64,000 bases of DNA from Limnoperna fortunei. Taxonomy: Eukaryota > Mollusca > Bivalvia > Mytilida > Modiolidae. Location of the stretch: positions 20,610,460 to 20,674,459 of the forward strand of contig OX104112.1 of NCBI GenBank assembly GCA_944474755.1, written 5' to 3'. The notes under the pieces are model-generated. The model searched no databases. It saw nothing but the letters and a program-made list of their open reading frames with translations, and was not told the DNA's origin. Every line of letters begins with the position of its first letter. Position 1 is the first letter of the stretch. A program made the translations under genes and the position numbers. Below, in pieces: positions 1-64,000 of this stretch.

Positions 1-395
1 CAACTTTAATTTAAAAGACACAAAATGTAATGTGACATAACCAACTAGTGGTGGACAAATCTAATCCTAGTATTGTTCTTGTTGATATTTACGGAATATT
101 TGGAACAAATTTAGTTGTGTCGTTCTATTAATAAACACCCACAGGTTCAATAATTCTGTGAAGCCATGATAAGAACAGTTCCGATTTCAATCCTGTTTTT
201 ATAAAGAGAAACATTCTGTATTTTAAAATTGCCCAACATAAATGCTTTAAAAATTTTACGAAAGAATATAGGTAGGTATTCAACTTTAAACATGTTTCCT
301 GGATATACCATCCATAGAAAGAACTTTGCAATTTTAATTTGAAACCGATGTAAATGAACGTTATTTATTTATGAAGTAATAAACATTTTCCTCGG
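1..395. other. Featureless AT-rich flank
   Basis: AT-rich DNA before the first SINE. I see no coding signal, repeat array or RNA gene. The short open frames here have no recognisable composition or motif. Confidence 0.5.
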
Positions 396-642
396 GGCCT
401 AGGTGGCCGAGTGGTTAAGTTCGTCTACTATTGATCACGTGGTCTATCAACACTGAGATTCTCACTGCGGGCAGGGTGTTCTCGACTCCAATATTAATTG
501 ATAAGGATTGCCAGTTTTCCTACCGCAGGTCAGGGGTTTCCTCCGGGTACTCCGGCTCATCCCCCCACAAAAACCGGGACGTCATGATATAGCTGAAAAA
601 TTGCTGAAAATGGCGTTAACCATCATTCAAACAAAAACAAAC
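396..642 (+). mobile_element. tRNA-derived SINE
   Basis: The head resembles a tRNA-Leu/Ser gene, with an A-box-like stretch (TGGCCGAGTGGTTAAG) near 403-418. A conserved middle follows: a gcgggcagggtg box, then a segment reading as 'ccaat.ttaattgataaggattgccagttttcc'. The 3' part (gacgtcatgatatagctgaa, then a ggcgttaa box) ends in a (CAAA)n-like tail at about 630-642. The B box is poor (gagattctcac). SINEs of this shape are common in molluscs; the V-SINE family RUDI is one possible match. At least ten full or partial copies occur in this window. Confidence 0.8.
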
Positions 643-650
643 ATTTTCCG

Positions 651-1105
651 TCTGAAAATATTGTTAGGGCTACCTGTCTTACTGTCTGAAGAAAGCGCTA
701 CGACTTCGTGTCTTACTGGCTGAAGATACCGTTACGGCTACCCGTCTTACTTCCAGAAGATACTGTTACGGCTACCCGTCTTACTTTCAGAAGATACTGT
801 TACGGCTACCTATCTTACTTTTGAAGATACAGTTGCGGCTTCCAGTCTTTCCGTCTGAAGATAGTGTTAGGGCTACCTGTCTTACTGTCTGAAGAAAGCG
901 TTACGACTTCATGTCTTACTGGCTGAATATACCGTTACGGCTACCCGTCTTTCTTTCAAGAGATACTGTTACGGCTAAATATTTCGTAACGGCTACCTGT
1001 CTAACTGTCTGAATATACCGTTACGGCTACCTGTCTTACTGTATGAATATACCGTTACGTTACGGCTACCTGTTTAACTGTGTGAAGGTACCGTTATGAC
1101 TACAT
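651..1105 (+). repeat. 34-bp minisatellite, ~13 copies, with 6-mer higher order
   Basis: The unit is about 34 bp, built around gaagatactgttacggcta and cccgtcttactt (for example, starts at 722 and 756). The copies are degenerate. The variant carrying 'ttagggctacctgtctt' followed by 'aaagcg.tacgacttc' occurs at 651 and again at 854. That is 203 bp apart, close to six units, so there is a higher-order period. The array begins directly after the SINE tail. Confidence 0.85.
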
Positions 1106-2424
1106 GAAAGAAAAAGGCTACTCTATTTTTTAGTCCCGTATAAGCATCCTAAGTTTAAATTACAGTTTAAAATGCAATGAATTGTTTTTTAAATGTATGT
1201 CAAAAATATTTGTTTAACAATACCATTATGGTAAGGAAAACCGTCGAAAATGTATATTATAAGCAACATTCTAACATAACCCAAGAGACCTTAGCATTCT
1301 GGTGAAAAAGGGGGACCCAATGTTTTTTTTTTGTTAATTTTCGGAATTTTCCCTTTAATTTGTATGTTCTTTTAAAAATGAAACCGTGTATTGGTTGAAT
1401 GATGTCAGCGTAGGGTAATTGAGCAAAACTCAAGACGAGAAAATATTACACTGTAAATAAACAGTGCACTTTGCATGGACAAAGCTGGGTACACTGACGT
1501 TTTATTTTTTGGAATTCTGCCTTATTATGTATATGAACGACATCATTCAGCCAACTTGGAATACACAGAGTATTTTTACATCCCATGTTGTTTGTTTATT
1601 AAAATACTAGATCGAATACGCTTGAATTGTTTAATTGTATTAACCCGGTATAGATGTATAATAATTTTGTATTTGTTGCCTTGTTTTCCCAGCTATAATT
1701 AATAGATATGTCTTATATAATTAAAATAATGTAAATTTTAGCTTCTTCCATTTTTACCACTGTCGCCGTGTTAGCGACAATTAGAGACGGGGTGGAGAGG
1801 GGCAAGTAAAAGATTTAATTTTAAAGAGTAAGGGGTTGAGCTATGCCATGTTCGGTTTTTATTTTGTAGAGAAAGCCGGTTAATCCGTTGAAACTACTCA
1901 CATACGGATGGGAAATTGTCAATGCAGAAGATACAGAAATACGTCAACAACCCATTCCAGCCGTTTTATTGCAAAAACCAAACAAAACTATAACATATGT
2001 ATATAATCTGTGTGGAAGAGTGGACCAGTTAGTTGAATCTTAAACGCTTGAAGTCGCAGCACGTCTGCTACAAGTTTGCGTAGAAAAAGGAAAACAATCT
2101 GTTTTCTTCAAATAATAGGTTTCACATCTTTCTAAATTCTTATGTTATTTTCCTGTTCGAGTTATTTTTATCAAGAGTATTTTAACTTTGACAAAGATAA
2201 GATAAGATAAGAAATCGGGTCATCTGAACGGTCCGTCGTTTTCTGAATAGTTAGTGGCATTTTTAAATACAAACTAATCACGATATAAATCAGCTTCCCA
2301 TAACATTTAATATCATTATACTTTATTTCAGTTTAAAAAAACCACACTTCTTGTATTTATTTTAGACATTTAAGTGCAGCCCAGCTCGGAAAAAAGTTAT
2401 TGACCCCATGTGAATGACTGGATG
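1106..2424. other. No recognised feature
   Basis: AT-rich sequence with poly-T runs (1321-1332) and a short GATAA run (2198-2211). I see no gene, no convincing splice-bounded exon and no repeat array. The open frame at 1475-1702 has no recognised motif and is probably chance. Confidence 0.4.
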
Positions 2425-2500
2425 CTTCCATGTACGGGATCGAACGCATGATTTTCCGTACCCTATAGTGGCGCACGGTACCAAACAAACCAGACAGGCT
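2425..2500 (-). other. Degenerate tRNA-like sequence
   Basis: On the minus strand a B-box-like GCGTTCGATCCC (2437-2448) lies downstream of a weak A-box-like TGGTTTGTTTGGTACC. It could be the head of an old SINE different from the family elsewhere in the window, or a decayed tRNA gene. I could not fold a full cloverleaf, so this is weak. Confidence 0.3.
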
Positions 2501-2582
2501 GTCAAAGTAAATATATATACAGCGTAGGGAATTTTTAGATACGATTTTTATTATTTGTATGATCCAATAAAAGTGTGCTAGT

Positions 2583-2805
2583 TATCTTTTCACGCGTCTG
2601 TAAACACTGGGGTTGCGTGTTCAAGCCTCACTGCAGGCAAGTGAAAAGGGTATGCTCGATTGGTGCAAAGTGGGGGAGATTGCCGATTGTCGAATGTTGG
2701 GGTGTTTTCATCTGGTACCCCTGCTTCAGATAGAAACTAAACACTATGATATTGATGAAAATTGTTTAAATCTGCCTTAAATTCAGTTCAAACAAACAAA
2801 CAAAA
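2583..2805 (+). mobile_element. Diverged SINE copy
   Basis: It contains a B-box-like 'ggttgcgtgttcaagcc', a decayed 'tcactgcaggcaagtg' box, 'attgccgattgtcg', and a 3' 'atgatattgatgaaaattg' part. The tail is (CAAA)n (2787-2805). It is heavily mutated compared with the copies at 396 and 14312. The 5' tRNA A box is missing or unrecognisable. Confidence 0.6.
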
Positions 2806-3385
2806 TATTAAAAATGGATAAAATGTGAAATACATCCATTCTTGGCAAAAAAACATAGAAAGTACATAAATGATGTCTTTTGGTTGCAAATGTTTGCCAA
2901 AAATTGGCGAGGACAATACTGCACTGCTTTGTATTGCGGCAGTTTTTTGAAGCAGATTATTTAATATTAACACATTAACTGAGTGAATAATGAACCAGCC
3001 ATACTACGGCGAGAGCAACATGTTTACAGATGTTAGGTTTGTCAACAATGTTTCATTGAAATCATCCGATAACTCTATGACATATTCAGCTGTGGTAATA
3101 TGGCGAGTATTTAACTTTGATTGTAATGCAGACATTTTACCACAAAGTTGTGTATTAAAGCAACCAAATCGTAAATTTTTTAAGTGGTAAATTTGTTTTT
3201 GTCAACAATCAAATTAGCATTTTCAAAACTTCGGATAGACACATTTTGTCAACAGGAGGGACATAACTGTAGGTGACATTTGGTAGCATTTTTTTAAGAA
3301 AGAATTTACTAGTTATCTCCGATTCAATATATTTTTTCTCTTTTTTGGTAATTGTATTGTTTGTTCATGCCTTCCAATGGCCCAT
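2806..3385. other. No recognised feature
   Basis: AT-rich spacer between a SINE and a minisatellite. Two short open frames (2788-2973 minus, 2990-3190 plus) carry no recognisable domain, and I do not support either as a gene. Confidence 0.4.
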
Positions 3386-4030
3386 AATTGGTTATTTAAG
3401 TATCTTATCTTAATTGGTTAATAAAGTATCTTATCTTAATTGGTTAATTAATTATTTTATCCTAATTGGTTAATTAGGCATCTTATCTTAATTGATTAAT
3501 AAAGTATCTTATTGTAATTGGTTAATTTAGTATCTTATCTTAATTGGTTAATAAAGTATCTTATCTTAATTGGTTAATAAAGTATCTTATCTAAATTGGT
3601 TACTAAAGTACCTTATCTTAATTGGTTAACAAAATATCTAATCTTAATTGGTTAATAAAGTATCTTATCTTAATTAATTAATTAAGTATCTTATCTTAAT
3701 TGGTTAATAAGGTTTCTTATCTTAATTGGTTAAAAAAATATTTTATCTTAATTGGTTAATAAAGTATCTTATCCTAATTAATTAATAAAGTATCTTATCT
3801 TAATTGGTTAATAAAATATCTTATCTTGATTGGTTGATAAAATATCTTATCTTAATTGGTTAATAAGGTATATTATCTTAATTGGTTAATAAAATATCTC
3901 ATCTTAATTGGTTAATAAAGTATCTTATTATAATTGGTTAATAAAGTATCTTATCTTAATTAATTAATAAAGTATCTTATCTTAATTGGTTAATTAAATA
4001 TCTTATCTTAATTGGTTATTAATGTATCTT
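3386..4030 (+). repeat. 26-bp AT-rich minisatellite, ~25 copies
   Basis: The unit is 26 bp: aattggttaataaag followed by tatcttatctt. Successive starts at 3386, 3412 and 3438 give exactly 26. Variants include aattaattaa in place of aattggttaa. The sequence is about 80% AT and is bounded by unrelated AT-rich DNA. Confidence 0.95.
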
Positions 4031-4682
4031 TTATATACATCAAAACGAATGTAAACTGCTAACATTTCCAAAGAATGTGTCAAATTATTTTAGTTTGCCG
4101 CTTTACAGAATAGCAAAAGGGAAAGAAAATAGAAGAACCACAATATTAAGCGTGTTAATAATATTAATTGATTTCCTTAGATTAAAATTAAATTTTTGAA
4201 TTGTTGTAAATAGTAATGGTCAGTTTTTAATACATAGTGGGAATTTGATTAATATGCATTTGTTTTTATTTTTGTTTTACTTTTTATATTTTCTATATGT
4301 TATTGTTGTCTAATTTTAATCTAATATGTCGTATAGTTAATAAGTCTTATGTTGTTTGCTACACTATAAATATGTTTTTTTTAATTCTTCAATCACTTTT
4401 ACACAAATTATTATAAACAACTTAATTGTAATATAAAACAAAAAAAAACAGTGTAATGAATATATTTAATAAGCTGGTTTAATCTGATGAACCCATCTAT
4501 AACCAAACAAACCTAACTTTTTTAATTGTGCGACTGAAAGTACCAGGATGTTTAATTAAAGCATTTTTAATAATAATTAATAATAATTTTGTTGTTTTAA
4601 AAACACAAAGTCGTATATCTTTATTTGACCCTAATTAATCGAGAACTACGTTTATAAATTGTTTAAGTTATTCCTTAATTTC
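4031..4682. other. No recognised feature
   Basis: Very AT-rich spacer with poly-A/T runs. No coding or RNA signal is visible. Confidence 0.4.
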
Positions 4683-4850
4683 GGTTGATCACCGGTGTGT
4701 TAACACGAGAGTCACCAGTTCGGGGCTAACTTCGAGCAAGCTAAATGAACAAGGATTGTCAGTTTATCTCCTGAAGCTCAGAGTTTTTACAGGACACTTG
4801 GGCTTCTGACGTTGAACTTGAAATCATCAACACTGTAATTTATACAAGTA
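4683..4850 (+). mobile_element. Decayed SINE fragment
   Basis: Recognisable pieces in order are 'gttgatcaccggtgtgttaac', 'cgggg.taacttcgagc', 'aacaaggattgtcagttt.tc' and a degenerate 3' part. The order matches the intact SINE at 396, but identity is low and the tail is lost. It abuts the following 34-bp array. Confidence 0.5.
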
Positions 4851-4852
4851 TC

Positions 4853-6184
4853 TACAAAGTGAATAGGAATGCATCAACGAATATTCCATACACAGTGAAT
4901 AGGAATGCATCAACGAATTTTTATACACAGTGAATCGGAATGCATCAACGAATTTTTATACACAGTGAATCGGAATGCATCAACGAATTTCATACACAGT
5001 GAATAGGAATGCATCAACGAATTCCATACACAGTGAATAGGAATGATTTAACGAATTTCATACACAGTGAATAGGAATGCATCAACGATTTTCATACACA
5101 GTGAATAGGAATGCATCAACGAATTCCGTACACAGTGAATAGGAATGCATTAACGAATTTCATACACAGTGAATAGGAATGCATTAACGAATTTCATACA
5201 CAGTGAATAGGAATGCATCAACGAATTTCATACACAGTGAATAGGAATGCATCAACGAATTTCATACACAGTGAATAGGAATGCATCAACGAACTCCATA
5301 CACAGTGAATAGGAATGCATTAACGAATTCCATACACAGTGAATAGGAATGCATCAACGAATGTCATACACAGTGAATAGGAATGCATCAACGAATTCCA
5401 TACACAGTGAATAGGAATGCATTAACGAATTTCATACACAGTGAATAGGAATGCATTAACGAATTCCATACACAGTGAATAGGAATGCATCAACGAATGT
5501 CATACACAGTGAATAGGAATGCATCAACGAATTCCATACACAGTGAATAGGAATGCATTAACGAATTTCATACACAGTGAATAGGAATGCATTAACGAAT
5601 TCCATACACAGTGAATAGGAATGCATTAACGAATTTCATACACAGTGAATAGGAATGCATTAAAGAATTTCATACACAGTGAATAGGAATGCATCAACGA
5701 ATGTCATACACAGTGAATAGGAATGCATCAACGAATTTCATACACAGTGAATAGGAATGCATGAACGAATTTCATACACAGTCAATAGGAATGCATTAAC
5801 AAATGTCATACACAGTGAATAGGAATGCATCAACGAATTTCATACACAGTGAATAGGAATGCATTAACGAATTTCATACACAGTGAATATGAATGCATTA
5901 ACGAATTCCATACACAGTGAATAGGAATGCATTAACGAATTTCATACACAGTGAATAGGAATGCTTCAACGAATTTTATACACAGTGAATAGGAATGCAT
6001 CAACGAATTTCATACACCGTGAATAGGAATGCATCATCGAATTTCATACATCGTGAATAGGAATGCATCAACGAATTTCAATCACAGCGAATAGGAATGC
6101 ATTAACAAATTTCATACACAGTGAATAGGAATGCATCAACGAATTCCATACACAGTGAATAGGAATGCATCAACGAATTTCATA
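4853..6184 (+). repeat. 34-bp minisatellite, ~39 copies
   Basis: The unit is 34 bp: catacacagtgaatagg, then aatgcatcaacgaattt (starts 5161 and 5195). Copies vary mainly at cat(c/t)aacg and at aat(ttc/tcc/gtc). A variant marked 'gcatcaacgaatgtc' recurs at 5351, 5487 and 5691, which are 136 and 204 bp apart (4 and 6 units). This shows higher-order amplification. Each unit has an ATGCAT palindrome and many have GAATTC. It is unrelated in sequence to the 34-bp array at 651. Confidence 0.97.
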
Positions 6185-6365
6185 ACGGACGAGCTGCAGC
6201 TGATTGTCATCAGATCCACAACACAAACATTTGCAACGTTTTAATATATTTTCGTATTTTACCTGCGATTAATTTTATAACGATATAGTTGATATTTTTC
6301 TATTGTTGTTGCCTTTCTTTATTCTCTAATTCTTTTGTATTAATCTCCTTGGTGGGATTAAAGTC

Positions 6366-6394
6366 ATGGCTGGCGACGGAAAACGTACAAAAAG
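6366..6394 (+). CDS. Candidate short first coding exon
   Basis: An ATG in good translation context (G at -3, G at +4) opens MAGDGKRTK. After two further bases it meets AG|GTAAGT, a textbook metazoan 5' splice site (GT at 6395). Preceding sequence is AT-rich, with a polypyrimidine stretch but no clear promoter. No downstream exon was found: the next 2.7 kb is spacer and the 49-bp array, so the intron would have to span tandem repeats. Charged, lysine-rich N-termini fit many proteins, and I infer no function. A 29-bp match to these two signals can occur by chance, so this is a hypothesis only. Confidence 0.2.
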
Positions 6395-6895
6395 GTAAGT
6401 GCTAAATCATGTCATTTAACGAAAACAGAATACAAATATATTCGAGGTTGGTGACGGGATACACGAACATGGAGACGGGATACAAGAAAATGGAGACGAG
6501 ATATATACATCAGAGTTGATACAGAATCACGTGGTTTTATGTATGATTGTAAAAAATAAAACACTTGAGACAACAAACACTACTTATAACAGAGTCGCAA
6601 TAATTTTCATGGGTTTCTTTATTTAATTTGTATTGATTAAATTTGAAATTTTACTTTTATGTAATAAACTATTTGAATCCGTTGCCTGGTCATATTCTTA
6701 GAGTATGTGATTTTATGAGTGGGTAACAGTGACTACTGATTAATAATGATGCACCTTGGTTAACTCGGTGAGCAAAAATGATTCACGCAATAACCACTAT
6801 ATATAGAAAAAGATAATGTGCGACATTTCGCGGAAACATGCATGACTTTGTGCGAACAAATACTTGTTGAATAAAAACATTAGTTATTGCTTGAA
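6395..6895. other. Spacer with short imperfect repeat
   Basis: At 6449-6505 the phrase 'ggtgacgggatacacgaacatggagacgggatac' style repeats two to three times (gacgggatac, gacgagata). Otherwise AT-rich and featureless. Confidence 0.4.
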
Positions 6896-6899
6896 TTAT

Positions 6900-9165
6900 G
6901 TATGCCATCTGTTTTGACAATTGATGCCGTGGTGACCGGGTATTCTATGTACGCCATCTGTTTTGACAATTGATGCCTTGGTGACCTGGTATTCTATGTA
7001 CGCCATCTGTTTTGCCAATTGATGCCTTGGTGACCTGGTATCTATGTACGCCATCTGTTTCCTCTTGATTCCTCGGTGACCGGGTAATCTCTGTACGCCA
7101 TCTGTTTTCCCCTTGATGCCTTGGTGACCAGGTATTCTATGTACGCCATCTGTTTTGACAATTGATGCCTTGGTTTCCGGGTATTCTACGTACGCCATCT
7201 GTTTTCCCCTTGATTCCTCGGTGACCGGGAAATCTCTATACGCCATCTGTTTTCCTTTTGATGCCTTGGTGACCAGGTATTCTATGTACGCCATCTGTTT
7301 TGACAATTTATGCCTTGGTGACCGGGTATTCTATGCGTGCCATCTGTTTTCCCCTTGATGCCTTGGTGACCTGGTATCTATGTACGCCATCTGTTTTCCC
7401 CTTGATGCCTTGGTGACCTGGTATCTATGTACTCCATCTGTTTTGCCAATTGATGCCTTGTTGACCGGGTATTATATGTACGCCATCTGTTTTGTCAATT
7501 GATGCCTTGGTGACCTGGTATCTATGTACGCCATCTGTTTTGACAATTGATGCCTTGGTGACCTGGTATTCTATGCATGCCATCTGTTTTGACAATTAAT
7601 GCCTTGGTGACCTGGTATCTATGTACGCCATCTGTTTTGACAATTGATGCCTTGTTGACCTGGTATTCTATGCATGCCATCTGTTTTGAATATTGATGCC
7701 TTGGTGACCTGGTATTCTTTGAACGCCATCTGTTTTGACAATTGATGCCTTGGTGACCTGGTATCTGTGTACGCCATCTGTTTTGACAATTGATGCCTTG
7801 GTGACCTGGTATTCTATGTACGCCATCTGTTTTGACAATTAATGCCTTGGTGACCTGGTTTTTTATGCAAGCCATCTGTTTTGACAATTGATGCCTTGAT
7901 GACCGAGTATTCTATGTACGCCATCTGTTTTCCTCTTGATGCCTTGGTGATCTGGTATCTATGTACGCCATCTGTTTTGAAAATTGATGCCTTGGTGACC
8001 TGGTATTCTATGCACGCCATCTGTTTTGACAATTGATGCCTTGGTGACCTGGTATCCTATGCATGCCATCTGTTTTGACAATTGATGCCTTGGTGACCTG
8101 GTACCTATGTACGCCATCTGCTTTGACAATTGATGCCTTGGTGACCTGGTATTCTATGCATGCCATCTGTTTTGACAATTGATGCCTTTGTGACCTGGTA
8201 TTCTTTGAACGCCATCCGTTTTGACAATTGATGCCTTGGTGACCTGGTATCTATGTACGCCATCTGTTTTGACAATTGATGCCTTGGTGACCTGGTATTC
8301 TATGTACGCCATCTGTTTTGACAATTAATGCCTTGGTGACCTGTTTTTTTATGCACGCCATCTGTTTTGACAATTGATGCCTTGATGACCGAGTATTCTA
8401 TGTACGCCATCTGTTTTCCCCTTGATGCCTTGGTGATCTGGTATGTATGTACGCCATCTGTTTTGACAATTGATGCCTTGGTGACCGGGTATTCTATGCA
8501 TGCCATCTGTTTTGCCAATTGATGCCTGGGTGACCTGGTATTCTACATGTATGCATGCCATCTGTTTTCCCCTTGATGCCTGGGTGACCTGGTATTCTAT
8601 GTACGCCATCTGTTTTGCCAATTGATGCCTTGGTGACCGGGTATTCTATGTACCCCATCTGTTTTGCCAATTGATGCCTGGGTGACCTGGTATTCTATGT
8701 ACGCCATCTGTTTTGTCAATTAATGCCTTGGTGACCTGGTATCTATGTACGCCATCTATTTTGCCAAATGATGCCTTGGTGACCAAGTATTCTATGTACG
8801 CTATCTGTTTTGACAATTGATGCCCTGGTAACCGGGTATTCTATGTACGCCATCTGTTTTGCCAATTGACGCCTTGGTGATCTGGTATCTATGTACGCCA
8901 TCTGTTTTGAAAATTGATGCCTTGGTGACCTGGTATTCTATGCATGCCATCTGTTTTGCCAATTGATGCCTTGGTGACCGGGTATTCTATGCATGCCATC
9001 CGTTTTGCAAATTGATGCCTAGGTGACCTGGTATTCTATGTACGCCATTTGTTTTGACAATTGATGCCTTGGTGACCGGGTATTGTACGCCATCTGTTTT
9101 GACAATTGATGCTGTTGTGACCTACTATTCTATGTACGCCATTTGTTTTGCCAATTGATGCCTTT
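6900..9165 (+). repeat. 47-49-bp minisatellite, ~47 copies
   Basis: The unit is gccatctgttttgacaattg, then atgccttggtgacctgg, then tattctatgtac. Starts at 6904, 6953 and 7002 give 49 bp, and variants lacking two bases (ggtatctatg) give 47. A second variable site carries gacaattg, gccaattg, ccccttg or cctcttg. Because 49 is not a multiple of three and units differ in length, reading frames shift between copies. The long minus-strand frames here (KQMAYIEY...) are repeat translations and not a protein gene. Confidence 0.97.
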
Positions 9166-9349
9166 TATTTTTTGTTTATGCTGTATCGTCATGTTTGTCG
9201 ATCCGATACTTGATACGCTTGCTGGTTTGTAGACTCTTTAGACTATTATATAATATTTTGAACAACCTGTATTGTGTTTTTACACGATCCCAGTGGACTT
9301 ATATTATTCCATCACCGAGTGAAAAAATACTGTAAGCATTTAGAGTTAA

Positions 9350-9393
9350 ACGCCACTGATGAGTCTTAAGTAGACGAAACGCGCGTCTGGCCT
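9350..9393 (+). ncRNA. Hammerhead ribozyme, copy 1
   Basis: Stem I strand ACGCCA (9350-9355) is followed by the invariant core CTGATGA (9356-9362). Stem II is GTCT (9363-9366) paired with AGAC (9372-9375). Core GAAA spans 9376-9379. A very short stem III lies in ACGCGCGT, and the GTC cleavage triplet ends at 9387. The closing stem I strand is TGGCCT (9388-9393), which has one mismatch (C opposite C), so stem I is weaker than in copies 2 and 3. Confidence 0.8.
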
Positions 9394-9861
9394 AATGAAA
9401 TTGTCATAATGGTAATTTTGATTACATCTTGTTGAAATATTTGAGCAAAGCCAAGTAACAGCACGGCACGTCCCCGGCTGGCGGACTGTGGAAGCAACTA
9501 TTTTGGGTTAAGTTGGAAAGGAGAAAGTTTAAGATTAATATGTTATGCCTTGTTTACGTCATTTATTTATATTGACATTCAATGACTAAGGCCATTCGTT
9601 GGTCAGTCTTTGTCTAAATTTTTGACAAGAAACACCGTCATTTGTATCGTTGCATAATCTTCTAGACTTGTATATCACTTTTTGTTTATGCTGTATCGTC
9701 ATGTTTGTCGATCCGATACTTAATAAGCTTGCTGGTTAGTAGACTCTTTAGACTATTATATAATATTTTGAACTACCTGTATTGTGTTTTTACACGATCA
9801 CCCAGTGGACTTATATTATTCCATCACCGAATGAAAAAATACTTTAAACATTTAGAGTTAA

Positions 9862-9905
9862 ACGCCACTGATGAGTCTTAAGTAGACGAAACGCGCGTCT
9901 GGCGT
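9862..9905 (+). ncRNA. Hammerhead ribozyme, copy 2
   Basis: All core elements are intact: ACGCCA (9862-9867), CTGATGA (9868-9874), stem II GTCT/AGAC with loop TAAGT, GAAA (9888-9891), short stem III, and GTC ending at 9899 as the predicted cleavage site. TGGCGT (9900-9905) restores a perfect six-pair stem I. Stem III has only two or three pairs. In other animal retrozymes such short stems are linked to activity as dimers in tandem transcripts. Confidence 0.88.
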
Positions 9906-10371
9906 AATTAATTTGTCACCTTGGTAATTTTGATTACATCTTGTTGACATATTTGAGCAAAGCCAAGTAACAGCACGGCACGTCCCCGGCTGGCGGACTT
10001 GGGAAGCAACTATTTTGGGTTAAGTTGGAAAGGAGAAAGTTTAAGATTAATATGTTATGCCTTGTTTACGTCATTTATTTATATTGACATTCAATGACTA
10101 AGGCCATTCGTTGGTCAGTCTTTGTCTAAATTTTTGACAAGAAACACCGTCATTTGTATCGTTGCATAATCTTCTAGACTTGTATTTTATTTTTTGTTTA
10201 TGCTGTATCGTCATGTTTGTCGATCCGATACTTAATAAGCTTGCTGGTTGGTAGACTCTTTAGACTATTATATAATATTTTGAACTACCTGTATTGTGTT
10301 TTTACACGATCCCAGTGGACTTATATTATTCCATCACCGAATGAAAAAATACTTTAAGCATTTAGAGTTAA

Positions 10372-10415
10372 ACGCCACTGATGAGTCTTAAGTAGACGAA
10401 ACGCGCGTCTGGCGT
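10372..10415 (+). ncRNA. Hammerhead ribozyme, copy 3
   Basis: Identical in core and stems to copy 2: ACGCCA (10372-10377), CTGATGA (10378-10384), GAAA (10398-10401), cleavage predicted after C10409, and TGGCGT (10410-10415). Confidence 0.88.
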
Positions 10416-10639
10416 AATGAATTTGTCACCTTGGTAATTTTGATTACATCTTGTTGACATATTTGAGCAAAGCCAAGTAACAGCACGGCACGTCCCCGGC
10501 TGGCGGACTTGGGAAGCAACTATTTTGGGTTAAGTTGGAAAGGAGAAAGTTTAAGATTAATATGTTATGCCTTGTTTACGTCATTTATTTATATTGACAT
10601 TCAATGACTAAGGCCATTCGTTGGTCAGTCTTTGTCTTC

Positions 10640-11050
10640 ACGTCTATGCACACACCGACAACTGCCCTGTCTGTACCCGTCCACCCAGCGTCCAATCCAC
10701 TTCCCGTTCGGCTACTGACCAACTGCCCTTTCCATATCTTCACGTCCACCCACAGACCAACTGCCCTACGCATATCTTTACGTTCACATACCGACCATTT
10801 GCCTCATCAATATCTACCCGTCAAACTACTGATTAACTTCCCCATCAATATCTACCTGCCCACATACCGACCACTTTCCCTATCTATATCTACCTGTCCA
10901 CCAATCAACCAACTGCCTTAGCTGTACCCGTCCACATACCGAATTCTCAAACTATATCTACTCGTCCACCTACCAACTGCCGCATCTATATCTACCCGTC
11001 CACCTTCCAACCTACTGCTTTATCTATATCTACCCGTCCACCTACCTACC
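10640..11050 (+). repeat. 37-40-bp pyrimidine-rich minisatellite, left part
   Basis: Degenerate units are built around tatctatatctacccgtcca, followed by 'cctaccgaccaactgcc' (for example 10984 and 11023). The array starts abruptly at the end of the hammerhead repeat. It is interrupted at 11054 by an inverted-repeat element and resumes at 11644. Confidence 0.85.
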
Positions 11051-11053
11051 ATC

Positions 11054-11643
11054 TATAGTCAATTTTACCGTGTCATTCCGACGGGATTTTGCTTCACAAA
11101 ATGGAAAACTGCTACCACGTTTGGTCGAGTTTATGGTCCTTTAGTAGATCTTTTATTCCACTTTTTGAAAGTAACAATTATTTTCCACAGTTAATCGGCT
11201 TTTTGAAATGCGGCCGTTTTTTCATTTTGCCAGATCGATTTTCCATACTAAATTTTGACCTTGTTTTGAACGGAAGTGTACGTTAGGAAAATTCCATTGT
11301 TGTCTATTCGAAATCCTTCGGGTAATGTCGTCTGCAGTTGAAGCGGGAAAAGTCTCGCGGTTTGTTCGAATACCATTGTACGTTACGAAAACAGACGAAC
11401 GTTTGTAAACAAAATTAGACCCCTTAAGATACAAAAATGGCTGACTTCCTATGGAAAATCGATCTGGCAAAATGAAAAAACGGCCGCATTTCAAAAAGCC
11501 GAATAACTGTTTAAAATAATTGTTACTTTCAAAAAGTGGAATAAAAGATCTACTAAAGGACCCTAAACTCGACCAAACGCGGTAGCAGTTTTCCATTTTG
11601 TGAAGCAAAATCCCGTCGGAATGACACGGTAAAATTGACTATA
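11054..11643. mobile_element. 590-bp element with 194-bp terminal inverted repeats
   Basis: The left arm (11054-11247) begins TATAGTCAATTTTACC. The right arm (11450-11643) is its reverse complement, ending GGTAAAATTGACTATA. The arms match at roughly 95% by eye. A unique 202-bp centre (11248-11449) has no transposase. Flanks fit a TA target duplication (TA|TAGTC...GACTA|TA), as in Tc1/mariner-type non-autonomous elements, although the palindromic TATA makes the exact boundary ambiguous. It interrupts the pyrimidine-rich array, so it inserted after that array formed. Open frames starting MLHKMENCY on each strand are the two arms read in mirror orientation. Confidence 0.85.
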
Positions 11644-12271
11644 CTTTATCTTTGTCTTCCCGTCAACCTAGCTACTGCCCTATCTATATCTACCCGTCCA
11701 CCTTCTTACTGTCCTATATATTTCTAACCGTCCACCTACCGACCAACTGTCCTATCTATCTATCTACTCGTCCATAAATTAACAGACCAACTGCACTATC
11801 TATATCTACCCGTCCACCTACCTAGACTGTCCTATCTATTTCTACCAGTCCACTTACCGATCATCTGACCTATCTATTTCTACCCGTACACATACCGTCC
11901 AAATAACGTATCAATATCTACCCGTCAAAGTACCCGATCAATATCTACCCATCAAACTACCCGTCCACATACTGATAAATAATTCCCTTTGTATATCTTC
12001 CCGTCCACCTACCGACGAACTGCCCTTTCTACGTCTTCCAATCCACCTACATAATACCCTTAATATATCTACCTGTCCAACTACCTACTACCCTATCTAT
12101 ATCTTCCCATCCACCGACCATCCAACTGCCCTATCTATATCTTCCAGTCCACCTTCTGACCTATATATATCTTCCCATCCACCAACCAACCATCTGCCCT
12201 ACCCATGTCTATCTACCCGTTCACCGTCCAACTTACCTATCGATATCTACCCTTTCACCTACCTACCGTCC

Positions 12272-12272
<1 letters not shown>
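11644..12272 (+). repeat. 37-40-bp pyrimidine-rich minisatellite, right part
   Basis: Continuation of the array left of the inverted-repeat element. Units again carry ctatctatatctacccgtcc and ccacctaccgaccaactg, with more divergence toward the right end. Confidence 0.85.

Positions 12273-12274
<2 letters not shown>

Positions 12275-12314
<40 letters not shown>
12275..12314. repeat. (TA)n microsatellite
   Basis: About 20 uninterrupted TA dinucleotides at the end of the pyrimidine-rich array. Confidence 0.98.
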
Positions 12315-12316
<2 letters not shown>

Positions 12317-12361
12317 CGCGGATTCTTCAGTTGGGTGAATTCACATACATAATTTTTGTGT

Positions 12362-12408
12362 ACTTGGGAGAAAAAAAAAATTGGGGGAAAAAATCGTTTC
12401 TCCCAAGT
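12362..12408. other. 12-bp inverted repeat
   Basis: ACTTGGGAGAAA (12362-12373) is the exact reverse complement of TTTCTCCCAAGT (12397-12408), with a purine-rich 23-nt loop. Function unknown; it may be the end of a decayed element. Confidence 0.5.
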
Positions 12409-13849
12409 GTTTTTGGAAGCCTATTTCAACAGGTTAGAACTAACGCTGACCTTACCCAAGTTAACTGAAAGTAGGGTCAGGTGTAATCTTCGTAACTGTT
12501 TTTGGTTCAGCCCTTTTGGTTCAGTCGTTTACGAGATATCTGATCTCAAAGTGTTTCCCCCCTTATATTCGAAATAATCAAAATTTATTCAATATGTGGA
12601 AATTGTGGCGTTTGCGCAAATGTTTCTTATTTTAGGTTTATATTTTAACGGGAAAGAATTTTTTTAATGTAGAATGAGTTTTTCTAATTTTGCAGTAAAT
12701 TTTTGGTCAAAAATATTTTTAAGGAAAAATGATATCTGAGATATTTATTTTTCACACAAAATATAAACTCTTTAGGGTACCTATCAAATTACAATTAAAT
12801 CTGATTGGCTGTATCATGATAATTGACAGTTTACGTTGTTTGTTTATAAGAAAGTAAGCGTAAACATCCGAGAACAACGGACAAGATGGAGGAAGGCTTG
12901 ATGATGACTTGCTTTTGATCTTGTTCTCTTATAGACGTATCGTTTGTGAACTTGATTTTCACAGACATTCATTGTTGTCTGCACAAGAATTACACCGAGG
13001 CGATAAACAGTATCAATAAGTATACGTTTTTCATTATCTTGAATCACGTGACTAAGCCAGTAAAGGTCAAACAATAAATTGAATTCATTTTTCGTAAGTA
13101 AAGTTGCATGTTAAGATAATTACCTTCCATGTATAAAATTTTGATGGACTATAATTTACATATATTATTTGTTAAAACGTACATTTGTATGTTGAGACTG
13201 GGTACCCTGTTACCCGGTATTCGAACAGGGACATTATATTAGGGGACTCCATGATTCAGTGTACAGAAATCTGCAAATTATAGATGATATAGAAATGGGA
13301 CCAACCGAAAACTATAAATATAAATCAGTAACAACATTATATTTACGCTTTATACCCAACTTAAAAAAACATCGGGAACAAAAAAGTTTTGTGACCAAAT
13401 GTGCAAATTAAAAGGGGGGGGGGTCGTTGCAGGTATACAAGTAGATTTCCCATTTATCGTTCAGATAAAAAAGAGCTACATTATCGTTAGTTAGTGTTAA
13501 AAGAGTTTCTGCTGCTTGGTAAAAAAGAGGTTTTCTCTTTTACATGTTACTTCTTGCTTCCTGTAGTAGTTTAACATTGACATGTCTTAATTTGTATCTC
13601 ATTTTAAGTGCTTTTCATTTCTTTTTTCTCTTATCTTAGCTAGTTATTTCTTATCTTTATATTTGGGGAAGAATAATTTATAAATAGAACTGGTGTTTGT
13701 TTTTACTTCCTCGTAATAAGATATTTTTAGAATGATTTCCGCACATTGAACAATAAATGAAAATTTAATTCAATGATATATGGATAACTTAATCATTGTT
13801 CATTTGGAATTAAGTCATAGCATGGTTCATAGATTTTCTTTGTGCTTTT
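12409..13849. other. No recognised feature
   Basis: AT-rich spacer with a poly-G run (about 13414-13424). No supported gene. Confidence 0.4.
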
Positions 13850-14060
13850 ATACGCTCGTTTATGACGGGCGTATTATTAATATGGTATACAAATGTCCGT
13901 CCATCTGTTGTCCACAAGTCACAATGTATTTTGAGAATGGTATCACAAATTGTCTTTACACTGCATATAGTTGTGAATTATGTTAGCCTCATGATCTATA
14001 TACATTTTAGCAAATTTCTGATTTATTGTTATAGAATTCGGGACTTTGTTTGAGAAACAA
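13850..14060 (+). mobile_element. Fragment of hairpin-ended dispersed repeat
   Basis: It starts with an imperfect hairpin, ATACGCTCGT...ACGGGCGTAT (13850-13874). Then comes 'aatatggtatac' and a CCGTCC-type tract (about 13896-13913). The same order (hairpin, short link, GTCC-rich tract) marks the elements at 53956 and 61592. No matching 3' end was found, so it is probably truncated. Confidence 0.5.
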
Positions 14061-14311
14061 GGGGGATTTTATCTCAAAAACACTTCATGAATTTTAATTA
14101 AAGGTTGGAAGAATTGTTTATTGTAGAAATTGACAGAATATTTATGATGCACAATGTACAAATATTGAACATCAATACTGTGCATTCTTAATGCATGCAG
14201 TAATCTAGGTCAAAGTTATTTTAATACATTGTGTCTGGTATTGCCCTTTATTTTTAATGTTTTAAAAAAATCATATATAATGAATATATGTACATTAAAA
14301 TATGAGTTGGT

Positions 14312-14542
14312 GGCCTTGGTGGCCGAGTGGTTAAGGTAGTTAGTCTACTTATTTATCACTTGGTCTGTCAATACTTAGGTAGTGGGTTCCAGTCTCACTG
14401 CGGGCAGGGTGCACTCGACTCCAATTTTAATTGACGAGTTAGGTCATTTTTTCATCTGGATACTCTGGCTTCCTGAACAGGACGCCACAATATTGAAAAT
14501 TGCCGAAAGAAGCACCAAACATCATTCAAACAAAAACAAACA
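14312..14542 (+). mobile_element. tRNA-derived SINE, well preserved head
   Basis: The A box is TGGCCGAGTGGTTAAGG and the B-box region is GTGGGTTCCAGTCTC. The gcgggcagggtg box, 'cgactccaattttaattgac', a diverged 3' part and a (CAAA)n tail (to 14542) follow. It is the best example in the window of the tRNA-like head that the satellite-embedded SINE copies lack. Confidence 0.8.
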
Positions 14543-14799
14543 ATAAATATGATTTTTTTTTACAGATTTGTTTAATCGTCAGTATATGAAGAACAATATA
14601 TGAAAACTAAGTGCACACTCACTGGAATAAGAATTTTGTCAGATTTGAAAATTAATGTTTCTGCATAGTTCTTCTTCCATTGTCGCGCACTTGATCAAAA
14701 CAAAGAAGTCTTCAATGATGAACATTCGACAGGGAACAGAACCATTTCATCAGCGTGAATGTCACTAATGCCATTTCGTACATGTACCGTTTTGCAAGA

Positions 14800-15135
14800 A
14801 GGCTTTTGTATATAAGGTGTAAACAGGCACTTTTGGTATATAATGCATTCTCTAGCATCCTATGTTACACCACCATGATAGCTTTCGCATTAAAGGTGTA
14901 CTATATCCAACACCATGTAATTTTGGTTTATTAGGTGTAAAATAGCCTCCTGTGTAACCCCGGCATGATATCGTTGGTATATAAGGTGTATAATAGCCTC
15001 CTATGTTACCCTGCCATGATATCGTTGGTATATAAGGTGTACTATAGCCTCTAATGTAACCCTAACGTGACTTTTGGAATAAAAGGTGTACTATAGCCTC
15101 CCTGTCTTCATATCTGTGGTATATAAGGTGTACTA
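14800..15135 (+). repeat. Degenerate ~50-bp tandem repeat
   Basis: Repeated phrase 'ggtatataaggtgtactatagcctcc'-like, with aggtgta at 14933, 14984, 15035, 15084 and 15126 (spacings 51, 51, 49, 42). It ends where the next ~50-bp satellite begins. The shared period suggests the two may be related, but the sequence similarity is slight. Confidence 0.65.
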
Positions 15136-15825
15136 TAGTCAGTATGATGTTTGTATAAGGTATACATTGAGTTATACGAACTATATCTAATGCAAGTACA
15201 AGCCGTGCATTGTAAAAAACTCACCACACGTCAGTATGATGTTTGTATAGAGCAGACATCGCGTTATATGAACCACATGTATATATAATGCAAGTACAAC
15301 TCATACATTGAGTAGTACAGCACAACAGGTCAGTCTGAGGTAAGTACAAAACGTACAATGTGTAAAACGCATCATATGTCAGTATGATATTTGTTTAAAG
15401 CAGACATTGTACTATACCCACCACAGGTATATTGAATGCAAGTCGTAGACAGACATTGCGTTAAACAGCAGAACAAGTCAGTCTAATGTAAATACAAAAC
15501 GTACATTTGGTAAAACGCACCGCATGTTAATACGATGTTTGCATGAAGCCGACATTGTGTTATAGGCCCGACGATTATATTTTATGCAAGTACAATCCAT
15601 ACATTGTGTAAAACCCACCGCATGTTAATATAATGTCTATATAAAGCAAACATTCCGTTATATGAGCTACAAGTATATCTTATGCAAGTGCAATCAATAC
15701 ATTGCGTTGTACAGCACAACACGTCATCCCGATATTATTCAAAACGTACATTGTTGTTAAACGAACCAGATGTCGGTATGATGTCTGTATAAAGCACACA
15801 TTTTGTTGTACCAACCACGATTATA
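15136..15825 (+). repeat. ~50/99-bp satellite, block 1
   Basis: Monomers of ~49-50 bp of two alternating types make ~99-bp dimers. One type carries cattgtgtaaaactcaccac and atgtcagtatgatg. The other carries cattgcgttatatgaaccac and aagtatatctaatgcaag. Copies in this outer block are diverged. The same dimer fills the gaps between all larger repeats up to about 34.3 kb. Confidence 0.9.
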
Positions 15826-16246
15826 TTTGATTGATTGATTGGATGTATACTTTACGTCCAGCGAGCAGTATTTCGGCTATTTAGGACGGGAACAAGTTAA
15901 CAAACAATAAATCAACTGAAAATGGGGTGGGATGGGTCACAGGAAATACAATTTTAACTGCCACTGTAAAAGTATGGAGTTTTGGGTAGAGACGGAGGAC
16001 GTAGCCTTTTGTAGCGGCTACAATGAGCCTACTCTTTTTCGAGATCTACAAAAAGGTCTTTGTTGTGCAAGGAGCGTGGCACTCTCCAAACACGTTACTT
16101 ACTACGGTCCGTGGTCAGGCTTTCCGTATTATGACCTAACAATCCCCCAAACGAGAGGGTCTTCCTTACTTGCCACCCGTGGACTCACTGGGCTGCTCTG
16201 TGGGTCGAGCACTAAGAACCTTCCCAATATTGTCCCAGCGAGATTA
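15826..16246 (+). mobile_element. Dispersed repeat 'A', copy 1
   Basis: Begins with a (TTGA)n run, then tgtatactttacgtccagcg, 'tatttcggctatt.aggacggg', and a GC-richer second half (ggcactctccaaacacgtta; gggctgctctgtgggtcgag). No intact frame is shared by all copies. I recognise the opening part as a dispersed bivalve repeat but cannot assign its class. Further copies are at 17206, 18592, 31425 and 32941, with 5'-deleted copies in each 1.88-kb unit. Confidence 0.7.
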
Positions 16247-16321
16247 TATTTGATGCAAGTAAAATCTATGCCTTACAGTGTAAAGCACAACAGGTCAGTA
16301 TGATGTAAGTACAAAAGGTAC

Positions 16322-16521
16322 ATGCACTGAGGTTGCGGGTTCGTGTCTCACTCTGGGCAGCGTATACTCGACTCCAATCTTAATTGCCAAGGATTGCCAT
16401 TTTCCCTACCGAAGGTCGACCGTTTTCTCCGGGTTCTCCGGTTTCCTCCCAATAAAATCTGAACGCCATGACATAGTTGACAAATTCCTGACAATGGCGT
16501 TAAACATCATTCAAACAAAAC
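16322..16521 (+). mobile_element. 5'-truncated SINE inside satellite
   Basis: Begins at the B-box region (ggttgcgggttcgtgtctca). The gcagcgtatactcgactcc box, the tcttaattgccaaggattgc segment and the 3' part (gacatagttgacaaattcc; ggcgttaaacatcattcaaa) follow. The tRNA A-box half is absent in every satellite-embedded copy, so all derive from one truncated ancestor. Confidence 0.75.
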
Positions 16522-17205
16522 GTATATTGTGCAAACGAACAACATGTCAGTATAATGCTTTTATAAAGCAGATATTGAGTTTAACGCAACACATATATAT
16601 CTAATGCAAGCACAATCCATGCATTGTGTAAAACGGACAACACATGTCAGTATGATGTTTCAAAAGGGAAGACATCGCGTTATATGAAGCAGATGTATAT
16701 CTAATGCAAGTGCAATCTATGTATTTAGTTTTACAGCACCACAGATCAGTCTGAAGTAAGTACAAAACGTACAATGTGTAAAACGCATCACATGTCAGTA
16801 TGATATTTGTATAAAGCAGCTATTGTGTTATAGCACCACGTGTATATTTAATACAAGTCGTAAACAGACATTGCGTTAAACAGCAGAACAAGTCAATCTA
16901 ATGTAAATACAAAACGTACATTTAGTATAAAGCAGACATTGTGTTATAGGCCCGACAATTATATTGTATGCAAGTACAATCCATACATTGTGTAAAACGC
17001 ACCGCATGTTAATATGATGTCTGTATAGAGCAAACATTGCGTTATATGAACCACAAGTATATCTTATGCAAGTACAATCAATAAGTTGCGTTGTACAGCA
17101 CAACAGGTCATACCGATATTATTCAAAACGTACATTGTTGTTAAACGCAGCAGATGTCGGTATGATATCTGTATAAAGCACACATTTTGTTATACCCACC
17201 ACGAT
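16522..17205 (+). repeat. ~50/99-bp satellite, block 2
   Basis: Same two-type ~50-bp monomers as block 1, ending in a (TTGA)n run where the second repeat A starts. Confidence 0.9.
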
Positions 17206-17635
17206 TATATTTGATTGATTGATTGATTGATATGATGCATACTTTACGTCCAGCGAGCAGTATTTCGGCTATTCAGGGCTGGAACAAGTTAACAAACAAT
17301 AAATCAACTGAAAATGGGGTGGGAAGGGTCACGGGAAATACAATTTTGACTGCCACTGGAAAAGTATGGAGTTTTGGTTAGAGACGGAGAACGTAGCCTT
17401 TTGTAGCATCTACAATGAGCCTACTCTTTTTCGAATTCTACAAAAGGGGTCTTTGCCATGCAAGGAGCGTGGCACTCTCCAAACACGTTACCTACTACGG
17501 TCCGCGGTCAGGCTTTCCGTATTATGACCCCACCCCACCCCACAACGAGAGGGTCTCCCCAATAGGGGACGCGCTGGGCTGTTCTGTGGGTCGAGCACTG
17601 AGAACCCTCCCGGTATGATCCCAGCGATTATATTT
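17206..17635 (+). mobile_element. Dispersed repeat 'A', copy 2
   Basis: Same order of segments as copy 1, starting 1382 bp after it. Together with its following SINE and satellite block this shows a ~1.38-kb higher-order unit. Confidence 0.7.
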
Positions 17636-17703
17636 GATGCAAGTAAAATTTATACATTGCATTGTATAGACCAACAGGTCAGTATGATGTAAGAACAAAA
17701 CGT

Positions 17704-17866
17704 ACATGCACTAAGGTTGCGGGTTCGTGTCTCACCGCGGGCAGGGTGTACTCGACTCCAATCTTAATTGACAAGGATTGTCAGTTTTCCTACCGAAGGT
17801 CGGCTGTTTTATCCGGGTACTCCGGCTTCCTCCCCAATAAAATCTGAACGCCATGACATAGTTGAT
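17704..17866 (+). mobile_element. SINE fragment, truncated at both ends
   Basis: Starts at the B-box region and stops after gacatagttga, where satellite sequence (tctaatgcaagcacaatcc) resumes. The usual 3' tail is missing, unlike neighbouring copies. Confidence 0.7.
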
Positions 17867-18591
17867 CTAATGCAAGCACAATCCATGCATTGTATAAAAT
17901 GCACCACGTGTCAGTGTGATGTTTGTATGGAGCAGACATTGTGTTATATGAACCACAAGTATATCTAATGCAAGTACAATCCATGCATTGTGTAAAACTC
18001 ACCACATGTCAGTATAATGTTTGTATAAGAGCATACATTGCGTTATATGAAGTATATCTAATGCAAGTATAATCTATATATTTAGTTTAACAGCACCACA
18101 GATCAGTCTGAAGTAAGTACAAAACGTACAATGTGTAAAACGCATCACATGTCAGTATGATATTTGTATAAAGCAGCTATTGTGTTATAGCATCACATGT
18201 ATATTAAATGCAAGTCGTAGACATACATTTCGTTAAACAGCAGAATAGGTCAGTCTAATGTAAATACAAAACGTACATTTGTTAAAACGCACCGCATGTT
18301 AGTACGATTTTTGTATAAAGGACACATTGTGTTATAGGCCCGACGATTATATTTTATGCAAGTACAATCCATACATTGTGTAAAATGCACCGCATGCTAA
18401 CATAATGTCTGTATAGAGCAAACATTGCGTTATATGAACCACAAGTATATCTTATGCAATTACAATCAATGCGTTGCGTTGAACAGCACAACAGGTCATC
18501 CCGATATTATTCAAAACATACATTGTTGTTAAACGCACCAGATGTCGTTATGATGTCTGTAGAAAGCACACATTTTTTATACCCACCACGA
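17867..18591 (+). repeat. ~50/99-bp satellite, block 3
   Basis: Continuation of the two-type monomer array between SINE fragment and repeat A copy 3. Confidence 0.9.
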
Positions 18592-19026
18592 CTATATTTG
18601 ATTGATTGATTGATTGATTGATTGGATGTATACTTTACGTTTAGCGAGCAGTATTTTGGCTATTCAGGACGGGAACAAGTTTACAAACAATAAATCAACT
18701 GAAAGTGGAGTGGGATGGGTCACGGGAAAAACAATTTGACTGCCACTGGAAAAGTATGGAGTTTTGGGTAGAGACGGAGAACTTAGCCTTTTGTAGCGGC
18801 TACAATGAGCAGACTCTTTTTCGAAGTCTACAAAAAAGGTCTTTGTCATGCAAGGAGCGCGGCACTCTCCAAACACGTTACCCAGTACGGTCCGCGGTCA
18901 GGCTTTCCGTACTATGACATAACAACCCCACCCACAACGAGAGGGTCTCCCCAATTCGCCTACCGGGGACGCGCTGGGCTGTTCTGTGGGTCGAGCACTG
19001 AGAACCCTCCCGGTATTGTCCCAGCG
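18592..19026 (+). mobile_element. Dispersed repeat 'A', copy 3
   Basis: Starts 1387 bp after copy 2 with a longer (TTGA)n run. It is otherwise similar, including tccagcg-like 'gtttagcgagcag' and the GC-rich second half. Confidence 0.7.
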
Positions 19027-19099
19027 ATTATATTTGATGTAAGTAAAATCTATACATTGTGTTGTATAGCACAACATGTCAGTATGATATAAAAACAAA

Positions 19100-19312
19100 A
19101 CGTACATGAACTAAGGTTGAGGGTTCGTGTCTCACCGCGGGCAGGGTGTACTCGACTATAATCTTAATTGACAAGGATTGTCAGTTTTCCTACCGAAGGT
19201 CGGCTGTTTTCTCCGGGTACTCCGGCTTCCTCCCCAATACAATCTGAACCCCATGACATAGTTGACAAATTCCTGACAATGGCGTTAAACATCATTCAAA
19301 CAAATAAACAAA
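19100..19312 (+). mobile_element. 5'-truncated SINE inside satellite
   Basis: Same truncation point as at 16322, with a full 3' part and a caaataaacaaaacg tail. Confidence 0.75.
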
Positions 19313-20067
19313 ACGCATATTGTGCAAACGCACAACATGTCAGTATAGTGATTGTATAAAGCAGATATTGGATTTTACGCAACACAAGTATATCTAATGC
19401 AAGCACAATCCATGCATTGTATAAAATGCACCACGTGTCAGTGTGATGTTTGTATAGAGCAGACATTGTGTTATATGAACCACAAGTGTATCTTATGAAA
19501 GTACAATCCATGCATTGTGTAAAACTCACCACATATCAGTATGATGTTTGTATAGATCATACATTGCGTTATATGAACGACAAGTATATCTTATGCAAGT
19601 ACAATCTATATATTTAGTGATAGAGCACCACAGATCAGTCTGAAGTAAGTACAAAACGCACAATGTGTAAAACGCATCATATGTCAGTATGATATTTGTA
19701 TGAAGCAGCTATTGTGTTATAGCACCACATGTATATTTAATGCAAGTCGTAGACTGACATTACGTTAAACAGCAGAACCAGCCAGTCTAATATAAATACA
19801 AAAGGTACATTTACTAAAACGCACCGCATGTTAGTACGATGTTCGTATAAAGCAGGCATTGTGTTATAGGCCCGACAATTATATTGTATGCAAGTACAAT
19901 CCATACATTGTGTAAAACACACAGCATGTTAACATGATGTCTGCATAGAGCAAACATTGCGTTATATGAACCACAAGTATATCTTATGCAATTACAATCA
20001 ATACGATGCGTTGTACAGCACAACAGGTCATCCCGATATTATTCAAAACGTGCATTGTTGTTAAACG
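19313..20067 (+). repeat. ~50/99-bp satellite, block 4
   Basis: Last satellite block before the macrosatellite. Its 3' part (about 19737-20067) is closer to the segment at 27261-27591 than to the equivalent part of the other copies (shared 'accagccagtctaatataaa'). Confidence 0.9.
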
Positions 20068-21950
20068 AGCCTTTTGTAGCGGCTACAATGAGCCTACTCT
20101 TTTTCGAATTCTACAAAAGGGGTCTTTGCCTTGCAAGGAGCGTGGCACTCTCCAAACACGATACCTACTACCGTCCGCGGTCAGGCTTTCCGTATTATGA
20201 CCCCACCCCACAACGACAGGGTCTCCCCAATTCGCCAACCGGGGACGCGCTGGGCTGCTCTGTGGGTTGAGCACTGAGAACCCTCCCAGTATGGTCCCAA
20301 CGATTATATTTGATGCAAGTAAAATCTATACATTGCGTTGTATAGAACAACAGGTCAGAATGATGTAAGTACAAAACGTACATGCACTAAGGTTGCGGGT
20401 TCGTGTCTCACCGCGGGCAGGGTGTGCTTGACTCCAATCTTAATTGACAAGGATTGTCAGTTTTCCTACCGAAGGTCGGCTGTTTTCTCCGGGTACTCCG
20501 CCTTCCTCCCCAAAAAAATCTGAATGCGATGACATAGTTGACAAATTCCTGATACTGGCGTTAAACATCATTCAAACAAATAAACAAAACGTATATTATG
20601 CAAACACACAACATGTCAGTATAGTGCTTGTATACAGCAGATATTGAGTTTTACTCAACACTAGTATATCTACTGCAAGCACAACCCGTGCATTGTATAA
20701 AACGTACCACATGTCAGTGTGATGTTTGTATAGAGTAGACATTGTGTTATATGAACCACAAGTATATCTAATGCAAGTACAATCCATGCATTGTTTAAAA
20801 CTAACCACATATCAGTATGATGTTTGTATAGAGCATGCATTGCGTTATATAAAACGACAAGTATATCTTATGCAAGTACAATCCATGCATTGTGTAAAAC
20901 TCACCACATATCAGTATGATGTTTGTTTAGAGCATACATTGCGTTATATAAAACGACAAGAATATCTTATGCAAGTACAATCTATATATTTAGTTTTAGA
21001 GCACCACAGATCAGTCTGAAGTAAGTACAAAACGTACAATGTGTAAACGCATCACATGTCAGTATGATATTTGTATGAATCTATACATTGCGTTGTATAG
21101 AACAACAGGTCAGTATGATGTAAGTACATGCACTAAGGTTGCGGGTTCGTGTCTCACCGCGGGCAGGGTGTACTCGACTCCATTCTGTTTTCTGCGGGTA
21201 CTCCGGCTTCCTCCCAAATAAAATCTGAACGCCATGTCATAGTTGACAAATTCCTGACAATGGCGTTAAACATCATTTAAAAAAATAAACAAAACGTATA
21301 TTGTACAAACACACAACATGTCAGTATAGTGCTTGTATACAGAAGATATTGAGTTTTACGCAACACAAGTATATCTACTGCAAGCACAATCCATGCATTG
21401 TATAAAACGCAACACACGTCAGTGTGATGTTTGTATAGAGCATACATTGCGTTATATGAACGACAAGTATATCTAATGCAAATACAATCTATATATCTAG
21501 TGATAGAGCACCACAGATCAGTCTGAAGTAAGTAGAAAACGTACAATGTGCAAAACGCATCACATGTCAGTATGATATTTGTATGAAGCAGCTATTGTTT
21601 AATAGCACCACATGTATAGTTAATGCAAGTCGTAGACAGACATTACGTTAAACAGCAGAACAAGTCAGTCTAATGTAAATACAAAACGTGCATTTGGTAA
21701 AACGCACCGCATGTTATTACGATGTTTGTATAAAGCAGACATTGTGTTATAAGCCCGACAATTATATTGTATGCAAGTACAATCCATACATTGTGTAAAA
21801 CACACCGCATGTTAACATGATGTCTGCATAGAGCAAACATTGCGTTATATGAACCACAAGTATATCTTATGCAATTACAATCAATACGATGCGTTGTACA
21901 GCACAACAGGTCATCCCGATATTATTCAAAACGTGCATTGTTGTTAAACG
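20068..21950 (+). repeat. 1.88-kb macrosatellite unit 1 (1883 bp)
   Basis: Content in order: 5'-deleted repeat A (20068-20310), satellite, 5'-truncated SINE (20380-20590), a run of 99-bp satellite dimers, a second internally deleted SINE (21123-21290), and satellite to the next unit. The unit begins at the junction aaacg|agccttttgtagc, where the first part of repeat A and adjoining satellite are missing. Open frames repeated in every unit (for example MQLQSIRCVVQHN...) come from satellite and repeat A and have no protein features. Confidence 0.95.
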
Positions 21951-23829
21951 AGCCTTTTGTAGCGGCTACAATGAGCCTACTCTTTTTCGAATTCTACAAA
22001 AGGGGTCTTTGCCTTGCAAGGAGCGTGGCACTCTCCAAACACGATACCTACTACCGTCCGCGGTCAGGCTTTCCGTATTATGACCCCACCCCACAACGAC
22101 AGGGTCTCCCCAATTCGCCAACCGGGGACGCGCTGGGCTGCTCTGTGGGTTGAGCACTGAGAACCCTCCCAGTATGGTCCCAACGATTATATTTGATGCA
22201 AGTAAAATCTATACATTGCGTTGTATAGAACAACAGGTCAGAATGATGTAAGTACAAAACGTACATGCACTAAGGTTGCGGGTTCGTGTCTCACCGCGGG
22301 CAGGGTGTGCTTGACTCCAATCTTAATTGACAAGGATTGTCAGTTTTCCTACCGAAGGTCGGCTGTTTTCTCCGGGTACTCCGCCTTCCTCCCCCAAAAA
22401 ATCTGAATGCCATGACATAGTTGACAAATTCCTGATACTGGCGTTAAACATCATTCAAACAAATAAACAAAACGTATATTATGCAAACACACAACATGTC
22501 AGTATAGTGCTTGTATACAACAGATATTGAGTTTTACTCAACACTAGTATATCTACTGCAAGCACAACCCGTGCATTGTATAAAACGTACCACATGTCAG
22601 TGTGATGTTTGTATAGAGTAGACATTGTGTTATATGAACCACAAGTATATCTAATGCAAGTACAATCCATTGTTTAAAACTCACCACATATCAGTATGAT
22701 GTTTGTATAGAGCATGCATTGCGTTATATAAAACGACAAGTATATCTTATGCAAGTACAATCCATGCATTGTGTAAAACTCACCACATATCAGTATGATG
22801 TTTGTTTAGAGCATACATTGCGTTATATAAAACGACAAGTATATCTTATGCAAGTACAATCTATATATTTAGTTTTAGAGCACCACAGATCAGTCTGAAG
22901 TAAGTACAAAACGTACAATGTGTAAACGCATCACAGGTCAGTATGATATTTGTATGAATCTATACATTGCGTTGTATAGAACAACAGGTCAGTATGATGT
23001 AAGTACATGCACTAAGGTTGCGGGTTCGTGTCTCACCGCGGGCAGGGTGTACTCGACTCCATTCTGTTTTCTGCGGGTACTCCGGCTTCCTCCCCAATAA
23101 AATCTGAACGCCATGTCATAGTTGACAAATTCCTGACAATGGCGTTAAACATCATTTTAAAAAATAAACAAAACGTATATTGTACAAACACACAACATGT
23201 CAGTATAGTGCTTGTATACAGAAGATATTGAGTTTTACGCAACACAAGTATATCTACTGCAAGCACAATCCATGCATTGTATAAAACGCAACACACGTCA
23301 GTGTGATGTTTGTATAGAGCATACATTGCGTTATATGAACGACAAGTATATCTAATGCAAATACAATCTATATATCTAGTGATAGAGCACCACAGATCAG
23401 TCTGAAGTAAGTAGAAAACGTACAATGTGCAAAACGCATCACATGTCAGTATGATATTTGTATGAAGCAGCTATTGTTTAATAGCACCACATGTATAGTT
23501 AATGCAAGTCGTAGACAGACATTACGTTAAACAGCAGAACAAGTCAGTCTAATGTAAATACAAAACGTGCATTTGGTAAAACGCACCGCATGTTATTACG
23601 ATGTTTGTATAAAGCAGACATTGTGTTATAAGCCCGACAATTATATTGTATGCAAGTACAATCCATACATTGTGTAAAACACACCGCATGTTAACATGAT
23701 GTCTGCATAGAGCAAACATTGCGTTATATGAACCACAAGTATATCTTATGCAATTACAATCAATACGATGCGTTGTACAGCACAACAGGTCATCCCGATA
23801 TTATTCAAAACGTGCATTGTTGTTAAACG
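21951..23829 (+). repeat. 1.88-kb macrosatellite unit 2 (1879 bp)
   Basis: As unit 1, but lacking 4 bp (tgca) in 'aatccatgcattgttt' near 22667. It shares this deletion only with unit 3, so units 2 and 3 are sister copies. Confidence 0.95.
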
Positions 23830-25708
23830 AGCCTTTTGTAGCGGCTACAATGAGCCTACTCTTTTTCGAATTCTACAAAAGGGGTCTTTGCCTTGCAAGG
23901 AGCGTGGCACTCTCCAAACACGATACCTACTACCGTCCGCGGTCAGGCTTTCCGTATTATGACCCCACCCCACAACGACAGGGTCTCCCCAATTCGCCAA
24001 CCGGGGACGCGCTGGGCTGCTCTGTGGGTTGAGCACTGAGAACCCTCCCAGTATGGTCCCAACGATTATATTTGATGCAAGTAAAATCTATACATTGCGT
24101 TGTATAGAACAACAGGTCAGAATGATGTAAGTACAAAACGTACATGCACTAAGGTTGCGGGTTCGTGTCTCACCGCGGGCAGGGTGTGCTTGACTCCAAT
24201 CTTAATTGACAAGGATTGTCAGTTTTCCTACCGAAGGTCGGCTGTTTTCTCCGGGTACTCCGCCTTCCTCCCCCAAAAAATCTGAATGCCATGACATAGT
24301 TGACAAATTCCTGATACTGGCGTTAAACATCATTCAAACAAATAAACAAAACGTATATTATGCAAACACACAACATGTCAGTATAGTGCTTGTATACAGC
24401 AGATATTGAGTTTTACTCAACACTAGTATATCTACTGCAAGCACAACCCGTGCATTGTATAAAACGTACCACATGTCAGTGTGATGTTTGTATAGAGTAG
24501 ACATTGTGTTATATGAACCACAAGTATATCTAATGCAAGTACAATCCATTGTTTAAAACTCACCACATATCAGTATGATGTTTGTATAGAGCATGCATTG
24601 CGTTATATAAAACGACAAGTATATCTTATGCAAGTACAATCCATGCATTGTGTAAAACTCACCACATATCAGTATGATGTTTGTTTAGAGCATACATTGC
24701 GTTATATAAAACGACAAGTATATCTTATGCAAGTACAATCTATATATTTAGTTTTAGAGCACCACAGATCAGTCTGAAGTAAGTACAAAACGTACAATGT
24801 GTAAACGCATCACAGGTCAGTATGATATTTGTATGAATCTATACATTGCGTTGTATAGAACAACAGGTCAGTATGATGTAAGTACATGCACTAAGGTTGC
24901 GGGTTCGTGTCTCACCGCGGGCAGGGTGTACTCGACTCCATTCTGTTTTCTGCGGGTACTCCGGCTTCCTCCCCAATAAAATCTGAACGCCATGTCATAG
25001 TTGACAAATTCCTGACAATGGCGTTAAACATCATTTTAAAAAATAAACAAAACGTATATTGTACAAACACACAACATGTCAGTATAGTGCTTGTATACAG
25101 AAGATATTGAGTTTTACGCAACACAAGTATATCTACTGCAAGCACAATCCATGCATTGTATAAAACGCAACACACGTCAGTGTGATGTTTGTATAGAGCA
25201 TACATTGCGTTATATGAACGACAAGTATATCTAATGCAAATACAATCTATATATCTAGTGATAGAGCACCACAGATCAGTCTGAAGTAAGTAGAAAACGT
25301 ACAATGTGCAAAACGCATCACATGTCAGTATGATATTTGTATGAAGCAGCTATTGTTTAATAGCACCACATGTATAGTTAATGCAAGTCGTAGACAGACA
25401 TTACGTTAAACAGCAGAACAAGTCAGTCTAATGTAAATACAAAACGTGCATTTGGTAAAACGCACCGCATGTTATTACGATGTTTGTATAAAGCAGACAT
25501 TGTGTTATAGGCCCGACAATTATATTGTATGCAAGTACAATCCATACATTGTGTAAAACACACCGCATGTTAACATGATGTCTGCATAGAGCAAACATTG
25601 CGTTATATGAACCACAAGTATATCTTATGCAATTACAATCAATACGATGCGTTGTACAGCACAACAGGTCATCCCGATATTATTCAAAACGTGCATTGTT
25701 GTTAAACG
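23830..25708 (+). repeat. 1.88-kb macrosatellite unit 3 (1879 bp)
   Basis: Near-identical to unit 2, including the 4-bp deletion. Confidence 0.95.
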
Positions 25709-27591
25709 AGCCTTTTGTAGCGGCTACAATGAGCCTACTCTTTTTCGAATTCTACAAAAGGGGTCTTTGCCGTGCAAGGAGCGTGGCACTCTCCAAACAC
25801 GATACCTACTACCGTCCGCGGTCAGGCTTTCCATATTATGACCCCACCCCACAACGACAGGGTCTCCCCAATTCGCCAACCGGGGACGCGCTGGGCTGCT
25901 CTGTGGGTTGAGCACTGAGAACCCTCCCAGTATGGTCCCAACGATTATATTTGATGCAAGTAAAATCTATACATTGCGTTGTATAGAACAACAGGTCAGA
26001 ATGATGTAAGTACAAAACGTACATGCACTAAGGTTGCGGGTTCGTGTCTCACCGCGGGCAGGGTGTGCTTGACTCCAATCTTAATTGACAAGGATTGTCA
26101 GTTTTCCTACCGAAGGTCGGCTGTTTTCTCCGGGTACTCCGCCTTCCTCCCCCAAAAAATCTGAATGCCATGACATAGTGGACAAATTCCTGATACTGGC
26201 GTTAAACATCATTCAAACAAATAAACAAAACGTATATTATGCAAACACACAACATGTCAGTATAGTGCTTGTATACAGCAGATATTGAGTTTTACTCAAC
26301 ACTAGTATATCTACTGCAAGCACAACCCGTGCATTGTATAAAACGTACCACATGTCAGTGTGATGTTTGTATAGAGTAGACATTGTGTTATATGAACCAC
26401 AAGTATATCTAATGCAAGTACAATCCATGCATTGTTTAAAACTCACCACATATCAGTATGATGTTTGTATAGAGCATGCATTGCGTTGTATAAAACGACA
26501 AGTATATCTTATGCAAGAACAATCCATGCATTGTGTAAAACTCACCACATATCAGTATGATGTTTCTTTAGAGCATACATTGCGTTATATAAAACGACAA
26601 GTATATCTTATGCAAGTACAATCTATATATTTAGTTTCAGAGCACCACAGATCAGTCTGAAGTAAGTACAAAACGTACAATGTGTAAACGCATCACATGT
26701 CAGTATGATATTTGTATGAATCTATACATTGCGTTGTATAGAACAACAGGTCAGTATGATGTAAGTACATGCACTAAGGTTGCGGGTTCGTGTCTCACCG
26801 CGGGCAGGGTGTACTCGACTCCATTCTGTTTTCTGCGGGTACTCCGGCTTCCTCCCCAATAAAATCTGAACGCCATGTCATAGTTGACAAATTCCTGACA
26901 ATGGCGTTAAACATCATTTAAAAAAATAAACAAAACGTATATTGTACAAACACACAACATGTCAGTATAGTGCTTGTATACAGAAGATATTGAGTTTTAC
27001 GCAACACAAGTATATCTACTGCAAGCACAATCCATGCATTGTATAAAACGCAACACACGTCAGTGTGATGTTTGTATAGAGCATACATTGCGTTATATGA
27101 ACGACAAGTATATCTAATGCAAATACAATCTATATATCTAGTGATAGAGCACCACAGATCAGTCTGAAGTAAGTAGAAAACGTACAATGTGTAAAACGCA
27201 TCATATGTCAGTATGATATTTGTATGAAGCAGCTATTGTGTTATAGCACCACATGTATATTTAATGCAAGTCGTAGACTGACATTACGTTAAACAGCAGA
27301 ACCAGCCAGTCTAATATAAATACAAAAGGTACATTTAGTAAAACGCACCGCATGTTAGTACGATGTTCGTATAAAGCAGGCATTGTGTTATAGGCCCGAC
27401 AATTATATTGTATGCAAGTACAATCCATACATTGTGTAAAACACACAGCATGTTAACATGATGTCTGCATAGAGCAAACATTGCGTTATATGAACCACAA
27501 GTATATCTTATGCAATTACAATCAATACGATGCGTTGTACAGCACAACAGGTCATCCCGATATTATTCAAAACGTGCATTGTTGTTAAACG
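25709..27591 (+). repeat. 1.88-kb macrosatellite unit 4 (1883 bp)
   Basis: Carries private variants shared with unit 6: tttgccgtgcaagg in place of tttgccttgcaagg, catagtggacaaattcc, and gcaagaacaatcc. Its last ~330 bp instead resembles the segment before unit 1. Confidence 0.95.
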
Positions 27592-29474
27592 AGCCTTTTG
27601 TAGCGGCTACAATGAGCCTACTCTTTTTCGAATTCTACAAAAGGGGTCTTTGCCTTGCAAGGAGCGTGGCACTCTCCAAACACGATACCTACTACCGTCC
27701 GCGGTCAGGCTTTCCGTATTATGACCCCACCCCACAACGACAGGGTCTCCCCAATTCGCCAACCGGGGACGCGCTGGGCTGCTCTGTGGGTTGAGCACTG
27801 AGAACCCTCCCAGTATGGTCCCAACGATTATATTTGATGCAAGTAAAATCTATACATTGCGTTGTATAGAACAACAGGTCAGAATGATGTAAGTACAAAA
27901 CGTACATGCACTAAGGTTGCGGGTTCGTGTCTCACCGCGGGCAGGGTGTGCTTGACTCCAATCTTAATTGACAAGGATTGTCAGTTTTCCTACCGAAGGT
28001 CGGCTGTTTTCTCCGGGTACTCCGCCTTCCTCCCCCAAAAAATCTGAATGCCATGACATAGTTGACAAATTCCTGATACTGGCGTTAAACATCATTCAAA
28101 CAAATAAACAAAACGTATATTATGCAAACACACAACATGTCAGTATAGTGCTTGTATACAGCAGATATTGAGTTTTACTCAACACTAGTATATCTACTGC
28201 AAGCACAACCCGTGCATTGTATAAAACGTACCACATGTCAGTGTGATGTTTGTATAGAGTAGACATTGTGTTATATGAACCACAAGTATATCTAATGCAA
28301 GTACAATCCATGCATTGTTTAAAACTCACCACATATCAGTATGATGTTTGTATAGAGCATGCATTGCGTTATATAAAACGACAAGTATATCTTATGCAAG
28401 TACAATCCATGCATTGTATAAAACTCACCACATATCAGTATGATGTTTGTTTAGAGCATACATTGCGTTATATAAAACGACAAGTATATCTTATGCAAGT
28501 ACAATCTATATATTTAGTTTTAGAGCACCACAGATCAGTCTGAAGTAAGTACAAAACGTACAATGTGTAAACGCATCACATGTCAGTATGATATTTGTAT
28601 GAATCTATACATTGCGTTGTATAGAACAACAGGTCAGTATGATGTAAGTACATGCACTAAGGTTGCGGGTTCGTGTCTCACCGCGGGCAGGGTGTACTCG
28701 ACTCCATTCTGTTTTCTGCGGGTACTCCGGCTTCCTCCCCAATAAAATCTGAACGCCATGTCATAGTTGACAAATTCCTGACAATGGCGTTAAACATCAT
28801 TTAAAAAAATAAACAAAACGTATATTGTACAAACACACAACATGTCAGTATAGTGCTTGTATACAGAAGATATTGAGTTTTACGCAACACAAGTATATCT
28901 ACTGCAAGCACAATCCATGCATTGTATAAAACGCAACACACGTCAGTGTGATGTTTGTATAGAGCATACATTGCGTTATATGAACGACAAGTATATCTAA
29001 TGCAAATACAATCTATATATCTAGTGATAGAGCACCACAGATCAGTCTGAAGTAAGTAGAAAACGTACAATGTGCAAAACGCATCACATGTCAGTATGAT
29101 ATTTGTATGAAGCAGCTATTGTTTAATAGCACCACATGTATAGTTAATGCAAGTCGTAGACAGACATTACGTTAAACAGCAGAACAAGTCAGTCTAATGT
29201 AAATACAAAACGTGCATTTGGTAAAACGCACCGCATGTTATTACGATGTTTGTATAAAGCAGACATTGTGTTATAGGCCCGACAATTATATTGTATGCAA
29301 GTACAATCCATACATTGTGTAAAACACACCGCATGTTAACATGATGTCTGCATAGAGCAAACATTGCGTTATATGAACCACAAGTATATCTTATGCAATT
29401 ACAATCAATACGATGCGTTGTACAGCACAACAGGTCATCCCGATATTATTCAAAACGTGCATTGTTGTTAAACG
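27592..29474 (+). repeat. 1.88-kb macrosatellite unit 5 (1883 bp)
   Basis: Preceded by the same satellite variant as unit 1, 7524 bp upstream. That distance equals the sum of four units and suggests a four-unit block duplication or conversion. Confidence 0.95.
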
Positions 29475-31350
29475 AGCCTTTTGTAGCGGCTACAATGAGC
29501 CTACTCTTTTTCGAATTCTACAAAAGGGGTCTCTGCCGTGCAAGGAGCGTGGCACTCTCCAAACACGATACCTACTACCGTCCGCGGTCAGGCTTTCCGT
29601 ATTATGACCCCACCCCACAACGACAGGGTCTCCCCAATTCGCCAACCGGGGACGCGCTGGGCTGCTCTGTGGGTTGAGCACTGAGAACCCTCCCAGTATG
29701 GTCCCAACGATTATATTTGATGCAAGTAAAATCTATACATTGCGTTGTATAGAACAACAGGTCAGAATGATGTAAGTACAAAACGTACATGCACTAAGGT
29801 TGCGGGTTCGTGTCTCACCGCGGGCAGGGTGTGCTTGACTCCAATCTTAATTGACAAGGATTGTCAGTTTTCCTACCGAAGGTCGGCTGTTTTCTCCGGG
29901 TACTCCGCCTTCCTCCCCCAAAAAATCTGAATGCCATGACATAGTGGACAAATTCCTGATACTGGCGTTAAACATCATTCAAACAAATAAACAAAACGTA
30001 TATTATGCAAACACACAACATGTCAGTATAGTGCTTGTATACAGCAGATATTGAGTTTTACTCAACACTAGTATATCTACTGCAAGCACAACCCGTGCAT
30101 TGTATAAAACGTACCACATGTCAGTGTGATGTTTGTATAGAGTAGACATTGTGTTATATGAACCACAAGTATATCTAATGCAAGTACAATCCATGCATTG
30201 TTTAAAACTCACCACATATCAGTATGATGTTTGTATAGAGCATGCATTGCGTTGTATAAAACGACAAGTATATCTTATGCAAGAACAATCCATGCATTGT
30301 GTAAAACTCACCACATATCAGTATGATGTTTGTTTAGAGCATACATTGCGTTATATAAAACGACAAGTATATCTTATGCAAGTACAATCTATATATTTAG
30401 TTTTAGAGCACCACAGATCAGTCTGAAGTAAGTACAAAACGTACAATGTGTAAACGCATCACATGTCAGTATGATATTTGTATGAATCTATACATTGCGT
30501 TGTATAGAACAACAGGTCAGTATGATGTAAGTACATGCACTAAGGTTGCGGGTTCGTGTCTCACCGCGGGCAGGGTGTACTCGACTCCAATCTGTTTTCT
30601 CCGGGTACTCCGGCTTCCTCCCCAATAAAATCTGAACGCCATGTCATAGTTGACAAATTCCTGACAATGGCGTTAAACATCATTTAAAAAAATTAACAAA
30701 ACGTATATTGTACAAACACACAACATGTCAGTATAGTGCTTGTATACAGAAGATATTGAGTTTTACGCAACACAAGTATATCTACTGCAAGCACAATCCA
30801 TGCATTGTATAAAACGCAACACACGTCAGTGTGATGTTTGTATAGAGCATACATTGCGTTATATGAACGACAAGTATATCAAATGCAAATACAATCTATA
30901 TATCTAGTGATAGAGCACCACAGATCAGTCTGAAGTAAGTACAAAACGTACAATGTGTAAAACGCATCACATGTCAGTATGATATTTGTATGAAGCAGCT
31001 ATTGTTTTATAGCACCACATGTATAGTTAATGCAAGTCCTAGACAGACATTACGTTAAACAGCAGAACAAGTCAGTCTAATTTAAATACAAAACGTGCAT
31101 TTGGTAAAACGCACCGCATGTTATTACGATGTTTGTATAAAGCAGACATTGTGTTATAGGCCCGACGATTTTATTTTATGCAAGTACAATCCATACATTT
31201 TGTAAAACGCACCGCATGTTAATATGATGTCTGTATTGAGCAAACATTGCGTTATATGAACCACAAGTATATCTAATGCAAGTACAATCAATACTTTGCG
31301 TTGTACAGAACAACAGGTCATCCCGATATTATTCAAAACGTACATTATTG
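29475..31350 (+). repeat. 1.88-kb macrosatellite unit 6, last copy
   Basis: Shares marker variants with unit 4. At about 31352 the sequence reads aaacgcaccagatgtcgg, so the array exits into the undeleted ancestral arrangement and not into a seventh unit. Confidence 0.93.
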
Positions 31351-31424
31351 TTAAACGCACCAGATGTCGGTATGATATCTGTATAAAGCACACATTTTTG
31401 TTATACCCACCACGATAACATTTA

Positions 31425-31840
31425 ATTGATTAATTGGATGTATATCATACGTCCAGCGAGCAGTATTTCGGCTACTCGGGACGGGAACAAGTTAACAAAC
31501 AATAAATCAACTGAAAATGGGGTGGGATGGGTCACGGGAAATACACTTTTGACAGCCACTGGAAAAGTATGGAGTTTTGGGTAGAGACGTAGAACGTAGC
31601 CTTTTGTAGCGGCTACAATGAGGCTACACTTTTTCGAATTCTACAAAAAAGGTCCTTGTCGTGCAAGGAGCGTGGCACTCTCCAAACACGTTACCCATTA
31701 CTGTCCGCGTTCAGGCTTTCCGTATTATGACCTAACAATCCCACCCCACAACGAGAGGGTCTCCCCAATTCGCCAACCGGGGACGCGCTGGGCTGCTCTC
31801 TGGGTCGAGCACTGAGAACCCTCCCGGTATGATCCCAGCG
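31425..31840 (+). mobile_element. Dispersed repeat 'A', copy 4
   Basis: Full-length copy right of the macrosatellite, starting with a short ttgattaattgga run. It shows that the undeleted higher-order unit flanks the macrosatellite on both sides. Confidence 0.7.
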
Positions 31841-31916
31841 ATTATATTTGATGCAAGTAAAACATGTACATTGCGTTGTATAGACCAACAGGTCAGTATG
31901 ATGTAAGTACAAAATG

Positions 31917-32127
31917 TACATGCACTCAGGTTGCGGGTTCGTGTCTCACCGCTGGCAGGGTGTACTTGACTCCAATCTTAATTGACAAGGATTGCTAGTT
32001 TTCCTACCGAAGGTCGGCTGTTTTCTCCGGGTACTCCGGTTTCCTCCCCAATAAAATCTGGACGCCACGACATAGTTATCAAATTCCTGACAATGGCGTT
32101 AAACATCATTCAAACAAATAAACAAAA
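31917..32127 (+). mobile_element. 5'-truncated SINE inside satellite
   Basis: Same truncation as the other satellite-embedded copies, with 3' part complete. Confidence 0.75.
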
Positions 32128-32940
32128 CGTATATTGTGCAAACGCACATCATTTCAGTATAATGTTGGTATAAAGCAGCTATTGAGTTTTGCCCAACACA
32201 AGTATATCTAATGCAAGCACAATCCATGCATTAGATAAAACGCACCACATGTCATTGTGATGTTTGTATTGAGCAGAAATTGTGTTATATAAACCACAAG
32301 TATATCTAATGCAAGTACAATCCATGCATTGTTTAAAACTCACCACATATCAGTATGATGTTTGTATAGAGCAAACATTGAGTTATATGAAACACCAGTA
32401 TATCTAATGCAAGTACAATCTATATATTTAGTTTTAGAGCACCACAGATCAGTCTGAAGTAAGTACAAAACGTACAATGTGTAAAACGGATCACATGTCA
32501 GTATGATATTTGTAAAAAGCAGCTATTGTGTTATTGCACCACATGTTTATTAAATGCAAGTCGTAGACAGACATTGGGATAAACAGCATAACAAGTCAGT
32601 CTAAATGTAAATACAAAGCGTACATTCGGTAAAACGCACCGCATGTTAGTACGATGTTTGTATAAAGCAGACATTGTGTTATAGGCCCGACGATTATATT
32701 TTATGCAAGTACAATCCATACATTGTGTACAACGCACCGCATGTTAATATGATGTCTGTATAGAGCAAACATTGCGTTATATGAACCACAAGTATATCTT
32801 ATGCAAGTACAATCAATACGTTGCGTTGTACAGCACAACAGGTCATCCCGATATTATTCAAAACATACATTGTTGTTAAACGCACCAGATGCCGTTATGA
32901 TGTCTGTAGAAAGCACACATTTTTTTATACCCATCACGAT
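32128..32940 (+). repeat. ~50/99-bp satellite, block after macrosatellite
   Basis: Two-type monomers continue, more diverged than within the 1.88-kb units. Confidence 0.9.
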
Positions 32941-33358
32941 TATATTTGATTGATTGATTGATTGATTGAGTGGATGTATACTTTACGTTTAGCGAGCATT
33001 ATTTCGGCTATTCAGGACTGGAACAAGTTAACCAACAATAAATCAACTGAAAGTGGGGTGGGATGGGTCACGGGAAATACAATTTTGACTGCCACTGGAA
33101 AAGTATGGAGTTTTGGGTAGAGACGAAGAACTTAGCCTTTTGTAGCGGCTACAATGAAAATACTCTTTTTCGAAGTCTACAAAAAAGGTCTTTGTCGTCC
33201 AAGGAGCGTGGCACTCTCCAAACACGTTACCCACTACGGTCCGCGGTCAGGCTTTCCGTATTATGACCTAACAACACCACCCCACAACTAAAGGGTCCCA
33301 AATTCGCCAACTGGGGACGCGCTGGGCTGCTCTCTGGGTCGGGCACGGAGAACCCTTT
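32941..33358 (+). mobile_element. Dispersed repeat 'A', copy 5, 3' truncated
   Basis: Begins with (TTGA)n and stops at 'gggcacggagaaccc', where diverged satellite follows. It lies 1516-1521 bp after copy 4. Confidence 0.7.
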
Positions 33359-34400
33359 TGTTCAAATACAAATATATGTTATGCCAGTTCAATTCATACA
33401 GTACAACAAGTCAGTCTGATTTCAGGGTAAATCAGACGTAATATTCAGCCGTGCAGGTCTTTCAAACATTGCTACCAGGAGCGCAAGGCGTTAGACAGCA
33501 CAATAGGTCAGCCTGATGTTATTACAAATAGTACATTGTGTAAAACGCATCACATGTCAGTATGATTTTTGTAAAAGCAGGCATTGTGTTATATGCACAA
33601 CGGGTATGTCTAATGCAAGTCGAATACAGACAATGCGTTAAACAGCACAACACACCAGTCTGCTTTTAGTACAATGCAGACGTGTTATACATCACTACAA
33701 GTCAGTGTAATGTTAGTGCTAGGCGGGATTCGTATGATGCCGGATCATAGATGAATCTGATGTTTGTGCTAGAAAAAAAGGCCGATATTCATTCCAACAG
33801 GTCAGTCTAAATGTGATGTTATACGCACCACGGGTATGTCTAATGGAAGTCGAACACAGATATTGCGTTAAACAGCACTACACACCAGTCTGCTTTAAGT
33901 ACAATGCAGACGTGTTATACATCACTACAAGTCAGTTTAATGCTAGTGCTAGGCGGAATTCGTGTAATGCCGTATCATAGGTGAATCTGATGTTTGTGGT
34001 AGGATATAAGGCCGATATTCATCCCAACAGGTCGGTATAAGTGTGATGTTATACGCACCACGGGTATGTCCAATGCAAGTCGAATTCAGACGTTGTCAGG
34101 TTGATGTTATTACAAAACTTAAATTGTGTTAAATGCCCCATATGTCAGTATGATTAATCCAGAAATTGTGTCTTACGCACCAAATCCATACATTGAGTTG
34201 TACAGCACAACAGGTGAGTCGGAAGTAAGCACAAAACGTACAACATTTTAGTAAGGAATTTGTATGTTCGTAAAAAGCGGGCAATGTGTAAGTAAACTTA
34301 ATGCAAGTACAATGCATACTTTCGTTGTATAGCAGAACATATCAGTCTGTAATTTTATACGCATTAAAGGTATGTCTCATGCAAGTCAAGTACATTTTTG
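33359..34400 (+). repeat. Diverged satellite with 230-bp tandem duplication
   Basis: Old satellite edge. Between 33601 and about 34080 a 230-bp block is present about twice, with cgggtatgtc at 33601, 33831 and 34061. It contains gcagacgtgttatacatcac and 'gctaggcgg.attcgt'. Remaining parts are isolated decayed monomers. Confidence 0.8.
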
Positions 34401-34597
34401 CATGTCTTTTCGCAAGTTTCGCTCCTTTCGTGAAAAGGCATTAAACTTCATTCACTCGTGGAAGATCAACCTGTCTTTTACATTCCAGAAACTATGTAAG
34501 AACCAATTAGTCTCGCCAGACGAGACAGCTTTTTATGACGTCATTCGCGTCACAGTTACGTACACAACTTGATACGAAACATAACTGTAGAAATGCC

Positions 34598-34700
34598 GTA
34601 CACATCTGGAAATGCCAGTTTTCCAGACGAATGGTAGTAAGTTATCACCGAATAGTCATTAGTCCACCCCTAATAAAAACTGGAGGCGTGATATACATAT
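34598..34700 (+). mobile_element. Decayed SINE 3' fragment
   Basis: Pieces 'aaatgccagttttcc' and 'taataaaaactggaggcgtg' match the SINE body in order. The tail is lost. Confidence 0.4.
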
Positions 34701-35621
34701 GTACATATTATATGTATATGTTCTAAAACATGCAATTTAACTTAAGATTGTCATAACTGTTGTCATTATGAATATTATAATTAAATCTTTTCACAACTGT
34801 TGTTATTATATAATGTTTATTGGGCCTGTGCCATTATTATAATGTGCATGTGTAAATAAAATTATTATTATTATTATTTAGCTGAAAAATTGCTAAAAGT
34901 GATCTAAACCAGGGACAGTCTATACTGACAGTACTATTATACAATTAATGACTTTGATATAGGTTGCAGCCAGAAAAAAATGTAATATTCACCGAGCCGC
35001 TATACATTTTTAAGGAATGAGAAATCCTGATAGAGACTGTATATTGAAGTCAGTAATTGTTTTATTACATGATTAAATCACCACGTTCCTTCATCAGAAA
35101 AACAAAGGATGTTTGTAATTGTTGTAACGCTGGTTACCCTTTATATTTCCTGTTAATACTGCATTTTGATATTGATTTGCTGACAATCCTGAAATTCCAG
35201 TTTCATCACATTTCAAATATTGAAAAGAGTATAAATAAATTATTAATTTTATTCTTTACATTTATAACAGTATATTTTATAACTACAGATGATTCAATGA
35301 CCACTATTAAAGTTGAATTTATTGTTATGTTTGAACAGTCATGAAAAACATGCTTGAACTAGTCAAAACCAGGTCAATAGCGCAGTCGCGGATACAGAGG
35401 GTTGCGGGCCGGGTGCGCCCCACCCCCACGAATCCGCACCTGTCACCGGAAATTTAAAGTACAACGTAGCACCATAGACACGAAGAAGGTAATAAAAAAG
35501 GCATGTGTCCCCGCCCAACGTGGGTATTTGGGTTTTTGTTGTTTTTAGACAAATCAAAAGCACACAAAATTATATTCATATAATAAACTTTATATAGTAT
35601 TCTGTGCCAGTTTAAACCAAC
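34701..35621. other. No recognised feature apart from (ATT)n
   Basis: A short (ATT)n microsatellite lies at 34859-34879. The remainder is AT-rich and the small open frames have no recognised motif. A GC-rich patch at 35390-35445 may be a repeat fragment. Confidence 0.4.
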
Positions 35622-35923
35622 CAGGGCCGTATCTACCATTGAGGCAACGGAGGCAACTGCCTCCTCTAGGTTTACCACAACAAAGAAATAAAGTGTGTAT
35701 TTATTTAAAAAAATCCAATAAATTACACAAAGAATCTGCCACAAAATAAGGAAATACTCCAAAACTTATTGTTTTAATTCAACATTGTTAAAATAAGGGG
35801 GGGGGGGAATGTGTAACTTGCTTCTACATTGATTTTTGCTTAATTTTCTTCCCGCGGGGGACAGCCCCCCTGGACCCTCCAAGCCCCTGCCTCCTCTATT
35901 TTCTGACCCTAGTTACGACCATG
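35622..35923. mobile_element. Possible hAT-like non-autonomous element
   Basis: The left end CAGGGCCGTATCTA matches the reverse complement of the right end, CATGGTCGTAACTA, at 11 of 14 positions. Subterminal gaggcaac/gcctcc motifs appear near both ends (35640-35670, 35888-35896). Short CAGGG-type termini fit hAT elements. I do not see an 8-bp target duplication, and no transposase is present in the 302 bp. Confidence 0.45.
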
Positions 35924-36946
35924 TCAACAAAACGTAATGCAGAATTGGTAGCGAAAAAAGAAGACACCTTATTCAGAATAGAAAATTTCCATTTAATAGT
36001 AAACGTGTATATTTTACACTATTTTTGACAAATACGCCAGATAATTGGATGTCGGAGTTTTTGGCTTAAAACCACACACACTACACAAATATAGTAATAA
36101 GGGTACTTCATTGTTGCTTTTGTTTCTTAGAATGAAACGCCACCTATGTCAGGGACGTCAAGCTCTTGGCTTTGCTTTATACTTGCTTTTATATTTAAAA
36201 TTAAATAGACAATATTTATTTGCATAAACACATTTACATTAAATGGTTATAGCACAAAGAATGAGCGAAAATGTCAATAAACAGTTTATAATTACAAACA
36301 TAGCAATATTAACATGGCGTGACAGCGGTACTAATTTATGTATTATACTTTTAATTGTGTTTTCTCATCTGACAGCATTCTTGTAGAAATGTACTAAAAA
36401 TTTTAATAATTGGATAGGAATTGTTATTTAGAAGAAATTTAATTTCTTTCATTGTTAGAGTATGAAGAAGCGGATATCCTAGTACTTAGCTTTTAAGTTT
36501 TTCAATAAGGTTATTTCTTAGATTGTTGTAATGAGGACAAGTTGATAGAAAGTGGAACTCGTCCTCAATGTTTTTATTAAATATGAAAAAAGATCGAAAA
36601 ATTAATACTAAAATATTTCCATTGAATGTACCATGCAATCATATTTGAATTATTTAAAATCTAGAATATTCTTAACAGATTAATTTGCAAATTTTGACAA
36701 TAACATAGTGTGCCTGAAATTTCCGAATTTTTGACAGGATTTTCCGAACACGGCTTGCTATTAAATTTTACACGAGGTCTTGGATAGATGAGAAAGATGC
36801 CCCTGCGTAAGTTCAAATTTTATAGCTTTTTAGGCAAGAGATTATGGCGCTACTGAGTACTGACGATTCATAAAGTACGACGATAGTCCGCATTCTATAG
36901 ATATGGCCAAAGCTTATTAAAAACGAAGCATATACAGGGGTATTGT
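35924..36946. other. No recognised feature
   Basis: AT-rich spacer with no supported gene or repeat. Confidence 0.4.
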
Positions 36947-36977
36947 GTGTGTGTAGTGGGGTTTGGGGGGGGGGGTT
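36947..36977. repeat. GT/poly-G tract
   Basis: A short (GT)n is followed by an 11-G run. Confidence 0.8.
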
Positions 36978-37042
36978 GAGACTTTTTACCACAAAATACC
37001 ACAGAACTCTAAAAGAATATTATGATATGCTTAATTGTGAAC

Positions 37043-37411
37043 AATTGACGACTTTCCAATTTAAAAAACGCCACATAGCGTCCACTTCCGGTACTAAAAA
37101 CTGCAGCCGCAGTTTGTCCTGTTGAAACCTTTTGAAATGGACAATTGTTTTTGATTAATTTTCACGCTTCATTTGAATGACAGGTATCTGAGTGAGGAAG
37201 GTTATTAAAACGGCCTGCTGTGTAAACGTGATCTGAATTAATTAACCAATGTTCATTACTCTAGTCTAGACTAGTTACCTGAGCTGATGCTAATTGGAGG
37301 TAGAACCCCAGCTGTTTTATAGCTTGAATAAACATATTTACCAGTGACATCCGTGTTGTATTCAAACTTACCTGTTGCCTATGGCTATAGTAACATCTAT
37401 TTATAAGGTTA
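37043..37411 (+). repeat. ~370-bp direct duplication, copy 1
   Basis: Starts aattgacgactttccaa and ends ctatagtaacatct...aaggtta. It is repeated at 37653-38015 with roughly 88-90% identity by eye plus small indels. Confidence 0.85.
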
Positions 37412-37413
37412 AT

Positions 37414-37652
37414 TAGATGAAAAATTTAATTGGCATAGACAAACAATATAAAAACAATAAAAAATCTTTATTTCAATATCATAGTCCTTTAGTAATGATA
37501 GCAGTAGCTTTTTTAACAGGAAGTAAAACTGGAAATGGGTCAATTTGTCTTAAACCTCATTTTTGTTACTGCCTCCCATCCACGACCATGGTCCCATCGT
37601 ACGCAGCTGGGCAATACTTCACTCCATGACCACAGAACGAAACTAAAAATAA
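37414..37652 (+). repeat. Insert between duplicates, related to 42858-43015
   Basis: About 140 bp of this segment (aatttaattggcatagacaa to ggaaatgggtcaattt) recurs at 42858-43015. The match includes a short open frame reading KNLIGIDKQYKNN and SLFQYHS. The copy here lacks about 20 bp. I do not recognise the sequence; a dispersed repeat or gene fragment are both possible. Confidence 0.6.
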
Positions 37653-38015
37653 AATTGACGACTTTCCAAATTAAAAAAATGCCACCTAGTGTCCACTTCC
37701 GGTACTAAAAACTGACAGCCGCAGTTTTTTCTGTTGAAACCTTTTGAAATGGGCAATTATCTTTGATAAATTTTCACGCTTCAGTTGAATGACAGGTGTC
37801 AATATCTGAGTGAGGAACGTTATTAAAACTGCCCGCTGAGTAAACGTGATTGTTAATTAATTAACCAATGTGCATTACCCTATTTACCTGACGCTAATTG
37901 GAGGTATATCCCCAGCTATTTTATAGCTTGATTAAACAAGCCTACCAGTGACATCCGTGTTGTATTCAAACTCACCTGTTGCCTATGGCTATAGTAACAT
38001 CTACTAATAAGGTTA
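37653..38015 (+). repeat. ~370-bp direct duplication, copy 2
   Basis: Partner of 37043-37411. It continues into unrelated sequence after aaggtta. Confidence 0.85.
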
Positions 38016-38544
38016 AATCGCCGATTGCGAATTAAGTGATGTTACCTCCCTTAAAGGGGCGGGTATCCACGATTTACATGTGTGACTCGCACATGCAGTA
38101 TATGCTTACCACTAACTTTCCTTGAGAAAATACTTATTTCCAATGCATTTGAAACCATAAAACAATGTTTTGCAACATTTATTTGTCGTCGCTATTGTAG
38201 TTTTATTTTTCGGTTCACACAATAGTTCATTTGACAAATAATTTTATTGTCGGAAATTCAACAACAATCGGACTTGCATAATGCGAGTATTCAGTGTCAA
38301 TTGTCATTCTTTTGAACGCCTGATGTGATTGACTCAATTGACAGGTGGGTGGCCCCTGTGTATCAAATGCAACACATATTTTACAATCTAATCAATAGGT
38401 GTGGCGGGAAAAATTCACGATGGGAGGAGCATTCCTTCATAGACTTGAAATATCACGTGTTATTTCATATCAGTGAAATTATGTTTGTTTTAATTGGATA
38501 AAACAAGGTCAGCTGGTATTAGTTAATTTGCAGTAATTTGACGT
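38016..38544. other. No recognised feature
   Basis: Spacer without supported gene or repeat. Confidence 0.35.
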
Positions 38545-38575
38545 GTGGGCATTATCACGCCGTGATAACGCCCAC
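38545..38575. other. Hairpin of gcattatca/tgataacgc motif
   Basis: GTGGGCATTATCACG pairs with CGTGATAACGCCCAC with one mismatch and almost no loop. Similar ggcgttatca phrases occur in the fold-back element at 38825. Confidence 0.7.
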
Positions 38576-38824
38576 GTCGTGGTAATGCCCTCTCCAGTAA
38601 CAAGCAGCATAACACTGTTTATTTATAAAAAAAATATATGTACATGTACAACCCAAATGAGGAAAAAATGTCATTCAGTTTAGAAAACTAACTATGTATT
38701 GCCTAAAAATGCCAAACAATGATATATCCTGAGGCCAAACATTCAAATCATAATGCAAGCAGCTACAAAAACGTAATACAGTCTTAAACATATGGTTTCT
38801 TATTCTTTAATAAAATAAATATAA

Positions 38825-39000
38825 TAGTTGCTTATATAGCTGGCATTGTCATGATACTTGACAGCACTCGGGACAGTGGTATTGCCTTTAACATTGCTAA
38901 TGCCCTCGCCTTTGGCTCGGGCGTTATCAATGTTTCAGGCAATACCACTCTCCCTTGTGCAGTCAAGATATCATGACAATGCCCTCTATATAAGCAACTA
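38825..39000. mobile_element. 176-bp fold-back element
   Basis: Nearly the whole segment is an imperfect palindrome. The left arm begins TAGTTGCTTATATAG and continues with catgatacttgacagcac and gtggtattgcc. The right arm is its reverse complement, ending CTATATAAGCAACTA. The centre is gccctcgcctttggctcggg. It has no coding capacity. It could be a MITE with long arms or a strong cruciform. Confidence 0.8.
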
Positions 39001-39331
39001 TTGTATAATTAATACATCTCTCTACATCACTGCACCTTTCTGGGTTCCTTCAAAAAATAAAAAACGAAATAATCTTAAGCTATTTTATTTTCAATATTTT
39101 CCCTAAACCTACAACTGCAATTTGGAAAATGCTTATCCTAAAACAGGTGGGTACAATATAGCTTGGAAAGTTGTATCGGATATGAGCAACACATTTTTCC
39201 ATGGTAATTATTACAAATTGCACGTGTACCTTTCCCAATTAACACCAGTTACATGTAAAGGAGGCTTCTCAGTGTGACATTTTTTAATTATAGGTATATG
39301 TATTGAAAGCCATGCTCACACATACCAGAGA

Positions 39332-41532
39332 CATATAATAATTACATGTACAGAGGGAACAACATGTTTTTTATAAAAAACACTAACCCACCATGGAAGT
39401 TAATCCTTTCCTCTATCACCCACGTGCACCATGGTATATCCCCGCCTACTATCGTGGTTAATAATCTTCTCGGGTAATCTTACCACGGTGGATACATATG
39501 AGATAGTTCAGTCTACCATGGCATGTCGCCACAGGGGTCCGGCCACGATATCTCACATGCATTTTATTTGTTGATGATCAATAATGATTTAATTTGCCGG
39601 TAGACTTGAAGATCGAATATTTGTTCAACTGGTTGCATGTGTTATGGATTAAATATCATCCTGAACAAGTTCGGTAAATTATCCGGATTTGAACTGTCAC
39701 ATTAGGTTTTTAGTGTATTACAACATAGAACTAATTGTCCTGAAGTTGTACGCGAACTCTCTTTAATCAATTATAAATCCTTTTCAACAGAAAACAAGCA
39801 GTTGAGCAGCGATCTTTTTCTTTTTTTGGTATTTAAAACCAGAGTTGTTTTAACAAACGCGGACAAAAGTTTACATCATGTATCGTTATATAAAATTCGT
39901 TAACAGGATAGGATACAACAAATAAATTACTAAAATGAATCCAACATGCAGCAAGAATATTAAATGTGTGAAAAGTTTATAAACGAGAATCGCCACATAC
40001 AATATAGTTTAACTACGATATAGTACAGGCGCCTGTTTCACAAGGTTGAATGAAGTCTTACGTGCGCATAATTCTAAATACACATTTACCTTGGACAATG
40101 GCGTTTTAAACTATAACAATTAATATAACAGGTTTATATAAAAAAAAGTAGTGCTGTGCTTCTGAGCTAGTTATACCCTATGCAAAACTGACAATTTTTC
40201 AAATGGACGCAGACATGTTATTTGTATAAAGTTCCCTTTAAAATTAACTTGCAGTTTCGGTGTTTTTGCATGACATAGTATTAATTGGGATGAATGTTCT
40301 CGAGATCAGACCCCTTTAAGACTTGCCTTAGTTCTCTAAATACAAATACTAATTCTTTATATTTTGTTGTATTGTGGTACATTGATCAAACAATAAAATA
40401 TGCATAGTTACTTACTAGTACGTCTGTTATAACATTAACAAAACAAATGCGAACAGCATGTTTGTTTGTTTTGTTTTGATCTTTTTTTTCTTTTTTCTTT
40501 TTTGTTGTTTTTTTTTGCGCACCGATACGAACGTCTGTTTGCGGACAGAAGGTTTTGTCGTAATATAATAGAAATTATAAGGATGCTACTAAAGTCTTTT
40601 CTACAACAAACGTTGATGATGTGTCCGTCTTTTTACACTGAAATGACTATAAGGGTTGATTCTATATCACGATTGTATTTTTTTAACACAAGTGGTTCAA
40701 CACCGAATACGAATCAAGTATAAAATCATTCGTGGAACGATATATTCTGCGACATTAATATTAAGTGATAATTTCGAAAATTTGAAAAATCAAAATGTAG
40801 CATTGCAAGTTGTATTGATTTTAATGTTTTTAAAACGAATTTCTTTACAAGTCTCATATTTATTGTGAATGTGCTATTTGACCGTTCAAAATGTGAAGCC
40901 GCGTGTTCACCTGTTAATTATAAAATTATACAATGCTCAAGTTTATTGAAATGTTTGAGAGCACGTGCTTGATTAAATGATGACTGGACAATACATGGAT
41001 AATAGATCGATTAAAGGTGTGACACAATTTACATCGGATAAGATCAAACGGTTGAAACATTAATCAGAGGCGCTGACATTGAAATTTTGACGATAGAATA
41101 GCAAAGATTTTGACAATTTTAAGGCAAAATGCAGTGTTCTAACCTTTTAGAACACGTTATGGGAATAATTGTCAATCTAAATCAGTGACAATAAACTATA
41201 AGCTGATAAGGTATTCTCGTATAATGAATAGATTAGCAAGAACGCAGATTAATTTTGTTTTCAAACAAACGTATTAAAACAGCATATTTTAACACAAATG
41301 TCTTAATTAAATCGCAACATTTTAATTTTTTCACTGTGTAAGCATGAAAGGAAATTGAAAATCCACCATGGTCAACACGGTGGGTCACAATATGTAGTGG
41401 ACAGAACACGATGTATCGCAGAATACCACCGTGGTGTATGGTGGTGAATTTCTGAATGAAAAAAACCACGACCACGGTATATAGTGGGCAATATAAAAAA
41501 CATGTCACGTCTGTACTAGTAATTATATAGAT
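39332..41532. mobile_element. Possible 2.2-kb element with inverted ends and CC(A/C)(C/T)GG-rich subterminal motifs
   Basis: The left end (39332-39375) contains tacagagggaacaacatgtt. The right end (41491-41532) is its diverged reverse complement (aacatgtcacgtctgta), about 80% over 40 bp by eye. Inside each end lie several ccaccatgg/accacggtgg-type motifs (39400-39545 and 41362-41485), reminiscent of transposase-binding subterminal repeats. The 1.8 kb between them is AT-rich and encodes nothing I recognise. No target duplication was identified. Confidence 0.4.
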
Positions 41533-41806
41533 TTATGTCATTTATATTGCATGTATATTTGTTTACACCACAATAAAAGCCACCTTTATCTAACCAGCAG
41601 TCAGGTGTATGTACATGTAGTATCTTTCATCCGCTGAACAGGTATAATTAATTTCCTTGGGGCACAAAGTGGGAAAAAAATTTCTAACAATTTATTAAAA
41701 ACGTATTAACCACAGTTCATTGTTAACACTTATTGTGTATAAATTTTAAAGTTTTTAACAGCGCACTTTTATTTGACAAAAGTTTGCAAAGTTTGTATAT
41801 ATGATA

Positions 41807-42669
41807 CAGTAGTCCCCCTCTTATAAGACCACCCCATCTGAGTCATGAAAGTGGTCTTATAATGGGGGTGGTCTTTCTTGAGGGGATACAATTTATACAG
41901 GTCTATTAAGCTTGGTCGGTTGATTAGCAGCAAAAGCTGTGAAGTGATTAATATTCACACAAAATAAGTATTTTTATTTTATTATTCAATATAAATAAAA
42001 ATAAAAAGAATTCATGCAGTTTTTATCTGTTCAAAATGTGTAATGATAATACAATATTTCCAAGTCTTCTTAACAGTGAATGTTTCTGTTCCTGTTTCAT
42101 CTGCTTTATCGTTGTTTTTATCACTTTTATTGTCTGCCAAGGTTCCACTTTTTCCAGGTTTTTCTCCGTTTCCAGTTTCCCAAGTTTTTGACATCGTTTG
42201 TAGTAAATTTTGATTTATGATTATGTTGGTACATGTACATTGTATTATTATCTCCTTGTTATATATTTCAGTCTTCTTGTAATAAACCCGATTTCCGTCA
42301 TGCCAAAATCAAGCTGATCTACAATATATATTACTTGTTTTCCCCTTTAATCCAGCTTAAAAACCTTTCTTTTGCACGATTTTGACATTTTGTTTACCGG
42401 TTGTTGAACTGTTTCCAAACTGGTTTACGATAATAAAACCAAATCTCGTTCTATTCGAGACTTCCAAAATAAACATCCGGTCAGAGAAAATGGTCGGTCA
42501 TGAGAAGAATTTACGTTGTTGTGTCAAAAAAACGTGGTCGCTGGTCGCTTTTGAGGGGTGGTCGTTCGCGAAAGGTAATTTTATGTTAGAAACATTTAAT
42601 GCATCAGGATTTTGGCTGGATAAAGCGGGTGGTCGCTGGCGAAGGGATCGTATAAGAGGGGGACTACTG
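41807..42669. mobile_element. pogo/Tc1-like non-autonomous DNA element
   Basis: Terminal inverted repeat CAGTAGTCCCCCTCTTATA at the left end and its exact reverse complement TATAAGAGGGGGACTACTG at the right end. Both ends are flanked by TA (41805-41806, 42670-42671), the target duplication of the Tc1/mariner/pogo superfamily. CAGT termini fit the pogo/Tigger branch. The 863-bp interior holds repeated ggtggtc phrases next to both ends and no transposase. Confidence 0.85.
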
Positions 42670-42857
42670 TACATATTTTAATACCCCGTTTAATTTAACG
42701 GGGGGTTTCACCTACGTATAGGTGCCAATTAATTGTTTATTGAAGGTATAGTGTGACACATTTATGTTATGGCTTATATACCAACTACAGTCTTACATGT
42801 TAACTAGAGTTACCGAACATGTTACCAGTAGGAGGCGAGCATATGGAAAGACGTGAA

Positions 42858-43015
42858 TTAGATAAAAATTTAATTGGCATAGACAAACAATATAAAAACA
42901 ATCCAAAATCTTTATTTCAATATCATAGTCTTTTAGTAATGACAGTCACAGTTTTTTTAACAGGAAGTAAAAGGGGGGATAAATCATGTAAAACTGGAAA
43001 TGGGTCAATTTAGAG
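42858..43015 (+). repeat. Second copy of the 37414-type segment
   Basis: Matches 37418-37545, with an extra ~20 bp around 'ggggggataaatcatg'. The open frame continues upstream to MLPVGGEHMERRELDKN and ends at a stop right after GNGSI. It lies just outside the pogo-like element. Confidence 0.6.
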
Positions 43016-43348
43016 ACGTAAATACAAAGAGCAGATAACTTTTGATAGGTATGTCAATATTGTTTGTGCTGGACTGAATTTTTTTTTACCGCTTTGGTGG
43101 TGTTGCTTCGCGGACTTCAGTTTGATCGACAGTCAGTAGGAAAGCAAACGACCGATTTTTAACGACTTCAGTCACATGACTAAAGGTCAATTTTTTGTTG
43201 TTTTTTTGTAAGTGTGATAGTGTCCCAATTTTCGTTATCGTACGTAGCAGTGCCGTAACATACATCAATAAAATAAAATACAGCAAAGTCCATAGATAAT
43301 TACCTGTCATTTAAAGAAATTTTGTACTGAATAGTTTTAATTTACCAG
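43016..43348. other. No recognised feature
   Basis: AT-rich spacer before the LINE insertion. Confidence 0.35.
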
Positions 43349-45067
43349 ATTCTGCAGATTAAAAATGTTATTAAACAATGGTCTAAGCGCAATCTTACTG
43401 TAATAGGCAGAATAACAGTGGTAAAATCACTTATCCTACCAATACTTAACCATTTGATTATTTCATTACCAAATCCAAGCGATGAGACTATTAAAAAGTT
43501 AAATAATCTCCTGTTTTCTTTGATATGGGCTTCACCAATTCACAAAGTCAAAAAAGAAGTATTACAAAAGGGTTATGAAGAGGGTGGACTTAAAATGTCT
43601 TAGTATATGCTTTTATTCTTGCTCTAAAAAGTACTTGGATAAGACAAATCCTTCGAACTAACAGTAAATGGCAAAATATATTTCTTTCTACTAGTACTAT
43701 TGAAAGTAAACAAATATTTAACTGTGGAATGTATAACATAAAACAGTTGCAAATGAAAATAAAAAATAAATTTTGGAAAGATGTGCTAAAATCATGGCAA
43801 ATGATAATTGAAAAAGAACAAAATAACACTTGGGAAAAAGTCCAATATGGATGAATGAAAAAGTCCAAATAGATAATAAGCCAGTTTTTTTTATAAAGAC
43901 TGGTCTAATGCTGGAATTATATATATTAATGATTTAATAAACACAGATGGATCATTTTACTCTTTTGACCTTATACAACAAAACTTTTATATAAAAAATA
44001 ATGTCATGAAGTATAATAGCATTATTGCAGCTTTAACAGAAGCTGCAAAAATGTTTATAAAAGAAAATTTTAATTTGAACTTGCCTTTCATCCCATCAGT
44101 CATTTAAGTGTTCCTAAAAAATACCAAGGGATCTAAATAAATGTACTCCATTCTAAACAGAAATCAAAGTATTCCGAATGGTAAAACTAAATGGTGTGAT
44201 ATCTTTCATACCAATGAACAAAATTGGAATAAATTTTTTAAGTTACCATTTGTAGTCACCAAAACACCAAATTACAGTGGCTTCAGTATAGAATCAATCA
44301 TAGAATCATTGCAACAAATAAATTTCTCTGTAAAATCAGAATTACTGATGATCCAAAGTGTACATTTTGCCAAACAAATATCGAAACTATTGAACATTTA
44401 TTCTGGGAGTGTGAACATGTACAATCATTTATTACAGATACTGAAAATTGGTTTCTCTCAAATGGTATAAGTATATCATTGAGCTGCCAAAACTTTCTGT
44501 TTGGTAATATAAGTAATATTTATTATGGAATGCTGAAAATATTATACTGCTCAACATAAAACAATACATATATAATACTAGGTGTTGTAAAGGTAGATTA
44601 AGCCTGCAATCATTAAAAGAAAAGCTTAAACACATGTACTCAATTGAAAAGATGATGTTTGTTAAAAACAAAAAAATGACTAAGTTTAATAAATTATGGA
44701 ATATTTTTCACATTTTATTAAATAAAGACTTTATTATGTATATATATATGATGAATGTAAAAAATATATTATTTATAACTTACAATACTGTATCTTATAT
44801 ATTGTTGTATATATATCAAGCAGGAATGGCAAAATTTCAGTTTTTAACTTGAAATAAAGATGCTTTCTCTCCTTTCTCTTCTTGTATACCTACCTTTCTT
44901 AAAACTCTTTTAAAAAAATTCAGCAACTGGTTTTTTTTATATGCATATAACTTAAAGTTACTACAATCCTATAAATATTCATTATTATTGTGATATTCAT
45001 ATGTAGATTTATATATAATTGTTGTTGGAAAATAAAAAAATTAAATTAAAAAAAAATTTAAAAAAAA
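43349..45067 (+). pseudogene. 5'-truncated LINE retrotransposon (L1/Tx1-like RT C-terminus)
   Basis: Only the C-terminal end of the reverse-transcriptase polyprotein remains. 43353-43603 reads as the RT thumb region, with LTVIGRITVVKSLILPIL, then SLPNPSDETIKKLN, FSLIW and GGLKMS, typical of L1/Tx1-clade LINEs. At least three frameshifts or stops follow (about 43604-43612, 43850 and 43895). The rest is in pieces: KSTWIRQIL, then KPVFF and AGIIYINDLI, then KTKWCDIF, then a CTFC...HLFWEC zinc-knuckle-like motif (44359-44413). An A/T-rich 3' region ends in a poly-A-like stretch (45034-45067). TTACCAG occurs immediately before (43342-43348) and after (45068-45074), a likely short target-site duplication. 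The element is dead and was born truncated. Confidence 0.85.
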
Positions 45068-45245
45068 TTACCAGGTTAAAATGCCGTTTGAAGTGGCATG
45101 TTTTGATCTGAACTCGGCACTCTGCGGACAGAATACTCTTAATTAAAAATATAAATACAGTAATGGTGACAAAATCGCGACCTATAAATTATTACAACAA
45201 TTATCTAATATTATGTCTTCGATCCAATTTTCAGCTTTCAAAACA

Positions 45246-45315
45246 TCTGTCGCCTGAATATAGCTGAAATATTGCTGCTCTGGCGTTAAACACCATTAAT
45301 CAATCAATCAATCAA
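45246..45315 (+). mobile_element. SINE-like 3' end with (AATC)n tail
   Basis: 'gaatatagctgaaatattgc' and 'ctggcgttaaacacc' precede an (AATC)n tail. This resembles the 3' end of a different tRNA-SINE family. No head is visible. Confidence 0.5.
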
Positions 45316-45790
45316 AACATCTGGGAAAAAATTTGTGTCAGCTTTTTCAGTGACAAAATGCCGAAAAGGGGGGGGGGTGTTGGAAGCAACTCAACTTACG
45401 CTTCGAAAAATATTTAGCATCTCTCTACCAAAGTAGAATAGCATATCAGTACTTATTAAATATATAATATATTAGTATTGTTTCTTTTGTGTAATGTGTG
45501 GGTCTCAAAGCCTCTTTGAACAAATTTGTGTCAGCTTTTTCTACAAAAAGGGGGAAGGCTAAAATACATTTGAAATGTAATGGTAAATTTTTTAAGCTGT
45601 GTGTGCATTCGAGAAAAAAGTGTGGTGTGGCGCTGTTAAAAAATTTTTGTTTTACTTACGGGTAACTTTTACTGCGTTAAATTGCTTTATCTGTCAAGTC
45701 TGGGTCTTTACTGTCCTACTGAATAATCGGAGAGTATCAAATATTGTTTATGAATATTCATGAAGGATTGCATCACATTTACCATATATC
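45316..45790. other. No recognised feature
   Basis: AT-rich with a G-run at 45368-45378. A related 'tttgtgtcagctttttc' phrase occurs twice (45332, 45522), so there may be a short old duplication. Confidence 0.35.
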
Positions 45791-46666
45791 CAGGGCTCGC
45801 GTTGGAGGGCGATTCTGGCGAAGAAGCCACTTTATTGTGTTCCCACTTCGCCTTCGATCATCTTCCAAAGCGAAGTCCCCCTATCATTTTGTAGAATCGC
45901 CTAATGTCGCCTTTAACATTTTATTTCCATTTTGGTAAGAATCGTCTTATTTTTGATACCGCATAATGCACGAAGTCAACTGGTACGCATTTAATTTGTA
46001 TTAAGTATATAAAGCGTAGGTTTAAAATACGACTGAAACCAGTATTAAATTTTCTGGAGCGGATATGAATTTGGTACCGGAGATTGCAAATGTACTACGC
46101 TGAGAGGTATGAAATGAGTATTGCAATGACAGAAACGTAGTAAAAAAGTATTTTGGCAGTAACTTTAATCAAATTTAAGTGAAATATTTCAAAATACTTT
46201 TAAAAGTGAATTTTACCATTTTACATAATATATTATGTGTCACAATGATGTAATTTTCTACTTCTAGTTCTTATAGTACTTCATTATAATTCAATCGATT
46301 TGTGTACCAATAACAAAGAAACATTTATTTAAATCAACAGTTTTGTGACAGTTCATTCTTTTTTTTATTGTTATGTTTAATACATGTATTTATGAAAATG
46401 TATGAAATAAGTAAACTGAATAGTTAATCAAATGTTTGATACTTTATCCTCAATAAATTAAACTGCTAAAAAAAAACATATAACAATAAGAATGCAAATG
46501 CCAACACTTATTTAAAAGAAAACAAAGAAAACAGGATGCTTTCGCGACATATAATACAACTCCCTGTTGTCCACCCACTTTTCCCTCTTTTATCCTCACT
46601 TCTCCCTGTCAACCACCCAAAAGAGAAGTGACTTCTCCCTATAATTTTGACCCAGCGTGAGCCCTG
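45791..46666. mobile_element. hAT-like non-autonomous element, 876 bp
   Basis: Left end CAGGGCTCGCGTTGG, right end CCAGCGTGAGCCCTG, i.e. inverted repeats with two mismatches in 15. ATATAT lies on both flanks (45784-45789, 46667-46672), consistent with but not proving a target duplication. CAGGG termini fit hAT. Inside, the left subterminal part is gaag/cttcg rich and the right part repeats cttctccct. No transposase is seen. Confidence 0.65.
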
Positions 46667-47497
46667 ATATATGCTACAGTTTGTTGCTATGATTAGGTTG
46701 AGAAACCAGAATTCAAAATTTCGTTTACAGTTAGTTATTTGCACAGTAAATTAATGACGCTTCTACACAACAAGGTTTTATATACATGTACTAGTATCTT
46801 TTAAAAGATTTGCTTATAAAAATTAATTTAACCAACCGTTTTCATATCTTAAAAAAGTTATAAAAGTCTAAGTCCCCATTTTGTCATGACGCAGTTACAT
46901 TTTGTACTTCCCATGTAATACATGATCATGCATGATAAAATCGCTCTTCAGTGTGAAAACAACAAAAAGACCGCTTATGTACATGACAATCTTGCAGACA
47001 GATCAAGACGATTGTTGTCCAACTACTTGCCATTAAAGCATTTGGAGTTGATTTTTTTGTAGGTTAAGTTCATCTTATTCAAGCCAAACATAAATTTAAG
47101 CATGTCAAGTATTTCTTGAAATATAGTGAAGGTAACAGCCAATTTTTTTTACATTTCCAGTTGTCTCGACCGCCAACAATTGCAAAATAAAATAGAAATA
47201 AATGTATTCAGTAGCTTTTCTATGTAAGAGTAACAAAATATGTTGTAACTATTACAGAAGAACTTAAATTCATTTTATATAATTTTACATTTTTTATAAT
47301 TTAATTTGCTTTGTAAGCTGAAATCTGTTTGGTTAATTCAAATCGAGCAACCCATATTATAAATACTAGTATAACTTGCGTGACCTTTGACCTATTCTTA
47401 CGCCGTTGAAATTCAAATAGTTCCATGACGTCATCAATGTTTTTTACTATAAAAATTGTTAAAATTTATAGTTAAAATTAATTATAAGAAAAATTTC
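46667..47497. other. No recognised feature
   Basis: AT-rich spacer without supported features. Confidence 0.35.
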
Positions 47498-47613
47498 AAA
47501 TTTCTGAACAGGTTATACGATATAATATGGTTGAGGTCTAGCTGTTTACACCATTAGGCGTAAACAAACCCAAACCATATTACTAGTATGTCGTATAACC
47601 TGTTCAGAAATTT
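47498..47613. other. 116-bp fold-back with 23-bp perfect arms
   Basis: AAATTTCTGAACAGG + TTATACGA (47498-47520) is the exact reverse complement of 47591-47613. Inside, ataatatgg pairs with ccatattac in part, and a second small stem gtttac/gtaaac surrounds 'accattaggc'. The transcript would form a long hairpin. Confidence 0.85.
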
Positions 47614-48454
47614 CAAGTATTCCTTAAATATTGATTTTTTTTGTGGAAACAGTTTTGTGCCAAGATCAAATATTTTGAAAAATTAAAATGTAAATTTCTT
47701 TGATTTAAAAAGAGATATTTGAAAAAATTAAGCTGTTTTGAAATTGTCATGAATATTTTCAAGGGTCAAAACAAGAGTAAACAATACCACAGCCTTAAAT
47801 TACATTTATAGAGATTGTAATATAATTTCTGCATGAATTTATACTTACATGTAAGAAATAATACATGCATATATATCTGATGTATAAAAAAAATGGTGTT
47901 TTGTTTCATGTTTTATTTCCTAATACAAATGACTTAATTATAAATAATTGTTTATTGGAAAAAGAACTTGATAATATAATACATATGTATCCAACCAGAA
48001 TTAAAAAGAATGCATGTCTTTGATGGGAGTCATTGACTTATCTTTAAACACAGCAAAGATAAGGCTACAATTAAAAAAACTGTTTGTTTCCCCACTCCCC
48101 TACCCACATTTTTCAAGATGGGTAGGTACTAGTAGGTAGGTGTGTTTTATTTTTGGTAATTTTCTAATGCATATCTGTTCTGGCACAGCATGCGGGTTAT
48201 AATAAGCTTTGGGCAGTCAGTAACCACCATTGAATAGACTTCATACCCTCATGAAATGTTTAACACAAGTATTGAAAACAAAGTTTTTTTGAATACAAGA
48301 AATGTTTTAAACTGAACAGACACAAACATTTGACTAGAATAGACTCTTGTCTAACATGTCGAACATAACTACTAGTACCGGTATTTAAAGGCAATTAAGA
48401 TATATAACTGTCAAAAAACACAGGAAAATTGTATGAAACATGGGTACTAGTATC
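47614..48454. other. No recognised feature
   Basis: AT-rich spacer without supported features. Confidence 0.35.
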
Positions 48455-48715
48455 TGTGATAGGGTTGGATTCTTGTTGATGGGTACTCTTGATAGGGAGG
48501 GGATCCTGTTCACGGGTATATGAGATAGGGAGTGGGTCTTGGTGCTGTCTATGCATACCAGGAGGGGTCCTGTCCATCATGTCAATAGGTTCCTGTGATC
48601 GGGATTGGTCCTGGCTGCCCATGGTTATCTGTGATATGGAGGGTGTCCTGCCATAGGTACCTTTGATAGAGAGGGCATCATGTCCATGGTAACCTTTGAA
48701 AGGGAAGGGTGGCAG
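48455..48715. repeat. Degenerate GGGAGGG/TCCTG repeat
   Basis: Loosely repeated units carry 'gatagggaggg.atcctg' and 'ccatggtaacctttga'-like phrases every ~40-50 bp. A minus-strand frame crosses it (48395-48769) without recognisable domains. I read it as an old minisatellite. Confidence 0.45.
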
Positions 48716-48882
48716 TCCTAGTACAAAAAGGATAGCATGTTTGGTTAAGATATTTTTACAAGCATGCATTTAAAAACATAATTCTTGGGGTGTTGCAACA
48801 TCGAACAACTGTTCAAAACACTATCCCCTCTACCGCTGGCCAACAGTTTGACTGTTTCCAAATCACATTTGAAATAACTGTA

Positions 48883-49125
48883 TGTTTTTGTTTGTTTGAA
48901 GGAAACGCCAATTTCAACAATTTTTCAGCTATATCATGACACCCTACTGGGGGAGGAAGAGTACCAGGAGACAACCCTAACCTTTGGTAGGAAAACTGCA
49001 ATTCTTTATTGTCAATTAAGATTGGAGTCGAGTGAACCCTGAACGCAGTGAGACTAGAATCGGCAATCTCAGTGTTGACAGGCCACATGATAAATAATAG
49101 ACAAACTACCTTAACCAAGAGGCCC
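48883..49125 (-). mobile_element. Full-length SINE, minus strand
   Basis: Read on the minus strand it runs ggggcctcttggttaaggta (A-box side), tctagtctcactgcg, 'cactcgactccaatcttaattgac', ttcctaccaaaggtt, 'gtcatgatatagctgaaaaattg', and a (CAAA)n tail. It is clearly the same family as the copies at 396 and 14312. Confidence 0.8.
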
Positions 49126-50454
49126 CAAATAGTACTAAGAAGCATGTAGATTAATCATTACTTCAATGATGTACGGGGAAGACAGGATGGTCTTTGTTAA
49201 ACAACTTTTGTAAAAGAAAGGGCTTAGGCCTAAATTAATAGTCCGGTTCGAAGATGTTCGTCTTATAAGTCAGCGGCAATTTCTGGGTCGGTCAGGGAAT
49301 GGGGAAACAAACAACTTTTTAATTTAGGCCTAAGATATAAAAACTTTATTTTTAGTTTTCTGGAAGAAGAAAACTACATAAGGCCTGGACAGCTATTGAA
49401 CAGCTGAAAATAACAACAACTTTTGAAACTTAAATTCTGTGCAGGAACCACAAATTTTAATTTCTCCACCCATTGCGGCTGGGGTGAAGAATAGTGGAGA
49501 GACAGTTTCCTCCACAGTCACTTAACTCTCCTTGGTGGAGTCGCGGTTTTTTGTATTTGTATGTATTTCATAATAAATAAAGTGATGTCATGATACAACT
49601 AAAAACCAAAAATCAAGATAAACTAACTAATACATACATTGTATATGCTACAGAATTGGTTTTTACATCGATTTGTTACTTTAATTTACAAACCATATTC
49701 ATTTATATTTTGTACTTTAGCTTTCATTAAAACTCTTCTATTAAATAATACAAAAATGAATACATTGTATTTGTAAATTTCCTCATGTTTGTCTTTTTTT
49801 ATGGTTTTTAGTCATAACAAATTCAGGGAGATAATTACGTTTACATTATCAAAAGACATATGCACTAGTGTAAACAAACCACTTACGATAAATGACAAGC
49901 CATATTTAATTCATAAAACACGAGAAACAAATAAGAAACAAGAAGTCTTACTGGTATAATGATTTTCATTCACAAATTTAGAATGTTTATTTGATTCTGA
50001 CCTGATGTCAACATGTCTGTCTGTAGACCGACTTATACGAGGGTCAACAGCAAAATACCAGATTTTAAAGCCCAAAAAGATTCCCTGACTTATATGCGGA
50101 TAGTCTTTTTAGCGAGCATCTACGATGATAATTGACACTTCCTGACCATTTTTAATAACACAAGTAAGGGTACACAGGTAATGCTGTCATTTTATAACCA
50201 ATTAGTGTTAATTATGTTTTTAATTACAAGATATTTGACAGCCTGAGCTACAGTTCAAAAACGAACTCACAAGCTGAATTATATTTAAACAGTGTCAAAG
50301 CTGTCTGTTCTACTGTAAATAAATAACAGTATCTTTTTGGATTTTTATAAACATCGCAGAATCTCGGTATCAGCATGTCTACGGAAAAACAAAAAAAACT
50401 CCATCGGAAAAAGAAAATCTCATGCCAATAATGAAGGGGTGGACAAGGGGTACC
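49126..50454. other. No recognised feature
   Basis: AT-rich spacer. No supported gene, RNA or repeat. Confidence 0.35.
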
Positions 50455-50555
50455 TTTCTCCTTTCTCCCTCCCCTCAGCTCCTTTCTCCCTCCCCTCTAC
50501 TCCTTTCTCCCTCCCCTCGGCTCCTTTCTCCCTCCCCTCTTTACACTTCTCCCTC
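50455..50555 (+). repeat. 21-bp polypyrimidine minisatellite
   Basis: Unit tcctttctccctcccctc plus 3 variable bases, about 4.5 copies. The pyrimidine/purine strand bias could allow triplex DNA. A frame reads SAPFSLP repeats because 21 is a multiple of three. It is not a gene. Confidence 0.9.
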
Positions 50556-50796
50556 TTTAAAACCCTATAGCAATAGAAAAGATCACTAAAGTTTGACTCA
50601 AAACTGATATAAATTTGGGATATGAAGCATATACATGTAAACGACTTTTACAAACAAAGCATGACTCATGACACATTATCAAATGGATTTAATTGGTGTA
50701 TCGTACACTTTGGTAAAAAAAAATATGAGGAGCATAAACTGTGACCGGTATATTTATGAAATCATGACACTGAAACCTAATAGCAATCATACAGCC

Positions 50797-50945
50797 AGAC
50801 CTGTAGTCCACATAGACCCATAGTCCACCCAAACTTGTAGTCCACACAGATCTCTAGTCCATACAACCTATATAGTCCACACAGACCTATGGTCCATACA
50901 GACTTATTTTCCACATAGATTTATAATCCACTTACATTTCTTACC
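50797..50945 (+). repeat. ~17-20-bp degenerate repeat
   Basis: tagtccacacagacc-like units, about nine, decaying rightward (ttccacatagattt, aatccacttac). Confidence 0.75.
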
Positions 50946-51605
50946 AACACCCACAGTCCAGTCGGAACAGTATACTTTTTAAATAAATGTGTTGATTCCA
51001 GTAAATAAAGCTTGAGCTATTTTTAGAACTTGGATAAGATTCATGCCTTGTTGGTACATGTATATAATAAGGAAAAATTTATTATATTTCTGAGGTCAAT
51101 ATTTCACAATGAGACATGTCAGACTAGTTACCAAACGAATGAACACACACTGTAAACTCATTTATTGGCTTTTTATTCCATAAAAAAAAATTGTCCTAAC
51201 CCCAAGTGCCTGTGATGTACTAGTAAAAAAACTACATTATTAAGTTTTCCTCCTCAACATCCATTTGAAAAATGTGCCAAATTTTTTGATTGGGTAATGA
51301 TTTTCCATTTTCAATGATCAATAATTTAAAACTGATTAATGCATTTATTACAAATTTAATTTAGTGTTTTGTATTGACAGCAAATAATTATTTCAATTTA
51401 TGCATTTGTAAAACTTTGAATATCTTTAGGTTTTCAGAGCTAATACTTATAAACTAGTTTAATTAATAAATTGAATGTTAACATGTCACTGTCAAAGTTT
51501 TTAATAAACAATAATTGCTGTTTGGTGACCAATGTTTATATTTTCAGCATAATTTTATTAACCAAAAAGATATTCTACTGAAATTCTAACATATTTAATG
51601 CAATT
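50946..51605. other. No recognised feature
   Basis: AT-rich spacer. Confidence 0.35.
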
Positions 51606-52035
51606 GTAAATCCCCATATCATTGAGCATAAATATTAAAGTCCAACTTTTCCAAGCTAAAAAAAATGACAAGAGTCCAAATTTCCTAGCTAATATATTCC
51701 GTGCTAAAAAATATTAAAGTCCAATATTCTGCACATTTTCCAAGCTAAAAAATGACAAAGCCCAAATTTCAGAGCTACTTCCGTGCTGAAAAATATTAAA
51801 GTCCAACTTTACCTGCATTTTTCAAGCTAAAATAATGACAAAGTCCGAAATTCCAAGCTAATTCCATGTTGAAAAAAATTAAAGTCCAGTTTTCCGCACA
51901 TTTTCCAAGCTAAAGAAATGACAAATTCCAAATTTCCGAGCTAATTTTGCACTTTAAAATATCAAAGTCCAAAATTCCAAGCCTTTTCCGTGCAAAAATG
52001 CGGAATTCTGAGCAAAACTGTGCAGAATTCAGAGC
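51606..52035 (+). repeat. ~82-89-bp degenerate tandem repeat of two ~41-bp halves
   Basis: Units restart at aagctaaa (51653, 51742, 51824, 51907). Each has a half with 'aatgacaaagtccaaatttcc' and a half with 'ccgtgctgaaaaatattaaag'. The two halves are related, so the unit is an old dimer. Confidence 0.8.
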
Positions 52036-52602
52036 ACAGGTCAGAATCTCCAGCTACGGGTTATTAACAAAACTGAATAATAAATTTTGACCCCTGAAAA
52101 TTGTATTCGACTTGCTCAACTCAGCTGCAGGGGGTCATCATGACCCCTGGATTAGAAAAATTTCATAAACACTGACTATTAGACGAGGTTCTGGCAAGGT
52201 TACATTTAATATCCCTGATCAAAACAAATACCTCAACTTGTGTTACAAGTAGTTCCCAATTAAAGACTTCTTCATGTACTTACACAAGGGCTCAATTTTG
52301 GTATGCAAAGATTATTGAATATCATAAAGAATTTTGATAGGAGGATAGTGTATGGTGATCTTCATTTAGGTGACATCATTTTTTTATAAGCCTATCATAG
52401 ATGTGTCGTACAATACAGGAAAACGAGCAAGCAGTTGATGGGCTGGTAACGTCCACAGTCATGTCCACCATCTAAGTCAAACAGTTACAAGTTGTCTGAT
52501 CTTCATGAAACATGGGGAAAATGATTTTGGGCATAATATCTCGACTGACATTGACAACCAGCCAAATTGCTTCAGCCACTTCAGAGTTATGAAAAATGAA
52601 AT
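52036..52602. other. No recognised feature
   Basis: Could be the decayed remainder of the transposase to the right (minus strand), but no motif is readable. Confidence 0.3.
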
Positions 52603-53295
52603 TCAGTATTTCAAGACTCTTTTGGAGCCTTCTCCTGAGAGTCCCATGACTTTTGTCAACTGAACCTTTCTGCTGTCCAAATGATTTTTAATTTCATTAA
52701 AGATGTTAAGACCTGTTGCTCCATTTATTCTAACATCTGACAAAAACAATGGTAAGACTACCACATGAAGCCCCCAATTAAAAATATGCAATGCATTAGA
52801 CTTTCACAAGATACATGGAAATATCCCACGACTTGCACATGCCTTATTGGCAATGCATGACTGTGTCCACTGTGTGGTTCACTAGTGGCTGCCACCCAGT
52901 GCCAAATTCTTTTATTTTTGTTAGAAATAATGCATTTTTAGTGGGGGGTTCTAATGGAAGTCTTTCCGAAATGTTTTAGGATTGAGTGTCAGTGGTTGAA
53001 CAATTCGTGCATTAATGACCCACTTGTGACAAGTCGCAGTGTCCATACTTTCATCCCATAAAATTGTTACCACAGGTGACTTTTCTAAAGTGGTGTTGTT
53101 ATCATCAATAACTGAAGCAAGAGCTGAGCATAAGTCAGTTGCTGTTTTGTAACAAGTGTAATCTGTTTGCTCATTGACCTTCAGTTTGTCAATATATGGA
53201 GTGTTTAAATGTTTAAGAAATTTTATATGACTTGCGTATTTTGACAACAGCAGGCATTCTTGGGCCATCCAATAAACGGTTTGCATTGCCACCAT
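52603..53295 (-). pseudogene. Broken hAT-like (DUF4371-type) transposase
   Basis: On the minus strand 53295-52951 is one 114-codon frame. Its C-terminal half (SPVVTILWDESMDTATCHKW, then VINARIVQP) resembles the first catalytic-Asp region of hAT-derived transposases, usually seen as 'fDgStD' or 'DeStDia'. A second frame at 52791-52603 (GLNIFNEIKNHL, then LTKVMGLSGEGSKR) aligns with the following 'l..i.gl.sDGA..M' region but lacks its Asp. Stops and a frameshift separate the two, and the rest of the protein is missing. It could be a domesticated KIAA1586/ZNF862-like gene relic. The family call rests on remembered motifs. Confidence 0.5.
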
Positions 53296-53955
53296 GATGG
53301 CATTTTCTTATCGGTTTAAAATGCCTTAACAGCTTTTTGAAAGTTGAGATTTTCTTTTAGTGCTTTCAGAGCTCTTCAAATGATCATCTTCTTTCAAATA
53401 TCTGGTAAGCATACTAGTTTTAAAATTATTATACAGCCCTTTGTCAATTTATTGGTATATTTACTTGGTACTGGAAGTGTATTGCGGGACATACTAAAAT
53501 TAAAACTTAATTATTTTAGTAAATATTTAAATTACATTAGTCATAGTTTAATAGTTTTTAAATATAAGAACATGACAATAAACCCGGTAATTAAGGATCA
53601 TTTGATTGTTTTTATTTTAAGAGACTTAAAAATTAATAACATAATGACTAAAAAATGGGTACGTTCTCGAAATTATGCTCCTACTAGTAAATTTAGATTC
53701 TAATTATAATGGCATCCAAAAATGACAACGCTGTTGCGATCAACCTTAACGGAGTACATGTACTAAAAGAACCAGCTCAAATAAAATGTCAAAGTTCCTA
53801 TGTGATTTTGACATTCTGATGACGCTGGCCACGGTAGGCAGTCATCTAGTACGGCATTTCAGAAAAGTAAGGGTCCATGAAACACACTGTCACATTTTAA
53901 GCTCTGCAATTCCACGTCCCAGAAATATCTCCGTTTTTTATTCATTTTTTTTTTT
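53296..53955. other. No recognised feature
   Basis: An AT-rich open frame (53344-53703) has no recognisable domain and is likely chance. Confidence 0.35.
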
Positions 53956-54908
53956 ATACCCCCGCTCGACAGAGTCGGGGGTATATAGTGGTCCTCATGT
54001 CCGTCCGTCCGTCCGTCCGTCCGTCCGTCCGTCTGTCCGTCCGTCCGTCCGTCCGTCCGTTCGTCCGTCCACATTTGGTTTCCGGATGATAATTCAAAAA
54101 GTTTACATCCGATTTGAATGAAACTTTGGGATATTGTTATATATCAGGTTGGTAAGAAGCCTATCGATTTTGGGGGAAATCCGTCAAATTTCAAGGTCAC
54201 AGTCCACTAAAAACTTTAGAAATTTTAACAAAAAAGTTGTTTCCGGACAATAACTCAAAAAGTTTACATCCGATTTGAATGAAACTTTGGGATATTGTCA
54301 TATATCAGGTTGGTAAGAAGCCTATCGATTTTGGGGGAAATCCGTCAAATTTCAAGGTCACAGTCCACGAAAAACGTTACAAATTTTAACATAAAAGTTG
54401 TTTCCGGACAATAACTCAAAAAGTTTGCATCCGATTTGAATGAAACTTTGAGATATTGTTATATATCAGGTTGGTAAGAAGCCTATCGATTTTGGGGGAA
54501 ATCAGTCAAATTTCAAGGTCACAGTCCATGAAAAACGTTAGAAATTTTAACAAAAAAGTTGTTTCCGGACAATAACTCAAAAAGTTTACATCCGATTTGA
54601 ATGAAACTTTGGGATATTGTCATATATCAGGTTGGTAAGAAGCCTATCGATTTTGGGGGAAATCCGTCAAATTTCAAGGTCACAGTCCACGAAAAACGTT
54701 AGAAATTTTAACATAAAAGTTGTTTCCGGACAATAACTCAAAAAGTTTGCATCCGATTTGAATGAAACTTTGGGATATTGTTATATATCAGGTTGGTAAA
54801 AAGCCTTTTGATTTTGGGGGAAATCCATCAAATTTCAAGGTCGCAGTCCACAAAAAACGTTTTCACAAAAGCGGGGGTATCAGCGATCGCTAGATCGACT
54901 TTGTCTAG
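53956..54908 (+). mobile_element. Hairpin-ended Helitron-like/pearl-type element with 161-bp repeats
   Basis: The 5' end ATACCCCCGC...GTCGGGGGTAT forms a hairpin (53956-53984). A (CCGT)n microsatellite follows at 54001-54068. Next come five tandem copies of a 161-bp core (tccgga at 54081, 54242, 54403, 54564 and 54725). The 3' end carries gcgggggtat (54871-54880, inverted match of the 5' end), a gcgatcgc palindrome, a CTAGA/TCTAG stem, and ends CTAG|T, as Helitrons do. No protein is encoded. The order (inverted ends, microsatellite, ~160-bp core repeats) is that of bivalve pearl elements. Confidence 0.8.
54001..54068 (+). repeat. (CCGT)n microsatellite
   Basis: About 17 CCGT units with two T substitutions, inside the hairpin-ended element. 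Confidence 0.95.
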
Positions 54909-55499
54909 TTTATTTTTATTTTTTAATAGTCAGGGTTACATCACCACCTGACCAGGGTGTCTTGGGGTATCAAATTACAAACATGTTCATGTCGGTGACA
55001 AGACATCTCCCAAGTTTTAAGATTCTTCAAAAAGTAACAACATATTTTTAAACTTATTTATCATATTTACTGGATAAAGTATACTTTTACGTCAAAACAT
55101 ACAAACTCGTGGTAAATACTGTCAATATTGTGGCCCCAATAATCAAAATTTTACCATCTATAATCCACGCTAGAAATGTAATGGTTGAGGATATAATAAA
55201 ACATCAAAAGGCAAATATATTTCTTTCTATTGAAGAATAAAATTTAAAATTTTCATTTTTTTCCCCAAGATTCTTTTTAAGCAGACTTGACTTACCCCTG
55301 GATTGGTGTGTTGCTAGTTATAAACCGCTTTTGCCCTTGTGGTTTTTTTTAGGGGGGGTGTGTTGTTGTATTTCCCATGGTATTGTAATAATTAGTGTTT
55401 TTGACTTCCAGATTTGATAACCACTTATTTCTTCTCTTATTGCACTCATTCAATAATTATGAGCTGTTGGTGTGCACCTTATTGTGGGAATAAAGTTAC
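54909..55499. other. No recognised feature
   Basis: AT-rich spacer. Confidence 0.35.
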
Positions 55500-55960
55500 A
55501 GGCATAACAGTAGTAAATGTGTACCAGTAACAAGTTACCAGATTGTGTACCCTACATTAAGTACAGTACTGAATACTTCGTTGTGTTCTGATTTGGTAAA
55601 TAGTGGTTAGATGTGTACAATTTTTTAGCTGTAAGCTCCTGCATAAATTAAGTTTTAAAAAGTGGTAAAATTTTTCTCAGATCTTGCAAGATAAAATTGT
55701 GGTAATTTTTTAAACAATGTAGTATTTTTACATTCACTGCATTAGAAATTGCATGTAAAAGTGGGAGCGTATCAAAATGTTCTAACTAGCGAAAAAAGGA
55801 ATTGGTCACGGATATATATGGCATATATTTTTTAAATGGTAAATGAAAGTTTATTAATTTCCTAGTCCAGGTAAATGCTGATCAATGTTAGAAAGGTATG
55901 CAAATCACAGTAATGTTAGTGTTTTCGACTATAGCCAAAACATTTACTACTGTGCTACCT
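55500..55960. mobile_element. 461-bp terminal-inverted-repeat element, copy 1
   Basis: The left end AGGCATAACAGTAGTAAATG and the right end CATTTACTACTGTGCTACCT are imperfect inverted repeats over about 20 bp. The interior is non-coding. A second copy at 57203-57663 differs by one base that I can see (gagcgtatc against gagcgtctc). Confidence 0.75.
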
Positions 55961-57202
55961 ATATGTCAGATGATGTTTTGTGGATTTTTATTTCTGAGAG
56001 TACATCAAGGTTATTTTTTGCATAGATTGTGGTATATCTTGTTGAAACTAACTGAAGGCAGTACTCAAAAAGAAGGTATTGTCTAATGGACACTATAAAA
56101 ACTGCTAAGTCAGCACTTTTTGCATTTTTCTATATACACATATTAAAAAACCACACACAATCACAGTAAAGTGTTCTCCTGTCTTTATTCCATTTTAACT
56201 TCCTTTCTGTATGGTCATCTTAACTTTTCGCAATGAATTGGGCATATTCATGGGCATAAAATTAAATTTCGATAAAAAAAATTAGGCCAAAAATAAGGTA
56301 AATTTTAAAACGTACTGATCAGTTTGAACTTTGGATCCATTTCTCCCAAAGTTTTGATATGACAATTAAAACCTTTGGCTGAAAACTAGATTTTGTCCCC
56401 AATTGCTGAATGTAGGGCCACAATAAAGCAAATTAATAGGAACAAGTTCAAATTTTTTAAAAATTTTAGTCCAAAATAAGCAAAAATTAGCCAAAAATGG
56501 TAATGTATTGTCTATAAAAGTGATTATTGTGCACATGATTTAACAAAACCTGTTGAACAGATGGTTTGTAAAGGCATAATTAGGGTCAAAATATCCAACT
56601 TAAAAGAGAAAACAGATTTCCTTTACTTAAGTAGAATTTTTTGTGGAATTTAGTGTTATCAACAGCCTTTGAGTGAAATATTGGTACTTTTATTTCGCAC
56701 TAATTGAAGGTATAAAACAGGTTAAATTAAAATTTGTTCATTTATTTGTACTTCTTTAATTGGTTTCTTGTCTACAAGCACCATCTTGTTAATTTGAAGC
56801 CACTTTGAAACAATTTAGGGGTCAATATGGCATAGTTTAAAAGATGGAGTGGTCAGCTATTGAAAGCCACCCTATCTTAGTGGGCCAGCATATATTGGGC
56901 TGGCCAATAGTATAATATAAGGCTAGTGCATTTAAAATGCATCTGTTATAAAACTTTGATATTATTTTCTTGTTTAAAAGTGCAGGGGCAGTGACAGTAA
57001 AGCAAATTTTTATTCTGAAGATGTCTTCAAACACATGTTAGATACATATGCAATTTTTCTACTTGGGTAGGGCTAAAGAATAGAAGAATTTTTCAATAAC
57101 ACTTTGAAAACCAATATATCTTTTATTGATTTTTATTCAAATATGACCTATGTACTTGATGTAGAAATATTGGCTAAATTGGTTCTCTTGCAAACTTGGT
57201 AT
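55961..57202. other. Spacer between the two 461-bp elements
   Basis: AT-rich. Frame 56837-57034 (minus) and others have no recognised motif. Confidence 0.35.
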
Positions 57203-57663
57203 AGGCATAACAGTAGTAAATGTGTACCAGTAACAAGTTACCAGATTGTGTACCCTACATTAAGTACAGTACTGAATACTTCGTTGTGTTCTGATTTGGT
57301 AAATAGTGGTTAGATGTGTACAATTTTTTAGCTGTAAGCTCCTGCATAAATTAAGTTTTAAAAAGTGGTAAAATTTTTCTCAGATCTTGCAAGATAAAAT
57401 TGTGGTAATTTTTTAAACAATGTAGTATTTTTACATTCACTGCATTAGAAATTGCATGTAAAAGTGGGAGCGTCTCAAAATGTTCTAACTAGCGAAAAAA
57501 GGAATTGGTCACGGATATATATGGCATATATTTTTTAAATGGTAAATGAAAGTTTATTAATTTCCTAGTCCAGGTAAATGCTGATCAATGTTAGAAAGGT
57601 ATGCAAATCACAGTAATGTTAGTGTTTTCGACTATAGCCAAAACATTTACTACTGTGCTACCT
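57203..57663. mobile_element. 461-bp terminal-inverted-repeat element, copy 2
   Basis: Same length and ends as copy 1, 1703 bp away, in the same orientation. Flanks outside the ends differ from those of copy 1. No clean target duplication is visible at either copy. Confidence 0.75.
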
Positions 57664-58199
57664 ACAAGATGAAGTGGGGAGGTGTTGGCTGTTCTTTTAA
57701 AATCTCCATAAAGACAGAAATTTATCAAAACTTTTAGGAATTAATTTTTATGAACTGCTGAATGCCACATGATATTACATTTTCTTTAAAAAGGGAAGGG
57801 GATTTCTTTTGTTCATAATTCCTCACTGCTAGCATGGCTAGTACCTGTTGGAAGGAATTTTTGCGATCTATTGTTTGTGATCTATTGGTTTTCCCCCAGC
57901 TATTTATTCAACTCCCAAAGAATTGTTATTGGAAAATAATTGTTATCAACTGAAGGTGACAAGGGAGAGTCTCAGATTATGCCTTTGTTAGAATTAAACT
58001 CATCCATTTTATAGTTTTCGACTTTGGCCGATTTAATAATTTTTTTTTGTCAACTGTTGACTGTTTTCATATGATACAAACTAAAAAACATGTTAACAGA
58101 TTTTGTTGAGACATTGCACAGCTGTTTAGTACTTTAAAATTAAGATCAAGTTGAATTTTCAGCACAATCCCATTTGTAGTTAATGTGTTTGGCCAATTT
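57664..58199. other. No recognised feature
   Basis: AT-rich spacer. Confidence 0.35.
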
Positions 58200-58362
58200 A
58201 AAATCTTAATTGAATAGGATTGCCAGTTTTCCTCCCGATGTTCAAGGGTTTATTTTTCTCTATATTCCAGCTTCCTTCCCCAATAAAAACTTGATGCCAT
58301 GATATAGATGAAAAATTGCTGAAAAGGGGTGTTAAAATATTCAAACAAACAAATAAGCAAAC
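58200..58362 (+). mobile_element. SINE 3' half
   Basis: Starts at aatcttaattgaataggatt and continues with gccagttttcctccc, 'ttccttccccaataaaaac', 'gatgccatgatatagatg', and a (CAAA)n tail. The tRNA head is absent. Confidence 0.7.
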
Positions 58363-58927
58363 CAATTTAAAATCAATTTTATAGGTCCAGGGTCAAGGTA
58401 TAAGATCAGGTGAGGTGGACTGGTATCATGCTCAGCTGTTCTTGTAGGTTGGTGGTCTGTAATTCAATAAAATGTGTTCATGTACATGTAAATATAGTGT
58501 ATTCAAACAATGCAGTGTGGCAATGTATCATTTAATGTTCCTTTTTTTTTATTAAGGGTGGATTCTCTGCAATTGACTCCTCCATACCTGATAGAAGGAA
58601 ATAATATACACTTGTACTAATTCATTGTAAACTGCTGATGAGTATATGCTGGTTACTTTTCCATAAGAAAATGGAATAAAATTAAAAGAAGGAACGTGTA
58701 TTAGTTAGCGATAATCAAAAGGACATAATATAAGAATAGGCATTAAAAAGCATGGCTTCTCTTTACCGCAACTTGCCTGTATGTACTCCATGCTTAAAAT
58801 TTGTATTACAAAGTCTTAATGTGGTTATTTAACATATTTAAAAAAAATGTTTTTATTTGGACCAAAAATCCTTGTCATTTCATACAAAAGTGTACTTGGA
58901 TTTCATCCTGCTTGTTATTTTAATTCT
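58363..58927. other. No recognised feature
   Basis: AT-rich spacer. Confidence 0.35.
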
Positions 58928-58981
58928 ACCCTCCCTCCCCCCCACCCCCCCCCCCCCAAAAAAAAAAAAAAAAAAAAAAAA
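58928..58981. repeat. C-rich run followed by poly-A
   Basis: A C-rich stretch (58928-58957) is directly followed by an A run of about 24 bases. It may be a retroposed tail, but no element body is recognisable upstream. Confidence 0.85.
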
Positions 58982-59546
58982 AGAAAAACGAAAAATCTGA
59001 AAACAAAATGAAGGAAATTAAAAACCCAAATGTTAAAGTATGTCGAAAATTTTTTATTTAAGTATGAGGAAAAATTTATTTTGCAATGTGCAACCCCCCT
59101 CATCGAGTTTAAGGTTAACAAATTCAGATAAGCAACCATAATATTACATTTATACTAATGCAGATTTGTACAGTGTGCAGGTAGAATTGAAGACAAGAAA
59201 TTTAAATTGTATTGTGCACTAGTTGACATTTTCTGTTAAACTATTCAAACTGTCATCATTAATTTCAACAAAATTTCAAGACTTTATTGTTTTTAATGTT
59301 CCCAAACTATTATGAACTTCCATAATGTTCACTTTTCTCATCAGACTGGTACATGTACATTGTTGTATTTATAATTTATTTTTATTTACTTTCAATTAAT
59401 TTAGTGATTCTACTAGTATGTACATCTCCCTATCTTACAGAATGCCTAACGATTTGAGCACTTATTACTGTACAGCTGTAGTCCCCATCTTCTTTGGTTG
59501 GTTGTCTATACATCTGTAATAGCTGTAAATTTCTTCTTATTATGAA
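58982..59546. other. No recognised feature
   Basis: AT-rich spacer. Confidence 0.35.
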
Positions 59547-59738
59547 GGCCTAGGCAGCCAATGGCTAAGGTAATTACACATGTAGTTATCTGATTTTGAT
59601 CACATGAATGTAGTCTATTAGAGTGCTGGTTTGAGTATTATTGTGGGCAGGGCAGGCTCGACTTCAACCTTACTTGACAAGGATTGCCAGTTTACTGTTT
59701 TCATGAAACCCCATTCAAATACACAAAAACAATCAATT
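59547..59738 (+). mobile_element. SINE with internal deletion
   Basis: The head ggcctaggcagccaatggct (decayed A box) is followed by ggtttgagtattattgtggg, 'gggcaggctcgacttcaacc' and 'cttgacaaggattgccagttt'. The 3' core is missing before a short A-rich tail. Confidence 0.65.
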
Positions 59739-59947
59739 TGGTTATTTTGCAGTGCTCACATTTAAGCTGTGTCTTTCTTGTCACTAAAGTCAACAAAATT
59801 AGTAGAAAATTTTATTAAATTGAATTACAATTATTGTTTTTACCCATTTATAGATCTTTTCATTGAAACAATGTAATAGACTGGAAGATGTGGAAGATTA
59901 AATTAATTGTGGTAGAAATGGACTGTTGTTGAGTAAAAGTAATTAAT

Positions 59948-60003
59948 ATTCAATGGGGAGGGTGTGCTCGATTCTAATCTTAATTGACAAGGATGCAGTT
60001 TTT
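59948..60003 (+). mobile_element. SINE fragment cut by the following element
   Basis: 'ggggagggtgtgctcgattc' and 'taatcttaattgacaaggatgcagttttt' match the SINE centre and stop exactly where the hairpin GTCTCGCC begins. Confidence 0.65.
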
Positions 60004-60535
60004 GTCTCGCCTGCGACGAAAGTCGCTGGAGGCAAGACATATGTATGAGAATCCTGCGGCAGCGGCGGCGGCGTAAACACTTGACATCTTGCTTCATATA
60101 TTTGTAAGCCCAAGCCTTAGGTCCATCAAATTTGGTCCAGAGGTAGCTTATGATGAGTACTTGCCAGTCAGTCACCTGTCACCTGACCTTGACCTCAATT
60201 TCATGGTCCAGTGACTACGTTAAAGTTTTTGGGTTACGACAGTTCCTCTGTAACTACGCATGGTAGAATGACAATATTTGGTGTATAGGTTGCTGATGAC
60301 TAGTACATGACTGTCTGGTAGGTGTCACCTGACCTTGACCTCAATTTCACGGTCCAGCGACTACGTTAAAGTTTTTGGCTTACGACAGTTCCTCTGTAAC
60401 TACGCATGGTAGGATGACAATATTTGGTGTATAGGTTGCTGATGACTAGTACATGACTGTCTGGGAGGTGTCACCTGACCTTGACCTCAATTTCACGGTC
60501 CAGGGACTGCGTTAAAGTTTTTGGGTTACCAGGAG
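60004..60535 (+). mobile_element. Hairpin-start Helitron-like element with 146-bp repeats, 3' truncated
   Basis: The 5' hairpin is GTCTCGCCTGCGAC...GTCGC...AGGCAAGAC (60004-60038). A GCGGCGGCG tract (60057-60073) follows. About 2.4 copies of a 146-bp unit come next (gaccttgacctcaatttca at 60185, 60331 and 60477). The last copy breaks at gggttaccagg (~60535). No terminal CTAG hairpin was found, so the 3' end is missing. It inserted in a SINE. Confidence 0.7.
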
Positions 60536-61515
60536 TTGAAAATTCCTAAAGCCCGATGCCCGGGGCTTAAAAAACTGAAACCTCGGGCTTGCCGATTTTC
60601 TATGAAAAAAGCCTCTCTGGCTCAATCTTTCTTCAAAAAATAAAATGTTTTTATTTTCAATGTTTCTTAATATATAAAGTATATATCGTCAGAACTGTCC
60701 TATAAATACTCATAAATCTATTTTAAATTCTAAAACAAATCGATTTAAGATAGATCTTAATCTTATCAATAACAATTCAAGTTTGTTTCCTTTCCCTGTA
60801 CAAAATAACCCCCTTACAAAGTCGAGAAATGTTGTTGTTAAACTTTAATTTTCAGGGCTCAACACTTGGTGAAGTGGACGACTTTGTCGCCCTACTGTAC
60901 TGGGACCTGAAGTTGCCCTACGGCACCTCAAAAACGAAATCGATGTTGCACGGTTATTTCCCTCAAGTTCACCGTTCTAAGATACTTGTATATGATCTAG
61001 TCCAAATAATTAATCTCTAGACTACAAATTTAGCAGTAAATGTGTAATTCCAATGAAAACGTAAAACAATATGCGTATTTAACATTATTTCAATGGATTC
61101 ATGCCTTTCAACTGGATTACGCGCCATTTGTTTATTTACCGGATATGTTTAATTACCGGAAGTGAACAACGAAGAAAAGTAAAGTACAACGGCCCATACT
61201 GAAAAATTGTATTTTTTTCATAAACAAACACTTTAAATTGGTTTCAAACTCAGTTCTTTCAAAGTGTATTGTATTTTAACAATTTTCTTTGATAAATATG
61301 TGAGCTGTACTTGAAAAAATAAAGATGTAGAGTAATTATTGACATTTCATCTATATTCTTTAAAAACTGCTCAGATAAACATGGCATGTTCATAACAAAC
61401 TGTTAGAAATATATGTATACAAGAACTCAAGGAATGGTGTTTATGTCTCAACCTATACAAATATTTTTAGTTGACCTATTTATAATTCAGTAATTCCATG
61501 ATGTAGTGTCCTTCA
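60536..61515. other. No supported gene; possible TE debris
   Basis: 60530-60640 contains cccg/cggg-rich inverted words (agcccgatgcccggggctt; cctcgggcttg). 'cagggctcaacacttgg' (60855) resembles a hAT-type left end without a partner. The open frame at 60829-61020 has no recognised motif. Confidence 0.35.
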
Positions 61516-61516
61516 G

Positions 61517-61546
61517 CTAGTTCTCGGCTCTAATAAGAGCCGAGAA
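61517..61546 (-). other. Terminal-type hairpin plus CTAG, minus strand
   Basis: TTCTCGGCTCT (61521-61531) and AGAGCCGAGAA (61536-61546) form a perfect 11-bp stem. On the minus strand the stem is followed by CTAG, the Helitron 3' terminus signature. It may be the end of a second, opposite-facing element interrupted by the one at 61592. Confidence 0.6.
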
Positions 61547-61566
61547 AATAGAGCTCTTTTTAAAAG

Positions 61567-61587
61567 AAAGGGGGGATCCCCCCCTTT
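61567..61587. other. A3G6/C7T3 palindrome around GGATCC
   Basis: aaaggggggatccccccctt: a 9-bp inverted repeat centred on a BamHI word, lying between the minus-strand hairpin and the next element. Confidence 0.8.
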
Positions 61588-61591
61588 TTAA

Positions 61592-63017
61592 CTCACCTGA
61601 CCCGAAGGGTCATGTGAGCTATTGCCATCACTTGGTGTCCGTCGTCGTCGTCGTTAACTTTTCTTCAAAAATCTTCTCCTCCAAAACCACTGGAGGGATT
61701 GCTTTGAAACTTTGCATACATCATCAGTAAAATGCCCTCTACCAAGTTTGCCCAAATCATGGCCTCAGACCAACCAACATGGCCGCCATGACTAAAAATA
61801 GAACAGAGGGGTCAAAATACAGTTTTTAGTTCAAAAAGTATAACAGATACAGGAAAACCGAAGAGACCTTCCTTCTTCAGCATCTAAAGCTCTACAAAAC
61901 ACTCCATTGGGTCAAAGTTGTATGATGACTCCTTGAAGGAGTTATTGCCCTTTAATTGATAAAATTTATGATTTTTGCCATTTTTGCCTCAAAATCTGTT
62001 AATTGTTCTGCTCTATGAGGGCTACAAAAATGACTTAAAGGTCAAGATTGTCTGATTAACCATTTAAGAGTTATTCCCCTTGAACTTTTTTTTTAATCGG
62101 TTTTAATTGATTTTTTAAAATCTTCTCCTCTGAAACAACTGAAAGTACTGCTTTGAAACTTTGTACACATCATCTGTCAAATGTCCTCAACCAAGTTTGC
62201 ACCAACCATGACTGCAGATTAACCAACATGGCCACCATGGCTAAAAATAGGATGGGGGGGGGGGGGTAAAATACAGTTTTTGGCTTATATTTAAAAAAGT
62301 GTAACAGATACAGGAAAACCGAAGAGACATGCCTTCATCTGCATCAAAAGCTCTAAGAAACACTCCATTGGGTTGAAGTTGTATGATGACTCCTTATAGG
62401 AGTTATTGCCCTTTAATTGTCAAAATTGATGATTTTTGCCATTTTTGCCTCAAAACCTTGAAAATTATTAGAACTAGAGAAAAAGTTAGCATTGCTTAAT
62501 TGTTCTGCACTATGAGGGCTACAAAAATGACTTTAGGGTCAAGATTGTCTGATGGACCGTTTAGGAATAATTCTCCTTGAACAATTTTTTAATCAATTTT
62601 ACTGGATTTTAAAAAATCTTCTCCTCTTAAACCAATGAAAGGACTGCTTTGAAAAATTGCACACATCATCTTTAGGATGTCCTCTACCAAAATTGTGCAA
62701 ATCATGACACCTGACTACCTACATAGCTACCTTGGATTAAAATAGAAAAAAATGAAAAAAGGGGGGGGGGGTTGTAGAGAGAGTTTTCGACTGATAGTTA
62801 AAAAAGTATAACAGGTACAGCAAATTTGAAGTGAACCTCCCTTCTCCCTCTAACCATCAAAAGATCCTCCTTATAGGAGTTATTTCCCTTAAAAGGTCAA
62901 AATTAATGATTTTTGCAGAAGTGTTGGGCAATTCCTTATAGCAAAGAAAAGCTGGATAAAAAAGGATTGTTTGGTTTCAGGTTCAGGTGAGCGATACAGG
63001 CTCCTGGGAGCCTCTAG
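61592..63017 (+). mobile_element. Hairpin-ended Helitron-like element with ~450-bp repeats
   Basis: The 5' hairpin is CTCACCTGACCC-GAA-GGGTCATGTGAG (61592-61618). A GTCGTCGTCGTCG tract (61641-61653) follows. The body is three related ~450-496-bp repeats (aaaatcttctcct at 61668, 62117 and 62613; each has a G/A tract, 'gtaacagatacaggaaaacc' and 'gatgactcctta'). The last is shortened. The 3' end has the hairpin AGGCTCC-TG-GGAGCCT (62998-63013) followed at once by CTAG|T (63014-63018). No Rep/helicase is encoded, so it would be non-autonomous. Confidence 0.8.
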
Positions 63018-63033
63018 TTTTACAATGTACAAT

Positions 63034-63100
63034 GTACAATGTACATGATCTTGTATGCTTGCTACAATTGCTCAAACATACAAGATCAAGTACATTGTAC
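63034..63100. other. 67-nt hairpin, 24-bp arms (pre-miRNA-like)
   Basis: Arm 63034-63057 (gtacaatgtacatgatcttg...) and arm 63077-63100 pair at 23 of 24 positions, with a 19-nt loop. Size and loop fit a metazoan microRNA precursor. However, the arm is built from acaatgtac repeats that also occur just upstream (63021-63043), and the hairpin lies 17 bp beyond the element end, so a fold-back repeat is equally possible. Confidence 0.35.
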
Positions 63101-64000
63101 ATGTTGCATGATTTCTTTAGGCATAAGGGATTCATATTATTTCATAGAATATGCAGTTCACATGCTTCACTTGTAATCACAGGTAGGTTTGTCATTTAAT
63201 ACACTACTCTCCAATTAAAAAAACAAACCATAATTTAGCCTAACAATTGATAAAATGGTGTTATTCCCTATTTAACTCTTTCCCTTTCAAGTTTTTTTAA
63301 ACAGTTTTTTTCTAATATATTTATGTTACTTAAAACACTTAAAATCTTCATTTAAAAAATTTGTTGGATTTACTATTATATACTAGTACATGTTATATAC
63401 CATACTCAACACTGCTAAAGATAAAGTTGTAAACTTTAATAAATGTTTAAAATTTTTTATTACCATGGCAATGGAGATGTGGTAAAGGGTCATAGATGTT
63501 AAAAAATATAAATTTTAACATGTTTCATACAAATGCAGTTATGTTGAAGACCTGAACATTTCTACTAGGGGCAAATAGAAGTTTTGCTTTCCTGCAGTAA
63601 TAGCCTTAGGTGTCAATGTTTAAAAAGAACCCATGTACATTTCCTGAAATCTTATTGACATGTTTTTTTGGGAGGTTACCAGGTAACATGTGACCTACAT
63701 GTATATTGATATATTTGACCTGCTGCTCCTTGTCTTTAAATGTTGTTGTATTATTAATTATGACCTGGTGTCAGCATAAAAACAGAGGCTAAGCACAGTT
63801 AGTTTAAACCTATATATTTTGTTTCAAAAATATTTCAGATTTGTTTGCTATGGTTACCCTTGACATACTAGTAAACACAAGAGACAGATATTTATGCATG
63901 TTTTGAAATACTGTGTGTGTATCTTTACAGTATACTAGTACATGTATATGTACTTAGTGCTACTGTTGGAATTCAAGTAAAAAGAAATGTGTTCAAAGGT
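63101..64000. other. No recognised feature
   Basis: AT-rich sequence with scattered acatgtac and actagta words, common in the whole right half. No supported gene. Confidence 0.35.

Follow-up and report, generated by a model that had tools for sequence, protein, structure and literature searches.

A tandem array of hammerhead ribozymes lies in a 64,000-nucleotide stretch of the Limnoperna fortunei genome (hereafter the window). The original prediction described it as a retrozyme-like array whose transcripts would cut themselves into unit-length RNAs. The locus raises the question of what class of element this is, how a repeat that codes for nothing comes to be inserted in chromosomal DNA, and which enzyme inserts it.

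The window array and its hammerheads

Coordinates of the array and its features are given in Table 1. Three units had been predicted between 9168 and 10636; the 510/512-bp repeat stands, but the array amounts to 2.89 units and begins at 9162. A 49-bp satellite reaches 9164 on the left, and on the right a 38-bp satellite is called from 10713, with related sequence recognizable by eye from 10637. The differences amount to 3 in 446 shared sites between units 2 and 3, 14 in 446 between units 1 and 3, and 19 in 510 between units 1 and 2; private differences number 13 in unit 1, two in unit 2 and none in unit 3. Units 2 and 3 resemble each other far more than either resembles unit 1 and so descend from a later common ancestor; this locus does not show the pattern of one rolling copying event with uniform decay afterwards. 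The divergence of unit 1 from the other two is as large as that between units of different arrays. The units have a GC content of 35.5–35.9%. The remainder of the unit is non-coding, as had been proposed, and the longest stop-free frame on the circle is 71 codons. Reverse transcriptase (RT) and GIY-YIG domains are thus both missing, and the unit is not an autonomous Penelope-like element (PLE). A simple pattern search found no Pol III boxes in the unit.

Table 1. Positions of the array, its units and its sequence features in the window
Feature	Position	Strand	Remarks
Retrozyme array, 2.89 units	9162–10636	+	49-bp satellite left, 38-bp satellite right
Unit 1, 510 bp	9169–9678	+	96.3–96.9% identity to units 2 and 3
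Unit 2, 512 bp	9679–10190	+	Reference for unit coordinates
Unit 3, incomplete	10191–10636	+	Stops at unit position 446–449; 99.3% identity to unit 2
Hammerhead 1	9350–9393	+	33.0 bits; stem I pair broken by G>C at 9392
Hammerhead 2, intact	9862–9905	+	Predicted cut after 9899
Hammerhead 3, intact	10372–10415	+	Predicted cut after 10409
Site A of unit 1, TCTTCTAGACTTGTAT	9656–9673	+	Usual 3′ end of arms in other copies, TA tract next
Site A of unit 2	10168–10185	+	Same site as in unit 1
Site B of unit 1, CTCTTTAGACT..TATAT	9234–9256	+	Second usual 3′ end in other copies
Site B of unit 2	9744–9766	+	Same site as site B of unit 1
Site B of unit 3	10256–10278	+	Same site as site B of unit 1
Penelope-homologous stretch, first part (unit 413–512)	10091–10190	+	In unit 2
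Penelope-homologous stretch, second part (unit 1–147: tail, site B, leader)	9679–9825	+	In unit 2
Hairpin GACT-AA-GGCCA/TGGTC-AGTC	10606–10630	+	Just inside array 3′ end; GGCCA/TGGTC arms recur in PLE 3′ end

The surroundings are rich in other repeats. Five unlike tandem arrays (26, 34, 49, ~511 and 38 bp), the retrozyme among them, lie within 9 kb (3385–12314), and a (TA)20 tract at 12275–12314 closes the run. A higher-order repeat of ~1.88 kb, built from 49/98-bp minisatellites and including several near-unchanged repeats, occupies 18274–33766, and a 161-bp satellite (4.9 copies, 95%) occupies 54078–54861. A match between the retrozyme unit and the 1.88-kb repeats at 18–34 kb (34 nt, 79%, E 0.027) was weak and was dropped. 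A broken LINE remnant is present at 43331–44559, with a zf-RVT domain at 44242–44556; a protein search with this fragment matched only short unnamed proteins.

The three type I hammerhead cores of the original prediction are present. Their GTC triplets end at 9387, 9899 and 10409, which places the predicted cut sites one unit apart at spacings of 510 and 512 bp. The predicted six-pair stem I (ACGCCA/TGGCGT) is found in units 2 and 3 but not in unit 1, where ACGCCA lies opposite TGGCCT. In an Rfam check against RF00163, hammerheads 2 and 3 score 39.0 bits, above the gathering score of 34, whereas hammerhead 1 falls below it; the E values for hammerheads 1, 2 and 3 are 2.4e-4, 2.4e-6 and 2.4e-6. 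RAGATH-1 and the other sub-threshold Rfam matches in the window, hammerhead 1 excepted, were treated as noise. Chance matches to a looser core pattern are expected at ~3e-7 per 64 kb if equal base frequencies are assumed. The same pattern occurs at three places in a prokaryote collection, against ~1.3 expected by chance, and these were rejected as hammerheads, being near chance with none of the three loci at the Rfam threshold. Four pattern scans of viral contigs returned no relatives, and phage and plasmid records gave no match.

Stem III, missing from the original prediction, is weak as a hairpin (+2.4 kcal/mol). Its eight letters are self-complementary and give −13.3 kcal/mol as a two-strand duplex, and a two-strand double hammerhead is predicted at −34.3 against −8.1 for a single strand. 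These energies make it plausible that the hammerheads act as a dimer. Only the 510-nt product (9900–10409) has an intact ribozyme at both ends; the 512-nt product depends on unit 1 with its broken stem I. In fold predictions, which take no tertiary contacts into account, the ribozyme fold lies above the circular minimum by 5.2 kcal/mol for the 510-nt product and by 10.3 for the 512-nt product. The predicted circles are 59–63% paired and show no extra stability over 60 shuffles each (z +0.76 and +0.63). As modeled, the folds favor the ribozyme less than had been supposed. Some mussel retrozyme circles are likewise predicted without a free ribozyme, as described in PMC7229834.

The ribozyme is among the better-conserved parts of the unit. 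Across 31 representatives (L051 was excluded from this count), diversity is 1.03% in the ribozyme, 1.95% in the part homologous to the PLE described below and 4.46% in the rest, and the ribozyme ranks 10th of the 117 windows compared. Among 109 sampled genome units, stem I is kept in 102, stem II in all 109 and the core in 103. This pattern of sequence conservation favors a role for cutting.

The assignment to a retrozyme-like class is upheld. A type I hammerhead, tandem arrangement, lack of coding capacity and ~36% GC all match the metazoan non-LTR retrozymes (PMC7229834), and these sequence features support placing the array in that known class. It resembles the retrozymes of Mytilus galloprovincialis as described by Cervera and de la Pena (2020, PMC7229834), which are also tandem, non-coding and low in GC, carry type I hammerheads and form many dispersed arrays. 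The unit of 510–512 bp is longer than the ~350–390 bp of M. galloprovincialis and the ~170–400 bp reported overall (PMC7229834). It also lies above the ~150–450 bp range of the class, a criterion we take as descriptive since sizes are given as species-specific (PMC7229834). The GC content is under the class limit of 45–50%. A stable self-paired circle is described for the class, whereas the circle predicted here is not more stable than shuffles. Plant LTR retrozymes (PMC4918200) are likewise hammerhead-bearing, non-autonomous retroelements described as spreading via circular RNA, but they have type III hammerheads, LTRs and Gypsy-type machinery (according to PMC7229834), in contrast to the type I ribozyme here.

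Ends, targets and layout of the genomic copies

The proposed search for further copies was productive. In 1.335 Gb on 285 contigs we found at least 57 hammerhead-model matches over threshold and at least 195 matches to the window unit. Twenty loci were fetched together with the loci returned by searches, and tiling covered 31 partly overlapping loci and the window, most of the tiled loci having been picked by similarity to the window unit. Arms in these loci range from part of one unit to many units and have scattered 5′ ends.

The 3′ ends cluster at two places in the unit, site A (TCTTCTAGACTTGTAT, unit ~505) and site B (CTCTTTAGACTTnTATATAT, unit ~88), and in most cases a tract of TA or of mixed CA and TA comes next. 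We scored 36 outer ends picked by hand; left aside were those that coincide with the edge of a locus, those of short internal pieces and of a handful of secondary copies, and that of the window array, which is a miss. The AGACT motif of A or B lies within 16 nt of 29 of the 36 and within 30 nt of 33; four lie 18–27 nt past the motif and three have none. A pattern match also assigned 33 of the 36 to A or B, but the baseline for its p-value was too narrow, and the motif distances are used instead. A dinucleotide run of at least 8 nt is present at 28 of the 36 ends, compared with 69 of 5000 random 44-nt pieces from the window and 224 of 5000 from the loci. The exact site A sequence followed by a ten-letter TA tract has 741 matches in the genome and its reversed control has none; six of these matches, all on contig C1, were fetched, and all six are retrozyme ends. 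Short TA tracts are often, not always, present in the 5′ flanks of one-way arrays (13 looked at). In a related family with ~551-bp units, 85% identical, a site B end is followed by a TA tract at each of the three loci seen.

The predicted ribozyme cut (unit 221) coincides with none of the 36 ends; the nearest, in an 83% copy, is at unit 210. Together with multi-unit arms that cross the cut, this indicates that the template was circular or a multimer left uncut rather than a linear monomer released by cleavage.

The window array itself ends at neither site A nor site B and has no TA flank. No target duplication was found at this copy, the best flank pairing being matched by 359 of 500 random controls. 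Judged by its sequence, it is atypical and probably a decayed member of the family. The hairpin just inside its 3′ end (rank 24/512) at first resembled an RT start site, but the genome copies usually end at A or B instead. A unit with an internal break, in which unit position 449 is joined to 51, is seen at L068 (2550–2600); the window array likewise stops at 446–449.

Some loci combine families. At L004 (1–2005), the 551-bp and 510-bp families lie tail-to-tail on one short TA tract, which looks as though the second insertion reused the TA tract of the first. At L006 (618–1924), 541-bp and 510-bp unit types are mixed in a single array, which suggests template switching or recombination between families.

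In many loci, minus and plus arms are joined at their 5′ sides with their outer ends at A or B. Such head-to-head loci are L013, L019, L046, L047, L049, L055, L056, L058, L062–L064 and L067, the join of L062 reading N. Both outer ends could be scored in seven arrays: five pair an A end with a B end (L013, L019, L049, L056 and L058), and two have A ends on both sides (L047 and L055, where one of the A-type ends lies 22 nt past the motif). Head-to-head and A/B calls were made by eye, for retrozymes and PLEs alike. The two arms of L058 match the reference at 89% and 97% and so are of unlike age; its A/B pair may therefore reflect two separate insertions. Debris separates the arms of L047.

Units of one array are closely similar on and across strands. 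Within arrays, the median divergence of 302 same-strand pairs and that of 209 opposite-strand pairs are both 0.2%, counts dominated by L045/L046, a single array of ~28 units. The median between arrays is 2.94% (5484 pairs; 110 units, 32 arrays). Opposite-strand means are 0.2% for L062, 0.41% for L045/L046, 0.43% for L019 and 0.8% for L056, and higher for L047 (1.72%), L043 (2.6%; not head-to-head) and L041 (3.01%). Same-strand heterogeneity is seen at L018 (2.39%), L041 (1.8%), L051 (5.42%), L052 (2.55%), L053 (1.69%) and in the window (2.32%). At four of the six head-to-head loci with units on both strands (L019, L045/L046, L056 and L062; not L041 or L047), the two strands are less than 1% apart, a smaller distance than separates them from any other fetched array. 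This similarity fits a single template for both arms. Low within-array divergence would also result from a linear multimer template or from later homogenization. The L045/L046 array (C2:46.59–46.61 Mb) extends beyond the ~28 head-to-head units that were fetched, with a mean divergence of 0.4% on and across strands.

The Penelope-like element of the same genome

At L068, the retrozyme array with the internal break continues into a site B tail and adjoins a 349-codon frame with a GIY-YIG domain. The 3′ untranslated end of this frame carries the site A motif followed by a TA tract. A genome search with the L068 protein gave 118 scored matches, 93–100% identical, among 4235 candidates. Frames of at least 913 codons are present in 25 of the 118, with a TGA noted in one. 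RVT_1 (E 1.6e-8) and GIY-YIG (E 2.9e-5) lie within one 843-codon stretch, and by domain content the element is an endonuclease-bearing PLE. It is young in this genome.

The ends of the PLE and the retrozyme are homologous. Over unit positions 413–512–147, a stretch that spans sites A and B, 209 of 242 aligned bases are identical, with BLAST E values down to ~1e-45. A weaker similarity to the retrozyme at the start of the PLE frame has a score reached by one of 500 shuffles. Beyond the homologous stretch, the retrozyme has its hammerhead and the PLE its coding sequence. Neither Rfam at five loci nor a motif scan of L072 revealed a hammerhead in the PLE leader; the present form of this PLE is therefore not a straightforward source of the ribozyme.

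The PLE also has the same two ends and the same layout. By eye, among fetched loci, 11 PLE ends lie at A and five at B after the same ~93-nt tail, and three copies run on. Neighbors within 6.5 kb are arranged head-to-head in 15 cases, tail-to-tail in one and in the same direction in 12 (nine of the 12 spaced 3233–3234 bp), a count that covers 51 of the 118 matches, those judged near another PLE or a retrozyme. A second, more distant Penelope-like frame (38–56% identical in pieces) lies tail-to-tail with a retrozyme across a TA tract at L056 (3565–4530).

These arrangements resemble those described for endonuclease-containing PLEs. In the rotifer Adineta vaga, the terminal repeats of Penelope copies are inverted and lie head-to-head, and one of them may bear a tail (PMC3846280). 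The protein of the anole PLE, Anolis Poseidon, is reported to cleave and extend both strands and to prefer AT-rich DNA; its cDNA starts inside the RNA, not at the 3′ end, at two sites, and the optional tail is the piece between them (PMC11167929). Tandem and head-to-head copies, an optional 3′ tail and AT-rich targets are thus common to these elements and the retrozyme, and the PLE found here similarly has RT and GIY-YIG in one frame. The retrozyme differs in coding for nothing and in its tail of ~93 nt, against 30–40. The anole PLE has a hammerhead, unlike the leaders scanned in this genome. Its start site is described as not homologous to the cut DNA (PMC11167929), whereas here both sites lead into TATAT and TA tracts are the targets.

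Proposed mechanism and its alternatives

The retrozyme has the same ends, layout and tail marks as the PLE and contains the PLE start sites, which points to the PLE enzyme as mover. We consider it likely, on this sequence evidence, that the retrozyme is a non-autonomous derivative of the PLE and is moved by its enzyme. The ribozymes, the preferred 3′ ends, the TA targets, the head-to-head layout and a PLE with shared ends can be read directly from the genome, and the following steps would account for them. Genomic arrays would give rise to multimeric transcripts, which the hammerheads would cleave to ~511-nt units whose ends are joined to form circles. Circles formed from joined unit ends are known for the retrozyme class. 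The PLE protein, with its RT and GIY-YIG endonuclease, would act in trans, binding the PLE-derived stretch (unit ~393–512–147) and cutting TA-rich DNA. Synthesis of cDNA would start inside the RNA at A or B and could run on for any distance, most probably around a circle. Annealing may help at this step, given the TATAT into which both sites lead and the TA tract that serves as target. Extension from both cut strands would leave arms head-to-head, often with an A end on one side and a B end on the other.

The form of the template is less firmly placed than the PLE origin and the PLE enzyme as mover, and we lean slightly towards a circle. A variant with overlapping probability, in which the PLE enzyme moves linear uncut multimers and hammerhead and circle play no part, appears rather unlikely to us. 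It would suffice for arms longer than one unit, it accommodates the heterogeneous arrays, and hammerhead mutants of the anole PLE are reported still to insert in vitro (PMC11167929). The conservation of the ribozyme speaks against it, as do the closely similar strands at four of six head-to-head loci, which fit one template for both arms.

Head-to-head arrays could instead arise by self-priming, the cDNA folding back, rather than by extension of both strands at the cut. This is the explanation preferred for rotifer Penelope elements in PMC3846280, and the arms of L046 do join at near-equal unit positions (251 and 255). At other loci the junctions are far apart (L013 188/318, L019 44/453, L049 99/322, L055 441/350 and L056 217/425), and the outer ends of these five arrays are start sites on both sides, which makes self-priming improbable.

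We regard it as very improbable that the arrays are satellite DNA with chance hammerheads, spread by unequal exchange or rolling-circle DNA replication without reverse transcription. The closeness of units 2 and 3 in the window and the ~28-unit array would suit such a process, but satellite exchange is not expected to give many dispersed insertions with arms set head-to-head, their 5′ ends scattered and their 3′ ends preferring two places at TA tracts, and the array ends are common to a retrotransposon. Least probable of all is a LINE or other RT as mover, with the retrozyme and the PLE merely having a common insertion hot spot; a LINE remnant does lie in the window and TA tracts are common insertion targets, but the 209 shared bases sit within both elements and not in the target. 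The two ends and head-to-head layout common to retrozyme and PLE are, moreover, a known PLE signature in the descriptions given in PMC3846280 and PMC11167929.

PLEs have been proposed, on indirect grounds, as strong candidate movers of metazoan retrozymes (PMC7229834), and a review states that these retrozymes have no conserved motif from which an autonomous partner could be deduced (PMC7761336). What appears new here, from sequence comparison, is the ends, the target and the sequence-matched PLE partner, which the relevant parts of those two papers leave open. Among titles and the openings of abstracts, with few subscription papers covered, we found no prior report of a sequence link between a retrozyme and a PLE; this does not prove novelty.

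The motif and the partner are now seen in one genome, with common ends, start sites, targets and layout, and a ribozyme repeat is tied by descent to a Penelope-like element. The candidate mover can be tested at the bench with a defined RNA, protein and target, and the retrozyme may also provide a naturally occurring case of rolling-circle reverse transcription into the DNA of chromosomes. A broader reading, which we offer tentatively and would put somewhat short of even, is that animal retrozymes generally are Penelope-derived parasites, that their self-made RNA circles contain both RT start sites of the PLE, and that the PLE enzyme copies one circle repeatedly from both strands of a cut in a TA tract. 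If this is true, repeated copying of a circle explains tandem arrays, odd lengths and head-to-head symmetry in one step.
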